From Arthrobacter sp. NIO-1057 (lineage in GTDB: Bacteria; Actinomycetota; Actinomycetes; Actinomycetales; Micrococcaceae), in the NCBI RefSeq assembly GCF_900094805.1, contig NZ_FMAT01000001.1, positions 1,188,196 to 1,252,195 on the forward strand: a stretch of DNA of 64,000 nucleotides. Direction: 5' to 3'. Position numbers and translations under genes: made by a program. The notes beneath the pieces are model-generated. The model was not told the DNA's origin and ran no database searches. It saw only the letters and a program-made list of their open reading frames with translations. This document shows positions 1 through 64,000 of the stretch, in pieces; positions within the stretch are counted from its first letter, which is position 1; every line of letters begins with the position of its first letter.

Positions 1-2261
1 TGAAGGAGTTCAACAGCCGAATACGGAACAAAATTAATAGTGGTTGGGAAGCGCCGTGGTAAACCCGCATTCATCGTCAAGAAGTCTTGGATCGGTTCAA
101 CATACCCTGCTGCAATAACGAGGAATCTTCCTTTGTCATCACTCATCCGTTTCATCAACGTATTGACGGCTTCTACGCCAGGATTATTCGATGAATCATC
201 CTTTAGAGTGTAGGCTTCGTCGATAAATAGAATTCCGCCCATAGCCTTATCAATTTGCTCATTCGTTTTTGGCCCGGTCTGTCCTACATAACCGGAAACA
301 AGGCCTGACCTGTCCACTTCAATCACGTGGCCGCTAGGTAGAAGACCCAAAGCGCGATACAAGCGAGCCAGCAACCTGGCAATTGTCGTTTTACCTGTGC
401 CGGGGGGACCCGTGAACAGCAAATGCGGCAAATCAATAGCGATAGGGCCTTGGCCTAGCTCGGCACGGCGTTGCATCGCTTCAACGCTTGCACACAGGGA
501 GCGTACCTGAGCCTTTAGCTTCGGCTGCCCAACCTTGGCATCAAGCTCAGCCAGAACGTCTTCGACACGCTCAGTTGTCGTTCCGCGGCGTCCGATGCCC
601 ATATCGTCGCACGCTGCTAAAACGTCTTCTTCAGAAATCGTAGACAGTGAGTCAAGATCTAAAGTTTGAGCATCGCTTACTCTCAAGTCTCGATATTCAG
701 AAGATTTTGACATTAGATTACGCATAGTGCGGGCATTGCCCCAGTCACTTTTATCAAATCCACCGCGTAGTTCCTCTTCGGTGAGCCGTTGCAGCAGAAG
801 GACTTCGGCAGTTTCACTCAGACTATTATCGTTCTTCCTAGACATGATTTGCGCAATATCTACAAGTTCTTCGGGAGAATATGATTCAAATTCTATAAAC
901 GAGGAGAATCTGGATGGGATTCCTGGATTTGATTTCAGGAATCCATCCATTTCGTCCGTATAGCCTGCCGCGATGCAGACGATCTGCCCCTGGTTGTCCT
1001 CAATGCCCTTGAGAAGCGTGTCTATCGCTTGCGGGCCAAAATCATTCTGTCCCCCAGATGCGAGACTATAAGCTTCATCAATGAATAGAACACCACCCAA
1101 CGCTTCTTCAATCGCGGCCTGCGTTTTTTCCTCCGTACCACCGATGTGCGAAGCAACGAGCTTAGTTCGATCCACTTCGATCAGTTTGTCAGTCGGCAGG
1201 ATATCGAGGGCATAAAATAGCTCCGCAAGAAGTCGGGCTACGGATGTTTTTCCCGTGCCTGGAGGGCCGCTAAAAATGAAATTCTTGGTAAGACTACTGC
1301 CTTTTAGCCCAAGCTCAGCACGGTGCTTGGCAAGCTCGACCTGTCGCACTATACGTTCGACTTGGTTCTTAACCGATGCTTGCCCAGTGAACTCTTCTAG
1401 TTTCGCCAAAACGTCGCTCTTCTGTGGCTTCGAACGAGCCAACTTCCGTGCTGATGCAGAGATTCTTTGTTGATAGATGGTAATTGAAGACGAGCTGCCC
1501 CAATATCGGTGACAGTAGCCCACATATCCGTTTTTGCCAGAACTTCGCGTAAGGCGAAGGATCTTGGAGTCTTCCGACACGCCAATACTCGGATTCCCAA
1601 ATTCCTGGTACATAGAGCTTGCCACGAACGCAGCCCCAACGGTCCAGCGGCTGTCTACTGGGATTAGGGCCGGTATGCCAAGAACCTGAGCAGTCAAAGG
1701 ACTACCTAGCTTACCCTTGTCATTTCGGAAGATCACAGAGCTAGGTGTAACCGCAATGAAAAACTCTTCCGTTTCCCCAGTCCGACCAAGGTTCTGCAAG
1801 TCGTCGTTCTGGAGAACAGCCTTTGTGCTCAGTCCTGCAGTCGTGAACTGCTTATAGTTCTCCAGCATCTGCGAGGGATCCCAAAGGTCCAACTCGAAAA
1901 GTGGCTGCTGATTCAATGATTGCACTTCAAGAACAATGGCGTCATCGACGACTCGTTGAATGAAACTTGCTTTTTCTTCAGCTACAAAGAGGTCAAGAGC
2001 ATCGGCAAGGCCTGCAGGGATGGCGGCCCAAAGATTCGTGTCTTCGACACCATCTACACTCATAGTCGTGTAGGCAAGCCCTCGGGAGTCACTTGCTACG
2101 AGGAACAAAGAGTTCAGTCGAAAATTCACCAGAGTGCCTGTAAAAGCGTAGTCCAAACCATCTCGGCTTCGCGCGAACTTAACCAAATCTAGTGCGGCCA
2201 AAAACTCATCGACTCGAAAAGTTCCGAGCGAAATGGATTCAATTGCCTCCTGGCCGGCCAT
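1..2261 (-). CDS. Tandem AAA+ ATPase, CbxX/CfqX (EccA-like) family, 3' end outside window
   Basis: The frame is open from an ATG at 2261 to the left edge, giving 753 residues without a stop, so the gene is cut by the window and not frameshifted. An AGGGAGAAG-like ribosome site precedes the ATG. Residues 1 to about 300 form an N-terminal domain I do not recognise. Two AAA+ modules follow, each with Walker A GPPGTGKT (residues 332-339 and 618-625) and a Walker B ending LFIDEAY (about 390-397 and 677-684). Tandem modules of this kind are typical of CbxX/CfqX ATPases, which include type VII secretion EccA and the Rubisco activase CbbX. Members remodel or disassemble partner proteins with ATP. No other secretion gene is visible, so a type VII role is unsupported. 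It is the last visible gene of a four-gene operon, 71 bases after its neighbour. Confidence 0.88.
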   Translation of the reverse strand, partial: MAGQEAIESISLGTFRVDEFLAALDLVKFARSRDGLDYAFTGTLVNFRLNSLFLVASDSRGLAYTTMSVDGVEDTNLWAAIPAGLADALDLFVAEEKASFIQRVVDDAIVLEVQSLNQQPLFELDLWDPSQMLENYKQFTTAGLSTKAVLQNDDLQNLGRTGETEEFFIAVTPSSVIFRNDKGKLGSPLTAQVLGIPALIPVDSRWTVGAAFVASSMYQEFGNPSIGVSEDSKILRLTRSSGKNGYVGYCHRYWGSSSSITIYQQRISASARKLARSKPQKSDVLAKLEEFTGQASVKNQVERIVRQVELAKHRAELGLKGSSLTKNFIFSGPPGTGKTSVARLLAELFYALDILPTDKLIEVDRTKLVASHIGGTEEKTQAAIEEALGGVLFIDEAYSLASGGQNDFGPQAIDTLLKGIEDNQGQIVCIAAGYTDEMDGFLKSNPGIPSRFSSFIEFESYSPEELVDIAQIMSRKNDNSLSETAEVLLLQRLTEEELRGGFDKSDWGNARTMRNLMSKSSEYRDLRVSDAQTLDLDSLSTISEEDVLAACDDMGIGRRGTTTERVEDVLAELDAKVGQPKLKAQVRSLCASVEAMQRRAELGQGPIAIDLPHLLFTGPPGTGKTTIARLLARLYRALGLLPSGHVIEVDRSGLVSGYVGQTGPKTNEQIDKAMGGILFIDEAYTLKDDSSNNPGVEAVNTLMKRMSDDKGRFLVIAAGYVEPIQDFLTMNAGLPRRFPTTINFVPYSAVELL

Positions 2262-2332
2262 ATTTCTTCTCCCTTTAAATATGTTTCATACTGATCTAGT
2301 GGGCATGTCGAGGGCTGCCCGACTGATTACGT

Positions 2333-3136
2333 CTAGCCATTTCTTAGCGGGCGATGTCTATCCTTGCTTGACTCTTTCGAAATTAGAGTTTCTTGCGCCA
2401 CTGGTGGCGTCGGCAACACAAAATGCTCTGGAACTTCATCGCTTATCAAGATCTCCTCAAAACAATGCGGCTGCTCATGAAGTTCGGTTGCGAGTAAGTT
2501 CTCATTCAGAACCGCTCGATTATTTTCTAATTCCTGCTCTATATGAAGTGCGCGTTGCTCCGCCTCAAACACAAGCTCGAGCTCATCGTCCAGATCAAAA
2601 TCGTCCTCTTCAAAGATTTCTTGACTTGAGGCCTTCCGAGATGAATACGCATTGGCACGTTCAGTAAGTATCGGTTGCACTCCGCCTTTGACCCAGTACT
2701 TGTTCTTCTCTACTAGTTCAAATGAGGAATCTGGAAAGCAGGCAAGACCGCTTTCCCCCCAGCCTTCGTGAGTGGGGAAAATTAGCTCTACACCAGAGAG
2801 AACACCTACAACCACGAGTTGCGACTCATCCGAGCCGATCTTGACTAGATCTGTATCATTAAGGTTTGCTGACAAGTGGTCTTGTACGTCGCCAGGCAAC
2901 AGACATCGAAGGGATTCAGTCCCTGACAGACTCTTGACATACTGGTGATGAACTGCGCCACGAGTCGGACCATCTGACCCGATCAGGTGGATCTGCCCGT
3001 TCGAACTGCTCAGATTCAAGTAATGGAAAAATACGCCATTCAAGAGGGAATGGTGATCGGTGGATCTACCTACGTCTATCTTCCTTAGCCCATCGATCAA
3101 GTCTTTGATCATGACTTCGCAAATCCACGTAGTCAT
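2333..3136 (-). CDS. Hypothetical protein with strongly acidic segment
   Basis: This 267-residue protein is not recognised. It starts with ATG behind a good GGAGGG site. Residues 1 to about 160 look globular and contain no predicted membrane segment or signal peptide. A run rich in Asp and Glu follows at about residues 175-215 (EEDDFDLDDELELVFEAEQ), then a charged tail ending in Arg-rich sequence. The acidic stretch may be a flexible or helical linker. The gene lies 34 bases after the NERD protein and 71 bases before the AAA+ ATPase on the same strand, so it is very probably co-transcribed with them and may be an adaptor or substrate of the ATPase. That role is inferred from position only. 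Confidence 0.65.
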   Translation of the reverse strand: MTTWICEVMIKDLIDGLRKIDVGRSTDHHSLLNGVFFHYLNLSSSNGQIHLIGSDGPTRGAVHHQYVKSLSGTESLRCLLPGDVQDHLSANLNDTDLVKIGSDESQLVVVGVLSGVELIFPTHEGWGESGLACFPDSSFELVEKNKYWVKGGVQPILTERANAYSSRKASSQEIFEEDDFDLDDELELVFEAEQRALHIEQELENNRAVLNENLLATELHEQPHCFEEILISDEVPEHFVLPTPPVAQETLISKESSKDRHRPLRNG

Positions 3137-3170
3137 CGTTTACCCTCCAGCATAATTTCCGATTTTCAAA

Positions 3171-4619
3171 TCAAAATGGTGCGCCGCAGTCAAAGCAGAA
3201 TCCTGCATCGACTTGAACTTCAGCACTGCACTCAGCACATTTCTTTGCTGCCTCCGGCTTATTCTCTGCCTGAGTATTCGATGTCAGTTGGTCACGCGAG
3301 GGCACAACAGCATCCCCGGAATTTGTTGCAACGCTGGGGCCTGATCCTCGTGAATGTTTCTTAGGCAAATGGTTTGCACTCGGCCGCGTATTTTTTGTAG
3401 ATTCTGGGCGTTGCCCTAGTCCGAGTGCCGACCCATCTGTTCCCTTTAGGAGAGAACTCATCATCCCGACAAGAATCTCCGAATCGGGTTGTCGTGAATC
3501 GAACGAACCTTCGTGACTAAAACGCGACAAGAATTCAGGAAGACCAACAGCAGGAATGTTTTCGGGCCACTGCACATCGACTAGTTTTCCGAGCCCGTCG
3601 TTTCGTGGCATCATGACAACGATTGGAACTACTTGAAAGTTAATTCCAGCCCTGGACAAACGATTCATAAGGCGTTCAGTAGCCATCTTCATGTTCTCTG
3701 ACATGGCCCGTGGCCTTCCGACATAACCGCCGGTATGATCGTCGACAGCAATAATATGAGGGCGAACGCGACCATCTTTTTCATCTTTGTGCATCTCTCG
3801 ACGCCAAGAAACACTGCCTTGCACATAATTTTTGACGTCTACCAACCAAAGTGAATTCTTCGAAATCAATACGCAATCGATGTCAGTATTGAACTTTGTA
3901 CTGGCTCCAATTTTTTCATCGGGCATTTGTACAGACCAGAAAGATGCGAATCGCGCCAGGATACCTTGGCTTTGCAGTGCTCGCGCAAAATTTACTTCGC
4001 CTATCTTTCCTAGCTGAACTTGCTGTTGGCCAAAACCAGATGCGTCCAGCCCAAGACCTGGCGTACCGTGCATTAGCGGATGGCTGACAAGGTCTATATT
4101 TTCGAGATTCTTTGGTTCGAATCCAGTTACGTACCCTGGGCCAGAAGCCGTATCCGCCCATTTCCTTTGACGGTTAATCCTCTGCGCGTGCTCCATTTCC
4201 GCTGAACGTACTTTAGCGATTTGCTCAAGTCTCTGCTTTTCACGCTTGACGTTCAAGTCCTTTTCCTGCGCTCGGCCCGTTGCTGAGTCAAGAATCGGTA
4301 AAGAGATCATTGATACAAGGAATGAAGTCCCCCAAAGAAACTGAATCGCCGCGACGGCTTCAAAGCGTTGTACTTCCATGAGAGCAAAGAACCCGGAAAT
4401 ACAGACAAACGCATACCCAAGAAATATGCCCGCTCTGAGAGTTGACCTACCCTTGGAGTCGAGCAGTCTCCAAGTCAATATTGATCCTGCAATAATTCCA
4501 GGGAAAGTCCACGCGCTCTGACCGATTATCCCCCAAGCGAAGGTTGTGGCGAGGCCGGTGACAATGGGTAAGGCCTTAAAGACCTTCTTCAAAAGTGAAT
4601 TCCTTGCTACATAATTCAT
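3171..4619 (-). CDS. Membrane-anchored NERD-domain protein with C-terminal zinc ribbon
   Basis: The reading frame can extend to 4697. The ATG at 4619 (MNYVARNSLL) is preferred because it has a GGAG site and leaves the upstream small gene intact. The 482-residue product has about four hydrophobic segments in the first 115 residues, a charged helical stretch rich in Glu, Arg and Lys (about 120-155), then a NERD domain from about residue 200. The domain has GEVNFARAL, NTDIDCVLI and LWLVDVKNY, matching the conserved Glu, Asp and Asp-x-Lys pattern of this restriction-endonuclease-like fold. A Ser/Pro-rich linker leads to a C-terminal zinc ribbon (CAEC and CFDC pairs). NERD proteins are thought to process nucleic acid; activity here is inferred. 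Membrane tethering plus a zinc ribbon is an unusual architecture worth noting beside an AAA+ ATPase. Confidence 0.8.
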   Translation of the reverse strand: MNYVARNSLLKKVFKALPIVTGLATTFAWGIIGQSAWTFPGIIAGSILTWRLLDSKGRSTLRAGIFLGYAFVCISGFFALMEVQRFEAVAAIQFLWGTSFLVSMISLPILDSATGRAQEKDLNVKREKQRLEQIAKVRSAEMEHAQRINRQRKWADTASGPGYVTGFEPKNLENIDLVSHPLMHGTPGLGLDASGFGQQQVQLGKIGEVNFARALQSQGILARFASFWSVQMPDEKIGASTKFNTDIDCVLISKNSLWLVDVKNYVQGSVSWRREMHKDEKDGRVRPHIIAVDDHTGGYVGRPRAMSENMKMATERLMNRLSRAGINFQVVPIVVMMPRNDGLGKLVDVQWPENIPAVGLPEFLSRFSHEGSFDSRQPDSEILVGMMSSLLKGTDGSALGLGQRPESTKNTRPSANHLPKKHSRGSGPSVATNSGDAVVPSRDQLTSNTQAENKPEAAKKCAECSAEVQVDAGFCFDCGAPF

Positions 4620-4666
4620 ATTCTTCGAGTCTCCAACGAAATTCTTTAAGTGTCCTCTGATGGTGT

Positions 4667-4849
4667 TTAGACAGCAAACTGCGAACCGTAAAACCACATG
4701 CCCCCAGAGAGCATCAGCAGACCCCAGCCCAACACGAAGCGTGCCGGTCGTTTAGCTGTGAACCGTTTTGGCGTAAATAAGGCAACGAACAGCACTATTC
4801 CTCCGATAAGGGCAATTATTGGCGCTATTCCGGAAAAAACTTCTGCCAT
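4667..4849 (-). CDS. Small two-TM membrane protein
   Basis: The 60-residue product starts with ATG seven bases behind a GGGAGTGA site. Two hydrophobic helices (about residues 7-26 and 38-57) flank a basic loop with KRFTAKRPAR, which predicts both ends outside and the loop in the cytoplasm. I do not recognise a family. It lies 47 bases upstream of the NERD protein start on the same strand and is probably the first gene of the operon. The strong ribosome site and the membrane design support a real gene despite its length. Confidence 0.65.
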   Translation of the reverse strand: MAEVFSGIAPIIALIGGIVLFVALFTPKRFTAKRPARFVLGWGLLMLSGGMWFYGSQFAV

Positions 4850-6339
4850 AAGGTCACTCCCAAATTTCTACTGAATTGATCTGCACGAATTCCCAGCCAA
4901 ATTATGCGCTGGAAAAGAATGCCACAGGTGCTCAAAATACAAAGACTGATACGTGCGTCTTGATGAGATCGGCCGCGAACTCTTCTGAACACAGGTGGTC
5001 ACAGCATCCCTTCATCAACTATTCAGGATTCGGTATCCCCATCTAACGTCTTCATTGGCAGATTTGAACTCCACGTGCCAACTGCCGGGCTGGTCGCCGA
5101 TTCCGCAGTAGACAAACTGCTCAGCCGTACCAATCCGAATCCTTTATTTGTCTGTGCCCTGCAATCGATTTACGCCAGATTCAATCATCTTGCCCGTTTT
5201 TCTTATTATTCATCGCGCACTAGTGAATAGTCCTTGATAAATCATCCACCGGCCATATCCGGTCAAGTCCGAACAAAACCAAACACTGCACTAGTTAACC
5301 TGTACGGTCGATTTCATATCTCTAGTTATTGGCCAAGTGCCCTTTGGCCACGTGGCGAATAGCATGCTCCCCGATTGCACAAATGAGAACTGGACTCTGC
5401 CCGTTGGCGTGCGTTCCACGGATATTCCAGATTACTGGGATAGGACGATCTAAGAATCTGCTCTCGTCCTCTCGATGAGAGGCTGGAAGGTGAATTAGCA
5501 GATCCCGAAAGACTTTTGTCGTTGACTAATGCTTGATTCGATATTTTGAGATCTTGTGTTTAGTAGCCGGAATTTAACTTTGAGCGGAGACATTCAAGTC
5601 GCAAATAATGAGACTTCAGGTAAGAACGAGTAACCTTATTGACGCACGGCTCTGACGAATTTATGACTGTCTTCCATGATTAATACACTGCGCCCTTGAG
5701 TCGTTTTTCAGGAATCATCCTGCTCACCAAGACCATGAACTTGGTAGGCTAACCGCCGCCAAGATATCGACATGCTTTCCACTACGTCCGAGCAACGGCT
5801 ACTACTCGGGTCAGCGATTACAGTACCGACTGAAGTTTGATTCACCTCTGCCTTGACTAGTACACCGTTGAGTCGCCGAAACAACGACTTCAGTGCCTAC
5901 GCGAACCTTGCCTAAACCAAAGTGAGTGCTCAGACCGTCCTCTGTGACTCCAGAGTGCTTATCTCCCACCAAGAGAGCGAAGACAGGACATCCGTACGTG
6001 GAGCGGAACCCTCGGGCATCACCTGCCGTGCTTACACGAGGATTATGGGGTCGAAGCCACGGACGTCAGCGCTAATCGAAATAGGTCCTCCGCCTATTTT
6101 CTTCTACACATACTCATGAAGTTCCTTCGGTTTACTCCGACATTATTCTCGACCCTCCGCCTTCGAAGCTAGTTCGTTCGGTACCGAAAATAGGATAGAC
6201 ACCACTGTCCAACAGCTTTCCGAACAACTCCGAACGGATGAAAAGCCTTCGCCCAAGTCATCAACGAAGCTACATCGGCCCTCCCCAGTAAGCTAGAGCT
6301 ACAAGCAATACGGCTTATGGAATTGTGAGGGTGCACCAA
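4850..6339. other. About 1.5 kb without a credible gene
   Basis: No open frame with a plausible start, ribosome site and protein-like composition spans this stretch. It must hold the promoter of the minus-strand operon ending at 4849 and that of the plus-strand gene at 6340. Short coding-like runs occur on the minus strand: one between about 5020 and 5135 reads through GIGDQPGSWHVEF and is closed by stops on both sides, another near 5800-5920 reads LGKVRVGTEVVV. They look like decayed gene remnants, but I cannot assign a family. A plus-strand frame at 5922-6119 has no ribosome site and unlikely composition. Confidence 0.5.
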
Positions 6340-7383
6340 ATGGAGGAACGGCTGGATGCGTCGGCGACACGAGACAGCTTGGATGCAGTTGTCGGCGATC
6401 TTCAGTTACTTCGGCTGAAAGCCGGCGAAATTTCTTACGCAGAAATCGTTCGACGGATTGCCAAGATCCGCGAAGCAAAAGGAATGGATCCTGCGGTATC
6501 AAAGCCTGCGCGAACAACCGTTTATGACGCTTTTAGACCCGGTAGAAGCAGAGTAAATGTCACCTTGGTCGGCGAAATCGTATTAGCCTTAGGCTGCACT
6601 GAGGCGGAAGCCCAAGCATGGAAACGCCGGTGCATCGAAGTGCGTTCCTTGGCCACCATCAAGCAACTGACGCCAGAAACCCCGGTTGCTGCCCTCCCAG
6701 CACAGAACGCTCCGCTCGTAGCCCCACCAACGATCGATGAATTACCTAAGGGTCGCTCTAAGGCACGGCTGGACTATAGAACGTTAATTCTCTGCCTTGC
6801 TATTAATGTTCTGGGTTTCTGGACGGTCTCGCAGACAGGGATCCCGCTCTACCTGGACATGATTGGTACTGCCGTTGCAGCCATTCTCTATGGCCCATGG
6901 ATAGGCGCCGGCATAGGGCTATCAACAAACCTCATCGGCCTAGGTATCACTGATGGAAGTTCGGCGGCCTTCAGCCTAGTAAATATCGCAGGCGCCTTGG
7001 TATGGGGCTACGGCGCCATGAAAATCAGAAAAAACAACTATCTGTGTAAATTTGTAATATTGAACGTATTGGTGGCGATAGTTTGCTCATTGCTCGCTAG
7101 TGTATTGCTAGTTTTAATTTTTGGGGGAGGCACCGGCCATGGTTCTGAGGTCACAATGAACACATTACTGGCGAAAACAAACTCTTTGGCAATTTCGGTA
7201 TTCCATACAAATATTATCTATTCACTGGCAGACAAGTTGCTGACTGGACTTTTGTCACTCACAATAATTAGCGCACTAGGTAAACGCGATCAATCGCCGA
7301 TTTCACATGATATTGAATGCGAAGTTGAAAATCTTCTACGGAGGCAAAACCTCAAGCAGCTAAATCGGTTTTTATCGATTTGA
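6340..7383 (+). CDS. HTH-like domain fused to ECF S-component-like membrane domain
   Basis: The ATG at 6340 has a GAGG site nine bases upstream and is preferred over the GTG at 6325. The 347-residue protein begins with a soluble all-helical part (about residues 10-100) whose RTTVYDAF...SRVNVTLVGEIVLALG pattern resembles the helix-turn-helix regions of actinobacterial XRE-type proteins. A Pro/Ala linker follows (about 105-140). Residues about 145-315 contain five or six membrane helices; the pattern YLDMIGTAVAAILYGPWIGA followed by a Gly-rich helix recalls substrate-binding S components of energy-coupling factor vitamin transporters. A short charged tail ends it. No EcfA or EcfT gene is nearby. 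A membrane-bound one-component sensor is a plausible reading, but this is inference. Confidence 0.65.
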   Translation: MEERLDASATRDSLDAVVGDLQLLRLKAGEISYAEIVRRIAKIREAKGMDPAVSKPARTTVYDAFRPGRSRVNVTLVGEIVLALGCTEAEAQAWKRRCIEVRSLATIKQLTPETPVAALPAQNAPLVAPPTIDELPKGRSKARLDYRTLILCLAINVLGFWTVSQTGIPLYLDMIGTAVAAILYGPWIGAGIGLSTNLIGLGITDGSSAAFSLVNIAGALVWGYGAMKIRKNNYLCKFVILNVLVAIVCSLLASVLLVLIFGGGTGHGSEVTMNTLLAKTNSLAISVFHTNIIYSLADKLLTGLLSLTIISALGKRDQSPISHDIECEVENLLRRQNLKQLNRFLSI

Positions 7384-7559
7384 TTCTTTGCTGCCAATAT
7401 ACGCGTCCTAAAGTTAAGATTGCAGACATCTGTGCAAGCAATTGAAAGTCTTGGTGCGGTAGCTCTATCTCGGCATTAAGTTAGCGGTTCCAAGCGCAAC
7501 TTTGGGACGCTCTCGCTTAATTCACTTTCAGGTCGGTATAGCTAGCGCTCATTTACCAT

Positions 7560-8519
7560 TCATGGACGTTGACTGAAGGTGGCCTTAATTGCCAAGTGGT
7601 CGGATCCCTGGATACGCAACGTTTCTTGTCCCAATGAGTCAAAGCCGCGCGACAAAACGTGATCAATACCGACGAGTGCAGGTACATTCCGGTCTGCCGG
7701 CCAGGTTGATAGAGGAAACAGCGAAGGCTCTTCGTCAATGACAGACGTGAGTTTCCTAAATTGCGGGTGCGTCCTCGTCGAATTGTAATCCCCCGCCAAA
7801 ATCACCGGTTTACCTGTTTGCTGATCCAAAAACTGCTTTAAGGCATCCAATCCGGTGCCCCAGCGTGTAGCGCTACCCAAAGGCGGATAGACGTGAACTC
7901 CGACAACAGTGAAATCCCCCAACGGCGAAGCAATGTCAACCACAGGCATCCCGTACCAATCGGTGGCCTGCGGACCAAGCGCCGCATCGCGTTCTTCGAG
8001 CGGATAGCGCGAAAAAACCACGGTATCGCGCTCTCCACCGGCGGTTACTTGAGAGCTGCGGTATTTCAACGAGACAAGTGCACCTTGGGCACGTAACCGG
8101 TCATGTAAGGACTCGCTCGTTTCGACAAGGACCAGCACATCAGGATTTGCCGTATTGATGTTTGTCGCCAGTTCTTTTGAATCAGCACCGGCTTTAAGTG
8201 CGTTGAATGAAAAGACGGTGATCATTGCAGCGGGGTCTGCTGCCGATGTCTGCTGTTTGCTAGACATAGCCAGATTCGGCACCACACCTGCAATCAGCAG
8301 CACAGCAACGATCACTGCGGCGATCCAGCGCCGTCTCATGAGTGCAAATATGACTACGAAGGTTACAGCGATTAATGCCCAAGGTTGAAAAGCTTGAAGA
8401 CGTGGGGTCCACCCAGAAGCTAGCCAGGGAATATAAGGTAGCGCGCCCACAGCACAGCTGAGCAGAATAAGAATCGCCCATAGATACGTAAAAGGTGGTC
8501 TTGGGCGATTCTTCGTCAT
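7560..8519 (-). CDS. Membrane-anchored endonuclease/exonuclease/phosphatase (EEP) family protein
   Basis: The 319-residue product has about three hydrophobic helices in its first 90 residues, then an EEP catalytic domain on what is probably the outer face. Family hallmarks are visible: VFSFNALKAG near residue 105 (metal-binding Asn), VLVLVETSES with the metal-binding Glu, VVGVHVYPP, ILAGDYNST with the catalytic Asp and Asn, and a C-terminal GSDHLAIKA with the Asp-His pair. The fold covers DNase I-like nucleases, sphingomyelinases and inositol phosphatases; the substrate cannot be told from sequence. It stands alone, with no close co-directional neighbour, and ends 177 bases from the convergent HTH-membrane gene. 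Confidence 0.85.
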   Translation of the reverse strand: MTKNRPRPPFTYLWAILILLSCAVGALPYIPWLASGWTPRLQAFQPWALIAVTFVVIFALMRRRWIAAVIVAVLLIAGVVPNLAMSSKQQTSAADPAAMITVFSFNALKAGADSKELATNINTANPDVLVLVETSESLHDRLRAQGALVSLKYRSSQVTAGGERDTVVFSRYPLEERDAALGPQATDWYGMPVVDIASPLGDFTVVGVHVYPPLGSATRWGTGLDALKQFLDQQTGKPVILAGDYNSTRTHPQFRKLTSVIDEEPSLFPLSTWPADRNVPALVGIDHVLSRGFDSLGQETLRIQGSDHLAIKATFSQRP

Positions 8520-8569
8520 GCCCTTAGCTTAGTTCAGTAACTTCAGGTCATCACTCAATTCGATGCGGA

Positions 8570-9076
8570 CTAGGACTGCTGGGCAGCCCAGGCCGCCACC
8601 CGTTGCGCGCTTTCTTCTTCGCTCAGGTCTTCAACCCTGCTCATGATCGTCCATCTGATTCCAAACGGATCAAGGATGGAGGCGAACCTGTCCCCGGAGA
8701 CAAAATTAGTCGCCGATTCCCTCACCGTCGCCCCTGCCTCGATGGCTTTGGCCAAGACCAAGTCCACATCTGCACAGTACAGTCCGAGCGAGTAGCAAGC
8801 ATTTGGCGCCTGCGGTGGTGGAACCAACCCATAGTCGGGGCTCGGCTCTCCAATTTGCAGGTGCCCCTGACCGAAATCGATCTCCGCATGAACGACCATC
8901 CCACCGATTTCTGTAGCATCAATGATTCGTGCGCCATACACATCTTTGTAGAAATCCAATGCTTGCGCAGCATTAGGTACAGCAAGAAAAGGAGTCAGCG
9001 ATGTTACTCCCTGTGGAACGCCAGCGGTGGTGTACTTTCCGGTGACACCGTGCACCTTTTCGTTTTCATTTTGCAT
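8570..9076 (-). CDS. VOC-family (PhnB/glyoxalase-like) protein
   Basis: The 168-residue protein has two repeated beta-alpha-beta-beta-beta units of the vicinal oxygen chelate fold: VTSLTPFLAVPNAAQALDF opens the first, and LGLYCADVDLVLAKA the second. DPFGIRWTIM near the C terminus matches the usual end of PhnB-like members. Metal-ligand positions are only partly conserved, so it may be a binding or resistance protein and not an active lyase; the substrate is unknown. It is divergent from the AraC-type gene starting at 9145, with 68 bases between starts, which suggests that the regulator controls it. Confidence 0.8.
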   Translation of the reverse strand: MQNENEKVHGVTGKYTTAGVPQGVTSLTPFLAVPNAAQALDFYKDVYGARIIDATEIGGMVVHAEIDFGQGHLQIGEPSPDYGLVPPPQAPNACYSLGLYCADVDLVLAKAIEAGATVRESATNFVSGDRFASILDPFGIRWTIMSRVEDLSEEESAQRVAAWAAQQS

Positions 9077-9144
9077 GCCTAGAGACTACGCCCGTGTGCC
9101 ATGCTGGAGCTTGTAAATTTGCGACGAATTTGAGGTGCTCACCG

Positions 9145-9939
9145 ATGACCGACATTCACGACGGTCGAGGCGTTCTATACCCATCGAGGCTCCCGGAATT
9201 CCAACGCATTGTTCCGCCAGAGCACTTACAACAGCACGTAAGTTGGTACTGGATTTCCCGCTGGGATATTGCGCCAGGCAGAGTTTCGCGCCAGCAACTT
9301 TTGCCGTTCCCGCTAATGAATCTCGTTGTGCAACCTGAAGGTGTGAGTATCTCCGGACCAAGTAGTGGAGCCTCGCATAGGGACCTACATGGCATCGGCT
9401 GGGCAGTCGCAGCCCTGCTTCGCCCTGCGGCGGCACCATTCTTTGCTTCCCAAGTAGCTAGTAGTCCGCAATTGCTTTTGAATCAAGAAGTTTCACTGGA
9501 CGCAGTAGACCTCCACCGTGGTCTCAAGGAAGAACATCTGATCACTGACGGGCGACAGCTCAACGAGCGATGCGCTCATCAACTCTCTTTATGGCTTGAG
9601 GAACGTCTCCCGCCCATCACACGGTCCGCGAACGTAGCCAACGAATTCTTAGATTATGTATCCAGTAATAGCGCAGCGCTTCGGGTCGACCAGGTGGCAA
9701 AACACTTGCATCTGACGGTACGTAGCTTGCAACGGCTGTCCCTAAAATATTTGGGGCTCTCTCCCCTGGCTGTGATCCGACGCTACCGCCTGCAGGAGGC
9801 AGCACTACAGCTACGTGAACATCCGCAAGCCTCGATGGCCGCTCTGGCCACGGAGCTTGGCTACACAGATCAGGCGCACTTGTCTACAGACTTCAAGAAG
9901 GTTCTCGGCTACTCTCCCAGCGATTACCGAAGCAGCTAG
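9145..9939 (+). CDS. AraC-family transcriptional regulator
   Basis: The ATG at 9145 has GAGGTG seven bases upstream and gives 264 residues; the frame also extends to a GTG at 9094 without a good site. Residues about 1-150 resemble the N-terminal sensing domain seen in actinobacterial AraC regulators (LQQHVSWYW near residue 30). The C terminus holds the two helix-turn-helix motifs of the family, with LRVDQVAKHLHLTVRSLQR and then the signature ALATELGYTDQAHLSTDFK and a final GYSPSDYR. It probably acts as a homodimer on the shared promoter with the divergent VOC gene. The effector is unknown. Confidence 0.88.
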   Translation: MTDIHDGRGVLYPSRLPEFQRIVPPEHLQQHVSWYWISRWDIAPGRVSRQQLLPFPLMNLVVQPEGVSISGPSSGASHRDLHGIGWAVAALLRPAAAPFFASQVASSPQLLLNQEVSLDAVDLHRGLKEEHLITDGRQLNERCAHQLSLWLEERLPPITRSANVANEFLDYVSSNSAALRVDQVAKHLHLTVRSLQRLSLKYLGLSPLAVIRRYRLQEAALQLREHPQASMAALATELGYTDQAHLSTDFKKVLGYSPSDYRSS

Positions 9940-10030
9940 TTGTTTCAGTTATCGCAACAAGCGCCAACACTGCTAGATGGCCTTTTGAAGAGTGAGCTGA
10001 CTCCGACGACCCAAATTCGTGAAGTACAGT

Positions 10031-10486
10031 TCACTGCCCTGAATTATCAGTTCTCTTGCTGATTTCTTCTGCGAACAGATTCGACATAAGCGTCACCGCT
10101 TCAATCGCAGTAATTCTTCGAACCTCTTGTTCGGCAACATGGAACTTATTTACCAAGATATTAACGACATCACTGGGTATTGCGTTGGCGACATCTTTCT
10201 GGGCGAAACCGCGATCAGGAAGAATCTTGCTTTTGACGCAGTTCCAAAAATCCTCGTTCGTTACTTCGAGCTGGCCTCGAAGAATGTGGTTCCACAACGC
10301 AACGCCGTAATCCTCGCGATTAATCGGATGACTAATACGTGTCAGCAGGACTCTTCCGTCCGGCAAGCCAAGCTCATAGTTGTGGTGTTGTGTTCCGGTC
10401 TTGCCCGTTGACGTCTTACGCCTCGTCCACTGTTCAGTTAGACAGAACTTCTCGTGATCAACTCTGGTCGCCGGTGGATACTTCAT
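10031..10486 (-). CDS. Putative toxin of a toxin-antitoxin-like pair
   Basis: The frame can extend to 10552, but the ATG at 10486 (MKYPPATRVDHEKF) lies two bases after the stop of the upstream gene and gives 151 residues. The sequence, with FCLTEQW near the start and LPDGRVLLTRISHP in the middle, belongs to a family that genome annotations of actinobacteria often call cytotoxic translational repressor of a toxin-antitoxin system. I know no experimental proof for this family. No RelE catalytic set can be identified. The near-overlap with a small upstream gene that follows a palindromic operator fits translational coupling of an antitoxin-first operon. Confidence 0.65.
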   Translation of the reverse strand: MKYPPATRVDHEKFCLTEQWTRRKTSTGKTGTQHHNYELGLPDGRVLLTRISHPINREDYGVALWNHILRGQLEVTNEDFWNCVKSKILPDRGFAQKDVANAIPSDVVNILVNKFHVAEQEVRRITAIEAVTLMSNLFAEEISKRTDNSGQ

Positions 10487-10488
10487 GG

Positions 10489-10896
10489 CTAAGCCAACCA
10501 TGCCTTCAGCTGGTCGTCCGAGGCAATATCGATAAGTTGAACAAGGCCCCAATTATTCTCATGGTTCGATGCAAGACGTAATCGCTCTGTCCAAGCTTGA
10601 GCATAGTCTCGAAGCGCGAGGACCATTTCGTCGAGGGCCTCATCATAGGTCGCACCGTCGGCAGAAATTGGGTATCGGGGAAGAAAAACACTCCAACCGT
10701 CAGCTTCAGGAACGACCTGAGCATCTGATGGGACTGTTTCGAGGAGAAATTTCAGCAGGCGCTTGGTATCGATGGCAGAGAATTGATCTCCCCCACGTGT
10801 CACGGACACTGGAAGTCCGTTCATAGCGACATCCATAACATCTTTTAGGTGTTCGCGCGCCGCCCTAAGCGTTGGATAATGCGCCGAGTTTGTCAT
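10489..10896 (-). CDS. Putative antitoxin (Phd/HicB-like) of the pair
   Basis: The ATG at 10896 is chosen because GAGGAGG sits six bases before it; the frame extends further to 10938, into the operator. The 135-residue protein opens with TLRAAREHLKDVMD and PVSVTRGGDQFSAID, which resembles the N-terminal DNA-binding fold of prevent-host-death antitoxins. A second part (about residues 70-115) with GWSVFLPRY and TYDEALDEMVLALRDYA resembles a HicB-like fold. So it may combine a repressor and a toxin-binding module. It precedes the putative toxin by two bases. Function is inferred from architecture and context. Confidence 0.65.
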   Translation of the reverse strand: MTNSAHYPTLRAAREHLKDVMDVAMNGLPVSVTRGGDQFSAIDTKRLLKFLLETVPSDAQVVPEADGWSVFLPRYPISADGATYDEALDEMVLALRDYAQAWTERLRLASNHENNWGLVQLIDIASDDQLKAWLA

Positions 10897-10921
10897 CGGA
10901 TCCTCCTCACAATGTCTGCAT

Positions 10922-10938
10922 GTGTACACAGTGTACAC
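10922..10938 (-). promoter_or_regulatory. Double GTGTACAC operator upstream of antitoxin
   Basis: Two copies of the perfect palindrome GTGTACAC lie one base apart (10922-10929 and 10931-10938), 26 bases upstream of the antitoxin start. Each copy is its own reverse complement, so a dimeric repressor could bind each. Autoregulation by antitoxin is usual in type II toxin-antitoxin operons; binding here is inferred. Confidence 0.6.
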
Positions 10939-11104
10939 GCACAGAGCTGAGGTAAGAAAGATCCCTGTTTGACCTTGAACTCAATGACCTATTTCCCTGT
11001 CGATTCCAGCTCGCAAATAGAATAATGTTCGTCAGCTGCAAACAAATATCAAAAGTTGGCTATCGCAGACTTTCTGCCTGGATCTTCCCCTTCGAGGGAA
11101 AGCC

Positions 11105-11265
11105 ACGAACTCTTCTTCCGAAGTGTAAGGCGAATTCACCATACACGAGATCCGTGTAATCGTGGGGAAAGCCCACTTAGCTTTCCTTACGTTCTTAACG
11201 AGAAGCCAGTGTTTGTCAGCAGACAGCGGGCGAGTCTCATCTTCGATAACGAAGACGCAGGCACG
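11105..11265 (-). pseudogene. Decayed duplicate of the rpsQ 3' end
   Basis: On the minus strand the stretch encodes [20 protein letters not shown], a mutated copy of the last residues of S17 ([20 protein letters not shown] at 11684-11750). The DNA match covers the coding end and the first part of the downstream terminator region; a hand alignment over about 81 bases gives 11 mismatches and one gap. The stop codon is lost and the terminator stem is broken in this copy. It is a relic of a local duplication. Confidence 0.8.
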
Positions 11266-11279
11266 GTCTTGAGGACCTT

Positions 11280-11489
11280 CTATTCAGCATCTGCCCGATG
11301 ATCACGCACAGCTGTTGAAACCGAAGCAATCAATGCGAACACGAGCGCGATCCAGAGGTTCTGGATTACCGAAAGAACCGAACGGTGGGCGATCAGGCAA
11401 TACGCGCCTAGCAACAAAGCAAGACCAGCAATTGCGATAGTGAGGTAGAGCCCCACTCGTTGTACAAGAACCTTGTCAGGTTTCTTCAA
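11280..11489 (-). CDS. Small two-TM membrane protein
   Basis: The 69-residue product begins with TTG (MKKPDKVLVQRVG), with AAAGGTGAG eight bases upstream. Two hydrophobic helices follow (about residues 11-31 and 42-60), and the tail VRDHRADAE is charged. I do not recognise a family. The gene lies between the real rpsQ and its decayed duplicate, so it was probably carried in by, or caught within, the duplication event. The ribosome site and membrane design support it, but the start codon is weak and the length is short. Confidence 0.5.
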   Translation of the reverse strand: MKKPDKVLVQRVGLYLTIAIAGLALLLGAYCLIAHRSVLSVIQNLWIALVFALIASVSTAVRDHRADAE

Positions 11490-11610
11490 AACCGAAACTC
11501 ACCTTTCAGCCGCTCGGAGCGACAGCCGTTTTCTCATTGAACCTAAAATTCTATATGGCCTTGTACTGGCTCGGCCTGTCTTTCATGGTCGAGGAGTTCC
11601 GAAACGCAGA

Positions 11611-11648
11611 AACGCCCCGAACTCTTCTTTCGAAGTGTTCGGGGCGTT
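11611..11648 (-). terminator. Terminator hairpin after rpsQ
   Basis: AACGCCCCGAAC (11611-11622) and GTTCGGGGCGTT (11637-11648) form a perfect 12-base stem with a 14-base loop, 35 bases beyond the rpsQ stop. It is the likely end of the S10 operon transcript. The following minus-strand sequence is not T-rich, so termination may not be purely intrinsic. Confidence 0.7.
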
Positions 11649-11683
11649 CTTCAATCACGAGATCCGTGAAATCGTGGGGAAGC

Positions 11684-11971
11684 TTACTTAGCCTTCTCTA
11701 CGATCTCAACGAGACGCCAGCGCTTGTCAGCAGACAGCGGGCGGGTCTCAGCGATAACAACCAAGTCGCCGATGCCGGCTTCGTTGTTCTCATCATGAGC
11801 CTTGACGTTCTTGTTGCGACGCATAACCTTGCCGTAGAGGGCGTGCTTTACACGGTCCTCAACGTCAACGACGATGGTCTTCTGCATCTTGTCGGATACC
11901 ACGTAACCACGGAGGGTCTTGCGGTAGTTACGCTCGGTAGCGTTATCCACACCGTTCTCCTTCTCGCTCAT
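11684..11971 (-). CDS. rpsQ: 30S ribosomal protein S17
   Basis: The 95-residue protein has the S17 OB-fold core with [20 protein letters not shown], the conserved [12 protein letters not shown], and the C-terminal [21 protein letters not shown]17 is a primary 16S rRNA-binding protein of the small subunit body. It overlaps the rpmC stop by one base (ATGA-type junction) and is the last gene of this S10 operon. rplN, which follows rpsQ in a continuous S10-spc array, is absent from the window; the accessory genes begin here instead. Confidence 0.97.
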
Positions 11972-12234
11972 TACTTGGATTCCTTCTTGGTTTCTTCAAC
12001 CGGAACGACGACATCCTGACGAATGCCCAGCTCGCGCTCGCGCAGCACAGTGTAGATGCGGGCGATATCGCGCTTGATTGCCTTCAGGTTCGCGTTGCTC
12101 TCCAACTGGCCGGTAGCCGACTGGAAACGCAGGTTGAACAGTTCTGCCTTGGCCTTCTTCAATTCCTCGTTCAAACGAGCGGTATCGAAGCCGTCCAGGG
12201 ACTCAATGCTAAGGTCCTTAGAACCGATAGACAT
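11971..12234 (-). CDS. rpmC: 50S ribosomal protein L29
   Basis: The 87-residue protein holds the two-helix L29 core ([20 protein letters not shown] and [20 protein letters not shown]) with short extensions at both ends, slightly longer than the 65-residue bacterial norm, as is common in actinobacteria. L29 sits at the peptide exit tunnel and contacts nascent-chain factors. Its stop overlaps rpsQ by one base and its start lies two bases from rplP. Confidence 0.97.
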
Positions 12235-12236
12235 CC

Positions 12237-12653
12237 CTATTCACCACCTTCACGACGCACGATGCGTGCCTTCATTGGCAGCTTGTGGATTGCAAGACGC
12301 AATGCCTCTTTAGCTACCTCTTCACTGACGCCACCGAGTTCAAACATGACTCGTCCTGGCTTGACGTTGGCGACCCACCATTCAGGTGAACCCTTACCGG
12401 AACCCATACGGGTTTCAGCAGGCTTCTTGGTCAGCGGACGGTCTGGGTAGATGTTGATCCACACCTTACCGCCACGCTTGATGTAACGGGTCATAGCGAT
12501 ACGAGCGGCTTCGATCTGACGGTTAGTCACGTAAGCCGGGGTCAACGCCTGAATACCGAACTCACCGAATGCAACGGTGGTTCCGCCCTTGGCAGCACCC
12601 GAACGCTTTGGGTGGTGCTGCTTACGGAACTTAACTCGACGTGGGATAAGCAT
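12237..12653 (-). CDS. rplP: 50S ribosomal protein L16
   Basis: The 138-residue product has the canonical L16 start [13 protein letters not shown] and the central [20 protein letters not shown] signature, with length equal to the bacterial norm. L16 organises the tRNA-binding region of the 50S subunit near the A site. The ATG abuts the rpsC stop with no gap, so translation is likely coupled. Confidence 0.98.
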
Positions 12654-13439
12654 TTAAGCCTCTCCTCCTTCCGCAGCCGGAGCTGCAGCGCCCTTGTTAC
12701 GGTCGTTACGACGACGACGCTCGCCACCACGTGGACGATCGTTGCCGCCGCGGCCGCCACGAGCTGGAGCAGCAGCAGCCTGCTGTGCAGCCAGTTCCTT
12801 GGCGGTGACGTCACCCTTGTAGATCCAAACCTTCACACCGATACGGCCGAAGGTGGTCTTGGCTTCGAACTTGCCGAAGTCGATGTTCGCGCGCAGGGTG
12901 TGCAGTGGCACACGACCTTCGCGGTAGAACTCCTTGCGGGACATTTCTGCACCGCCAAGACGACCGGAGCACTGAACGCGGATGCCCTTGGCACCTGCGC
13001 GCATTGCCGACTGCATTGCCTTCTTCATCGCACGGCGGAAAGCCACGCGGGAAGCAAGCTGCTCGGCGATGCCCTGGGCGACCAACTGGGCCTCCATGTC
13101 AGGGTTCTTGACCTCGAGGATGTTCAGCTGAACCTGCTTCTTGGTGAGCTTTTCCAGCTCGCCACGAATGCGGTCGGCTTCTGCACCACGGCGACCGATA
13201 ACGATACCTGGACGTGCAGTGTGGATGTCCACACGTACGCGGTCACGGGTACGTTCGATCTCTACGCGGGCGATACCTGCGCGGTCCATGCCCTTGGAGA
13301 GCAGTGCACGGATCTGTACGTCTTCTTTTACGTAGTCCGCGTAACGCTGACCTGGCTTGCTGGAATCAGCGAACCAGTGCGAGACGTGGTCAGTGGTGAT
13401 GCCGAGACGGAAACCGTTCGGATTTACCTTCTGTCCCAT
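12654..13439 (-). CDS. rpsC: 30S ribosomal protein S3
   Basis: The 261-residue protein begins [14 protein letters not shown] and contains the type II KH domain with [16 protein letters not shown] (about residues 80-95), then the C-terminal S3 domain with [22 protein letters not shown]-terminal low-complexity tail rich in Arg, Gly and Ala (from about 215) is typical for actinobacteria and absent in E. coli. S3 forms part of the mRNA entry channel and its helicase activity. It abuts rplV and rplP. Confidence 0.98.
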
Positions 13440-13802
13440 TTAGTTCTCCCCACCCTTCTGGGTTGAAACAACCACAGTCACGTGGCTGGTGCGCTTCTTG
13501 ATCTGGAATGCGCGACCCTGTGCACGCGGCTGGAACCGCTTCATGGTCGGACCTTCATCAACAAACGCTTCGCTGATAATCAGCTCGTCCTCATTGAATG
13601 CTTCACCTGCGCGGTCCGCGGCGGCACGGGCGTTAGCCACTGCCGATGCGACAACCTTGTATACCGGCTCCGAAGCTGCCTGTGGGGCAAACTTCAAGAT
13701 GGCCAGTGCCTCGTTGGTCTGCAGACCACGAACAAGGTTGACGACGCGCCGGGCCTTCATAGGCGTTACGCGGATGTGACGCGCAATTGCCTTGGCTTCC
13801 AT
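13440..13802 (-). CDS. rplV: 50S ribosomal protein L22
   Basis: The open frame continues far upstream to 14045, but the ATG at 13802 ([20 protein letters not shown]) with AGAAGGA upstream is the true start, giving 120 residues. The signature of L22 is present, including the beta-hairpin end [20 protein letters not shown], which lines the exit tunnel and is the site of macrolide-resistance changes; no deletion is seen there. It lies 59 bases after rpsS. Confidence 0.97.
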
Positions 13803-13861
13803 TGCTATCCTTCTCTCGTCTATCGAAGAAGTGCTAAGCGATACTAGTTCCCTTGCGGGGC

Positions 13862-14143
13862 CTAGCGGCGCTTGCCCTTCTTGTCGTCCTTTACGTGGCC
13901 ACGGAACGTACGGGTTGGGGCAAACTCTCCGAGCTTGTGTCCAACCATCGATTCGGTAACGAACACAGGAATGTGCTTGCGACCGTCGTGTACGGCGATG
14001 GTGTGTCCCAGCATGTCCGGGATGATCATCGAACGGCGGGACCACGTCTTGATGACGTTCTTGGTGCCCTTTTCGTTTTCAGCAACGACCTTCAGGAACA
14101 GGTGCTGATCGACGAAGGGGCCTTTCTTCAGGCTGCGTGGCAT
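13862..14143 (-). CDS. rpsS: 30S ribosomal protein S19
   Basis: The 93-residue protein opens with [15 protein letters not shown] and carries the S19 signature around [20 protein letters not shown]19 pairs with S13 in the head of the 30S subunit. Length and sequence are normal. Twelve bases separate it from rplB. Confidence 0.98.
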
Positions 14144-14155
14144 GTTTCCAGGCTC

Positions 14156-14995
14156 CTATCGCTTGTTCTTGCCGGTCTTGCGACGACGCACAATGAGCTT
14201 GTCGCTTTCCTTGTTCGGACGACGGGTGCGTCCTTCACGCTTACCGTTAGGGTTGACCGGGTGACGACCACCGGAGGTCTTACCTTCACCACCACCGTGT
14301 GGGTGGTCAACTGGGTTCATGACAACGCCACGAACGGTTGGGCGAACGCCCTTCCAGCGCATACGGCCGGCCTTACCCCAGTTGATGTTGATCTGCTCAG
14401 CGTTACCAACTTCGCCGATGGTTGCGCGGCAGCGCACATCAACGTTGCGGATTTCGCCCGAAGGCAAACGCAGCTGAGCGAAGCGACCCTCACGGGCTAC
14501 CAGCTGGATCGAAGCACCTGCGGAACGAGCCATCTTAGCGCCGCCACCTGGGCGAAGCTCCACAGCGTGGATCACGGTACCAACCGGGATGTTACGCAGT
14601 GGCAGGTTGTTACCTGGCTTGATGTCAGCGTTTGCGCCGGCCTCAATCTGGTCACCCTGCTTGAGGTTGTTCGGTGCGATGATGTAGCGCTTGGTGCCGT
14701 CCACGTAGTGGAGCAGAGCGATACGAGCGGTACGGTTTGGGTCGTACTCAATGTGAGCGACCTTGGCCGGAACGCCGTCCTTATCGTGACGACGGAAGTC
14801 GATAACACGGTAAGCGCGCTTGTGTCCGCCACCCTTGTGTCGGGTGGTGATCTTACCGGAGTTGTTACGGCCGCCAGTCTTGGTGAGTGGACGAACCAGC
14901 GACTTTTCCGGAGTCGATCGGGTGATTTCTGCGAAGTCGGCTACCGACGAGCCGCGAAGGCCCGGGGTAGTCGGCTTGTACTTACGAATTCCCAT
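14156..14995 (-). CDS. rplB: 50S ribosomal protein L2
   Basis: The 279-residue protein has an N-terminal OB-fold ([19 protein letters not shown]) and an SH3-like C-terminal domain. The sequence [20 protein letters not shown] near residue 225 includes the conserved His needed for peptidyl transferase assembly. L2 binds 23S rRNA at the subunit interface. Length is normal. It follows rplW after 31 bases. Confidence 0.98.
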
Positions 14996-15026
14996 TATTT
15001 ATATTCCTCGTTAAAGTGGTCTCCGC

Positions 15027-15329
15027 TTAGGAAAGCGGACCGCCGAAGATGTCAATCGAGCCTTCCTTCAGGGTGATGATGGCACGCTTGGTGTTCTTGC
15101 GTGCACCCCACCCGAAGCGGGTGCGCTTGCGCTTACCGGCTCGGTTGATGGTGTTTACGGAGTCAACCTTGACGTTGAAGATAGCTTCAACGGCGTACTT
15201 GATTTCCGTCTTGTTGGAGCTTGGTGCCACCTCGAAGGTGTACTGACCTTGGTCGATCAGACCGTAGCTCTTTTCCGATACGACTGGTGCGATGACCACG
15301 TCGTGTGGAGCCTTGGAGTTGATGCTCAC
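15027..15329 (-). CDS. rplW: 50S ribosomal protein L23
   Basis: The 100-residue protein holds the L23 core with [20 protein letters not shown] and the [18 protein letters not shown] loop. L23 lies at the exit tunnel and docks trigger factor and SRP. Its ATG overlaps the rplD stop by four bases (ATGA), a standard coupling in this operon. Confidence 0.97.
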
Positions 15330-15928
15330 TTGGCTTCCTCCTTCTGGACCAGGGCATCGAAGGCAGCCTTGGTGAAGACTACGTCATCCGAAACCAGAAC
15401 ATCGTAGGTGTTCAGCTGGTCGACGTACAGAACGTGCACAGCGTCGAGGTTGCGAACCGAAAGGGCTGCAACATCGTTGGCGCGCTCGATGACGACAAGC
15501 AGGTTCTTGCGCTCGGTGAGCGAACGCAAGGTAGCCAGAGCTTCCTTGGTCGATGGGGTTTCCCCTGCAACCAAGTTCTCAATCACGTGAACGCGACCGA
15601 AGCGTGCACGATCGGACAAAGCGCCGCGCAGTGCAGCAGCCTTCATCTTCTTCGGGGTGCGCTGTGCGTAATCACGTGGGGTTGGACCGTGGACAATGCC
15701 ACCGCCGGTCATGTGAGGAGCACGGATCGAACCCTGACGAGCACGGCCGGTACCCTTCTGCTTGAACGGCTTGCGACCTGCACCCGAAACCTCGGAGCGG
15801 TCCTTGGTCTTGTGGGTACCCTGGCGGGCAGCAGCAAGCTGTGCAACGACAACCTGGTGCAGCAGCGGGACGTTGGTCTGTACGTCGAAGATTGCTGCAG
15901 GCAGTTCGACGTTAAGTGCCTTAGTCAT
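15326..15928 (-). CDS. rplD: 50S ribosomal protein L4
   Basis: The 200-residue protein has the L4 signature of a tunnel loop, [20 protein letters not shown] (about residues 50-75), in an alpha/beta fold. In E. coli L4 also represses its own operon; no matching leader is evident here, so that mode is not assumed. It overlaps rplW by four bases and follows rplC by four bases. Confidence 0.98.
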
Positions 15929-15932
15929 TTAC

Positions 15933-16583
15933 TTATGCTCCCTTCACGGCGTTGCGTACGAGAACGACGCGGCCGCGGGCACCTGGAACGGCACCCTTGA
16001 TCAGCAGGAGGTTCTTCTCAACGTCGATAGCGTGAATGGTCAGGTTCTGAGTGGTTACACGCTCAGCACCCATACGACCAGCCATCTTCTGTCCACGGAA
16101 AACGCGACCTGGGGTCGATGCGCCGCCGATGGAACCTGGCTTACGGTGGTTCTTGTGAGCACCGTGCGATGCGCCAACACCAGAGAAGTTGTGGCGCTTC
16201 ATCACACCGGCGAAGCCCTTACCCTTGGAGGTGCCAACGACGTCGACCTTCTGGCCGGCTTCGAAAAGCTCCACGGAAAGTTCCTGGCCCGGGGTGTACT
16301 CAGCAGCGTCTGCGGTGCGCAGTTCTACCAAGTGACGACGTGGGGTGACGCCTGCAGCCTCGAAGTGACCAGCCAGTGGCTTGGTGACCTTGCGAGGATC
16401 GATCTGGCCGTAGCCGATCTGAACTGCGGTGTAGCCATCGCGCTCTTCGTTGATGAGCTTGGTGACAACGTTGCTATCAGCCTGCACGACGGTGACAGGG
16501 ATCAGGTTGTTGTTCGAATCCCAAACCTGGGTCATGCCGAGCTTCGTGCCCAACAGGCCCTTGAAATTACGGGTTGCGGTCAT
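15933..16583 (-). CDS. rplC: 50S ribosomal protein L3
   Basis: The 216-residue protein carries [14 protein letters not shown] at the start and the finger loop [19 protein letters not shown] (about residues 125-150) that reaches the peptidyl transferase centre, including the conserved Gln-less actinobacterial variant [12 protein letters not shown]3 nucleates 50S assembly. It starts with ATG 20 bases after rpsJ. Confidence 0.98.
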
Positions 16584-16603
16584 AGTTTTCTCGCCACCTC
16601 CCC

Positions 16604-16912
16604 TTAAAGCTTGATTTCGATGTTGACATCCGCTGGCAGGTCGAGACGCATCAGCGAATCAACGGCCTTCGGGGTCGGATCAACGATGTCGATCAGACGC
16701 TTGTGCGTGCGCATTTCGAAGTGCTCGCGGCTGTCCTTGTACTTGTGTGGCGAACGGATAACGCAGTACACGTTCTTCTCCGTTGGCAGCGGCACTGGGC
16801 CGACTACGGTTGCGCCTGCGCGCGTGACCGTCTCAACGATCTTCCGGGCCGAAACGTCAATGACCTCGTGGTCATACGACTTCAGCCGGATGCGGATTTT
16901 CTGTCCCGCCAT
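16604..16912 (-). CDS. rpsJ: 30S ribosomal protein S10 (NusE)
   Basis: The frame extends to 16984, but the family start [19 protein letters not shown] at 16912, with AAGAGG upstream, gives the normal 102 residues. S10 is both a head protein of the 30S subunit and NusE, which links NusG-bound RNA polymerase to the ribosome. It is the first gene of the operon; the promoter lies in the gap that follows it upstream. Confidence 0.97.
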
Positions 16913-17334
16913 GGCGTCATGCCTCTTTCTGTTAGCACTATCTAAAATTGCTGTGCCTATATACGGGTTCTTGCGAACCGGCACGCCTTACTCTGCGACT
17001 GAATCCGGATCAGATCCGGGTTCCTCACCCGCAGGAGGCTCCGACCCCCGAACTCGGGCGTGTCGTAAAATTTTCAGTCACGACAAGACCGCTAAGTTTT
17101 CACTTTATCGAGGGCCTGATAATTTGAAACAGTTGTATCGTTCCCGAACCACAGGCATTATCCTGCGTGAGAGCCGATCCCGGTTGTTCAAATCAGTATC
17201 GATTACCCCAATAATGGGGATCGAGTTGCACTCAAGCAACTTATCTAGTCTGACAGGTTGGCAACGATCGCGCAAATCTTTTATGGCCTTATAGCCCCGT
17301 GATCTTGACCTCACCGCGTGCCAAGGTCCCACTT
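16913..17334 (-). promoter_or_regulatory. S10 operon upstream region
   Basis: No gene is credible here. The stretch must carry the S10 promoter. A good minus-strand -10-like GATAAT occurs at 17157-17162, but its -35 box is poor, so the assignment is tentative. A CCCC/GGGG palindrome around 17207-17220 and the short inverted repeat CCGGATCAGATCCGG near 17005-17019 may form leader or operator structures. No L4-type leader could be recognised. Confidence 0.45.
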
Positions 17335-20300
17335 CTACCGCTGTTCAGGATCCTGCGCTCCTGAATCCTTGGAAGAATCGGGCCCCTGTGCAGGATGCTG
17401 CGCAGGCTGGCCCCAAGGCAGTCGTGGCGCAGATGGCAAGTTAGCCGCTGATTGATCAACTGGTGGTTGCGCGGTTGATGGGCCCGCCCGATCAACCTTC
17501 ACTAGCTTGTAGACCGCTGCAATGATCAACCCCAGACCAATCAGCACCAGCCACAAGAACACCAATTCACGCAAGAACCACATCACGCTCAAGGTCAGGG
17601 CAATGGCGCCCCACCAGATAAACAGTCGCTGCCCTAATTTCAGTCCCCAGGCGATCAGGCATCCAAAGAAGAGCAACCCGATGATCTGCGCGATGGTGTT
17701 GGATTCGGCCAGGGCAGCAAAGAGCGTCATGTTGGCCGCGATGGATCCTGCGATGAGATACGCCCTCTCCAGGGAAGGATGAGCCTTGAGGTTGCGCCAG
17801 ATGACCAGCACTACCGCAGCCAAGCAGCAGTAGGCCATGATGCTGCTAAATTCTGGTTTGCCACTGATCCGCGAATAAGAGCTGAGAGCCAGCACGGCGC
17901 CCAGCACAATCAGCCCGTCCACCATATAGGCTTTGGCCCAGTCCGGTAGTTCGAAGAAGCACACCAGTACCCCCACACCAAAGATCAGGACCGCTCCCCC
18001 AATAATGCTCCAGCTGGCAACACCATCTACGTGCGCTAGGGCACCGGCGATCAGCAAAGCCAAGAGCATGCCGGCGAAGTAGATCCTTGACGCGGCGCCG
18101 AGTGGATCAGCATGTCGGTAATTCGCTGGCGGATAGTCCGGGGCTGGTTCTTTCATGCGCCCATGAGCCATGGCCAACAGGTAGAGCACGGCGCCTGTAG
18201 CGATAAGTGCCCACGAGATATCCATGGAATCCAGTACACGTAGTGAATCACCATCGCGAAGCTTGATCACCGCTTGCACGAGAGTCGCGGTAAGCATGAT
18301 GACCGAACCGAGAGCATACCAAGCACTCTTGCGAGTGATCACCAGCAGGGTCAAAGCCACGGCCAGGATAGCGTTGGCCGCCACCGCCCACCAAGTTTCA
18401 TTCTGCCACCATCCCGTGACCAGCGCTGGCAGGAAGATGGCCAGGGCAATGGCACTAGAGATGTGCCGCTGAGAACGCCAGCGCCATTCGGCCGCGATCG
18501 CGAGAAGCGCCATAACGAGTAAGAGTACGGCGGCAACCTGCTCGTTCCACCAACGAGATCGCAGCCATCCGCTCTGATCCGACATCACCGATGCTTGCAC
18601 GGTAATCACCACGATGATCGCCATGATCGGTGCGAAGAGATAATACTGCGCCCGGTGTGCCAGACCTGTGCGCTCTGCAATGAAAGCTGCGCACCCGTGG
18701 GTGCCGATGCACACGGCAGCTAAGAGAATCACACCACGGTCAGCCCAGCCTGCAAGCCATCCGTAGCCCAACACTGCAACAGGGATACCGATCAATAGGC
18801 CGATAGCGACCCAGCGCAATTCTTGTCTTAGTGGTTTGTGCTGTCGAATATTGATGAGCAGTCGAGTTAGCTGAGGGATACTCAGCGAGACGAGCAGTAA
18901 GGCGAAGCGTCCGTGAATGTCAAACTCCATGGACCGCGCAAACCACCACATCATCGAGCTAAAGAGCACCTGGGCAAGGCTCGCGTAGATAATCTTCCAA
19001 TTCTGATCATTGCTTCGGCGCACATGAACCAACAAATGCGCGAGCGCGCCAGTACCAATAACTAACGCGAACACCCATGCATCTCTTTCAAAGCTGAGCG
19101 CATAGAGTACCAACAGCGCCGATGCTTCGACCACCTTGATACTTTGCGCAGTGCGCCCAGACTGATGCTCGGGCGAGTGCAGGCGCCATCCACTGAGGAT
19201 CACCAACAAGGTCGTGATGCTCAGCGTGATGACAAACCACGGTAGGGAATTCAGCGTCAGGTAATCGAGGCGATCATAGGTGCCGCGCGCCGCGATGACC
19301 GAGAACTGCAGGTATCCCACGATCCCGATGGCTATCACGACCGAGGCGGCGATCCGCCACAACGTATGAATCCGTTTCACTCCGTCGCTAGCCAGGTTGG
19401 AGTTCAGCAGGACAATGACCCAGAGAATTTGTAGCACCAGAAGAACCGTGATCAGTCGTGCGCCCAACTCGCTACCCGTGGACAATGCCGGGAACGACTC
19501 GTGGATTGCCCCACCGAGCACACCGGCGGTAATCAACAACAATGCCCAACGAACATGTCCACAGATCTGCCGGAACAGGCCATCAGCGCGGTGATGCGCA
19601 AGGCTCAATCCAATGATCGCTAGGACAAAGAGCACCAAGGGCTGCCAGCCGTGCTGCTCCCTGCCGACCAGAACCACCAATGGCAGTGCGGAGATAACCA
19701 CCACTTCTGCCTTGGCTACCCGTAGGAGCCCAGGCAGGCACAGCAAGGCAAAAATAGGAAGCACGAGTAATCGCAGGACAGTTGATGTGGTCTCGTTAGC
19801 GAAGAAGCACGCGATAACCACGGAGACTAGTGCCAATCCCCAGAGCACTGAACGCTCTATTTGCAGGTGTCCTCGCGTCAATGGCATCCGTTTCCGATAG
19901 CCCTCGGAATAGAACAGCACGGCGACCGCCTGCAATCCAAAGACGAAAGCGAAGATCAGTGCGGTCGTGGTGTTAGACAATGCGAGGTAGTTGCAGGCCG
20001 CTAACACCATAAGTAAGAAGGTGAGGCGGGCCGCGAAGAATCGAAGTAGCCGTAGATTGCTCAACAGCCTCAAGGTGAGCAAGAGCTGAGCGGTGAGTAA
20101 TGCGAAGATCCAAAAGTAGTCGCGGCTTCGCAGAGACTCGAAGAGTATCAACGAAAGAACTACGACAAAAGCGGGCAGCAATTGTGCGGTGCCGAGAATA
20201 GCCTGGAAGAAAATCGAGTCTTGGATTTTCTTGCTTCGCACTGCCAAGAGCATGAGCACCACGGAGAGTAAAAGCAAGACCAGCATGTAGTTCAAGACTC

Positions 20301-21072
20301 CGCGCTGCATCGTGGTTGCTGATGCCAAGCCTGTACTGACCAGAATCAACACAGCCACCCAAGATAGGACTCGTGATTTCAGTTTGACGGTGGCATAGCC
20401 GACGGCCACCGTCCCAATCACGGAGAAGATCAGCCAAGTGCTTGGCCCAGAGATGTTCAAGGTGTTGTAGGTAGCGATGGCGCACAGCGGCAATAGAGCT
20501 AGCCCGGTACCGGCAAAGGCCGCTCCGGCCGGCCTGAGGGATGGCTTCACCGCGTAGGTGATTAGACCCCCGAGGTAGAACGCCACGGCAAGGAGGAAGA
20601 ACGCTACCAACTTGGCCACCGGTGGTAGCGCGAAACTTAGGAAGAGCGCCCCGGCAGCAACGATCATCAAGGCGGCCACGTAGAGCGTGATGTTGATATT
20701 GCGAAGTTCGCGTTCCCGCTTTGTCAGTACCTTGACTGGTTTCGCTTGAGTTTCGGGTCGCGATGCTGGGTTAGCCTGCTGTGGTACACCAATAACCGGA
20801 GGCTGCGCCGACGGCGCTCCGGCGATGTTGCTGGCGTCGGCTCCCGATGACTCTTGAAGTGGTACCCTCCCTAGCTCGCCGGGTGGAGCGTGCGTCAGTT
20901 GGCCGGTGCGACGTAAATAGTCATTGGCCGCTTCGTAGCCTTCTTGCCATGCTTCGCGCAAGCGTTGTGACGATGGCTCTGCTTGCTGTTGTGCGAGTTT
21001 GCGTCCGCGGGAGCGTCCAAAGAAGTATCCAGCAAGGGCCAGTACGATTACCAGCACAATCCAACCGATCAT
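17335..21072 (-). CDS. Giant polytopic membrane protein of unknown function
   Basis: The ATG at 21072 follows GGGGAG at eight bases and is better than the GTG at 21081. The 1245-residue product has one N-terminal helix (residues 1-20), a soluble linker with a Pro/Ala-rich tract to about residue 125, and then some thirty or more hydrophobic helices up to about residue 1190. A Pro/Gln-rich tail ends it. The first membrane block (RELRNINITLYVAALMIVAA) resembles the family annotated as SCO7613 C-terminal domain-containing membrane proteins in actinobacteria. No catalytic motif is evident and no partner gene is adjacent. The sequence shows no frameshift. Confidence 0.8.
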   Translation of the reverse strand: MIGWIVLVIVLALAGYFFGRSRGRKLAQQQAEPSSQRLREAWQEGYEAANDYLRRTGQLTHAPPGELGRVPLQESSGADASNIAGAPSAQPPVIGVPQQANPASRPETQAKPVKVLTKRERELRNINITLYVAALMIVAAGALFLSFALPPVAKLVAFFLLAVAFYLGGLITYAVKPSLRPAGAAFAGTGLALLPLCAIATYNTLNISGPSTWLIFSVIGTVAVGYATVKLKSRVLSWVAVLILVSTGLASATTMQRGVLNYMLVLLLLSVVLMLLAVRSKKIQDSIFFQAILGTAQLLPAFVVVLSLILFESLRSRDYFWIFALLTAQLLLTLRLLSNLRLLRFFAARLTFLLMVLAACNYLALSNTTTALIFAFVFGLQAVAVLFYSEGYRKRMPLTRGHLQIERSVLWGLALVSVVIACFFANETTSTVLRLLVLPIFALLCLPGLLRVAKAEVVVISALPLVVLVGREQHGWQPLVLFVLAIIGLSLAHHRADGLFRQICGHVRWALLLITAGVLGGAIHESFPALSTGSELGARLITVLLVLQILWVIVLLNSNLASDGVKRIHTLWRIAASVVIAIGIVGYLQFSVIAARGTYDRLDYLTLNSLPWFVITLSITTLLVILSGWRLHSPEHQSGRTAQSIKVVEASALLVLYALSFERDAWVFALVIGTGALAHLLVHVRRSNDQNWKIIYASLAQVLFSSMMWWFARSMEFDIHGRFALLLVSLSIPQLTRLLINIRQHKPLRQELRWVAIGLLIGIPVAVLGYGWLAGWADRGVILLAAVCIGTHGCAAFIAERTGLAHRAQYYLFAPIMAIIVVITVQASVMSDQSGWLRSRWWNEQVAAVLLLVMALLAIAAEWRWRSQRHISSAIALAIFLPALVTGWWQNETWWAVAANAILAVALTLLVITRKSAWYALGSVIMLTATLVQAVIKLRDGDSLRVLDSMDISWALIATGAVLYLLAMAHGRMKEPAPDYPPANYRHADPLGAASRIYFAGMLLALLIAGALAHVDGVASWSIIGGAVLIFGVGVLVCFFELPDWAKAYMVDGLIVLGAVLALSSYSRISGKPEFSSIMAYCCLAAVVLVIWRNLKAHPSLERAYLIAGSIAANMTLFAALAESNTIAQIIGLLFFGCLIAWGLKLGQRLFIWWGAIALTLSVMWFLRELVFLWLVLIGLGLIIAAVYKLVKVDRAGPSTAQPPVDQSAANLPSAPRLPWGQPAQHPAQGPDSSKDSGAQDPEQR

Positions 21073-21160
21073 TGAGCCCACTCCCCTAATGAATTTTTAG
21101 TGCGCCCTCCAATTAGACCAGCTTCTAGAAATATTCACTAGTTCAAGTTCGTTATTAAGC

Positions 21161-21197
21161 AAAAAAAATCCCCCCAGCACATAACTACTGGGGGGAA
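21161..21197 (-). terminator. Intrinsic terminator after tuf
   Basis: TCCCCCCAG and CTGGGGGGA form a nine-base stem around a ten-base loop. On the minus strand the stem is followed by eight T, from the A-run at 21161-21168. It lies about 40 bases past the tuf stop and ends the str operon. Confidence 0.93.
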
Positions 21198-21235
21198 TTC
21201 TTTGATCTCTACGGATCTAAATCATCAAGTAATGA

Positions 21236-22426
21236 CTACTTGGTGATCGAGGTGACCTTGCCCGAACCAACGGTGCGGCCGCCTTCGCGAATTGCGAAGC
21301 CGAGGCCCTCTTCCATAGCGATTGGCTGGATCAGCTCAACCGACATTTCGGTGTTGTCGCCTGGCATAACCATTTCGGTGCCCTCTGGGAGGGTGATAAC
21401 GCCGGTAACGTCGGTGGTGCGGAAGTAGAACTGCGGACGGTAGTTCGAGTAGAACGGGTTGTGACGTCCGCCTTCGTCCTTCGACAGGATGTAGACGTTA
21501 GCTTCGAAGTTGGTGTGTGGGGTGATGGAGCCTGGGGCTACAACAACCTGGCCACGCTCAACGTCGTCGCGCTTCAGACCGCGAAGCAGCAGACCACAGT
21601 TCTCGCCTGCCCATGCTTCGTCGAGCTGCTTGTGGAACATCTCGATACCGGTAACGGTGGTCTTCTGGATTGGGCGGATACCAACAATCTCAACTTCCGA
21701 GTTGATGGCAAGGGTGCCACGCTCGGCGCGACCGGTAACAACGGTACCGCGACCGGTGATGGTGAAGACGTCCTCGATTGGCATCAAGAATGGCTTGTCA
21801 CGGTCACGTACTGGGTCTGGGATGAAGCTGTCAGCAGCGTCCATCAGTTCCTCAACAGCTGCAACCCACTTTGCGTCGCCTTCCAGAGCCTTCAGGCCCG
21901 AAACGCGGATCACTGGTGCGTCGTCGCCATCGAAGCCCTGGGAGGACAGAAGTTCGCGAACTTCCATCTCCACGAGCTCGAGCAGCTCTTCGTCCTCAAC
22001 CATGTCGGACTTGTTCAGTGCGACCATCAGGGTAGGAACACCAACCTGGCGGGCCAGCAGAACGTGCTCGCGGGTCTGAGCCATTGGACCATCGGTAGCA
22101 GCAACCACGAGGATTGCGCCGTCCATCTGAGCAGCACCGGTGATCATGTTCTTGACATAGTCAGCGTGACCTGGAGCGTCAACGTGTGCGTAGTGACGCT
22201 TCTCGGTCTGGTACTCGATGTGCGAGATATTGATGGTAATACCGCGCTGGCGCTCTTCTGGAGCCGAGTCGATGTTAGCGAAGTCGCGCTGCTCGTTCAG
22301 GTCTGGGTACTTGTCAGCCAGAACCTTGGAGATCGCTGCAGTCAGAGTGGTCTTACCGTGGTCAACGTGACCGATGGTACCGATGTTGACGTGCGGCTTG
22401 TTGCGCTCGAACTTTGCCTTTGCCAC
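21236..22426 (-). CDS. tuf: Elongation factor Tu
   Basis: The 396-residue GTPase starts with GTG five bases after AGGAGG. G-domain motifs are GHVDHGKT (residues 19-26), the switch-[15 protein letters not shown] and NKSD; domains II and III follow, with VVTGRAERG in domain II. EF-Tu delivers aminoacyl-tRNA to the ribosome. It is the last gene of the str operon, 240 bases after fusA, and probably also has its own promoter in that gap. Kirromycin and elfamycin contact residues look ordinary. Confidence 0.98.
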
Positions 22427-22667
22427 AAGTTCCTCCTAGAAACATTTACAGAAGACTTTTTTCGTCTGCGCGGTTCGCAAACGAACTTCAATTAGTCTAC
22501 TGGGGGCGTGGATAATTTTGGAAATTTCGGTCCTCTGCGGGCCTGCATGTGATGCAAATCCCTCGTTGGCCGTTTGCGGGGCCAGCCTCAATGGCGTTGA
22601 AGCTGGCTCCGCGATCGGCCACTTCCCCACAATGGGGGTCACGGCCAAGTTTGTTGTTCCGAAGCGA
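22427..22667 (-). promoter_or_regulatory. fusA-tuf intergenic region with stem structures
   Basis: The 241-base gap holds inverted repeats, GCCAGC/GCTGGC (about 22579-22607) and CCCCACAATGGGG nested within GGCC arms (about 22617-22649). Their place after fusA suggests a partial terminator or processing site, with a tuf promoter downstream. No clear -10/-35 pair could be fixed by eye. Confidence 0.4.
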
Positions 22668-24782
22668 TTACTCGCCGCGGGACTTCTGGACGATCTCGTC
22701 GGCAACTGCCTTCGGGACCTCAGAGTAGCTGTCGAAGGTCATCGAGTAAACTGCACGACCCTGAGTCTTCGAACGCAGGTCACCAATGTAACCAAACATC
22801 TCGGACAGTGGAACGCCAGCCTTGATGACCTTGACGCCTGCGGCATCGGACATCTCGGTGATCGAACCGCGGCGGGAGTTCAGGTCGCCGATAACGTCGC
22901 CCATGTACTCTTCCGGGGTGCGAACTTCAACGCTCATCAGTGGTTCAAGCAGAACAGGGTTAGCGCGGCGTGCGCCTTCCTTGAATACCTGGGAACCAGC
23001 GATCTTGAAGGCCATTTCCGAGGAGTCAACGTCGTGGTAAGCACCATCGATGAGGGTTGCCTTCACGCCGACCAGTGGGTAACCAGCCAAGATGCCGTAC
23101 TGCATTGCTTCCTGGATACCTGCGTCAACGGATGGGATGTATTCACGAGGCACACGACCACCGGTAACGGCGTTCTTGAACTCGTAGGTTACGCCATCGA
23201 CAACTTCCAGAGGCTCGAACGAGACCTGGACCTTTGCGAACTGACCCGAACCACCGGTCTGCTTCTTGTGGGTGAAGTCAACCTTCTCCACAGCCTTCTT
23301 GATGGTTTCGCGGTAAGCAACCTGTGGCTTACCAACGTTTGCTTCCACGCGGAATTCGCGCTTCATGCGGTCAACCAGGATGTCGAGGTGAAGCTCGCCC
23401 ATGCCGCCGATTTCGGTCTGGCCGGTGTCTTCGTTCAACGAAACGGTGAAGGTTGGATCTTCTGCAGACAGCTTCTGAATAGCGGTCGACAGCTTCTCCT
23501 GGTCACCCTTGGTCTTTGGTTCGATAGCCACGAAGATCACTGGATCTGGGAAGCTCATCGACTCAAGAACGATTGGGTTCGCTGGATCGCACAGGGTGTC
23601 ACCGGTGGTGGTGTCCTTCAGGCCGATGACAGCGTAGATGTGACCTGCGTGGATCTCTTCTACCGGATTCTCCTTGTTGGAGTGCATCTGGAAGAGCTTG
23701 CCAACGCGTTCCTTCTTCTGCTTGGTGGAGTTCAGCAGCTGAGCGCCGGACTCTACCTTGCCGGAGTAAACGCGGATGAAGTTGAGCTGACCGAAGAATG
23801 GGTGAGCAGCAATCTTGAAAGCCAGTGCCGAGAATGGTGCATCCTCGGAAGGCTCGCGGGTGAGCTCGATTTCTTCGTTCTTTGGATCGTGACCGACCAT
23901 AGCGCCAACATCCAGTGGGGATGGCAGGTATTCAATCACAGCGTCGAGCATTGGCTGCACGCCGCGGTTCTTGAAGGCCGAACCACAGAATACTGGGTAA
24001 GCTTCGGAGTTCACGGTCAGCTTGCGGATGCCAGCCTTGAGTTCGTCGATGGTGATTTCTTCACCTTCGAGGTACTTTTCCATGAGCTCTTCGGAAGCCT
24101 CGGCAACATCTTCAACCAGCTTGGCGCGGTACTCTTCAGCACGCTCAACCAAGTCGGCAGGGATTTCGCGGGTTTCGTAAGCAGCACCCATGGTGACGTC
24201 GCCCTTGGCGTCGCCTTCCCAAACGAATGCCTTCATGCTCAGCAGGTCTACAACGCCGGTGAACTCGGACTCGGAGCCGATTGGCAGCTGCATAACCAGC
24301 GGCTTGGCACCAAGGCGCTTGATGATGGTGTCTACGGTGAAGTAGAAGTCAGCGCCCAGCTTGTCCATCTTGTTGACGAAGCAGATACGAGGAACGTTGT
24401 ACTTGTCAGCCTGGCGCCAAACGGTCTCAGACTGAGGCTCAACGCCTTCCTTGCCGTCGAATACAGCAACGGCGCCATCGAGCACGCGCAGCGAGCGCTC
24501 CACCTCAACGGTGAAGTCAACGTGGCCGGGGGTGTCGATGATGTTGATCTGGTTCTTGTTCCAGAAGCAAGTCACGGCCGCGGAGGTAATGGTGATACCG
24601 CGTTCCTTTTCCTGCTCCATCCAGTCGGTGGTCGACGCACCATCGTGGGTCTCACCGAGCTTGTGGTTCACACCCGTGTAGAAAAGGATGCGCTCAGTAG
24701 TAGTGGTCTTACCGGCATCAATGTGGGCCATGATACCGATATTGCGGACCTTGTTCAGGTCAGTAAGCACGTCCTGTGCCAC
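22668..24782 (-). CDS. fusA: Elongation factor G
   Basis: The 704-residue translocase starts with GTG behind GGAG. G motifs are AHIDAGKTT (residues 19-27), [16 protein letters not shown] and NKMDK. Domains II to V follow, with [11 protein letters not shown] in domain III and the IV domain near residue 500. EF-G drives translocation and, with RRF, ribosome recycling. It lies 69 bases after rpsG in the str operon. Length is normal and no fusidic-acid resistance change was searched for beyond these motifs. Confidence 0.98.
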
Positions 24783-24851
24783 GTTGTCTCCCTAAAAGGT
24801 GAGGCAGGGAATGCTGGGCATCGGTTGATGCCCAGCATGTCCGAGCATTTC

Positions 24852-25322
24852 TTACCAGCGGTAGTGTGCGAAGGCCTTGTTGGACTCGGCCATCTTGTGA
24901 GTGTCTTCGCGACGCTTCACAGCGGCACCCAGACCGTTCGATGCATCCAAGATCTCGTTCATCAAACGTTCGATCATGGTCTTCTCGCGGCGAGCCTTCG
25001 AGTAGCCAACCAACCAGCGCAGAGCCAGTGCGGTTGCACGGCCTGGCTTTACCTCTACAGGAACCTGGTAGGTCGCGCCACCGACACGGCGGGAACGAAC
25101 CTCAAGGGCTGGACGGATGTTGTCCATAGCCTTCTTGAGGGTCGATACAGCGTCGGTACCGGACTTTGCAGCGGCACCTTCGAGTGCACCGTAAACAATG
25201 CGCTCTGCAGTGGACTTCTTGCCGTCGACGAGAACCTTGTTGATCAGCTGGGTGACCAATGGGGATTCGAAGACTGGATCAGAAACTAGTGGGCGCTTTG
25301 GCGCCGGACCCTTACGAGGCAT
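24852..25322 (-). CDS. rpsG: 30S ribosomal protein S7
   Basis: The 156-residue protein begins [20 protein letters not shown] and contains the S7 signature [21 protein letters not shown]7 nucleates assembly of the 30S head and lies at the mRNA exit. Its ATG overlaps the rpsL stop by one base. In E. coli S7 regulates the str operon; no equivalent site was found in the gap between rpsL and rpsG because there is none. Confidence 0.98.
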
Positions 25323-25696
25323 TACTTACCATCCTTCTTTGCACCGTAGCGGGAACGAGCCTGCTTACGATCCTTCACACCCTGGGTATCCAGAGCACCA
25401 CGTACAATCTTGTAGCGAACACCTGGAAGGTCCTTTACACGACCACCGCGAACGAGCACGATGGAGTGTTCCTGCAGGTTGTGTCCGACACCTGGAATGT
25501 AAGCGGTAACTTCGACGCCACCGGCAAGGCGCACACGTGCGACCTTACGCAGAGCCGAGTTTGGCTTCTTTGGGGTGGTGGTGTACACACGGGTGCATAC
25601 GCCACGGCGCATTGGGTTGCCCTTCAGGGCAGGGGCCTTGGTCTTGACGACCTTAGGCGAGCGGCCCTTACGGACCAGCTGCTGAATAGTAGGCAC
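25322..25696 (-). CDS. rpsL: 30S ribosomal protein S12
   Basis: The 124-residue protein has the conserved [11 protein letters not shown] (Lys43 and Lys44 region) and VKDLPGVRY (Lys88). Both lysines whose replacement gives streptomycin resistance are wild type, so the strain should be sensitive at this locus. S12 secures decoding accuracy. It is the first gene of rpsL-rpsG-fusA-tuf and has a structured upstream region. Confidence 0.98.
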
Positions 25697-26187
25697 TTTC
25701 GTGTCCTTCCATTGTCTAAGTTTGTCGGCACCACGTCATAAGCACTGTTGCCTAGTAGAGTTTCGGTGCTTCGATCATGGAGCTAGCTGCTTGCTTTACC
25801 GCTCTACTAGAATCTAAAAGTCCCTAGGCGTGCGAAAGTGTGGCATTCGTTGCGCAACCTACCCGCAACCCGGACTGTGTCCATTTTGCCACACATAAAA
25901 CAATTACTTTCAGTCTAGCATTAATCCGCCGACCCACCATCTCCAGTAACCGAAATCACCGTTGATGCCCGGGCTCACCCTTCGCAATGTTGGCTAAACG
26001 ATCTCGCCCCTTGACGCTATCGCGCATTGCTGAACGGGGTCCAACACTAAGATGACTGGCACCTGAACCTGTGGGGTGTCGCCACTCCCCCAACGTACAT
26101 AACGATCACGACTAAGCTTCTAGTTGTTTTATCTCTCAGGAGAGTATTCATCTAGTAATGATCATGCGGAGGATTAGTGGTTAAACG
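25697..26187 (-). promoter_or_regulatory. rpsL upstream region with long-range inverted repeat
   Basis: No gene is seen in these 490 bases, which carry the str operon promoter and leader. CTAGTAGAG (25752-25760) and its complement CTCTACTAG (25802-25810) could pair around a 41-base loop that holds its own palindrome (GAGCTAGCT region). A minus-strand TAGACT at about 25915-25920 is a possible -10 box without a good -35. The positions relative to a start site are unknown. Confidence 0.45.
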
Positions 26188-26227
26188 CCCAACGCCTGCC
26201 CACACAAGTGTGTGGGCAGGCGTTGGG
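26188..26227 (-). terminator. Terminator after rpoC
   Basis: A perfect 19-base stem (26188-26206 with 26209-26227) around a two-base loop, CCCAACGCCTGCC opening it, lies 30 bases past the rpoC stop. Its minus-strand exit is GTTTAAC, moderately T-rich. It separates rpoBC from the str operon promoter. Confidence 0.85.
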
Positions 26228-26256
26228 TCAACTACCTAACGGCGTTCGTTCCGGTT

Positions 26257-29200
26257 TTAGCGGAAGTCCGAACCGTGGTCGTAGTCGTCCATCGAGATGG
26301 CACGGAATTCAGGCGATAGCCCGCCTTCCAGTGCATCGTCGTACAGACCCGAGGAGAAGGCCGAGGTGCCGGTGAACAAAGTTGCCTTTGCTTCATCGGT
26401 TGGCTCGACGGCGACCTGGGTGTAGCGATCCAGACCGGTACCGGCCGGGATCAGCTTACCGATGATCACGTTCTCCTTCAGACCGCGCAGCGGATCTTCC
26501 TTACCTTCCATCGCAGCCTGAGTCAGGACGCGGGTGGTTTCCTGGAAGGAAGCAGCCGACAGCCATGAATCGGTAGCCAGCGAGGCCTTGGTAATACCCA
26601 TCATCTCGTCACGGCCGGCAGCTGGACGCTTGCCTTCCGAGACAGCCTTGCGGTTCGCAGCGGTGAAGCGCGAACGGTCGGCCAACTCGCCTGGCAGCAA
26701 GTCAGTTTCGCCGGACTCGATCACGGTGACGCGACGCAGCATCTGGCGGACGATAACTTCCACGTGCTTATCGTGGATGCCTACACCCTGAGACTGGTAC
26801 ACATCCTGAACCTCGCGGACCAGGAACTTCTGTGCTTCACGTGGGCCGAGGACTCGAAGAACCTGCTTCGGATCCAAGGTACCGGAGGTGAGCTGGGTAC
26901 CGGCAACGATGTTCTGGCCTTCCTCAACCAACAGGCGAGCACGACGCAGAACCGGGTAGGCCTGCTTCTCGTCGCCGTTGTCTGGGGTCACCACAACGCG
27001 CAGCTGCTTCTCGTCGTCCTCGATCGACACGCGACCGGTGACCTCGGACATCGGAGCCACACCCTTAGGGGTACGGGCTTCGAAGAGTTCCTGAATACGA
27101 GGCAGACCCTGGGTGATATCGTCAGCCGATGCCACACCACCGGTGTGGAAGGTACGCATGGTCAGCTGGGTACCAGGCTCACCGATGGACTGTGCAGCGA
27201 TAATGCCTACAGCCTCACCAATGTCCACGGTCTTGCCGCTGGCCAGCGAACGGCCGTAGCACAGTGCACAGGTTCCCACTGCCGAGTCACAGGTCAGTAC
27301 GGAGCGAACGCGGATTTCATCCACGCCTGCAGCGTACAGTTCGTCGATCAGTACGTCGCCTACATCCGAACCGGCGGTAGCCAATACGGTGCCTTCAGCG
27401 TTCTTGACGTCTGCAGCCAGCGTACGGGTGTAAGCCGAGTTCTCAACGGTTTCGTGCTTCACACGGATGCCAGCTGAGTTATCAGCAATAGCAACGGTCA
27501 AGCCGCGCTTGGTACCGCAGTCCTCTTCGCGGACGATAACGTCCTGCGAAACGTCAACCAGACGACGGGTCAGGTAACCCGAGTTTGCGGTCTTCAGTGC
27601 GGTATCGGCCAGACCCTTACGGGCACCGTGGGTAGCGATGAAGTACTCCAGAACCGACAGGCCTTCACGGTAGGAAGACTTGATCGGGCGAGGAATAATT
27701 TCACCCTTAGGGTTGGACACCAGACCACGAATACCGGCAATCTGACGCAATTGCAGGTAGTTACCACGAGCCTTGGAAGTCACCATGCGGTTAATGGTGT
27801 TCAGTTCTTCCATGCCGTTCTTCATGGCCTCGGCAACCTCGTCGGTAGCCTTGGTCCAAATGTCGATCAGGTCCTGACGACGTTCGGTATCTGCAATCAG
27901 ACCCTTGTCGTAGGAAGCCTGCACCTTCGCGGCACGTTCCTCGTATGGTGCAAGGATCGCGGCCTTGTCCATGTTCGAGGTAATGTCCGAGATTGCCACG
28001 GTGACACCCGAGCGGGTCGACCAGTAGAAACCGGCGTCCTTCAGGTTATCCAAGGTGGCTGCAGCAATGACCTTCGGGTAGCGCTCTGCCAGATCGTTGA
28101 CGATCTCCGAGAGTGCATCCTTACCGGCAACGGTGGCTACCCATGGGTAGTCCGCAGGCAGGGTGTCGTTGAACAGTACCTGACCCAGCGAGGTGTCCAG
28201 CAGTGCTGGGGTACCTGGCTCCCAGCCCTCAGGGGCTGGCTGGTCTGCGGAAGGAACAAAGTTCTCCACGCGGACCTTGATCGGTGCGTTCAGGTGCAGT
28301 TCGCCCAGGTCCTTGGCCATGATGGCTTCAGAAACGGTCGAGAACACGCGGCCAGCGCCAACCTCATGAGCACGCTTGGTGGTCAAGTGGTGCAGACCGA
28401 TGATCATATCCTGCGAAGGCTGTGCCACTGGGCGACCATCGGAAGGCTTCAAGATATTGTGCGAGGACAGCATCAAGATGCGAGCTTCAGCCTGTGCTTC
28501 TGGGCTCAGCGGCAGGTGGACTGCCATCTGGTCACCGTCGAAGTCAGCGTTGAACGCGCCACAAACCAATGGGTGCAGCTGCAGAGCCTTACCTTCAATG
28601 AGCTGTGGTTCGAAGGCCTGGATACCCAATCGGTGCAGGGTTGGTGCACGGTTGAGCAGTACCGGGTGCTCGGTGATGATCTCTTCGAGAACGTCCCAAA
28701 CCTGTGGACGGTAACGCTCGACCATACGCTTAGCCGACTTGATGTTCTGTGCGTGGTTGAGGTCAACCAGGCGCTTCATCACGAAAGGCTTGAAGAGCTC
28801 CAGAGCCATCTGCTTAGGCAGACCACACTGGTGCAGCTTCAGCTGCGGGCCAACCACGATAACCGAACGGCCCGAGTAGTCAACGCGCTTACCGAGCAGG
28901 TTCTGACGGAAACGACCCTGCTTACCCTTGAGCATGTCGCTCAGGGACTTCAGCGGACGGTTACCTGGACCGGTGACCGGACGGCCACGGCGGCCGTTGT
29001 CGAACAGCGAGTCAACAGCTTCCTGCATCATGCGCTTTTCGTTGTTCACGATGATCTCAGGTGCACCAAGATCCAGCAGACGCTTAAGGCGGTTGTTGCG
29101 GTTGATCACTCGGCGGTACAGGTCGTTCAGGTCCGAGGTAGCGAAACGGCCACCGTCGAGCTGAACCATTGGGCGCAGTTCTGGCGGGATCACTGGAACG

Positions 29201-30147
29201 GCGTCGAGCACCATGCCCTTTGGCGAGTTGCCATTAGCCAAGAATGCGTTAATAACCTTCAGGCGCTTGAGTGCACGAGCCTTCTTCTGGCCCTTGCCGT
29301 TCTCAATGACGGTCTTCAGCTCTTCAGCTTCGCCAGCCAAATCGAAGTTTTCCAGACGCTTCTGGATTGCTTCTGCACCCATGGAGCCTTCGAAGTACAG
29401 TCCGTACTTCTCACGCATGGTGCGGTACAGGCCTTCATCACCTTCGAGGTCAGCGACCTTCAGGTTCTTGAAGCGTTCCCATACTGCACGCAGGCGCTCA
29501 GCTTCAGCCTTGGCACGCTTGTCGATCTGCAGCACAGTCTTCTCGGCCAGGGTACGAGCCTTGTTCAGCTCAGCGTTCTTCGCGCCGTCTGCTTCCAGCT
29601 TCTCCAGCTCTGCTTCCAATTCGGCTGCAACAGCCTTCTTGTCAGCTTCGGCGTTGGTAGCCAACTGACGCAGTTCCAGATCGTGCTGGGCCTGCAGGTT
29701 AGGCATTTCAGCGTGGCGACGCTCTTCGTTAACGCTGGTGATCATGTAGGCAGCGAAGTAGATGACCTTTTCCAGGTCCTTCGGAGCCAGATCAAGCAGG
29801 TAGCCCAAGCGCGAAGGAACGCCCTTGAAGTACCAGATGTGGGTCACCGGAGCAGCAAGCTCGATGTGGCCCATGCGCTCACGACGAACGTTCGCGCGAG
29901 TCACCTCAACGCCACAACGCTCGCAGATGATGCCCTTGAAGCGCACGCGCTTGTACTTACCGCAGTAGCATTCCCAGTCGCGGGAAGGGCCGAAGATCTT
30001 TTCGCAGAAAAGACCGTCCTTCTCCGGCTTGAGGGTGCGGTAGTTGATGGTTTCCGGCTTCTTGACCTCGCCGTAGCTCCATCCACGGATTTCTTCCGCG
30101 GTGGCGAGGTTGATTCGCATAAGGCCGAATGAGGAATCGCTGGACAT
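26257..30147 (-). CDS. rpoC: RNA polymerase subunit beta'
   Basis: The 1296-residue subunit has the N-terminal zinc finger ([20 protein letters not shown], residues about 60-80), the catalytic [12 protein letters not shown] with three Mg-binding Asp, the bridge and trigger helices, and the second zinc site ([14 protein letters not shown]). Length is normal for actinobacteria, which lack the long E. coli insert. It pairs with beta to form the catalytic centre. ATG follows AAAGGA by seven bases, 98 bases after rpoB. Confidence 0.98.
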
Positions 30148-30245
30148 ATGGTCCTTTTCTCTCTTCTGTGGTGTCTGAAGTCGATACGAATGAGGGTTGA
30201 ATTTTCGGCCGCTGCCTGCAGGGCTACTGCAGGCAGGGCGTCAAA

Positions 30246-33200
30246 TTAAACTTCCTCTACGGAGTTTGGCTCCGACCGGGAAAGGTCGATGCCCAGCTCT
30301 TCAGCGGCGCGGAACGATTCCTCGTCCGACTCACGCATTTCGATTGTGTTGCCGTCGGTACCAAGTACCTCAACGTTCAAGCACAGCGACTGCATTTCCT
30401 TGATAAGCACCTTGAACGATTCTGGAACACCAGGTTCTGGAACGTTCTCGCCCTTGACGATTGCTTCGTAGACCTTCACGCGACCGTGGATATCATCCGA
30501 CTTGATGGTCAAGATTTCCTGCAGCGTGTAAGCGGCACCGTATGCTTCCAGTGCCCAAACTTCCATTTCACCGAAGCGCTGGCCACCGAACTGGGCCTTA
30601 CCACCCAGTGGCTGCTGGGTGATCATGGAGTATGGACCGGTGGAACGGGCGTGAATCTTGTCGTCCACCAGGTGGTGAAGCTTCAAGATGTACATGTAGC
30701 CCACGGAGACTGGATCTGGCAACGGATCGCCGGAACGACCGTCAAACAGTTTCGCCTTACCGGAGTTGCCAATCAGGCGCACACCATCACGGGTCTTGTT
30801 GGTCGAATCCAGGATGCCACGGATTTCTTCTTCCGAAGCACCATCGAACACTGGGGTTGCCACGGTGGTGGAACCCGACTCGCGTGGCAGGTTAGGCAGA
30901 TCGCGAACCCATTCAGGCTCGCCTTCGATCTTCCAACCCTGCTTGGCAGCCCAACCCAGGTGGATTTCCATAACCTGACCGACGTTCATACGGCCTGGCA
31001 CACCCAGTGGGTTCAGGATGACGTCCAGCGGGGTGCCGTCTTCCAGGAATGGCATGTCTTCAAGCGGCATGATGCGCGAGATGACACCCTTGTTACCGTG
31101 ACGACCTGCAAGCTTGTCACCGATCGAGATCTTACGCTTCTGAGCAACGTAGACGCGCACCAGCTGGTTCACACCAGGTGAAAGGTCATCGTCGTTGTCG
31201 CGGTCGAAGATACGAACACCGATTACGGTGCCGGACTCGCCGTGTGGAACCTTCAGGGAGGTATCGCGAACTTCGCGGGACTTCTCACCGAAGATGGCAC
31301 GCAGCAGGCGCTCTTCTGGGGTCAGCTCGGTTTCACCCTTAGGGGTGACACGGCCTACCAGCACGTCGCCGGCTTCAACTTCAGCACCGATGTAGACGAT
31401 GCCACGGTCATCAAGCTGGGAGAGGATGTCTTCCGAAACATTCGGGATGTCGCGGGTGATTTCCTCGGCACCAAGCTTGGTGTCGCGGGCATCAACCTCG
31501 TGCTCTTCGATGTGAATCGAGGTGAGCACGTCGTCGAAGATCATGCGCTGGGAGAGGATGATCGCATCCTCGTAGTTGTAACCTTCCCAAGACATGAAGG
31601 CCACCAACAGGTTCTTACCCAGGGACAGCTCACCGGAGTCGGTGGACGGACCGTCGGCGATGATCGACTGGTATTCCAGACGATCGCCTTCGGAGACGCG
31701 CACGCGCTGGTTGTAAGCGTTGCCCTGGTTCGAGCGAGCGAACTTCATGATTGGGTACATCGACTCGGTGCCGTCATCGTTCATGACAACAACCAGATCA
31801 GCGGAAACCTCGGTGACCACACCTGGCTTGGAAGCAACTACGGAGTCGCCGGCGTCAACTGCCGCGAACTTCTCCATGCCGGTACCAACCAGTGGGCGCT
31901 CACTCTTGAGCAGCGGCACAGCCTGGCGCTGCATGTTGGCACCCATCAGTGCGCGGTTGGCATCGTCGTGCTCGAGGAATGGAATCAGGGCGGTTGCCAC
32001 TGACACCATCTGGCGAGGCGAAACGTCCATGAAGGTCACTTCATCGGAGCCCACGATCACAGGCTCACCGCCACCGCCCTTTTCACGGACCAGTACGGTG
32101 TCTTCTACGAAGCGACCGTTCTCATCCAAAGGCGCGTTAGCCTGAGCGATGTAGTGCTGCAGCTCGTCGTCTGCGGTCAGGTAGTCAACCTCGTTGGAGA
32201 CAACACCGTTGGACACACGACGGTATGGGGTTTCGATGAAACCAAAGGCGTTAATACGACCATAGGTTGCCAACGAACCGATCAGACCAATGTTTGGACC
32301 TTCGGGAGTTTCAATCGGGCACATACGTCCGTAGTGCGACGGGTGAACGTCTCGAACTTCCATGCCTGCACGGTCACGGGACAGACCACCTGGGCCCAGC
32401 GCCGAAAGACGACGCTTGTGGGTCAGACCGGCCAGTGGGTTGTTCTGGTCCATGAACTGCGAGAGCTGCGAGGTTCCGAAGAACTCCTTGATGGCAGCAA
32501 CCACAGGGCGGATGTTGATCAGGGTCTGCGGGGTGATGGCCTCGACGTCCTGGGTGGTCATGCGTTCACGCACAACACGCTCCATACGGGACAAACCGGT
32601 GCGGACCTGGTTCTCGATCAGTTCGCCAACAGCGCGGATACGACGGTTACCGAAGTGGTCGATATCGTCGATGTTCACTGGGATGTCAACGATCTCGCCC
32701 TTGCGGGTACCCTGAACGGTCTTCTCGCCTGCGTGAAGTGCAACGAGGTAACGGATCATGGCGACGAGGTCATCGAGTGCCAGTACCGAAGCGTTCTCAG
32801 CGTTAACCGGAGTCTCGACACCGAGCTTACGGTTCAGCTTGTAACGGCCAACCTTCGCCAGATCGTAACGCTTAGGCTCGAAGTACATGTTCTTCAACAG
32901 TGCCTGAGCAGCTTCAACCGTTGGAGGCTCGCCTGGACGCAGCTTGCGGTAGATATCCAGCAGCGCTTCGTCCTGATCCTTGATGCTGTCCTTTTCCAAG
33001 GTAGCGCGCATCGAATCGTACTGGCCGAATTCAGACAGGATCTGTTCTTCGCTCCAGCCCAGAGCCTTAAGCAGCACGGTGACCGACTGCTTACGCTTAC
33101 GGTCAAGGCGTACGCCGATCTGGTCACGCTTGTCGATTTCCAGCTCGAACCATGCACCACGCGATGGGATGATACGTGCCGAGTAGATCGTCTTGTCACT

Positions 33201-33752
33201 GGTCTTGTCCGGTGCGGACTCGAAGTATGCACCTGGGGAGCGCACCAGCTGGGAAACAACGACACGCTCAGTGCCGTTGATGATGAAGGTGCCCTTTTCG
33301 GTCATCAGCGGGAAATCGCCCATGAACACGGTCTGCTGCTTGATTTCGCCGGTTTCATTGTTCATGAATTCGGCCTTGACGTACAGCGGTGCCGCGTAAG
33401 TGGCGTCGCGGTCCTTGCACTCTGCGATTGAGTACTTAGGATCAGCGAACTCCGGCTCCGAGAAGCTCAAGGACATGGTGTCCTGGAAGTCCTCAATTGG
33501 GGAGATTTCCTCGAAGATTTCAGCCAAGCCCGAGGTTTTTGGCACGCTGGTGTCACCAGCGGCTTCAGCCTTGGCAAGACGCTCTACCCAGTTCTGATTG
33601 CCGACGAGGCGGTCAAAGCTCTCGGTCTGCAATGCCAACAGGTTAGGCACTTCAAGTGGTTCGTGAATCTTTGCAAAAGAAAGTCGGCCAGCGTATGCAG
33701 CATCGCGAGCCGAACTAGCGGTTTGGTTGTTAGGGTTGCTCGAGGCGACCAA
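30246..33752 (-). CDS. rpoB: RNA polymerase subunit beta
   Basis: The TTG at 33752 (VASSNPNNQ after the start) is preferred over the TTG at 33767 because GGAAGGA sits six bases before it and because actinobacterial RpoB usually starts this way; the product has 1168 residues. The rifampicin pocket at about residues 427-453 reads [20 protein letters not shown] with the Asp, His and Ser resistance positions unchanged, so rifampicin sensitivity is expected. The C-terminal [20 protein letters not shown] clamp sequence is typical. It is first in the rpoB-rpoC unit. Confidence 0.97.
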
Positions 33753-34368
33753 GATGGATCCTTCCAAAGACCGTCAGGTTTCCGAACGCTTACCGTGCTA
33801 AGGTACCTGCCGTAGGACAGTTCCTCTTTTTGGACCGCACGAACCCACCGCTATATGAAGGTCGCGCGCGCATACAGTAAGGCGCAAATTTCTACTCTAC
33901 CGGAGGAATTTGCGGTTGTCGATACTCGGTGCCCAAATTCGTGCTATAGTTTTCGTCCCCTAAATTCCGAATACAGCGCCTGGCTGTCTTCACTCACTGA
34001 CACAGTGCTTTCGAACCCTTCCGTTCCGCTGTGCATTTAGCCTATTGACACCATTATTTCCCGGAATACCGCATTCAGTGAGCCACTGACGATTCGCACG
34101 GTGGCCGGAGTTTGTATGCGCAAATATGAACACCTATGCGTTTTGTCACATCGGTCAAGTTTTCTCGTCAAATAAGGTCTTACGACTCCGACAAGAAACT
34201 TCTTTCAAAAGAATTCCTTGTCCATCAGAACGCTGCGCCCAGAAGATCTGTTCCCCCACCTTTGATTCTTGCTCCTTCCAAATTCGTGTGTGACGCTGCA
34301 GGTCGCTTCATGGAAACTTCATGCCCTTGTGACTATGCTGGGGCAAACATCGAAGGAACGGAGATCAA
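33753..34368 (-). promoter_or_regulatory. rpoB-ybaK divergent intergenic region
   Basis: The 616 bases between rpoB and the divergent ybaK hold no plausible gene. They should carry the rpoBC promoter and a leader. CGCAAATT (33883-33890) and AATTTGCG (33907-33914) form a perfect eight-base inverted repeat around a 16-base loop, possibly a leader hairpin or an operator. Short frames of 60 to 78 residues in both directions lack ribosome sites. Confidence 0.45.
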
Positions 34369-34866
34369 GTGAACAAGTTACAGTCCGATGAAGCATTGAC
34401 CCGCGTTACCCTCGACGCGTCACGCCGAAATATCCCCATTGAGCTGGTGCCCCGCGACAAGGTGAACTCTCTGGAAGAAGCAGCAGAGGCTTTAGGGATC
34501 AAACCCGCACACCTGCTCAAGTCTTTAGTAATTAAGAAGTCCGACGACACTTTCGTTTTTGCGCTGATTCCGGGTGGACGCAAGCTGGACTGGGCCAAGT
34601 TGCGAGGCGAAATAGGCGTCAACAAGCTCTCCCTACCGGATGCAGACATCGCTTGGGATGTCACTCACTACGAAAGTGGAACGATCACACCATTTGGCTC
34701 GCACACTGTGTTGCCAGTGTTTATCGATGCCAGCGTATTCGAAGAACCGGTACCCGAGCATATCGGTCTGGGAAGTGGAGATCGAGGACACGGCTTATTG
34801 GTACGCCCGCAGGATCTTGTCACCGGGTTTGATGCCACGATTGCTGATATTTCGGCTTCGATATAG
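34369..34866 (+). CDS. ybaK: YbaK/EbsC-type aminoacyl-tRNA deacylase
   Basis: The 165-residue protein starts with GTG behind GGAGATC. The YbaK/ProX fold is shown by LGIKPAHLLKSLVIKKSDD (the Lys at the active site), FALIPGGRKLD, and GSHTVLPVFIDAS with GDRGHGLLVRPQDL. Such enzymes hydrolyse misacylated tRNA, most often Cys-tRNA(Pro). Which tRNA is edited cannot be told. Its last 47 bases overlap the 3' end of the convergent acyltransferase, which is unusual in length. Confidence 0.88.
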   Translation: MNKLQSDEALTRVTLDASRRNIPIELVPRDKVNSLEEAAEALGIKPAHLLKSLVIKKSDDTFVFALIPGGRKLDWAKLRGEIGVNKLSLPDADIAWDVTHYESGTITPFGSHTVLPVFIDASVFEEPVPEHIGLGSGDRGHGLLVRPQDLVTGFDATIADISASI

Positions 34867-35989
34867 CCGGCACTGGGCGGGTCATCACCTTCTTGACCCA
34901 CGCTGTGGAGACGGTGAGGGTCTTGATGGTGGCGTTGCGCAATGGCAAGCCCAGCGGCTTCTCTACAAAGCGTGCCACCAGATAAGCGAATCCGAGCATC
35001 GCACCAATCAGTCCGAAGAGCAGCACGTATTTGTTTACGACGCCGTGCAGTTCTTCAATAATCCACCAGCCCCACAGTTGGTGGAATAGGTACAGCGGGA
35101 AGGTCAAGGAGCCGGCGACAGCCAGCCATTTGGCTTGAATGTGCTTAAGCGGGGTCAATGTGCACACTGCCAAGAGCGCAACGCAAAGTACTGCCAGGAC
35201 TTGAAAATGCCAGGCTGGGACATCAAGTCCGGATAATTCGCTGGCATCCTGTTGTCCCTTGATCCCGGTAAAGAACGCTGCGACAGCAGTATTGCCGGCG
35301 ACTAGGATCCAACGCATCAGGGTATGACCGTTTTGGTAGATCAGGTACAGCACCATGCCTGCGGCGAAGAGTGCCGCGTACTCGCCGGCCACCTTGTCCT
35401 GCAGCTGATTAAGATTGGTGAAGTGTAAGTAGAGGCCAAGAGCTGGCCAGAGTGTGCAGAGCACCATGATGTGCTTGACCTTGGTCAGTTTCAAGGCAAG
35501 AAGCAGTCCCAATAAGAGATAGAACCGGAGCTCAACCCACAGGGTCCAATAGACCCCGTCGAGGTTCTGGACACCGAAGGCTCCCTGGAACATGGTGAGG
35601 TTCGGAAGGATATCGCTGGCTGCACGACCACCATTACCTTCAGGCCAAATCACCAACGACAGAACGGCAGCGGCAATAACGGCGACCCAATAGGCTGGAT
35701 AGAGCCGTCCAACTCGTGAACCGATAAAGCCGACGATGTTTTTCCCTTGCAGGGACATGAGGATGACGAACCCTGAAATCAGGAAGAATAGCTGCACGCC
35801 TAATTGCCCGTACCGGGTAAATTCAGAAAGCACTGGCCAGAATTCGGGAGCTTTACTCCCCCAGTGCTCATGCCCCCAGGCTGTGTAGTGGTAAAACACC
35901 ACGAAGAGAGCGGCGGTGATTCGCAACGCGTCTAATAGACCAAGTCTCGGCGCAGATGCGGGGGGCCGTGGAGCTAATGAATTCGACAC
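34820..35989 (-). CDS. Acyltransferase 3 family membrane protein (OafA/YrhL-like)
   Basis: The 389-residue protein has about ten hydrophobic helices. The N-terminal signature is present: LDALRITAALFVVFYHYTA with the catalytic His, QLFFLISGFVILMS, and SRVGRLYPAYWVAV. These enzymes O-acylate cell-surface or secreted sugars. No polysaccharide genes are near, so the acceptor is unknown. The 3' end overlaps ybaK. A linker with Pro/Ala precedes the first helix. Confidence 0.88.
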   Translation of the reverse strand: MSNSLAPRPPASAPRLGLLDALRITAALFVVFYHYTAWGHEHWGSKAPEFWPVLSEFTRYGQLGVQLFFLISGFVILMSLQGKNIVGFIGSRVGRLYPAYWVAVIAAAVLSLVIWPEGNGGRAASDILPNLTMFQGAFGVQNLDGVYWTLWVELRFYLLLGLLLALKLTKVKHIMVLCTLWPALGLYLHFTNLNQLQDKVAGEYAALFAAGMVLYLIYQNGHTLMRWILVAGNTAVAAFFTGIKGQQDASELSGLDVPAWHFQVLAVLCVALLAVCTLTPLKHIQAKWLAVAGSLTFPLYLFHQLWGWWIIEELHGVVNKYVLLFGLIGAMLGFAYLVARFVEKPLGLPLRNATIKTLTVSTAWVKKVMTRPVPAISKPKYQQSWHQTR

Positions 35990-36074
35990 CCAATTAGCGT
36001 ATGCAATGAACTTGAATAAACGCTGTTAATAGAAACGTTATAAAACAATTCAGATGAAAGTACCAGTTAACGGC

Positions 36075-36110
36075 TAAGGGGCCCACAGGCTTTCGCCTGT
36101 GGACCCCTTA
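36075..36110 (-). terminator. Terminator after rplL
   Basis: TAAGGGGCCCACAGGC and GCCTGTGGACCCCTTA pair around TTTC with one mismatch, 27 bases past the rplL stop. The minus-strand exit GCCGTTAACTGG is only weakly T-rich. It ends rplJ-rplL and stands between rplL and the acyltransferase gene, so rpoBC is not transcribed from here. Confidence 0.85.
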
Positions 36111-36137
36111 ACAATAAGTTGCGAGTGACCGCGGAAC

Positions 36138-36512
36138 TTACTTAACGGTGACGGTAGCGCCGGCAGCTTCCAGAGCTTCCTTAGCCTTCTCGGCAGCGTC
36201 CTTTGCAACACCCTCAAGCAGAGCCTTTGGAGCGCCGTCAACGAGCTCCTTAGCTTCCTTCAGACCCAGGGAGGTGATGCCACGAACTTCCTTGATCACT
36301 GCGATCTTCTTGTCGCCAGCCGACTCAAGGATAACGTCGAATTCGGTCTTCTCTTCAGCAGCAGCTTCGCCGCCAGCCGCAGGACCGGCAACTGCAACAG
36401 CAGCAGCGGTTACGTCGAAGGTCTCTTCGAATTCCTTAACGAACTCGGAAAGTTCGATGATGGTCATTTCCTTGAATGCGGAAAGCAGCTCTTCGTTGCT
36501 GAGCTTCGCCAT
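36138..36512 (-). CDS. rplL: 50S ribosomal protein L7/L12
   Basis: The 124-residue protein has the N-terminal dimerisation helices ([20 protein letters not shown]), the flexible Ala/Gly/Glu hinge (about residues 35-55), and the C-terminal factor-binding domain with [20 protein letters not shown]. Four copies bind L10 and recruit translation GTPases. It lies 72 bases after rplJ. Confidence 0.98.
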
Positions 36513-36584
36513 GGTCGGCGTCCTTTCGGTTTTGGCCCGAAGGCCTAATGAATTTGGGATTACGTTGCGAGAGATCGCGAAAGC

Positions 36585-37106
36585 TTAGGCTTCTGCCGGA
36601 GCTTCCTCGGCAGCTGCGCCACCGTTCTCTTCGAGCTTTGCACGCAGTGCGTCGACCACGCGAGCAGCAGCGGAGGCCGGAGCCTGCAGTACTGCAGCAA
36701 CGCGAGCGAGCTGGGTTTCGCGGGATTCCAGTGCGGCCAGAGCAGCGATGCCACTCTGATCCAGCGCCTTACCTTCGAACCAGCCGGTCTTGATAACCAG
36801 CTTGTCGTTAGTCTTGGCGAATTCCGTGAGGCTCTTAGCAGCAGCAACAGCGTCGCCCTTAACAAAGGCGATAGCGGTTGGGCCGGAAAGCTGCTCATCG
36901 AATGCATCGATGCCAGCGTTCTTAGCTGCGATTGCGGTCAAGGTGTTCTTCACAACTGCGTACTTGGTCTCCTGACCAAGCGAGCGGCGTAGATCCTTGA
37001 GCTGTGCAACGGTAAGCCCACGGTATTCGGTCAAGACAGCCGCGGTTGATTCGTTAAAGTCCGCAGTGATTTCTTCAATCGCTGCAGTCTTGCTCGGGGT
37101 TGCCAT
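36585..37106 (-). CDS. rplJ: 50S ribosomal protein L10
   Basis: The 173-residue protein carries TAAIEEITADFNESTAAVL and YRGLTVAQLKDLRRSL at the N terminus, which binds 23S rRNA and the leader, and a C-terminal helix that binds L12 dimers. A GGAAGGAG site precedes the ATG. An attenuator-like hairpin lies 52 bases upstream, suggesting feedback or termination control in the leader. A 546-base gap separates it from rplA. Confidence 0.98.
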   Translation of the reverse strand: MATPSKTAAIEEITADFNESTAAVLTEYRGLTVAQLKDLRRSLGQETKYAVVKNTLTAIAAKNAGIDAFDEQLSGPTAIAFVKGDAVAAAKSLTEFAKTNDKLVIKTGWFEGKALDQSGIAALAALESRETQLARVAAVLQAPASAAARVVDALRAKLEENGGAAAEEAPAEA

Positions 37107-37157
37107 AACACTCCTTCCGGGGATTTGTTCGGTACCGTTTCAAAACCGGCGAGGCCA

Positions 37158-37187
37158 TAAAAATAGCCCCGCGCAGGAGCACAGGGC
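37158..37187 (-). promoter_or_regulatory. rplJ leader attenuator-like hairpin
   Basis: On the minus strand GCCCTGTGC and GCGCGGGGC form a nine-pair stem with two G-T pairs around a TCCT loop, followed at once by TATTTTTATGG. This is an intrinsic terminator shape only about 50 bases before the rplJ start, in the transcript leader. It fits an attenuator or the terminating half of an L10 leader. Regulation by L10-L12 is known in other bacteria and inferred here. Confidence 0.65.
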
Positions 37188-37299
37188 AGTTTAACTCATT
37201 CAAGTCAAAGCAAATCTATGTAACCTGCGTTGGTTGTCCTTGCGGACCTTTAGGAACATTTGGAAACCAAAAGTTCAACCGACGGTCTTCGGTATTTCT

Positions 37300-37329
37300 A
37301 GTCTAAGTTAGATCAGTGGAACACGGCAA
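37300..37329 (-). promoter_or_regulatory. Candidate rplJ promoter
   Basis: Minus-strand TTGCCG and TAGACT are 18 bases apart, a fair match for a housekeeping sigma-factor promoter. Transcription would begin near 37293, leaving a leader of about 190 bases before rplJ that contains the attenuator hairpin. Assigned by eye only. Confidence 0.45.
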
Positions 37330-37384
37330 ATCGAAGCCATGAATCGGCCCATGATTCTGATCACGTAAAAGAAGTTTGAAGTGA

Positions 37385-37513
37385 CGGGACTTTTTACCGG
37401 CGCTTGGGGAACGCGGGCAAAAAGTCCCGCCGGATCTAGAAGCTTGGGGAACTTCTAGACCTCACCGGTGTATGAACTTGGGGGTTCCATACACAGGCGA
37501 CCGAGAATCTCGG
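37385..37513. repeat. Three consecutive hairpins sharing a CTTGGGG loop, plus a fourth short hairpin
   Basis: Hairpin 1 has an 11-base perfect stem CGGGACTTTTT/AAAAAGTCCCG (37385-37429) with an inner GCG/CGC and loop CTTGGGGAA. Hairpin 2 has stem TCTAGAAG/CTTCTAGA (37435-37459) and the same nine-base loop. Hairpin 3 (37469-37493) has stem TGTATGAAC/GTTCCATACA with one bulge and a loop opening TTGGGG. CCGAGAATCTCGG (37501-37513) is a fourth palindrome. The stems differ but the loop is kept. The element lies between the rplA terminator and the candidate rplJ promoter. Confidence 0.7.
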
Positions 37514-37596
37514 CATTCAAAGCCTATCACCGGCAATAATACTTTCCTACCCGCACACGGATTTTGTGGGATACATTGCGTTTGGCTGGTTAAAAG

Positions 37597-37634
37597 GCAA
37601 GGGAGCATGCCGACTAGTCGGCATGCTCCCTTGC
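37597..37634 (-). terminator. Terminator after rplA
   Basis: GCAAGGGAGCATGCCGACT and AGTCGGCATGCTCCCTTGC form a perfect palindromic stem of about 17 pairs, 19 bases past the rplA stop, and the minus strand continues CTTTTAACC. It ends the rplK-rplA transcript. Confidence 0.9.
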
Positions 37635-37652
37635 TGAGTTAAGCTACTGAGC

Positions 37653-38357
37653 TTAGGCCTCGACGCGAGTTACGTTCGGGTCAACAGGGATACCTGGACC
37701 GAAGGTGGTTGCGAGGGTAGCCTTCGAGATGTAGCGACCCTTCGAAGCCGAAGGCTTCAGGCGCAATACCTCGTCAAGAGCTGCTGCGTAGTTCTCGGTC
37801 AGCTGCTTGGCGTCGAACGAAACCTTGCCAATGATGAAGTGCAGGTTCGAGTGCTTGTCGACGCGGAAGTCGATCTTGCCGCCCTTGATGTCGTTAACAG
37901 CTTTAGCAACATCCATGGTGACGGTGCCGGTCTTAGGGTTTGGCATCAGGTTACGTGGACCCAGTACCTTACCCAAGCGGCCAACCTTACCCATCAGGTC
38001 AGGGGTTGCAACTGCTGCGTCGAAGTCGGTCCAGCCGCCCTGGATCTTTTCGATCAGGTCGTCCGAGCCAACGAAATCGGCGCCAGCTTCACGAGCTGCT
38101 TCTGCCTTGTCACCGTTAGCGAAAACAACAACACGAGCGGTCTTACCGGTGCCGTGTGGAAGGTTTACGGTACCGCGAACCATCTGGTCAGCCTTACGTG
38201 GGTCAACACCCAAGCGGAAAGCAACCTCAACGGTCGAGTTGGTCTTCTCGCCTGCGGTCTCCTTTGCCAAGGCGATTGCCTCAGCTGGGCTGTAGACGTT
38301 GTTGTCGGCATCGATCTTAGCCGCGGCGGCTACGTATGCTTTGCTGCGCTTTGCCAT
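37653..38357 (-). CDS. rplA: 50S ribosomal protein L1
   Basis: The 234-residue protein has the two-domain L1 fold with MRG-type central signature ([20 protein letters not shown]) and the RNA-binding [20 protein letters not shown] at the N terminus. L1 forms the mobile stalk that handles deacylated tRNA and in some bacteria represses rplKA. It lies 135 bases after rplK. Confidence 0.98.
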
Positions 38358-38492
38358 CTGCGTTTTCTCCTTATGCAGTCGTGGTCATATGGACCGCGCG
38401 CGGTCCTGCCACGGGCGAATCGATCAGGTGATCGTTCCGCCTTAGATTAAATTCTTTGGTGCTCTTCACTAGGTGAACAGCGGAAGACGGAA

Positions 38493-38924
38493 TTAGCCTT
38501 CTACGGTGACACCCATGGAGCGAGCGGTACCGGCGATGATCTTAGCTGCGGCAGCCAGATCGTTAGCGTTCAGGTCAGCCATCTTGGTGGTGGCGATTTC
38601 CTCAACCTGTGCCTGGGTCAGGTTTGCAACCTTCAGGGACTGAGGAGTGCCGGAACCCTTAGCAACGCCAGCAGCCTTCTTGATCAGCTCAGCTGCAGGA
38701 GGAGTCTTGGTGATGAAAGTGAACGAACGGTCTTCGTATACGGTGATCTCAACTGGAACAACGTTACCGCGCTGCGACTCGGTCGCTGCGTTGTAAGCCT
38801 TGCAGAATTCCATGATGTTGACGCCGTGCTGACCAAGCGCTGGACCAATTGGAGGAGCTGGGTTAGCAGCACCTGCCTGGATCTGCAGCTTGATGAGTCC
38901 GGTGACCTTTTTCTTTGGGGCCAT
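38493..38924 (-). CDS. rplK: 50S ribosomal protein L11
   Basis: The 143-residue protein has [20 protein letters not shown] at the N terminus, with the Pro pair contacted by thiostrepton, and the C-terminal rRNA-binding domain. L11 forms the GTPase-associated centre and is needed for RelA activation. It lies about 130 bases after nusG on the same strand. Confidence 0.98.
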
Positions 38925-39054
38925 GTCGGGTCCTTCTTACTCTTGCGGTTCCCGCAGCACAGGAGCGTGGTACGGGGATCTGGCTATCGTGGCGCGACAG
39001 CCAAACGCGCCCTCACACCGATAAGCGATCAGTATGGGGCACGAAGACTTAATA

Positions 39055-39870
39055 CTACTGGATCTTGGTGACCTGGTTGAAGTTCAAGGTCACCGGGGTT
39101 TCACGCTCGAAGATGGAAACCAGTACCACCAGCTGAGCTGCTTCCAGCTTAATTTCGGAGATGGTCGCAGGCATCGTTTCGAATGGACCATCGTTGACGA
39201 TGACCGATTCTCCAACTTCAAAGTCCACGGTGACCTCAGTAATTGGTGCACGCCCTGGCTTCGAAGCCGATGGCTGCTCTACTGGGTCAACGACAGTGTG
39301 CTCGAGCATGGAGAACACTTCATCAAGGTTCAGTGGGTTTGGATCGTGGGCGTTTCCAACGAAGCCAGTGACACCTGGAGTGTGTCGAACAACACCCCAC
39401 GAAGCGTCGGTGAGTTCCATACGAACCAGAACGTAGCCTGGGATGCGCACGCGGCGAACGATCTTACGCTGAGTGTTCTTGACCTCAACGACTTCTTCCA
39501 TCGGCACCTGGATGTCGTAGATGAAATCTTCCATATCCTGAGTCTGGATACGGGTTTCGAGGTTCACCTTGACGCGGTTTTCGTAGCCGGCGTAAGTGTG
39601 AATGACAAACCAGTCACCTGGCAGGCGGCGTAGCTTGGAACGGAATTCTTCCTTGAGGCGAGCAACCTTGTCCTCGCCAGATTCCTCAGCTTCGTCCTGC
39701 GCTACCTCTGCTTCGGTTTCAGCAACCTGAGCATCTTCAGCTTCTACGGCTGGGGCTTCGTTCGAGTCGATGTCAGCCTCGACGGTGGCATCTACCTGAT
39801 CGCTGTCGGCTTCAACGAACTCGTTTTCGACCTCGTCATTAATCTGCGGTTCGAGTTCCTTGTCGGACAC
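39055..39870 (-). CDS. nusG: Transcription termination/antitermination factor NusG
   Basis: The 271-residue protein starts with GTG. Residues 1 to about 85 form an acidic Glu/Ala/Asp-rich extension, which actinobacterial NusG proteins often have and E. coli lacks. The NGN domain follows with [20 protein letters not shown], and the C-terminal KOW domain has [20 protein letters not shown]. NusG binds RNA polymerase and links it to Rho or to ribosomal S10. It follows secE by 74 bases. Confidence 0.97.
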
Positions 39871-39944
39871 TGCAGCTCCTGCTCTCTTTGACTGAATGAC
39901 ACTGAAATTGCCTCGGAGAGATTATACCTCCGAGGCAACTAAAC

Positions 39945-40190
39945 TTACTGTTCTACCTGTTTGGTGAACAGGAGGATCGAACCCTGTCCGAAGACAAAAT
40001 CTAGGGCCGTCACGATCAGCATCACCACGACAACAAATCCGACGACTACTAAGAAGTAGTTGATCAGCTCGCTACGGGTCGGGGTGACTACCTTTTTAAG
40101 TTCCGCGATTACCTGACGGAAAAATAGCATGATCTGGGCAAAAAAGCCCTTCTTCTGCTTACCCTTACCAGAGCTAAGAGCAGACTCGGT
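39945..40190 (-). CDS. secE: Preprotein translocase subunit SecE
   Basis: The ATG at 40190 with GAGGAAG upstream is chosen over the extended frame to 40232, giving 81 residues. An amphipathic segment (FFAQIMLFFRQVIAELKKVV, the family signature ending in the conserved Lys-Pro-type turn TPTRSEL) precedes one membrane helix. SecE clamps SecY in the secretion channel. tRNA-Trp lies 120 bases upstream, the usual actinobacterial order tRNA-Trp, secE, nusG. Confidence 0.95.
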   Translation of the reverse strand, partial: TESALSSGKGKQKKGFFAQIMLFFRQVIAELKKVVTPTRSELINYFLVVVGFVVVVMLIVTALDFVFGQGSILLFTKQVEQ

Positions 40191-40310
40191 CATGATCTTC
40201 CTCGTTTCAATTTTTTTGGCCAGTTGAAACAATCACGGTGCGTCGTAGCCTGATCGACAACAACACACCGTGACGTAAGATAATTCGCTAAGCGATAAAT
40301 CGCTACTGCG

Positions 40311-40383
40311 CAGGGCAGACAGGACTCGAACCTGCAACCTGCGGTTTTGGAGACCGCTGCGCTACCAATTGCGCCACTACCCT
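40311..40383 (-). tRNA. tRNA-Trp (anticodon CCA)
   Basis: The 73-base gene folds into a cloverleaf on the minus strand: acceptor AGGGTAG/CTGCCCT with discriminator G, D arm GCGCAATTGGTAGCGC, anticodon stem GCGGT/ACCGC with loop CTCCAAA (CCA, tryptophan), and T arm GCAGGTTCGAGTCCTGT. The 3' CCA is not encoded. It stands directly upstream of secE. Confidence 0.97.
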
Positions 40384-40652
40384 TCGGAGCATTTTTCGCT
40401 CCCACCTAGAACATCTTATCGGATGAAGACATGAAGTTTCTTCCGTTGCAATGTCTCGGCAACGAGAAATAACTGTACGCAACGAAATGGCAATTGTCGA
40501 ACTGACAACCCTCGGTGTGGCGCAGAACGCATAGATCAGCCCATTTATAGCCGCGTTAATGTCATTTTTACTCATCCTCAGGTGTTCTAAAGGACTGGGA
40601 ACTAAACTGAGAACTAACAGCTGACCCCATAAACTTCAGGACGAATTCTCAC

Positions 40653-41852
40653 ATGTCTCGAATTTCTCGCCGTATCGGCGCAATCTCCGAATCCGCCACT
40701 CTCGCAGTCGACGCCAAGGCTAAGGCTCTGAAAGCCGCAGGTCGCCCAGTCATCGGGTTCGGTGCCGGTGAGCCTGACTTCCCAACGCCTGACTACATTG
40801 TTGAGGCTGCGCTTGAAGCTGCCCGTGATCCAAAGAATCACCGCTACTCCCCTGCCGCTGGCCTTCCAGAACTGCGTGAAGCCATTGCAGCGAAAACCTT
40901 GCGCGATTCTGGCTATGAGATTTCCGCATCCCAGGTCTTGGTCACGAACGGTGGCAAGCAGGCTGTTTACAACACCTTCGCTACCTTGCTTGATCCAGGT
41001 GACGAGGTGATCGTTCCGGCTCCTTATTGGACCACCTATCCTGAAGCAATTCAGTTAGCAGGTGGCAAGCCGGTGTCGATCTTTGCTGGCCCAGAACAGG
41101 GTTACAAGGTCACGGTGGAGCAGCTCGAATCGGTGCTGACCGAACGCACCAAGGTCTTGCTGTTTGTCTCCCCGTCCAACCCCACCGGTGCTGTGTACTC
41201 AGCAGAACAGGTTCGCGAAATCGGACAATGGGCTGCGTCCAAGGGCCTCTGGGTTGTCACCGACGAGATCTACGAACACCTGACCTATGGTGATGCATCC
41301 TTCAGTTCCATCGCTACCCTGGCACCAGAACTCGAAGACCGCGTCGTGGTGCTCAACGGTGTAGCTAAGACCTACGCCATGACCGGTTGGCGTGTGGGAT
41401 GGATGGCTGGTCCTGCCGATGTCATCAAGGCGGCAACCAACCTGCAATCGCATGCCACCTCGAACGTCGCCAATGTTTCCCAGCGCGCCGCTTTAGCTGC
41501 AGTTGCCGGTCCTTTGGATGCGGTGAACGAGATGAAGACCGCTTTCAACCGTCGACGCCTAGCTATCGTTGAGGGCCTGAACGCCATTGATGGTCTGCAC
41601 TGCCCTACCCCGGAGGGCGCCTTCTACGCCTACTCGGATGTGCGCGGACTGCTCGGACGTGAAATCCGTGGCGTCGTGAACAACACCAGCGCAGAGCTGG
41701 CTGCTTTCATCCTGGAGCAGGCTGAAGTAGCCGTTGTTCCTGGTGAAGCTTTCGGTCCATCCGGCTACATCCGCATGTCCTATGCACTGGGCGATGCTGA
41801 TCTTGCAGAGGGCGTAGCTCGTATCGCTAATTTGCTCGACGAAGCAAAGTAG
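40653..41852 (+). CDS. aspC: Class I pyridoxal-phosphate aminotransferase, aspartate type
   Basis: The 399-residue enzyme has the class Ib aspartate aminotransferase pattern: GEPDFPTPD at the start, [25 protein letters not shown], the PLP-contact [10 protein letters not shown], and the Schiff-base Lys in [16 protein letters not shown]. The conserved C-terminal Arg lies in YIRMSYA. It likely interconverts aspartate and oxaloacetate with 2-oxoglutarate; related enzymes also accept prephenate, so specificity is inferred. It stands divergent from tRNA-Trp and is followed by a strong terminator. Confidence 0.9.
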
Positions 41853-41868
41853 TCAAAGTTCTGAAAAG

Positions 41869-41914
41869 CCTGCGGGTGACCCAAGAATTTTCTTGGGTCA
41901 CCCGCAGGCTTTTT
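41869..41914. terminator. Bidirectional terminator
   Basis: AGCCTGCGGGTGACCCAAGAA and its complement pair over about 20 bases with a two-base loop, followed by TTTTT on the plus strand and CTTTTC on the minus strand. It ends the aminotransferase and the convergent response-regulator gene whose stop is at 41929. Confidence 0.93.
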
Positions 41915-41928
41915 ATGTCACGGAATGT

Positions 41929-42597
41929 TTAGAGGATCTTACGATCAACAGCCCACCGGGTCAGTTCATGACGGTTAGATAATTGCAGTTTGCGCAAAAC
42001 GCTGGAGACGTGGGATTCTACGGTTTTCACCGAGATGAACAACTCTGTAGCTACTTCCTTGTAACTGTAGCCACGGGCAATCAGTCGCATGACCTGCAAT
42101 TCGCGGTCTGAGAGCAAATCTAGTTCTTCATCAATCTCAGAGACAGCGCTACTTCCACCGAAAGCATCAAGCACAAATCCTGCAAGGCGCGGTGAAAATA
42201 CCGCATCGCCGGCTGCCACTCGACGTACTGCATCTGAGATTTCCTCGCCGGAAATGCTCTTGGTGACATATCCTCGTGCCCCAGCCCGAATTACCGTGAC
42301 CACGTCTTGTGCTGCGTCAGAAACGCTCAGCGCCAAGAATTTAGTTGACCCCAACAACTGGGTGCAGTTCTTCAATACTTCTGCGCCGCCGCCGGCCCGA
42401 CCGCCCGGCAAGTGCACATCCAGCAACACCACATCCGGTTTTTGCTCGGTAATCACCGCGATAGCTTCTTCAACGGTCCCAGCCTCCCCTACAATATGCA
42501 TGTCGCTAGCCAGATCCGCTTTGAGGCCGGAACGAAAAATCGCATGGTCATCAACCAGGACTACACGATAACTTTTGGCATTATTTTCAGTACTCAC
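41929..42597 (-). CDS. NarL/LuxR-family response regulator
   Basis: The 222-residue regulator has a receiver domain with VLVDDHAIF (acidic pair), phospho-acceptor Asp60 in VVLLDVHLPGG, and Lys in VTKSIS. The C-terminal LuxR-type helix-turn-helix reads LSDRELQVMRLIARGYSYKE and then VKTVESHVSSVLRKLQLSN. It overlaps the stop of the sensor kinase gene by four bases, so the two are translationally coupled. The PspC domains of the partner and of the divergent genes point to cell-envelope stress sensing. Binding sites likely lie in the divergent promoter. Confidence 0.93.
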   Translation of the reverse strand: MSTENNAKSYRVVLVDDHAIFRSGLKADLASDMHIVGEAGTVEEAIAVITEQKPDVVLLDVHLPGGRAGGGAEVLKNCTQLLGSTKFLALSVSDAAQDVVTVIRAGARGYVTKSISGEEISDAVRRVAAGDAVFSPRLAGFVLDAFGGSSAVSEIDEELDLLSDRELQVMRLIARGYSYKEVATELFISVKTVESHVSSVLRKLQLSNRHELTRWAVDRKIL

Positions 42598-43859
42598 GAA
42601 TGTGTCTCTTCCTGCGTTGTCGTTCGAGGCATGCTCAGCTGTATTTCGGTGCCAGTTTCGCTGCTTCTAATCTCGGCCTTCCCACCAGCTCGCTGCATGC
42701 GCCCAATAATCGATTCCCGCACACCATGCCGGTCTTCTGGGATATCCGCGAGCTCAAAACCAGTCCCACGGTCACGGATGAAAACTTCTACTAGCTGCTC
42801 AGAGCATTCAAGATAAACAGAAATTTTGCCCGGCGCATGTTTTGCAGCATTCATCATCGCTTCCCTAGTGGCGGCGACCAATGCCTGCTGACCGTCAAAG
42901 CCTTGGGCATTGCCCACCGCAATGACTTCTACGTCCTTTAGGAGCAATTGCTCTATGTCGCTGGCCTCACGTTGCACCTCAACAGCTACATCTTCATCGT
43001 CTAGGTCTTGATTCCCATAGAGCCACTGACGCAACTCGCGCTCTTGAATGCGGGCCAGGGTCCGCACGGCCGCTGGGTCTTCACTACGTTTTTGTATGAC
43101 CGCTAAGGTCTGCAAGACCGAGTCGTGAAGGTGTGCGGCGAACTCTGCGCGTTGGGCCGCTGCTTGTCTAGAGCTTCGCTCAGCAAGGAAGTCTCGCCAC
43201 AGCCGTGTACCCCACGGCAAGAGAACGACCACGGCACCGACAATGATCGCCAAGGCTGCCCACATGCCGCCAAGCAAATCTGCCACGCCCACGGAGCCAC
43301 TAAGAATGGCGAGCAGACCACCAATCACCAAGACCAACCCCAGCCCAAGGCGGATCAACAGTGGAGCTGATTTCTTCGCCCCCGGTTTGATGACTTGAGC
43401 GTCTAGTTGTAGCCATGCCACAAGAACACCGGCGATGATCCCTAAGGAGGGCCAGATAAGATCCCAGCGAATATTCCATCCGGCCCATTGTGCCAAGGCC
43501 AGGACGGCAAGGAGCAGCAGCCCACAACCGATGAGCATTTCACGCCAAGAGGAGTTCTTCTCCCAGCCTTCTCTGGATCGGAAGAAGCCTTGTTGAACCC
43601 GATTCATCTCTTCGGCAAGGCTACGTGTCCGAGTGCCCCACGATCGGATTTCATCCGCCTGGGCTTCTTCCGCGCTAGGAACAAAAACCCAAAGCCACGC
43701 ATAAAGCAGGATCCCGATGCCGCCGAGGGCGCTCAACGCGATAAATCCTAGGCGTACATAATTCAGCGGGATTCCCAGATGCGCAGCCAAACCGCCACTG
43801 ACGCCGGCGATCATGCGATGTTCGCTGCGCACCAAGAGGCTTCGTTCAGGGCTTTCCAT
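42594..43859 (-). CDS. PspC-domain sensor histidine kinase
   Basis: The 421-residue kinase begins with a PspC domain (residues about 8-62, MIAGVSGGLAAHLGIPLNYV). Further hydrophobic helices lie near residues 105-125, 135-155, 168-190 and 195-215. The DHp region has the NarL-type phospho-acceptor His245 in AAHLHDSVLQTL, and the ATP-binding domain has ATREAMMNAAKHA and RDRGTGFEL. PspC-bearing kinases of actinobacteria sense envelope damage; C. glutamicum EsrS is a known relative by design, though orthology is not shown. It is divergent from PspC genes at 43986 and beyond. Confidence 0.92.
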   Translation of the reverse strand: MESPERSLLVRSEHRMIAGVSGGLAAHLGIPLNYVRLGFIALSALGGIGILLYAWLWVFVPSAEEAQADEIRSWGTRTRSLAEEMNRVQQGFFRSREGWEKNSSWREMLIGCGLLLLAVLALAQWAGWNIRWDLIWPSLGIIAGVLVAWLQLDAQVIKPGAKKSAPLLIRLGLGLVLVIGGLLAILSGSVGVADLLGGMWAALAIIVGAVVVLLPWGTRLWRDFLAERSSRQAAAQRAEFAAHLHDSVLQTLAVIQKRSEDPAAVRTLARIQERELRQWLYGNQDLDDEDVAVEVQREASDIEQLLLKDVEVIAVGNAQGFDGQQALVAATREAMMNAAKHAPGKISVYLECSEQLVEVFIRDRGTGFELADIPEDRHGVRESIIGRMQRAGGKAEIRSSETGTEIQLSMPRTTTQEETHS

Positions 43860-43910
43860 GCTTCTAAGTCAAACACGTTATGAAGAATTTTTGGTGCTTG
43901 ATCACTACTT

Positions 43911-43949
43911 CTAGGGGCACCCCTAGGGGAAGTTCAGGGTATCCCCTCA
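43911..43949. promoter_or_regulatory. Nested GGGG/CCCC inverted repeats in divergent PspC promoter
   Basis: The 126-base gap between the divergent kinase and PspC genes contains AGGGGCACCCCT (43913-43924), which overlaps CCCCTAGGGG (43920-43929), and then AGGGTATCCCCT (43936-43947). Arms built on the same GGGG/CCCC core would suit binding by a dimeric LuxR-type regulator. Autoregulation is inferred. Confidence 0.55.
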
Positions 43950-43985
43950 TAGCGGTGGCACCCATAATCACGAGAACATTGAAGC

Positions 43986-45323
43986 ATGAACACTTCAGGG
44001 GCCGAGCGTCGAGGCTTTTTCCTTCAGCTAAGCAAATCACCAATCATCCGCAAAGAGTCGCGGTGGCTTGGTGGTGTCGCCACAGGTATAGCCGATTATT
44101 TCAAAATCGACGTGATTCTGGCGCGTGGCATTGTTGTCGTACTGAGCTTTCTCGGCGGCTTAGGTCTCATTCTTTACGGTCTGGCGTGGGCACTACTGCC
44201 TGACGAACAGGGACGTATCCATCTGGAACGTGCACTGAACAAAGAGTGGAGCAGCGGTATGACCGGATCGGTACTACTCGTTTTCTTGGGCATCTTCCCG
44301 GCCCAATGGATCTTGGATTCGGTGACTCCGGTGCTGTGGCCAATAGCCATCGTGGCAGCGGTCATCTTCATTGTTTTCAGCCGGAAGAACACCAAGTTCG
44401 AAAGGCCTCGTGCGGCCAAGCCTTATAAGGGCACACCAACGGCTGCAAGCAAAACTGACAGTACGACTCACAGCACGACGATGGAAAAAACCTGGCGCAA
44501 AGATTCTACGAGCTTTAGCTCCAGCGTTCCCCCAAAAGCACCGACGTCCAGCACGAACTACTTTGATCAGGAGGAAACCATGGCTTCGCAAGGACCAGAT
44601 CCAAGGCAACAGAGCAGCGGTTACGACTACTCGTATACTCCTGATCCCAAATACACACGGCCTTATGACAAAGATGCCTATCAGAGCAAGGCTTCCCGAA
44701 AGGCTCAGTTAGGCGAACCCGTTCCAGGGTGCCTGGCCACAACAATCGTCGGTTTGAGTGTTCTGGTGATGGCCGCAGTATTGTGTGCCGACTACCTTCA
44801 CATTCTCGATTTGCCCGGAGCTGGTTGGAGCGTCGCCCTGGCAGCCGGACTACTTGTCACTGGGGTGGCCATTGTGCTGGCGTCCCTGGTACGGCGCACC
44901 AGTGGTGGGTTGTTGGGCTTGGGAATTCCATTGCTTGTCCTGACGCTGATTTTCTCCGGCAGTTCATTGGGAACCCAAGACCGTCAGGTTGTCCGTTCCG
45001 AGTCAGATTCTAATGCTTACAGCGCTGTCTTCAGTCGCTCGACTATCGATCTGACCTACCTCAACTCGATCTCAACGCCGACTACAGTGGAAGTTGATTC
45101 AGTCTTCTCCCGGTTGGACCTCAAACTCCCGCCGAATGTGCCAGTCAAGGTAATCACCGACGGTGTCTTCAACTCCCAGTCGGATCTTGAGCTGCCACAG
45201 GATCAAGGACAGGTACCTGAGAATGCACCGTTGCTGACGATCAAAGTTGACGGCCTATTCTCCTCCTTCGAGACAGAGGTAGCCACTACCAGCACTCCTG
45301 CCGTAATCACCCCGGAATTCTAA
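43986..45323 (+). CDS. PspC-domain membrane protein with LiaF-like C-terminal domain
   Basis: The 445-residue protein opens with a PspC domain (residues about 18-80, RWLGGVATGIADYFKIDVIL). Two hydrophobic helices follow before and after residue 105, then a long polar stretch rich in Ser, Thr and Lys. Further helices lie at about residues 252-325. The C-terminal 110 residues show a repeated beta pattern (VDSVFSRLDLKLPPNV, VDGLFSSFETEV) resembling the toast-rack/LiaF-type domains that sense envelope stress. It is the first gene of a three-gene plus-strand operon divergent from the kinase and may modulate it. Confidence 0.85.
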   Translation: MNTSGAERRGFFLQLSKSPIIRKESRWLGGVATGIADYFKIDVILARGIVVVLSFLGGLGLILYGLAWALLPDEQGRIHLERALNKEWSSGMTGSVLLVFLGIFPAQWILDSVTPVLWPIAIVAAVIFIVFSRKNTKFERPRAAKPYKGTPTAASKTDSTTHSTTMEKTWRKDSTSFSSSVPPKAPTSSTNYFDQEETMASQGPDPRQQSSGYDYSYTPDPKYTRPYDKDAYQSKASRKAQLGEPVPGCLATTIVGLSVLVMAAVLCADYLHILDLPGAGWSVALAAGLLVTGVAIVLASLVRRTSGGLLGLGIPLLVLTLIFSGSSLGTQDRQVVRSESDSNAYSAVFSRSTIDLTYLNSISTPTTVEVDSVFSRLDLKLPPNVPVKVITDGVFNSQSDLELPQDQGQVPENAPLLTIKVDGLFSSFETEVATTSTPAVITPEF

Positions 45324-45335
45324 GGACTGAGCACC

Positions 45336-45584
45336 ATGGACAATGATTCTCTTCAACCCAAAAAGTTCCCTACCGGAACGTTGGTATTCGGCCTCATCCT
45401 GATTGTGGTGTCATTGGCGACAATGAGCCGGACCTTCTTCCACTGGAGCTTTGACATGCCACTGTTTTTGATCATTGTTGTCGCTTTTGCCGGCGTAGCA
45501 ATGATCATCTCCGGCCTCTCCGCAGCCGGCAAACGCCGCCGAAGCGAGTCCGAAATCCCAGCCCCCACCGACCCAAACCTCTAA
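45336..45584 (+). CDS. Small membrane protein of the PspC operon
   Basis: The 82-residue protein has AAGGA ten bases before its ATG. Two hydrophobic helices (about residues 13-33 and 40-65) precede a basic/acidic tail (KRRRSESEIPAP). I recognise no family. It lies 12 bases after the LiaF-like gene and 40 before the next PspC gene, so it belongs to the operon and may take part in the same envelope response; that is inferred from position. Confidence 0.75.
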   Translation: MDNDSLQPKKFPTGTLVFGLILIVVSLATMSRTFFHWSFDMPLFLIIVVAFAGVAMIISGLSAAGKRRRSESEIPAPTDPNL

Positions 45585-45624
45585 TCCCTGCCTTCTAGCC
45601 GTATCAAGCACAAGGAGCTTCACC

Positions 45625-45867
45625 ATGGACCAGTTCTTCAACTCCCTACGTAAAATGCCACTCCGCCGCGGGCCAGCTCGTATTGCTGGCGGCGTCGCTG
45701 GAGGCATCGCTGACAAGTTCGGTTGGGATGTCACCATCGTCCGAATCGCGTTGCTACTTTCCTTCCTACTTCCAGTCTTCGGAATCGGGGCCTACATCGT
45801 TGCGTGGATTCTGATTCCAGCTCAGGACAACAGCATCATTTTGCAAGACTGGATTCGAAAGTTTTAG
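45625..45867 (+). CDS. PspC-domain protein
   Basis: The 80-residue product consists almost wholly of a PspC domain (residues about 12-70, RIAGGVAGGIADKFGWDVTI), which is the size of typical stand-alone PspC proteins. AAGGAG precedes the ATG. One or two membrane helices follow (LLLSFLLPVFGIGAYIVAW). It is the last gene of the operon with the LiaF-like protein, and the third PspC domain in this locus. Confidence 0.9.
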   Translation: MDQFFNSLRKMPLRRGPARIAGGVAGGIADKFGWDVTIVRIALLLSFLLPVFGIGAYIVAWILIPAQDNSIILQDWIRKF

Positions 45868-46124
45868 GATCTCAAGATTTCCGTAATGTTTCGCTGAATT
45901 CACCAAGCTAGGTCCCAATTCAGGGCGAGATGCGGTTACTTCGGTGACCTGCAACTCGCCCTTGTGGCTTTAAGCACGTAGACTGTCATGCAGAATTGAT
46001 GCTCAATGGCGCGCGGAAATTAATTGACATCCGAATGGAAATCTTCGTCGCACTAGTGCTGTTGCCCTGAAAATTGCACCATCTCTACTGCACAAGGCTT
46101 TCCACGTTTACAAAGCGAGGCCCA

Positions 46125-47153
46125 ATGCGCGTTGGAATCATGACCTCAGGCGGAGACTGCCCAGGCCTGAATGCCGTCATCCGAGGTGCCGTCCTGAACG
46201 GTATCAAAAGCTACGACTATGAATTCGTTGGCTTCCGTGACGGTTGGCGGGGTGTCAAAGAAGGAGACTTCTTTGAGCTGCCACGTACCGCTGTTCGAGG
46301 CATCGCTAAGCAGGGTGGAACTATTCTTGGTACCTCGCGTACCAACGCCTTTGAAGGTGAGCTCGGCGGTGCAGAAAACATCTCCCGTGTCCTGAAGGAC
46401 AACAACATTGACGCGCTGATTGCCATTGGTGGCGAAGGTACCCTGGCCGGTGCGCAGCGTTTGTGTGCCGAAGGGCTGCCGATTGTTGGTGTTCCCAAGA
46501 CCATTGACAATGACCTTGACGCTACCGATTACACCTTCGGGTTCGACACGGCCAACCAAATTGCTGTGGAAGCCATCGACCGCCTGCGCACCACTGGCGA
46601 CTCGCATCACCGTTGCATGGTTGCCGAAGTCATGGGTCGCCACGTTGGCTGGATTGCGATGCACGCTGGTATGGCTTCAGGCGCCCACGCAATCTTGATC
46701 CCAGAGGTGTCCACCCCCATGGAACAGATCTGCGAGTGGGTCACCGAAGCGCATGAGCGTGGTCGTGCACCATTGGTAGTAGTAGCCGAGGGCTTTGTCC
46801 CTGAGGGTATGGAAGAAGCCTTCTCGGTACGTGGCGTGGATACCTTTGGTCGTGCACGACTCGGTGGCATTGGTGAAATGCTCGCTCCATTACTTGAAGA
46901 GCGCACCGGCATTGAGACTCGTGCAACCGTGCTGGGACACATCCAGCGTGGTGGCGTTCCGACGGCATTCGACCGTGTATTGGCCACCCGTTTGGGCATG
47001 GCCGCCGTGAACTCGGTCAATGAAAACGCTTGGGGCACGATGGTTGCCCTGCACGGAACTAAGGTTTTGCGGGTGCCGTTGCGTGCCGCGCTCAATAACC
47101 TCAAGCGTGTTCCAATGAACCGCTACGAGGAAGCTGCGATTCTCTTCGGATAG
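46125..47153 (+). CDS. pfkA: 6-phosphofructokinase
   Basis: The ATG at 46125 with GAGG upstream is preferred to the 46074 start. The 342-residue protein has TSGGDCPGLNAVIRG at the start, GGEGTLAGAQ at residues 102-111 and PKTIDNDL at 124-131. Gly at position 105 (GGEGT) indicates an ATP site, while the Lys of PKTIDND is shared with pyrophosphate enzymes; actinobacterial ATP-dependent group III enzymes carry this combination. It phosphorylates fructose 6-phosphate in glycolysis. It stands alone with a strong terminator after it. Confidence 0.94.
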   Translation: MRVGIMTSGGDCPGLNAVIRGAVLNGIKSYDYEFVGFRDGWRGVKEGDFFELPRTAVRGIAKQGGTILGTSRTNAFEGELGGAENISRVLKDNNIDALIAIGGEGTLAGAQRLCAEGLPIVGVPKTIDNDLDATDYTFGFDTANQIAVEAIDRLRTTGDSHHRCMVAEVMGRHVGWIAMHAGMASGAHAILIPEVSTPMEQICEWVTEAHERGRAPLVVVAEGFVPEGMEEAFSVRGVDTFGRARLGGIGEMLAPLLEERTGIETRATVLGHIQRGGVPTAFDRVLATRLGMAAVNSVNENAWGTMVALHGTKVLRVPLRAALNNLKRVPMNRYEEAAILFG

Positions 47154-47164
47154 TCCTCGAAACA

Positions 47165-47215
47165 AACTAAGGGGTGGGTCGACAATGCTAAGCATTGTCG
47201 ACCCACCCCTTAGTT
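47165..47215. terminator. Bidirectional terminator after pfkA
   Basis: A perfect inverted repeat of about 25 bases (AACTAAGGGGTGGGTCGACA and its complement), with no loop of note, lies between pfkA and the convergent ygfZ. It serves both genes. Confidence 0.92.
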
Positions 47216-47243
47216 CAATAAACGATACCTTCTGAGCGCTGAC

Positions 47244-48326
47244 CTAGCCTTGAGGCGGCGTACGAAGGAATCCGGTAAAGCGTCCTGCAACCTGACCAGC
47301 GTCGGGAGCCACGATGACCTCCTGCGACGCAGGATAGCTGGTTTCACCGTCAACAACACTCAAAACAGTTTCTGGATCGACATTGCGTTTAACCACGGCC
47401 AAGGCGATCGGTCCAGCTTCATAGTGCAGCGTTGCTGAGGTGACACGGCCAACTGTCCGCTCCCCCAACTTAACCTCAGAGCCAGGGGCAGGGAGGGTGT
47501 GCATTGAACCATCAAGGTCAAGGAACACTACCCGGCGAGGCGGATGCCCGATGTTATGCACACGAGCAATCGTTTCCTGACCCTTATAGCAGCCCTTTTC
47601 CAGATGCACTGCGGTACGCAACCAGTCCAGCTCATGTGGGATGGTCTTCTCGTCGATTTCCGCGCCGAAGCGTGGTTCCCACGCGGCAATGCGCAACGCT
47701 TCAACTGCCATCATTCCGGCGAGTTCTTCGTCAGCTACGGCGGAGATCAGATCATCTAGTGCCACCACATGCAATAGCCAAGGACGTTCCGAACCTGGGT
47801 GATCTTCACGCGAATAAGCCCACCCGCCCGGAGTGACACCCGGCCAAGGATCGGTCCAGATCAATGTTCCGGCACTTGGAATGGGGCGGGTTGCCGCCAA
47901 CACACCGTGAGTCTGAGACAAGTTGTTGACCTCGACGCGCAACATAAAACGCATGGAGTTCAAGAACTCTTCCAGTGCAGCTGCCGCACCTGGTTCCACG
48001 ATGAGAACTAGGCGGTCTTCATCAACAAGCACCTTCATCTCGTGCTCGATGCGTCCCTGGACCGAGAGCAACAACGTTTGAGTGCTCTGTGAAGGCTTCA
48101 GCGTATTAATGCGTTGGGTGCTCAGCGTATCAAGCCAGCTCTGGCGATCTTCACCACTGATCTCCAGCACATCAAAATGGCTCAAGTCCGCAATGGCCTG
48201 ACCTTCAGCCAGTTTCCGTGCCTCACGAGTCGGGGCACCGTAGTGCGCGGCCACGCCAGCATCAACGCCGCCAGCTTCCACTGCGCCTGCACGCTGTAGA
48301 AGCGGCGACTGGTATCCAGTGCTCAT
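47244..48326 (-). CDS. ygfZ: YgfZ/GcvT-like folate-binding protein
   Basis: The 360-residue protein has the YgfZ signature LEKGCYKGQETIARVHNIG (about residues 240-258), with the conserved Cys of the K-G-C-Y-x-G-Q-E motif. The fold matches the T-protein of glycine cleavage. YgfZ supports iron-sulphur cluster enzymes in a folate-dependent manner. It starts two bases after the nitrobindin-like gene stop, an operon shared in many actinobacteria. Confidence 0.9.
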   Translation of the reverse strand: MSTGYQSPLLQRAGAVEAGGVDAGVAAHYGAPTREARKLAEGQAIADLSHFDVLEISGEDRQSWLDTLSTQRINTLKPSQSTQTLLLSVQGRIEHEMKVLVDEDRLVLIVEPGAAAALEEFLNSMRFMLRVEVNNLSQTHGVLAATRPIPSAGTLIWTDPWPGVTPGGWAYSREDHPGSERPWLLHVVALDDLISAVADEELAGMMAVEALRIAAWEPRFGAEIDEKTIPHELDWLRTAVHLEKGCYKGQETIARVHNIGHPPRRVVFLDLDGSMHTLPAPGSEVKLGERTVGRVTSATLHYEAGPIALAVVKRNVDPETVLSVVDGETSYPASQEVIVAPDAGQVAGRFTGFLRTPPQG

Positions 48327-48328
48327 GG

Positions 48329-48943
48329 TTAGTTCACCGAGTCTTCGGCGACAACTCGCTTAAGCGCAGCTGAGGCGTGTGCTTGCAGATCGAGGTTGCC
48401 TTGGGAAACATCCCAGCGCCAGAACAGTTCGCCGTTGACCAAACCGTAAATACGCGTTGAAGAAGCATACGCCTTCGCGTTTTTGCTGCGTAACAGACCT
48501 TCAGTTGCTAACTGGATTCGTGGTCCGTCGATCAGTCCGTAATAGAGCTCAGACAGGCCACCAGGATGGACGATGTGCGCTTGAATCTTAAAACCTTCTT
48601 CGGTGTGAAGCTTCTGCACATCGTCAGCTGAACGCAGCACCGGGAAGATGTCACCCGGAGTCATACCCGGGCCAGCGTCAGCGTCTTGTTGTTGTCGGTC
48701 TAGAGACCAGAAACCGTTTTCAACGGCAAGGATCCGCAACTTCGTTCCGTCGGCCTCGGTAAGCCACGCTTCGCTGCGGTATTCAAGATAAGGGCCGCCA
48801 ACGTCACGGAAAGTGACTTGCTGCCAAAAGTACTCGTCCTCGGCTTCGCCTTCGCCAAGTCGACCAGCACCTTCCCAAGTGCCGATGAGCCATGCGAAAG
48901 GTACTAGTTCCGGGGTGAGGTCCGTAGGGAGATCAAATGCCAT
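48329..48943 (-). CDS. Nitrobindin-like FABP-fold protein
   Basis: The 204-residue protein has LIGTWEGAGRLGEGEAEDEY near residue 20, the GTWxGxG motif of bacterial nitrobindins, and a ten-strand beta-barrel pattern. HASAALKRV near the C terminus contains the proximal His expected to bind haem. Members isomerise peroxynitrite; haem binding here is inferred from the motif. It is co-transcribed with ygfZ. Confidence 0.88.
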   Translation of the reverse strand: MAFDLPTDLTPELVPFAWLIGTWEGAGRLGEGEAEDEYFWQQVTFRDVGGPYLEYRSEAWLTEADGTKLRILAVENGFWSLDRQQQDADAGPGMTPGDIFPVLRSADDVQKLHTEEGFKIQAHIVHPGGLSELYYGLIDGPRIQLATEGLLRSKNAKAYASSTRIYGLVNGELFWRWDVSQGNLDLQAHASAALKRVVAEDSVN

Positions 48944-48980
48944 GGACTACTCGCTCCTAAATTCGTCAGTAGAGAAATGA

Positions 48981-49015
48981 AAAACAGCGCACACGTTGTT
49001 GTGTGCGCTGTTTTT
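48981..49015 (-). terminator. Intrinsic terminator directly after the 39-residue ORF
   Basis: AAAACAGCGCACAC and GTGTGCGCTGTTTT form a perfect 14-base stem with loop GTTGTT. On the minus strand it begins within the stop codon TAA of the small ORF at 49014 and ends in TTTTTCAT. It also works on the plus strand. Confidence 0.92.
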
Positions 49016-49133
49016 ACTTCTGACCCTGGAAGAGGCGCTTGACTACCAAGCCTGCGAAGCCCGCCATGCCTAGACCGGCGATAACAACTAGTGCCTGGAA
49101 GAAAATTTCGAGTGCAAGATAATTTTCATTCAT
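49014..49133 (-). CDS. 39-residue single-TM membrane protein
   Basis: The ORF has ATG at 49133 and TAA at 49014, below usual length cut-offs. It encodes MNENYLALEIFFQALVVIAG followed by LGMAGFAGLV and the basic tail VKRLFQGQK: one hydrophobic helix (about residues 9-30) with a positive C terminus. The stop merges with a perfect intrinsic terminator. The composition is membrane-protein-like and the arrangement makes it a real transcript. The ribosome site (AAGATGAAG) is only fair. I recall similar short proteins in related genomes but cannot name a family. Confidence 0.75.
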   Translation of the reverse strand: MNENYLALEIFFQALVVIAGLGMAGFAGLVVKRLFQGQK

Positions 49134-49199
49134 GGCTTCATCTTAGCGCGAGACGAAGCATAACTTCGACACACGTGACGTACCGCGCATCATGTTGCG

Positions 49200-49940
49200 C
49201 TAAATAAACGCCAGAACCTCCATGGCATACCAGCTTGCGGCACCGCTGATCAGAATAATTCCGCAGGAAAGACCAAGAATTCCGCTGATATTCCGAACGC
49301 TTCGGCTAGCCAGTGCCAGCGCACGTAATGACCCGACAAGTAGCCCAACAAGCAGGCCAATGACTGCACCCTGGAACCACAGGATATCTATGGGCAATGC
49401 ACTGGCGGCCGCGCCTAAAGCAACAGCTATAAGTGGTGCCAAGATCATGGTCATTCTGTTGGGCAAGCGGGTAACAACGACTGCCCCGGCACCAAGCAAA
49501 GAAATAACTGTGGTGATGGTGAGCCCAAACCCATAGCCGACTTGCGCGCTGGCGACCCATGCTGAACCTAGGACGCCCAACACCATACCGGTAACGCCAG
49601 AGACGACGCCGGCCAGTCGGCCTTCTGCTGCAGCTCCGCGCAAAACTTGCGAGATGAATACCAACAGCACTCCGACGGCGATAACTTCTACGCTATGTGA
49701 CATGACCGAGGAACCGGGCATAAATACTGTTGCGGCAGTTGCAACTAGTGAGCTTAGGGCCAGAATAATGGTGATTGGCCATGGGGCATCAGAGCGGACC
49801 ATTCGCGGCCAAGTGTAGGCAAAAACCAGCTGTAATATTGCGGTGACCATACCCATGGGCCATGTCAGTTCTGAGAGGCTTGCAGCCCCGGTTATTAGGG
49901 CGACAGCAACTAGCCCGCACAATAAAACTTTGATTCTCAA
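49200..49940 (-). CDS. Polytopic membrane protein of unknown function
   Basis: The 246-residue protein has about eight hydrophobic helices over its whole length, with short loops and few charges. I recognise no family. Its last helix ends FI. It is divergent from glnR, 126 bases apart; a shared promoter region is likely. No signal for a transporter motif is visible. Confidence 0.8.
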   Translation of the reverse strand: MRIKVLLCGLVAVALITGAASLSELTWPMGMVTAILQLVFAYTWPRMVRSDAPWPITIILALSSLVATAATVFMPGSSVMSHSVEVIAVGVLLVFISQVLRGAAAEGRLAGVVSGVTGMVLGVLGSAWVASAQVGYGFGLTITTVISLLGAGAVVVTRLPNRMTMILAPLIAVALGAAASALPIDILWFQGAVIGLLVGLLVGSLRALALASRSVRNISGILGLSCGIILISGAASWYAMEVLAFI

Positions 49941-50066
49941 TCTATGTTTCCTGACGGTAATGTGTCTGCATCTGCGTGTTCACATGCATGATTCAACGAA
50001 TTCATTCCTTATACTGTGACACGTAAAGATGATTAATTCGCAACCACTTGGCAGGAGGACGAGCTA

Positions 50067-50735
50067 TTGGCCCACCTACTGCTACTTAGCAATCATGCCG
50101 AAAATGCTGCCGAAGTTCTTCCAGCACTCGAATTACTACTGCATGAGATTTCTTTTCTCCCGGCCAGCACCGAATCACTGAATCAGGTTCCTGAATGTGA
50201 CGCCATCATCCTAGATGCGCGTACGGACCTAATTCCAGCTCGGTCTTTGGCACAAATCCTCCACACGAATCTTAACTTGCCGCTATTGCTAGTTGTTAGC
50301 GAAGGTGCGTTGGGGATCTTGAATTCTGAGTGGCACGCAGCTGATTTTCTCTTGCCCTCGGCCATACCGGCAGAACTTGACGCGCGTATCCGTTTGATGC
50401 TCGCAGCTAGCCCCGTCGTCGCGCCTGCTCCAGAACCAGCAGAGAACACTTCAGGATTGCGCATTGATGAACTGAGCTACACCGCTCGCATTGATAGCCG
50501 CATGCTGGATCTTACCTACAAAGAATTTGAGCTTTTGAAGTATCTAGCTCAGTACCCAGGTCGAGTGTTCACCCGTGAACAGTTATTGCATGAAGTCTGG
50601 GGTTACGACTATTACGGTGGCACTCGCACCGTTGATGTTCACGTCCGTCGTTTACGTGCCAAGCTAGGCACTGACCACGAACAACTCATCGGAACAGTTC
50701 GTAACGTCGGTTACCGTTTCCATACCGAAGCATAA
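50067..50735 (+). CDS. glnR: GlnR-type OmpR-family regulator
   Basis: The 222-residue protein starts with TTG after AGGAGG at eight bases. Its N-terminal receiver-like domain has Asp50 in AIILDARTD but lacks the acidic pair and Lys of normal receivers, as in mycobacterial GlnR. The C-terminal winged helix carries DLTYKEFELLKYLAQYPGRV, LLHEVWGYDYYGGTRTVDVH and TVRNVGYRF. Its position next to mshD matches the GlnR-mshD pair of M. tuberculosis. GlnR governs nitrogen assimilation in actinobacteria. Phosphorylation is unlikely. Confidence 0.9.
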   Translation: MAHLLLLSNHAENAAEVLPALELLLHEISFLPASTESLNQVPECDAIILDARTDLIPARSLAQILHTNLNLPLLLVVSEGALGILNSEWHAADFLLPSAIPAELDARIRLMLAASPVVAPAPEPAENTSGLRIDELSYTARIDSRMLDLTYKEFELLKYLAQYPGRVFTREQLLHEVWGYDYYGGTRTVDVHVRRLRAKLGTDHEQLIGTVRNVGYRFHTEA

Positions 50736-50787
50736 CTTTCAGCTAATTTATGGCCAGTTCATTCATTCACCCACTATCGTGAAAGAC

Positions 50788-51744
50788 ATGAGTGAACTAC
50801 CGCAGACCACAGTATCGATTCACCACGTGCCCGCGGAGCTTGATGAGCGCACCCTGAGCGATGTCCGTCGCTTAGCTACACAAGCCCAGGATGTCGACGG
50901 TAATCCCCCACTGAGCGACCAAACGCTAGTCGCTTTAGCAGCCGATGAAACAGATGAGAACATCATCACGTTGCTCGCTGAAGTTGGTGAAGGCTCCGAT
51001 GCCGTTCTGGCGGGCATCGCAGTTCTTGTGCGAGAGGCACAAGATCAGCCATGGGTACTGGAACTCGTGGTTCACCCCAATCACCGACAGGCCGGTATCG
51101 GCCGTGCGCTGTTGAACAAGCTCAATGAGATTGTTGATCTGACCAAAGTACAAGCATGGGCCCACGGTGACCACGAAGCAGCCAAGAAGCTCGCTGAGAA
51201 GACTGGTCTGAGCCGAGTCCGCGAGCTGTACCGCATGCGTCGTGAAGGTACCGACTACATTGAGGAAGCTCCGGCAGATCGTCGTATCTCGATCCGCAGT
51301 TTCCGTGTGGGCGAAGATGAGCCTGCTTGGCTTGAGGCTAATTCCAAGGCCTTTGCACACCATCCGGAGCAGGGTTCCCTGACCCTCTCTGATCTCGATT
51401 CCCGTATGGCCGAGGACTGGTTTGACCCCTCAGGTTTCTTCCTGGCCTTTGATGCCGAGCAAAATCTGTTGGCCTACCACTGGACCAAGATTCACCCAGC
51501 TTCCGGTGACGCTGTTCGCCCCAGCGGTGAAGTCTATGTAGTTGGTGTTGTTCCCGAAGCACAAGGATTGGGCTTGGGACGGTCTTTGACCATCACTGGT
51601 ATCAACTACCTGTTGGAGCTCGGAGTCGACCCCGTCATCCTCTACGTCGATGCTGAGAATGAACCCGCTGTCAAGCTCTATCGCTCATTGGGCTTCACAC
51701 TTTGGGACGCTGACATTATGTATGGTCCGAAAACGATAGACTAG
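50788..51744 (+). CDS. mshD: Mycothiol synthase
   Basis: The frame starts at GTG 50779 or ATG 50788; neither has a strong site, and the latter (MSELPQTTV) is chosen, giving 318 residues. Two GNAT modules are present: the first with VLELVVHPNHRQAGIGRALL (acetyl-CoA loop), the second with VYVVGVVPEAQGLGLGRSLT. MshD acetylates Cys-GlcN-inositol to complete mycothiol, the actinobacterial thiol. It follows glnR by about 50 bases. Sequence supports an intact enzyme. Confidence 0.92.
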   Translation: MSELPQTTVSIHHVPAELDERTLSDVRRLATQAQDVDGNPPLSDQTLVALAADETDENIITLLAEVGEGSDAVLAGIAVLVREAQDQPWVLELVVHPNHRQAGIGRALLNKLNEIVDLTKVQAWAHGDHEAAKKLAEKTGLSRVRELYRMRREGTDYIEEAPADRRISIRSFRVGEDEPAWLEANSKAFAHHPEQGSLTLSDLDSRMAEDWFDPSGFFLAFDAEQNLLAYHWTKIHPASGDAVRPSGEVYVVGVVPEAQGLGLGRSLTITGINYLLELGVDPVILYVDAENEPAVKLYRSLGFTLWDADIMYGPKTID

Positions 51745-51828
51745 AAGTATCAGCGGTTTCATGTACTAATAGGACCGCGCTCACGAGGTGTTTTGGCATC
51801 TCCTCGCAGGAAGAAATGAGTTCAGCAG

Positions 51829-54045
51829 ATGACTAGCTCCCCCCAGGAAACTACTTCTCAATTACGCGACGTTCCCTCTTCTAAAGTCAATGAAGACAGA
51901 ATAGAGCCTGCTGATTCACTCCCGGATTTACATCCTGAGGGAGAATTTCAAAACGAACGTTTTCTCGATCGTGAACTGAGCTGGTTGCACTTCAATGCTC
52001 GCGTTCTAGAACTAGCAGAAGACACCAACCTTCCCTTGCTGGAACGTGTGAACTTCTTATCAATTTTCGCTTCGAACCTCGACGAATTCTTCATGGTTCG
52101 AGTTGCGGGGCTTAAGCGGCGTATTGCCGCCGGCTTGGCAGTTCCAGCAGCCAACGGGATGAACCCGGTGGATCAGCTGGAACTGCTACTGTCTTCAGCT
52201 CACTCGTTGCAGACCCGCCACGCAAACGTCTTTTCCGAATCGGTTGCCCCTGACCTAGCCGAACAGGGTATCCGTATTACAACCTGGGAAGACCTCTCAG
52301 CCAGCGAACGCGACGTGCTTTCCAAGTGGTTTGTTGCACAGGTCTTCCCTGTACTCACTCCACTTGCCGTGGATCCGGCACACCCATTCCCTTACATTTC
52401 AGGTTTGTCGCTAAACCTGGCGGTTGTTGTCCGTAACCCACTCACTGGCAAGCAACTCTTTGCTCGACTCAAGGTGCCCGATACCATTGCTCGCCTGATC
52501 AGCATCGACGGAACGCGAGCTGCGCATTCTTCACATCGCACCGCACGTTTCATTCCTCTTGAAGCACTGATCGCAGTACACCTTGAGTTGCTGTTCCCAG
52601 GCATGGAAATCGTTGAACACCACTTCTTCCGCGTTACCCGTAACGAGGACTTGGAAGTAGAAGAAGACGACGCAGAAAACCTGCTCCAGGCATTGGAGAA
52701 GGAACTGTTGCGTCGCCGCTTCGGCCCTCCGGTGCGTCTTGAAGTTGCGGATGACATCAATCCTGAAATCATGGATTTGCTCACCAGAGAACTGGGCGTA
52801 GACGAAGACGAAGTTTTCAAGCTCCCAGCGCCCCTGGATCTACGTGGCCTCGGTGTCATCGCTTCCTTGGACCGTGCTGAATTGCACTATCCAAAGCATG
52901 TCGGCCACACCTCAAGCCACCTGAACGAGTCAGAAACTGCTAAGGCCGCCAACGTCTTTGCTGCCGTTCGTCGCCGCGACATCTTGTTGCATCACCCTTA
53001 CGATTCCTTCTCAACGAGCGTTCAGGCGTTCTTGGAGCAGGCTGCCGCGGACCCTAAAGTCATGGCAATCAAGCAGACCCTGTACCGCACCAGTGGTGAC
53101 TCCCCGATTGTTGATGCTCTGATTGATGCTGCTGAAGCAGGCAAGCAGGTTTTGGCACTCGTCGAAATCAAGGCACGCTTTGATGAGCAGGCCAATATCT
53201 CTTGGGCTAGGAAACTGGAGCAGGCCGGCGTCCACGTGGTCTACGGCATCGTGGGCCTCAAGACGCACTCCAAGCTGTCATTGGTGGTCCGCCGCGAAGG
53301 CGACAAATTGCGCCGATACTGCCACATCGGTACCGGTAACTACCACCCACGCACCGCACGGTACTACGAAGACTTCGGTTTGCTCACTTGCGATGACACC
53401 GTCGGCGAGGATGTTTCTAAGCTCTTCAACCAGCTCTCGGGATATGCACCACGCTCCACCTACAGCCGTCTGCTTGTTGCACCCCGTTCGGTACGCACGG
53501 GCTTGTTGGCACATATCGAGAAGGAAATTGCCAACGCAAAATCCGGTATCGAAGCCAAGGTTGTCATCAAGGTCAACTCCATCGTTGATGAAGCCATCAT
53601 CGACGCGCTGTATCGAGCTAGCCAGGCCGGCGTCAAGGTTGAGGTCATCGTCCGCGGTATCTGCGCCCTGCGTCCGGGAGTACCGGGGCTGAGCGAAAAT
53701 ATCGAAGTACGTTCAATCTTGGGTCGTTTCTTGGAGCACAGTCGCGTGTTCATGTTTGCCAATGGTGGGGAACCGCTGGTTTACATCGGCTCTGCGGACA
53801 TGATGCACCGTAACTTGGACCGTCGAGTTGAAGCACTGGTCTCCTTGCGTAATCCTGAGGACGTTGAGGACATGATCAACCAGTTGAATCTGTACATGGC
53901 TGACACAACTGCATCGTGGCATCTGAACCCGGATGGGGAATGGACTCGCCACTCCCAGGACGAAGAAGGTAATCCGCTCACCGACATTCAGTTCTGGCTC
54001 ATCGATGACCATGCCCGCCGACGAAACAGTGGACGTAACAGCTAG
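51829..54045 (+). CDS. ppk1: Polyphosphate kinase 1
   Basis: The 738-residue enzyme has the PPK N domain ([20 protein letters not shown]), the middle domain, and the C-terminal phospholipase D-like domains with [18 protein letters not shown], the phospho-His region [19 protein letters not shown], and [12 protein letters not shown]-type sequence. It makes long polyphosphate chains from ATP. Its stop overlaps the start of the MutT1-type gene by one base. A fair ribosome site precedes ATG 51829; the earlier ATG at 51816 is in another frame and hits a stop. Confidence 0.95.
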
Positions 54046-55052
54046 TGTCTGAGCCTCAACTACACGAAGCCGCTTTGCGAGTTCGTGAAATCGTTCGCTC
54101 GGTAGATGCCGAGGAAATCACCCTTGGTGACTTCGACATCATCGCAGCTGGTGCCATCCCGTGGCGCATTGTTGACAACAAACTGCAAGTTCTTCTGATC
54201 CATCGTCCCAAGTATGACGATTGGTCTTGGCCCAAGGGCAAGCTGGATCCTGGTGAGTCCATAGCTGAGTGCGCCGTGCGTGAAGTGCGTGAAGAAGTCG
54301 GATTGCGCATTACGCTCGGTATCCCGCTCTCGGCGACAGCTTATTCAGTCAAGCAAAAGTCGAAGGTAGTGTACTACTGGGCGGCCAAAACCGACCATCG
54401 TACGCAGATTGACCCAGATGGCGCAGAATGCGACACCACACAGTGGGTGAGTGCCAAAAAGGCTGGCCAGCTCTTAACCAACCCCACCGATGCACAGCCT
54501 CTTGCGGACCTCATCAAGGCACACAAGAATGGGACGCTCAATGCAGTTCCGGTTTTGATTGTCCGGCATGCCAAGGCGAAGCCACGTGGCAATTGGACTC
54601 GTGCCGAGGGCGAGCGTCCTTTGGCAGCTACCGGACGTCGTCAGGCGCAGGCAGTTTCACGGATGCTCGAGGCATGGCAACCGGCCCATATCGCTTCATC
54701 CCCGTGGTTGCGTTGTGTCCAGACTTTGGCGCCTTATGCCAATTTGCATGCCATGAAAATGAAGAATGTCAGGGCAATCACCGAGCATTCGGCCAAGAGG
54801 CATCCGGAGAGAGCCCGTCGCGCCGTTCAGAAGCTTTTTGATAAATATCGTTCTCAGGCCATCTGTACACACCGACCAGTCCTCCCCTTAGTACTGGAAG
54901 TTCTGGCGAAAAACTCCTCACCTAAATTAGCCGATTGCTTACCTAAGGTAGACCCCTACCTTGAACCCGGTTCGCTAATTGTCGCGCAGCAAGTTCAAGG
55001 TGCAAAACCTCGGATTGTTTCCTTTGAAGTCCACGCCCCATTCCACGACTAA
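54045..55052 (+). CDS. mutT1: Nudix hydrolase/histidine phosphatase fusion (MutT1-type)
   Basis: The 335-residue protein starts with GTG overlapping the ppk1 stop. Residues about 25-160 are a Nudix domain with the box GKLDPGESIAECAVREVREE ending VGL. Residues about 168-330 are a histidine phosphatase domain with the RHAKA start motif and SSPWLRCVQTLAP. This two-domain plan is that of mycobacterial MutT1, which degrades 8-oxo-GTP and diadenosine polyphosphates. Proximity to ppk1 also matches mycobacteria. Catalytic His is present. Confidence 0.9.
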   Translation: MSEPQLHEAALRVREIVRSVDAEEITLGDFDIIAAGAIPWRIVDNKLQVLLIHRPKYDDWSWPKGKLDPGESIAECAVREVREEVGLRITLGIPLSATAYSVKQKSKVVYYWAAKTDHRTQIDPDGAECDTTQWVSAKKAGQLLTNPTDAQPLADLIKAHKNGTLNAVPVLIVRHAKAKPRGNWTRAEGERPLAATGRRQAQAVSRMLEAWQPAHIASSPWLRCVQTLAPYANLHAMKMKNVRAITEHSAKRHPERARRAVQKLFDKYRSQAICTHRPVLPLVLEVLAKNSSPKLADCLPKVDPYLEPGSLIVAQQVQGAKPRIVSFEVHAPFHD

Positions 55053-55057
55053 CTACC

Positions 55058-55091
55058 AGCAAGACCCCGCCTCGTGGCGGGGTCTTGCTTT
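55058..55091 (+). terminator. Terminator after mutT1
   Basis: AGCAAGACCCCGCC and GGCGGGGTCTTGCT pair perfectly around TCGT six bases past the mutT1 stop, followed by TTTAT. It ends the ppk1-mutT1 transcript. Confidence 0.93.
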
Positions 55092-55186
55092 ATGCTCTTG
55101 AACTGTCCACACCCGTTGCATTCGGCTCCGATTAGGGATAAGACTGTATTCAACAGATATATTCGATCGTCAATCGAGGGATAGCC

Positions 55187-55519
55187 ATGAATGCTCAACA
55201 ACCGCACCAACCAGTGGATAAAGTTGTGCATCAGGGTCTGCGCCTTGACCATGATGAAAGTCGCGGACGCTTTTCGCTGTGGCATGGTTCTACATTTGTC
55301 GGTTTCTTGGGCTACTACCAAGAAGGCGACGTGGTAACGATCCAGCACACCATCATCAATGAGGAATTTGGTCGCCGTGGATACGCACGTGCCTTAGTAA
55401 CTTTGGTACTGGATCGCTTTAATAATGAAGGACTGAAGATCATTCCTGAATGCAGCTATGTTCAGGATTATCTGCGTCGCTATCCTGAATACAACTCCAT
55501 GGTCGTCAAACCCAACTAA
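55187..55519 (+). CDS. Small GNAT-family N-acetyltransferase (YjdJ-like)
   Basis: The 110-residue protein is a minimal GNAT fold. EDVVTIQHTIINEEFGRRGY-like sequence (GDVVTIQHTIINEEFGRRGY) gives the acetyl-CoA loop EFGRRGYARAL, and PECSYVQDYLRRYPEY is the usual C-terminal strand-helix of this short subfamily. The substrate is unknown. It lies alone between a terminator and thyA. Confidence 0.85.
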   Translation: MNAQQPHQPVDKVVHQGLRLDHDESRGRFSLWHGSTFVGFLGYYQEGDVVTIQHTIINEEFGRRGYARALVTLVLDRFNNEGLKIIPECSYVQDYLRRYPEYNSMVVKPN

Positions 55520-55592
55520 ATTCGTTTCATGCGAGAAGAGTCATCTCGATCAGGTGTTCTTTGCAAAGTGCGGGTGAACTAAACTTGGTTGC

Positions 55593-56396
55593 GTGAACAT
55601 TGCGACGCCTTATGAAGACTTGCTCAAGGATGTGCTGGAAAACGGTACCTCCAAAGAAGACCGCACCGGAACCGGAACTATCTCCGTCTTCGGGCGCCAA
55701 ATCCGCTTTGATCTTCAAGATTCCTTCCCGTTGATCACCACGAAGCGGGTGCACTTCAAGTCGGTCGCCGCTGAACTGCTGTGGTTCTTGCGTGGTGAAT
55801 CCAATGTGAAGTGGCTGCAGGATCAGGGCGTGCGTATCTGGAATGAGTGGGCCGATGAAGACGGAGAACTCGGCCCCGTCTACGGCGTGCAGTGGCGTAG
55901 CTGGCCAACCCCAGACGGTGGCCACATCGATCAGATTTCTCAGCTGGTTGAGTCCCTCAAAAATAACCCCGACTCCCGTCGTCACATCGTCTCGGCCTGG
56001 AATGTCTCGGAAATTCAAAACATGGCTTTGCCCCCATGCCACGTTTTCTTCCAGTTTTATGTAGCCGATGGCAAACTCTCCTGCCAGCTTTATCAGCGCA
56101 GCGCAGACATGTTCCTGGGTGTGCCTTTCAACATCGCTTCCTACGCTCTGCTGACCATGATGCTGGCACAACAGCTGGATCTTGAGCCCGGTGAATTCAT
56201 TTGGACCGGCGGCGACGTGCACATCTACACCAACCACCTAGAACAGGTTAAGGAACAGCTCAGCCGCGATCCTTACCCGTACCCAACGTTGAGCTTCACG
56301 TCCAAGCCTGAGTCGATCTTTGACTACACGCTGGAGGACTTCAGCATCAATGATTACCAGCATCACCCAACCATCAAGGGAACTGTCGCCGTATGA
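55593..56396 (+). CDS. thyA: Thymidylate synthase
   Basis: The 267-residue enzyme starts with GTG. It contains the N-terminal [19 protein letters not shown], active-site Cys in [13 protein letters not shown] (about residue 149), and [20 protein letters not shown] with the dUMP-binding His pair in [10 protein letters not shown]. It converts dUMP to dTMP with methylene-tetrahydrofolate, giving dihydrofolate for the next gene. Its stop overlaps dfrA by four bases (ATGA). Confidence 0.97.
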
Positions 56397-56968
56397 CCGA
56401 AGCACCGCGCCATGCCGAGCGGCTGGAACCGCTACTCGGAGCCATTTGGGCTCAAGCGAATAACGGAATCATCGGTGCCCAAGGGTCTATGCCATGGCAT
56501 GTCCCCGAAGACTTGGCTCACTTCAAGCGCATCACAGCAGGCCATCCTGTCATTATGGGACGCGCTACATGGAATTCCTTCCCGGAAAAGTTCCGCCCCC
56601 TTCCAGGACGTACCAATGTGGTCCTCACCGCCCAGTCTGATCTCCACGATCAGTTGCGTAGGGACGGCGCGGTTCCGGCGTCAACTTTGGACGAAGCACT
56701 AGCGTTGGCGCGCAAGGCTGATGGCGGCGAAGAGGTCTGGATCATCGGTGGTGGCAAGGTTTACGCGCAAGCGCTGGATTTGCTGGACGTCGCCGTGATC
56801 ACCAAATTGGATCTGGAACCTGCCGGGGACACTTCTGCGCCGCAACTGTCTGAAGACTTTGTTATCGGTGCGACTGATCCTTCACTAGATTCAGATGATG
56901 CTAATTGGCATGTCTCCTCCACTGGTACTCGCTACCGTTTTGAAACCTGGCTGCGCCAAAAGGACTAA
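56393..56968 (+). CDS. folA: Dihydrofolate reductase
   Basis: The 191-residue enzyme begins with [20 protein letters not shown] and has the active-site [20 protein letters not shown] with the substrate-contact acidic residue in PEDLAHF and the NADPH-binding GRTNVVLT. The coupled thyA-folA order is standard, since thymidylate synthase yields dihydrofolate. Length is a little above the 160-residue norm because of a longer C-terminal part. Nothing suggests resistance to trimethoprim, though it was not tested. Confidence 0.95.
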
Positions 56969-56975
56969 TACGAAC

Positions 56976-57203
56976 ATGAAAAAATACATCGGTGAGCTCA
57001 AGGAGCATCCAGAGGCACTCTTCGTGCTCGGCTACATGCTTTTTCCATTGCTCGCGTTAGCTGTCGCTGTCCTCGGGTTCTTCATGGTGCTCGGTGGTCA
57101 CAAGATCTTCGGTTTGATCTTGCTTTTGGTCCCTGCCCAAATCTTCATCTTTGCCGCGGTGTGGGCCATTAACAACCGCAAGCGACTGCTTGAGGAAAAG
57201 TAA
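56976..57203 (+). CDS. Small two-TM membrane protein
   Basis: The ATG at 56976 follows AAGGA; an extended frame to 56895 lies within folA and is not used. The 75-residue product has helices at about residues 17-40 and 44-65 and a basic C terminus (NNRKRLLEEK). No family is recognised. It lies seven bases after the folA stop on the same strand, so it is likely co-transcribed. Confidence 0.7.
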   Translation: MKKYIGELKEHPEALFVLGYMLFPLLALAVAVLGFFMVLGGHKIFGLILLLVPAQIFIFAAVWAINNRKRLLEEK

Positions 57204-57218
57204 AACTTGCGCTGTATC

Positions 57219-57260
57219 GAATCACACCTGAGCCCTGCTGGGGCTTGGGTGTGATTCTGC
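57219..57260 (+). terminator. Terminator after the thyA-folA unit
   Basis: AATCACACCTGAGCCC and its partner (GGGCTTGGGTGTGATT) form a stem with one mismatch around TGCT. The exit is CTGCTTTAAC, moderately T-rich. It ends the transcript that began at thyA. Confidence 0.8.
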
Positions 57261-57274
57261 TTTAACTGCTGTAA

Positions 57275-57299
57275 CGAACCGGGCTTCACGCCCGGTTCG
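57275..57299 (+). promoter_or_regulatory. Perfect hairpin just before asd
   Basis: CGAACCGGGC and GCCCGGTTCG pair perfectly around TTCAC, 17 bases before the asd start. Such a stem so close to the ribosome site could affect translation or end a second terminator; its function is not known. Confidence 0.5.
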
Positions 57300-57315
57300 C
57301 CCCTACCATGGAAAT

Positions 57316-58434
57316 ATGACTTCATCTGTTGGTTTTGTAGGTTACCGTGGCATGGTTGGCTCCGTGCTAATGCAGCGAATGCTCGACGAGGGCGATTTTG
57401 CGCAGATCGATCCGGTATTTTTCTCCACTTCTAATGCGGGCGGACAGGCCCCTTCTTTCGCGCAGGGCGCTGGCGCTCTAGAGGATGCTTACGACATCCA
57501 AACGCTGTCCAAGCTGCCTATTATTGTTACCGCTCAGGGCGGAGACTACACCACCAAGGTTCATTCAGAACTTCGTAAGTCCGGCTGGGATGGCCTATGG
57601 ATCGATGCGGCTTCCACACTACGCATGAACGATGACTCGGTCATCGTTCTAGACCCAGTGAACCGCAAGGTTATCGACCAGTCCCTTGAATCTGGCGTCA
57701 AAGACTTTGTCGGCGGTAACTGCACCGTGTCATGCATGCTCATGGGTCTGGGAGGGTTGTTCAAGAACAACCTGATCGAGTGGGGCACCGCTATGACCTA
57801 TCAGGCTGCTTCCGGCGGCGGAGCACGCCACATGCGTGAGCTGCTCACCCAGTTTGGCGATATCAACGCATCGGTGGCTTCCGAACTGGCTGATCCTGCT
57901 AGCGCCATCTTGGACATTGATCGCAAGGTGCTTGAAACTCAGCGCGGCAACCTCGATGCCACGCAGTTTGGTGTTCCGCTCGGCGGTTCGTTGATCCCAT
58001 GGATCGACGCAGACCTAGGCAATGGTCAGTCCCGCGAAGAGTGGAAGGCCGGCATGGAGACCAACAAGATCCTGCAGACCTCCGGCGAGAACCACATCAT
58101 CATGGATGGACTGTGTGTCCGTATCGGTGCCATGCGCTCGCACTCTCAGGCTTTGACTCTTAAGTTGAAAGAAGATTTGCCTGTTTCGGAGATTGAGTCG
58201 ATTCTTGCCTCTGATAACGAGTGGGCCAAAGTCATTCCTAACGAGAAGGAAGCGACCATGGATCAGCTGACTCCGGTTGCTGCTTCCGGCACCCTGGACA
58301 TCCCGGTAGGCCGCATCCGCAAGCTCGAAATGGGCCCAGAATACATCTCGGCCTTCACCGTGGGAGACCAGCTGCTGTGGGGAGCTGCTGAGCCGCTACG
58401 CCGCATGCTGGCTATCGCGCAGGGCCGCCTCTAA
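57316..58434 (+). CDS. asd: Aspartate-semialdehyde dehydrogenase
   Basis: The 372-residue enzyme has the NADP-binding [14 protein letters not shown] at the start, the catalytic Cys in [13 protein letters not shown] (about residue 135), [14 protein letters not shown], and a conserved C-terminal HSQALTLKL. The length and the long [12 protein letters not shown] loop are those of the E. coli-type Asd and differ from the about 345-residue form usual in actinobacteria. It makes aspartate semialdehyde for lysine, methionine, threonine and diaminopimelate synthesis. A separate lysC gene is not in the window. Confidence 0.94.
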
Positions 58435-58459
58435 ACATCAGTCAGTGCCCTAGGTAAGC

Positions 58460-58500
58460 GCTCGGCCCGGAACAGATTTCTGTTCCGGGCCGAGCTTTTA
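58460..58500 (+). terminator. Terminator after asd
   Basis: GCTCGGCCCGGAACAG and CTGTTCCGGGCCGAGC form a perfect 16-base stem around ATTT, followed by TTTTAC. It ends asd and faces the convergent GNAT gene. Confidence 0.93.
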
Positions 58501-58530
58501 CTTTGTCACAGTATGGGTCAAAGTATGTGA

Positions 58531-59061
58531 TTACGTCTCATCGGAGAATTCGTGACGGAGTATCGAGTAGATCACTTGATCATGCCACGCACCGTCACGC
58601 CACTGTGACTGCCTGATCACGCCTTCACGGCTGAAGCCGAGCTTCTCCAAGACACGGTTCTCGGCAAGGTTTTCTGCAGCTGTCGTTGCCTGAATCCGGT
58701 GACGCGGGTAGTGCGTGAAAAGATATTCAACCAGCAACCGCTGAGCCACAGTTCCATAGCCTTGACCGCGGTGCTTCGCAAAGAGTCCAATGGCAATTTC
58801 CCAGCATGCCGAGGTGTTGGAACGGCCCCAACTATTCACGGTGAACCAGTCCACTTTACCGATGGTCTGCTCCCCTAGGTGTACGGCCAAGGCACCATCG
58901 TGGCTTCCAATGAATTGGTCCTGGTCCAGACGCGTACGTAATTTGTTGGTATCCCAAAACCCGAACCATTGGTATTCGCTGGCGCCAACACGTGACTGGA
59001 AATTTTCCTCGAATAAGTCGATGTCCGAGTGACGCAGTTTGTGTAGGGAGAGTTCTTGCAC
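58531..59061 (-). CDS. GNAT-family acetyltransferase (RimJ/RimL-like)
   Basis: The GTG at 59061 (VQELSLHKLRHSD), eight bases after GGGG, is preferred to the ATG at 59094, giving 176 residues. The fold is GNAT with WEIAIGLFAKHRGQGYGTVA (acetyl-CoA loop) and ATTAAENLAENRVLEKLGFS near the C terminus, matching N-terminal acetyltransferases of ribosomal proteins or antibiotics. The substrate is unknown. It lies 46 bases after murB on the same strand. Confidence 0.87.
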   Translation of the reverse strand: MQELSLHKLRHSDIDLFEENFQSRVGASEYQWFGFWDTNKLRTRLDQDQFIGSHDGALAVHLGEQTIGKVDWFTVNSWGRSNTSACWEIAIGLFAKHRGQGYGTVAQRLLVEYLFTHYPRHRIQATTAAENLAENRVLEKLGFSREGVIRQSQWRDGAWHDQVIYSILRHEFSDET

Positions 59062-59106
59062 CGCGCTTACCCCTTTCTGCGTGCAGACTTCCATAAAGCT
59101 GCGTTC

Positions 59107-60168
59107 CTAGAGCGACAGGCCGATCAAGAGCGGCTCATTGACCAGTGTAATTCCAAACCGTTCCTGCACTCCGGCACGCACTGCGCGAGCAATCGCGACG
59201 ATATCATCAGCCGTGGCATCACCGCGATTAGTAATAGCCAGGGTGTGCTTGGTGGATAGTGAAGCACGGCCCTCTGCCACTTCGTAGCCAGCGGTGCCTT
59301 CAAGTCCGTAGCCCTTGCCGAATCCAGCTTGATCAATAAGCCAGGCGGCAGACAGCTTCACCATGCCTTGTTCAGCCACCGGGTAGTTTGGAGCATTTTC
59401 CGGGAGGCGCTCAAGTACTGAAGCCTCAACGATCGGGTTGGTGAAGAAAGATCCTGTGGAATGTGAATCGGCATCCTTCGGATCAAACACCATGCCCTTG
59501 GAGCGGCGAAGCTCAAGCACGTTCTGACGTACCAGGTGCGCATCAGCGCGCTCCCCCGCTTCCACTCCTAAGCGTCGGGCAAGTTCCGCGTATCGGATCG
59601 GTGCAGATAGGCTATCGCGTTCAAGGAGGAAAGCTACCTCCAGCACCACATAGCGCGGTGAACCGTTGGTACTGGTTCGTTTGATGATCGAATCGCGGTA
59701 AGCGAATTCCAATTGAGCGTTATCCATTTTGAGCACCTGGCTGGTTTGCCGGTCATAGACCCGCACCCATGCCAAACTCTGGGAAACATCTGCCCCATAA
59801 GCGCCCACGTTCTGTACTGGCGTTGCACCGGTGCACCCGGGGATGCCGGAGAGGGCTTCGAGACCGCTCAATCCTTGAACAAGGCTGTATTCAACGGTGG
59901 TGTCCCAGCTTTCGCCGGCTGCTGCCCGAAGCAGAACACTACCGGAAGGCTGTTCGCTCAGGTGCAGTCCTCGAGTAGCGATTTGAATTGCTACCCCCGG
60001 ATATCCTTCATCGTTGATGACGAGGTTGGAGCCACCGCCGATCAGCAGAACATTCTGGCCGCCTTGATCTGCGGAAGCCACTGCTTGGGCCAGTTCAGCT
60101 TCACTCGTTGCGGTGACCAGCTGCTGCGCTGGGCCGCCAACGCGGGTTGTCGTCAGATTCTTCAGCAT
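59107..60168 (-). CDS. murB: UDP-N-acetylenolpyruvoylglucosamine reductase
   Basis: The 353-residue enzyme has the FAD-binding TTTRVGGPAQQLVTATSE, LLIGGGSNLVINDEGYPGVA, LEALSGIPGCTGATPVQNVG and the catalytic Ser in GSFFTNP with a Glu in the C-terminal half. It reduces the enolpyruvyl group in peptidoglycan synthesis and is of the long type without the type IIb domain lost. The start has a weak ribosome site. It lies between an MFS gene and a GNAT gene on the same strand. Confidence 0.95.
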   Translation of the reverse strand: MLKNLTTTRVGGPAQQLVTATSEAELAQAVASADQGGQNVLLIGGGSNLVINDEGYPGVAIQIATRGLHLSEQPSGSVLLRAAAGESWDTTVEYSLVQGLSGLEALSGIPGCTGATPVQNVGAYGADVSQSLAWVRVYDRQTSQVLKMDNAQLEFAYRDSIIKRTSTNGSPRYVVLEVAFLLERDSLSAPIRYAELARRLGVEAGERADAHLVRQNVLELRRSKGMVFDPKDADSHSTGSFFTNPIVEASVLERLPENAPNYPVAEQGMVKLSAAWLIDQAGFGKGYGLEGTAGYEVAEGRASLSTKHTLAITNRGDATADDIVAIARAVRAGVQERFGITLVNEPLLIGLSL

Positions 60169-60219
60169 TAGTTCAAGATACTTTCATGTCAGGCCATAAC
60201 GTTCAGCTAGGTTAACAGT

Positions 60220-61431
60220 TTAGTTGTCGTTAGGTGACTCTTCTTGCGGATATCCAGCGGTATTCGACGAAAGAATAAACGCTACAACGATCAGTAGGGA
60301 AATTGATCCCAGGGCCGGCAATAGACCAATCGCTTGAGCCAACAGCCCTAATAATGGTGGCCCGCCCAAGAACGCTCCATAACCGATGGTAGAAACCACG
60401 GCTACTCGTGTAGCAGCATGAATTGGATCATCGGAGGCAGCGCTCATGGCCAGCGGGAAGGTCAAAGCGACGCCCATACCCCAAATTGCCAGTGCGACGA
60501 AAGCCAATGGCAAACTGTGGCCAAAGGCAAAAAGCAGGACACCGATGAAAGCAGAAATCGCACTAGCCCGGATCATGGTGACTCGTCCTAGACGCAAAAT
60601 CAGATCACCAGAGAACAGTCTCGTCAGGGTCATGGCAGTAACAAATACGCCATAACCGATTGCGCCGGTAGCTTCGGTGGTCTGATAGCCATCAGCCAGT
60701 GCCAAGGCGACCCAGTCTCCTGCTGCGCCTTCCGCGAGCGCCATGCCCAAGACCAGGACGCCGAGGAGCACTGTCTGTGGTTCGGTCCAGGCACGCTTAA
60801 GTGATGGGCCATTGGAGGTACGGGAGTTACTGGAAGTGCGGCTGAAGTCCTCGCCGAAGTAACGGGAACTATAAAGCACGGTACCAATGATGATCAGGCC
60901 GACGAGTCCATAGTGGTATTGCAACGGCATACCATTGGCTGCTGCCAGTGCTCCGATGCCCGCGCCAATGACGGTTCCGATGGAAAAGAATCCGTGCAGG
61001 GCAGGCATGATGCTCTTGCCCAGTGCGCGTTCCATGGCCGCTCCCTGAACGTTAGATGCCACGTTCCAAGAAGCTGTCCCTAGTCCTTGAGTAAACAAGA
61101 AGATTCCGCAGGCGAGGGTATTACCCAGAACCCCGGTGCTGACTCCAACCAGGAGTAAGGAGCCACCACCAATGGTTGCGGCAATGCGCATCACGTTTGC
61201 TGCACCCAGACGCAACACCAATTGGCCCGAGATGGAGACCGACAGGAAAGAACCTGCGCTCATGCACAGTAGGAGTAAACCTACCTTCGCATGGTCTAGT
61301 TCAAGTGCGTCGCGCACCGCGGGCAGGCGCGAGACCAACGCGGAAATCAGTAGACCGCTGGCCAGATAGGCAGCCATCAACGCGTTGCGCCAGTGGATTA
61401 CTGACGGTTGCGCATTACCGGTAGGCCGCAT
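60220..61431 (-). CDS. Major facilitator superfamily transporter
   Basis: The ATG at 61431 lies two bases from the end of the MaoC gene; the frame extends to 61458. The 403-residue product has twelve hydrophobic helices, with MFS features such as DALELDHAKVGLLLLCMS at the N terminus and a mid-protein charged loop (about residues 205-225). It resembles the FucP/bypass group and drug-efflux members by general pattern only. Substrate is unknown. It is the last gene of a run that begins with the two MaoC genes. Confidence 0.83.
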   Translation of the reverse strand: MRPTGNAQPSVIHWRNALMAAYLASGLLISALVSRLPAVRDALELDHAKVGLLLLCMSAGSFLSVSISGQLVLRLGAANVMRIAATIGGGSLLLVGVSTGVLGNTLACGIFLFTQGLGTASWNVASNVQGAAMERALGKSIMPALHGFFSIGTVIGAGIGALAAANGMPLQYHYGLVGLIIIGTVLYSSRYFGEDFSRTSSNSRTSNGPSLKRAWTEPQTVLLGVLVLGMALAEGAAGDWVALALADGYQTTEATGAIGYGVFVTAMTLTRLFSGDLILRLGRVTMIRASAISAFIGVLLFAFGHSLPLAFVALAIWGMGVALTFPLAMSAASDDPIHAATRVAVVSTIGYGAFLGGPPLLGLLAQAIGLLPALGSISLLIVVAFILSSNTAGYPQEESPNDN

Positions 61432-61433
61432 CG

Positions 61434-61874
61434 TTAGAGTTGCACCACTGCCTGGCACTTGAGCAATACCTTGCTGTCATTGGCGGTGACAGCCAAGTCA
61501 ATGCGAGCGGTACGCTTTTCGCTGTCTAGTGCTCCAACTTTGCCTTCGACAAAGATGCTGGTGCCTTCAGCCTCACTGGGATTGCTACCTTCAGGGTCTT
61601 CTACAACGACGGGCTTGGTGAAGCGGGTCTGATAGTCGATGACGGCCCCAGGGTTGCCTACCCAAGTAGAAACCAAGTCAATGACAGAGCCCATGGTGAA
61701 CATACCGTGGGCGATCACTGAAGGAAGTTCTACTTCCTTGGCGAAGCGCTCATTCCAGTGAATAGGGTTGAAGTCCCCCGATGCGCCAGCGTATCGGACA
61801 AGGTCTGCACGGTTGACCTGAACCGTGTGGGAACCGATGACAGTTCCCTTTTCAAGTGTCTCGAAATCGATCAT
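61434..61874 (-). CDS. MaoC-family dehydratase (HadB-like)
   Basis: The 146-residue hot-dog protein has the hydratase-2 motif with catalytic Asp and His, YAGASGDFNPIHWNERFAKE, and IAHGMFTMGSVIDLV. In actinobacteria a pair of such proteins forms a heterodimeric 3-hydroxyacyl dehydratase; this one carries the catalytic residues, so it is the active subunit by analogy. It starts two bases from the upstream MaoC gene, so the two are coupled. Confidence 0.87.
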   Translation of the reverse strand: MIDFETLEKGTVIGSHTVQVNRADLVRYAGASGDFNPIHWNERFAKEVELPSVIAHGMFTMGSVIDLVSTWVGNPGAVIDYQTRFTKPVVVEDPEGSNPSEAEGTSIFVEGKVGALDSEKRTARIDLAVTANDSKVLLKCQAVVQL

Positions 61875-61876
61875 GT

Positions 61877-62323
61877 TTAGTCCTCAGCCCTTACCAGTAA
61901 AGATGAAATGGCGGTGGCGACCTTTTCGCCGTCCACGGTTGCAATTTCTGCGCGGGTGGTGATCATGGCACCGGCACCCATTTCGCGAACCTGATCCACA
62001 TGTAATTCGGCCACTAGTTCGTCACCTGCCACAATCGGACGGTGGTGGGTGAAGCGCTGGTCGGCGTGGACCACGCGGGAGAAATCGATGCCAGAAGCTG
62101 GGTCGGCGATGAGCTGTGCATCGGCGCGCTGAGCGACAATGATGGCGAAGGTTGGCGGTGCCACCACGTCACTGTAACCCAGCTCTTTGGCAGCCTGTAC
62201 GTCGAAGTGAGCTGGCGAGGTGGCTTTGATTGCCTGAGCGAATTCGCGGATCTTTTCGCGTCCTACTTGATAGGACTGGTTGGCAGGGAATACGCGCCCT
62301 ACCAGTTCGGGATTGATGCCCAT
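61877..62323 (-). CDS. MaoC-like N-terminal domain protein (HadA-like)
   Basis: The ATG at 62323 after AGGAG is chosen; the frame extends to 62377. The 148-residue protein is a FAS1-type MaoC N-terminal fold (INPELVGRVFPANQSYQVG, then APPTFAIIVAQRADAQLI and HHRPIVAGDELVAELHVD). It lacks the Asp-His catalytic pair and resembles the non-catalytic subunit of the dehydratase whose partner follows. The order HadA-HadB with murB downstream is common in Micrococcales. Confidence 0.87.
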   Translation of the reverse strand: MGINPELVGRVFPANQSYQVGREKIREFAQAIKATSPAHFDVQAAKELGYSDVVAPPTFAIIVAQRADAQLIADPASGIDFSRVVHADQRFTHHRPIVAGDELVAELHVDQVREMGAGAMITTRAEIATVDGEKVATAISSLLVRAED

Positions 62324-62417
62324 TGATTCTCCTGAACGTTGATGTAACTGAAAATGACGCGGTGCTCTAAGAGACACTTACCCAAGACGCCATCTGCTGT
62401 GTTGTTCTAGCTAGTAC

Positions 62418-62693
62418 TTACTGTGCGTCGTTGCCTGAACGCTTGGAGGCACGTGGGGCTGCGAGCCCGTTGTCAATGCGCCACTGGCGAGCGTCCTTGG
62501 CCCGAACCACCATGCCGGCGATGTGGCAAAGCATGCCGACAATCATGATGCCGATGGCGGTGTAAACCGTGGGTAGGGACGGGATATTGGCGCCAATGAT
62601 CGCCAGAATAATGCCGGTTCCCATGATGGCCATGGCCGTGAAGACGAGCTTCTTATAGCGTGGTGAGGCAGCTTCCCAAGGAGTGTTGGTCAT
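62418..62693 (-). CDS. Small two-TM membrane protein
   Basis: The 91-residue protein has helices at about residues 15-36 and 43-64, an N-terminal polar part with a Tyr-Lys-Lys anchor, and a basic hydrophilic tail (RAKDARQWRIDNG). No family is recognised. It lies about 95 bases upstream of the HadA-like gene on the same strand and may be cotranscribed. Confidence 0.78.
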   Translation of the reverse strand: MTNTPWEAASPRYKKLVFTAMAIMGTGIILAIIGANIPSLPTVYTAIGIMIVGMLCHIAGMVVRAKDARQWRIDNGLAAPRASKRSGNDAQ

Positions 62694-62782
62694 AGATCAA
62701 GTCTAGTTCAGCTACTGCTTTTGGGCTCATTGATCAGCCGGTATTTCCTCGTGACTCCACTGACAGCGCACCAACGCTACTT

Positions 62783-63724
62783 TTAGAACAACGCGGATTG
62801 TTCTTCTTGAAACTCTCCGCGTTCTTCGCTTAGTTCCACTTCGCGGGTTTTAAGTTCGGCCGCATCAAGCAGGCGCAGGGTCGTACCTTCCCCGCTATCG
62901 GCCATGACGCTTTGCCCTAGCACGCCGCGAATACATAGCTTCTGTCGGGATCCAGCCACGGTCGAGGACCAAGCATGCAGACTGCGGGTGTTCCATGCGT
63001 CGATGACTGGGCGGGCGAAGCTTGGCTGTTCCCAGAGCTGATCAAGTAGCTGAACACCATAGTTTTCCAGGCCTCGTTGGGTCGCCAAAAAATCGCGAGT
63101 CTGATTGGCTGCCTGTTCGTTGATGGTATCTAGTTGTTGGTAGTCCAATTCCCAGCCCACTAGTCCCTTGATCTTAGATTTTTGTCGCACCTGCTGGCTG
63201 AGTCCAACATGCTCGGTCACTAAATCTTCCAGTACACGGATGGCCGTACCATCATTAGCGCGAGCAATGTAGCGGGCAATAACCGCTCCTTGTTGTGCCA
63301 AGCGAGTCCATTGACTCTGGGTAGAGGTCGTTCCCACCTTGGTGGCACCGTGGGCGAAGCTGGCAATGTACAAGAAGTGTGGCTGCTCCAAATATTTACG
63401 CATACCTTCAGGTGCTTCACCGGTCTTGTGGAAGTGATGCATGAATTTGGAATGGTCCAGCCTACGGCAACTCTCACACTGGGTTCCGGTGCGTAAGGCC
63501 TTATTTTTGGGGCATGGCAATACGTTGCGTGAACCATCGCGGTTCATGGTGATGTAGCCCAGGCAGAACTTTAGGTCGCCGACTTCTAAGTTCAGGCTGC
63601 GATTCAGCTCTAGGTATTCGGTATTCCAGTTCTCCCCTGTGCGTAGCCGGAGCATTGGCGCTGGCTCGTGTTGTGAGAAGCTGATGCCGTGGCAGAGTTG
63701 CCGAGAAACGCTAGCGAGATCCAT
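62783..63724 (-). CDS. DUF2797-like protein
   Basis: The ATG at 63724 with AGGAAGG upstream is chosen; the frame extends to 63793. The 313-residue protein has two Cys pairs (CHG...CLGY and CPKNKALRTGTQCESC), consistent with a metal-binding zinc site, and FLYIASFAHGATKVGTTST in the middle. It resembles the DUF2797 family of actinobacteria. Function is unknown. It is the first gene on the minus strand from the right edge. Confidence 0.7.
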   Translation of the reverse strand: MDLASVSRQLCHGISFSQHEPAPMLRLRTGENWNTEYLELNRSLNLEVGDLKFCLGYITMNRDGSRNVLPCPKNKALRTGTQCESCRRLDHSKFMHHFHKTGEAPEGMRKYLEQPHFLYIASFAHGATKVGTTSTQSQWTRLAQQGAVIARYIARANDGTAIRVLEDLVTEHVGLSQQVRQKSKIKGLVGWELDYQQLDTINEQAANQTRDFLATQRGLENYGVQLLDQLWEQPSFARPVIDAWNTRSLHAWSSTVAGSRQKLCIRGVLGQSVMADSGEGTTLRLLDAAELKTREVELSEERGEFQEEQSALF

Positions 63725-64000
63725 CAATGCCTTCCTGAAGTTTCCCTTCCAACCATAGACGATCGGCTTGCCGCTTCTCTCAGCACACTTCACCTACTGT
63801 TCTTGTCTCTCATGAAGAAATATGGGTGGCGAAGTCAGCTGTTCAGACTAGTCAACCGCGACGGTATGTGTTTTACCCGATGGATTCACGTCTTGTTCTG
63901 ACCTAATTCTTAGACGGATGACCTACTCTAAAATTTATAGAGCGATCATGTCTGTTGACATCGCCCCAACCTGTAGAGGTGATTTAGGATTTCTATTCCA
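63725..64000. other. Right-edge stretch without a gene
   Basis: I see no credible gene in these 276 bases. A plus-strand frame at 63689-63901 has no ribosome site and overlaps the DUF2797 start on the opposite strand. The stretch should hold the DUF2797-gene promoter. Confidence 0.4.

Follow-up and report, generated by a model that had tools for sequence, protein, structure and literature searches.

A five-module AAA+ polyprotein with a sliding-clamp-like head, encoded beside a NERD protein in an accessory segment between two ribosomal-protein operons of Arthrobacter

Introduction

Genes for an AAA+ ATPase, an acidic-tailed protein, a NERD-domain protein and a hydrophobic micro-protein lie in a row beside the S10 operon of Arthrobacter sp. 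NIO-1057, raising the question of what the ATPase is and whether these products form one system. The locus occupies the left end of a 64,000-nucleotide stretch (hereafter the window; contig NZ_FMAT01000001.1, positions 1,188,196 to 1,252,195), for which an initial annotation had proposed that an AAA+ motor drives a membrane-tethered module for nucleic-acid processing, perhaps in defence or stress. ATPases of the SpoVK/EccA/CbbX clade are described as dedicated chaperones that differ in their N-terminal domains, through which they are proposed to recruit their dedicated targets (PMC10659427). The present combination of genes is not described in titles or abstract openings among the literature matches listed.

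Results

Organization of the operon

The ORF list places four genes on the minus strand across window positions 1-4849, each with a purine-rich ribosome site upstream and separated by gaps of 34 and 71 bases and, if the NERD gene starts at the ATG at 4619, a third gap of 47 bases; the four-gene, one-strand operon initially described, with gaps of 34-71 bases, is thereby confirmed. A 60-aa hydrophobic micro-protein (4667..4849; ribosome site and start GGGAGTGACCTT-ATG; hydrophobic stretch at residues 1-32) exceeded no family cut-off in Pfam and NCBIfam profile searches. The NERD protein (3171..4619), probably membrane-anchored judging by its hydrophobic segments, is listed with a GTG start at 4697 (508 aa) that overlaps the micro-protein gene; the ATG at 4619, preceded by GGAG, is the more likely start. 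It is followed by the 267-aa acidic-tailed protein (2333..3136) and by the AAA+ polyprotein, of which the N-terminal 753 residues lie within the window (1..2261; AAAGGGAGAAGAAAT-ATG).

A multi-module AAA+ chain of the SpoVK/EccA/CbbX type

The AAA+ gene is cut by the window edge and continues about 3.6 kb beyond it, so that the full gene (G000:C3:1184556-1190456, equivalent to L009:11357-17257) encodes 1966 rather than 753 residues. The two intact Walker A motifs recognized initially are present in the window, at residues 332 and 618, but they do not constitute a tandem pair: the full chain comprises four intact modules of SpoVK/EccA/CbbX type and a degenerate fifth. Module 1 (residues 282-560; 582..1418, minus strand), which also matches PF00004, retains all motifs intact (GPPGTGKT, LFIDEAY, AAGY, NPGIPSRF, GNAR). 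Module 2 (residues 561-858), likewise intact by its motifs, begins in the window (1..581, minus strand). To the left of the window, on the same strand, are the intact modules 3 (residues 859-1157) and 4 (residues 1158-1445) and the degenerate module 5 (residues 1560-1790), with GEAGTGKKT and LYLDS and without an Arg finger; a C-terminal domain of no assigned kind also lies left of the window.

A Tyr in the GY signature of sensor 1 is given as a mark of the clade (PMC10659427). AAGY occurs in modules 1-4 (GY at residues 433, 719, 1006 and 1293), which therefore carry the clade signature, and is missing from module 5; the same distribution is seen for N-x-G-[IL]-x-x-R-F, a candidate for the first finger (4 residues) described there, with its Asn present. 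GNAR in module 1 is replaced by GNAG in modules 2-4; that Arg is a putative second arginine finger or sensor 2, assigned by eye. On the 753-aa part, the NCBIfam models for EccA (TIGR03922; 437.9 bits against an equivalog cut-off of 466.65), SpoVK (TIGR02881; 409.2 against 422.95) and CbbX (TIGR02880; 308.3 against 459.25) all score below their cut-offs, yet they far exceed the approximately 42 bits of the NCBIfam DnaX and RFC small-subunit models, which argues against membership of the clamp-loader clade.

The whole five-module architecture was met once, with no second copy in the samples searched. Elsewhere in its own genome the AAA part has only short matches, on contigs C5 and C12; the AAA protein had no match in viral contigs, nor its C-terminal domain on plasmids. 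PADLOC models matched the AAA part only (best IetA, 61 bits, and TRIP13, 55 bits), and these and its other matches look generic; for the three non-AAA operon proteins no PADLOC match was found at E <= 1.

A type VII secretion system (T7SS) just outside the window would have offered an ordinary explanation for an EccA-like gene. Extension past the left edge lengthened the gene but revealed no adjoining T7SS: read by eye, the genes across 30 kb on that side are ribosomal, cell-wall and housekeeping ones. Matches to the EccC model in this genome are confined to contigs C10 and C4, below cut-off, with none on the window's contig, C3; such sub-threshold matches also occur in 9 of 14 control genomes. 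On flank content and EccC distribution, we reject a T7SS as the explanation of this locus.

The clamp-like head

The N-terminal head of the polyprotein (residues 1-140; 1842..2261, minus strand) is homologous to domain 2 (D2) of DnaN, the beta sliding clamp, best over residues 14-97. Two HMMs of our own, built from 32 checked DnaN sequences, scored 25.7 bits for D2 (none of 1000 shuffles as high, the top one reaching 6.0) and 22.2 bits for DnaN (6.8 for the best of 2000 shuffles). A tblastn search of an order-level sample returned dnaN as the only other match (2 of 296 other genomes), PF02767 was the only Pfam match (E=0.0038) and the top PHROG match was a DNA-polymerase-processivity PHROG (E=0.12). 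Among 79 other genomes PF02767 also gave two low matches (14.2 and 15.7 bits) whose frames are not established as DnaN, compared with 19.8 for the head; hhalign gave a Prob of 5.6% and E=0.0069 with a DnaN alignment that was partly faulty, some of its frames being antisense.

It is highly improbable that this resemblance arose by chance and that a protein EccA-like in all other respects simply bears, as its head, a recruitment domain of unrelated alpha/beta type. Such a reading would accord with a phmmer search of PDB chains, in which neither the head nor the acidic protein found a clamp, and with a Pfam score (17.9 bits) under the gathering cut-off of 27; it is opposed by the margin over shuffled sequences and by the convergence of tblastn, Pfam, PHROG and both HMMs on the same stretch. 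Domain 2 is nonetheless the only part of the three-domain DnaN chain detected: neither residues 1-140 nor residues 125-296 gave a D1 or D3 signal exceeding that of shuffles, and a weak second D2-like score in residues 125-296 (3.3 bits) was equalled by 3 of 1000 shuffles. The head had no match on plasmids, and the genome retains a normal dnaN on contig C11.

The acidic-tailed protein

The acidic tail described initially is evident, with 26 D/E against 9 K/R within 107 residues. The N-terminal half of this protein is weakly clamp-domain-like. The D2 model gave 3.1 bits, a score reached by 1 of 3000 shuffles and by 6 of 479 further ORF pieces, among which spurious frames are common; a D2 profile with the AAA head added gave 5.6 bits, reached by none of either set. 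These scores are weak evidence that the protein may hold a second clamp-like domain. BLASTP against the AAA head yielded nothing useful. For the window protein P0002, one genome among 395 others of the phylum gave a weak match (E=0.008) whose ORFs yielded no lead, and plasmids held no relatives.

The NERD protein and its relatives

The NERD domain (approximately 3783-4073) scores 28.4 bits for PF08378, above the Pfam cut-off of 22.1, as the initial annotation had anticipated. The zinc ribbon that it also named is seen as a zinc-ribbon-like C-terminus (approximately 3174-3242), although the Pfam score is sub-threshold. G230, G233, E234, D272, D274, D287 and K289 are invariant across five aligned NERD sequences, so that the conserved acidic and Lys residues are kept in three blocks (G233-E234, D272-I-D274 and D287-V-K289); these PD-(D/E)xK-like residues look catalytic.

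The initial annotation had named a lack of recurrent linkage between NERD and AAA genes as refuting its reading, and such a lack was observed in the loci compared. We compared 18 other loci with the same NERD type (7 plasmid, 4 genome-collection, 3 further genome and 4 viral-collection loci, with L109 dropped as a duplicate of L055 and weak NERD matches in G135 and G922 outside the count), with flanks of 0.9 to 15 kb. None of the 18 carries the AAA gene, and on this count a conserved NERD-AAA pair is rejected, though these are not 18 independent events, because several are near-identical Bifidobacterium elements. An ortholog in Microbacterium (L053; 45% identity) shares only the gene divergent from the operon, and there the AAA gene, acidic protein and clamp head are all missing within 10 kb. 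For three of the four genome-collection relatives, the gene of a UvrD-PDDEXK helicase, a type I methylase or a type IIG restriction enzyme is no more than 1 kb away, and six of the seven plasmid relatives, all in Bifidobacterium, directly follow an ImmA/IrrE gene; two others (L053 and L107) lie among ordinary genes by eye. No NERD relative was found in phages.

An accessory insertion between the S10 and spc operons

The operon and the divergent gene fall within a single segment that the closest relative lacks: here 11,742 bp (G000:C3:1184032-1195773; window portion 1..7578) replace 167 bp of that genome, the borders being those of the BLAST alignment. The insertion is seated between rpsQ of the S10 operon and rplN of the spc operon, in an interval that is variable within the genus, and is missing there from 12 of 12 same-genus genomes (present in 1 of 13), which supports the earlier suggestion of accessory cargo beside the S10 operon. 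Its GC content is low (49% vs 54%), and a horizontally acquired cassette is the best reading. A mobile element with its own integrase was considered and rejected: no integrase was recognized among the insertion's ORFs, terminal repeats of more than 12 bases were absent, and no tRNA gene was found there. DNA of window positions 4000-7600 had no match on plasmids, a search for repeats in the 1.5-kb non-coding stretch gave nothing convincing, and a fold at the left edge was not significant.

The divergent gene (6325..7383, plus strand) combines an HTH-like N-terminus, recognized by eye, with an ECF-transporter-like membrane domain (PF12822, E=9.9e-5, under cut-off). Its homolog in Microbacterium, 40% identical, is also divergent and beside the NERD ortholog; of 17 other genomes of the genus, four also have the HTH/ECF-like gene, there amid metabolic genes by eye.

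Discussion

Comparison with known systems

The modules resemble those of EccA, SpoVK and CbbX in sequence, in their motifs (GPPGTGKT, LFIDEAY, AAGY, NxGxxxRF and WGNA) and in their best NCBIfam matches. The protein departs from that clade in having five modules per chain, the last degenerate; in following GNA with Arg in module 1 only and Gly in modules 2-4; and in bearing a clamp-like head in place of a TPR or beta-helix domain; an adjoining T7SS is also lacking. Two-module EccA-like proteins were matched in 26 genomes of one actinobacterial family, at 41-47% identity to module 3, and five of these were read. Others include a form with a beta-helix, found at two T7SS loci of Streptomyces, and one on a Virgibacillus plasmid. 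All proteins read contain two Walker A motifs each. All differ from the present protein in module number and N-terminus, and those on plasmids have no annotated NERD gene alongside.

Clamp loaders and other multi-module AAA+ chains (the DnaX complex, RFC, dynein, midasin) offer a further parallel in their five AAA+ units, some inactive, and a clamp-like partner; the present protein differs in being a single chain of another AAA+ clade by family matches, and any clamp loading by it is hypothetical. DnaN itself shares domain 2 sequence similarity with the head, but here a single clamp domain is detected, fused to AAA+ modules. The NERD protein shares a membrane segment plus NERD with SmdA and with plasmid NERD proteins of Bifidobacterium and Arthrobacter, and a zinc ribbon with the Bifidobacterium relatives; the plasmid proteins are without an AAA neighbour, and SmdA lacks several conserved NERD residues (PMC9040797).

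Possible functions of the locus

The anatomy of the locus is well supported at the level of sequence; its mechanism we can only infer. We tentatively favour, as quite possible though short of probable, a reading in which the acquired locus encodes an AAA+ remodelling machine; its clamp-like head would recruit partners of replication or mimic them, and the machine may control the membrane NERD protein. The five modules would assemble within one chain into a pseudo-ring motor; the head, either by itself or together with the acidic protein, would bind clamp partners or the clamp-binding peptides of replication proteins; and ATP-driven remodelling would then load, release or activate a target, the likeliest effector being the NERD protein. 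Such a machine would most plausibly serve in conflict against foreign DNA as it replicates, or in the response to DNA stress. The AAA+-driven nucleic-acid module first proposed is made somewhat more likely by the clamp-like head; the linkage of NERD and AAA genes does not recur among the 18 loci compared. That absence, the single occurrence of the architecture, the detection of clamp domain 2 alone, the PDB search without a clamp, the hhalign score, the low PF02767 matches elsewhere and the ORF pieces that equal the acidic protein are points against the remodelling-machine reading, as is the possibility that a NERD domain acts away from DNA, which the authors of the SmdA study allow for that protein (PMC9040797). 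Its most elaborate form is very doubtful: one polypeptide would unite a sliding-clamp domain with a five-unit pseudo-ring derived from the EccA/SpoVK clade rather than from clamp loaders, pair with a further clamp-like subunit, act on replication clamps by loading onto them, stripping them or mimicking them, and pass captured DNA or replisome to a membrane NERD nuclease.

Among the alternatives, it is possible, and little less likely than the remodelling machine, that the locus grew by accretion. In that case the NERD and HTH/ECF-like genes make up an old unit, the AAA polyprotein and acidic protein make up another, and the two have insertion site and orientation in common without a common function. 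The Microbacterium ortholog, which keeps only the HTH/ECF-like gene, the 18 loci without AAA and the variability of the S10-spc interval all fit this view, but the short gaps between same-strand genes, each preceded by a good ribosome site, and the confinement of all five genes, alike in base composition (GC3 0.46-0.51), to a single stretch missing from the closest relative do not, nor does the presence of HTH/ECF-like genes elsewhere in the genus.

An envelope role we consider unlikely. It would make the ATPase a dedicated chaperone of EccA/SpoVK type for a complex in the membrane, and the NERD protein a morphology factor like SmdA, without involvement of DNA. The targets of characterized clade members belong to secretion or the cell wall, or are Rubisco (PMC10659427); SmdA is a membrane NERD protein required for normal cell morphology, and its NERD residues matter (PMC9040797); and four of the five two-module relatives read have a hydrophobic N-terminus by eye. 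A clamp-like head would be unexpected in such a role, however, no T7SS adjoins, and the NERD residues wanting in SmdA contrast with those kept here in common with five relatives. Slightly less favoured, and likewise unlikely, is an antiphage or anti-plasmid cassette, in which the head would sense phage or plasmid replication proteins and the motor activate a membrane NERD nuclease. The accessory, rare and low-GC character of the locus and the helicase, methylase, restriction-enzyme or ImmA/IrrE neighbours of NERD relatives are consistent with it, but that proximity was counted without a background control, the relatives amid ordinary genes do not share it, PADLOC matched neither the NERD nor the acidic protein, and no further defence gene was recognized in the insertion.

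If the remodelling-machine reading is true, the SpoVK/EccA/CbbX clade would reach towards replication through a single chain of five modules headed by a sliding-clamp-like domain. Such a chain would represent a second way of joining a clamp to a multi-unit AAA+ motor, and would supply a testable partner for the poorly understood NERD domain. If the parts are instead unrelated, the locus still exemplifies rare cargo lodged between two ribosomal-protein operons.

Operon structure and AAA+ modules

The four genes at window positions 1-4849 lie on the minus strand, separated by gaps of 47, 34 and 71 bases and each preceded by a purine-rich ribosome site, an arrangement that the initial annotation had described correctly. 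They encode a hydrophobic 60-aa micro-protein (4667-4849); a NERD-domain protein for which an ATG start preceded by GGAG (3171-4619) is more likely than a GTG start (3171-4697); an acidic-tailed 267-aa protein (2333-3136); and an AAA+ protein whose gene crosses the left edge of the window (1188196-1252195 of contig C3) and occupies C3 1184556-1190456 as one intact frame of 1966 codons. The earlier identification as an AAA+ ATPase holds, while its two-module form gives way, on the full gene, to five modules preceded by a head of about 280 residues. Modules 1-4 retain GPPGTGKT[ST], hhhhDE, AAGY and NxG[IL]xxRF-like motifs; module 5, beyond an acidic linker, is degenerate, reading GEAGTGKKT and LYLDS and having no arginine-finger motif. 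For the C-terminal 187 residues, neither Pfam nor PHROG gives a match. Pairwise identity is 68-73% among modules 2-4, 41-44% between these and module 1, and about 29-31% between module 5 and the others, so the chain seems, on this gradient, to have been enlarged by internal duplication; DNA identity of 70-74% across 549-611 aligned bases argues that duplication among modules 2-4 was not very recent.

For the 753-aa part inside the window, the nearest NCBIfam models were EccA, SpoVK and CbbX, each below its curated cut-off. Module 3 matched 27 of 296 genomes of the class, including its own, at E <= 1e-55; the other 26 matches are frames of 787-927 aa in one other actinobacterial family, and the five proteins read among them (stretches L084, L085, L087, L090 and L091) have two EccA-like AAA+ modules each, four of the five showing a hydrophobic N-terminus by eye. 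Among plasmids, the AAA protein matched 266 records at E <= 1e-20, none with a place covering 80% of it. Four plasmid regions were opened: one is annotated as an AAA ATPase, two, in Streptomyces and adjoining T7SS genes, as beta-helix protein, and one is unannotated; each of the three annotated genes has two Walker A motifs. Neither the partial genome samples searched nor the open-licence papers listed by the literature searches yielded another five-module chain of EccA/SpoVK type bearing a clamp-domain head.

A clamp-like head and a possible second clamp-like domain

Several comparisons relate the head to the second domain (D2) of the DnaN sliding clamp. Pfam returns a single family for the head, DNA_pol3_beta_2 (E=0.0038; 17.9 bits, below the gathering threshold of 27), and the best-scoring PHROG describes a DNA polymerase processivity factor (E=0.12). 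A DnaN HMM of 32 sequences scored it at 22.2 bits (best of 2000 shuffles, 6.8), and a domain-2 HMM at 25.7 bits, reached by none of 1000 shuffles (best 6.0). Searching residues 1-296 against 297 order-level genomes returned two besides self (E 9.1e-5 and 2.3e-4), both DnaN second domains in an ORF between DnaA-like and RecF-like frames that also resembles the organism's own DnaN (E < 1e-10). A six-frame PF02767 search of 80 genomes matched 78; the head, in a frame of 1974 aa, reached 19.8 bits, the longest other frame being 592 aa, and two matches, both weak (15.7 and 14.2 bits), come from frames whose identity as DnaN is uncertain. An initial hhalign was weak (Prob 5.6%), phmmer against PDB chains returned no clamp, and no signal of DnaN domain 1 or 3 was seen in the head. 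Residues 125-296 gave a weak D2-like score of 3.3 bits, equalled by 3 of 1000 shuffles. The head also contains ELDLW (residues 123-127; window 1881-1895), near the clamp-binding consensus QLxLF, a resemblance that may be due to chance.

A second clamp-like domain in the acidic protein is suggestive only, judged from profile scores. Its residues 1-150 aligned with most of the D2 profile (positions 8-100 of 126) at 3.1 bits, a value reached by 1 of 3000 shuffles. Among 479 other ORF pieces, 6 scored as high, many of these pieces being spurious frames; the count was 10 of 483 before the head and the acidic protein, present twice each, were removed. With the head included in the profile the score was 5.6 bits, which none of 3000 shuffles and none of the 479 other pieces attained.

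Acquisition between ribosomal operons

The operon and a divergent HTH/ECF-like gene (6325-7383) were acquired within an 11,742-bp segment between rpsQ and rplN, which stands in place of 167 bp of the closest relative, with flanks 99% (left) and 94% (right) identical in DNA. GC is 49% in the insertion and 54% in the window. No integrase was found among its ORFs, and no terminal repeats over 12 bases and no tRNA gene at the insertion. At least part of a set of three ordinary genes (by eye endonuclease/exonuclease/phosphatase-like, glyoxalase-like and AraC-like) occupies the interval in 12 of 12 same-genus genomes; none of the 12 has the operon proteins or the HTH/ECF-like gene there (E <= 1e-4). 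Across window 7560-11684 and the 12 relatives' intervals (L063-L074), gene content and spacing vary, so the interval may be an insertion hotspot. No T7SS adjoins the locus, EccC-model matches in this genome being confined to contigs C10 and C4.

Other features were observed nearby. In the roughly 1.5 kb separating the operon from the divergent gene (4850-6324), no convincing gene, Rfam match or notable repeats were found. Two overlapping small genes at 10031-10938, resembling by eye a toxin-antitoxin pair, have no match in the 12 relatives' intervals (E <= 1e-4). The S10 operon and tuf, as labelled by eye, flank a gene (17335-21081) for a 1248-aa protein whose N-terminus is hydrophobic.

The NERD protein and its relatives

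The NERD protein exceeds the Pfam cut-off (28.4 bits vs 22.1), has a sub-threshold zinc ribbon, and carries strong hydrophobic segments at residues 87-110 and 115-133. Alignment with four plasmid relatives leaves G230, G233, E234, D272, I273, D274, D287, K289, N290 and Y291 invariant, presumably the PD-(D/E)xK-like active-site positions. Relatives are rare in the genomes sampled: besides its own copy, one weak match each in 196 family genomes and in 393 class genomes, and 3 of 257 order genomes with the Microbacterium ortholog as query. The genome collection yielded four, plasmids seven, the viral collection four and phages none. The closest, from Microbacterium (45% identity over residues 115-425), adjoins a 40% homolog of the HTH/ECF-like gene in a matching divergent arrangement, and within 10 kb of it neither AAA modules nor the acidic protein nor a clamp head was found. 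The HTH/ECF-like gene is also present in 4 of 17 further genomes of the genus, beside metabolic genes by eye, so a link between it and NERD is suggested rather than proven.

On Bifidobacterium plasmids (L016, L017, L018, L093, L094 and L095) a NERD-zinc-ribbon gene directly follows an ImmA/IrrE peptidase gene, itself preceded in two of six by a helix-turn-helix annotation. In L108 (1683-12964; G697, contig C31) a 617-aa NERD relative lies in a cluster of what look by eye like two Hsp70-type proteins, GrpE-like and J-domain-like proteins, and a WYL-like regulator, a further case of NERD beside an ATP-driven chaperone set.

Possible function

The recurrent NERD-AAA linkage that the initial annotation had looked to in other genomes was not found: at 18 distinct NERD loci, tblastn (E <= 1e-3) detected no AAA module, head, acidic protein or AAA C-terminus. 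The NERD-AAA connection is the weakest link of the mechanism favoured here, and two unrelated units may instead have been brought together by accretion. Other rival readings are an envelope chaperone, for which SmdA offers a precedent (PMC9040797), and a defence cassette, a reading in keeping with restriction or RecB-like genes within 1 kb of three of the four genome-collection NERD relatives, a proximity that might not exceed the background rate. PMC10659427 describes known members of the EccA/SpoVK/CbbX clade as chaperones and proposes that their N-terminal domains serve to recruit dedicated targets. In the favoured mechanism, the clamp-like head would recruit or imitate replication partners, with the AAA chain acting as the single-chain motor and NERD, at the membrane, as effector or substrate.
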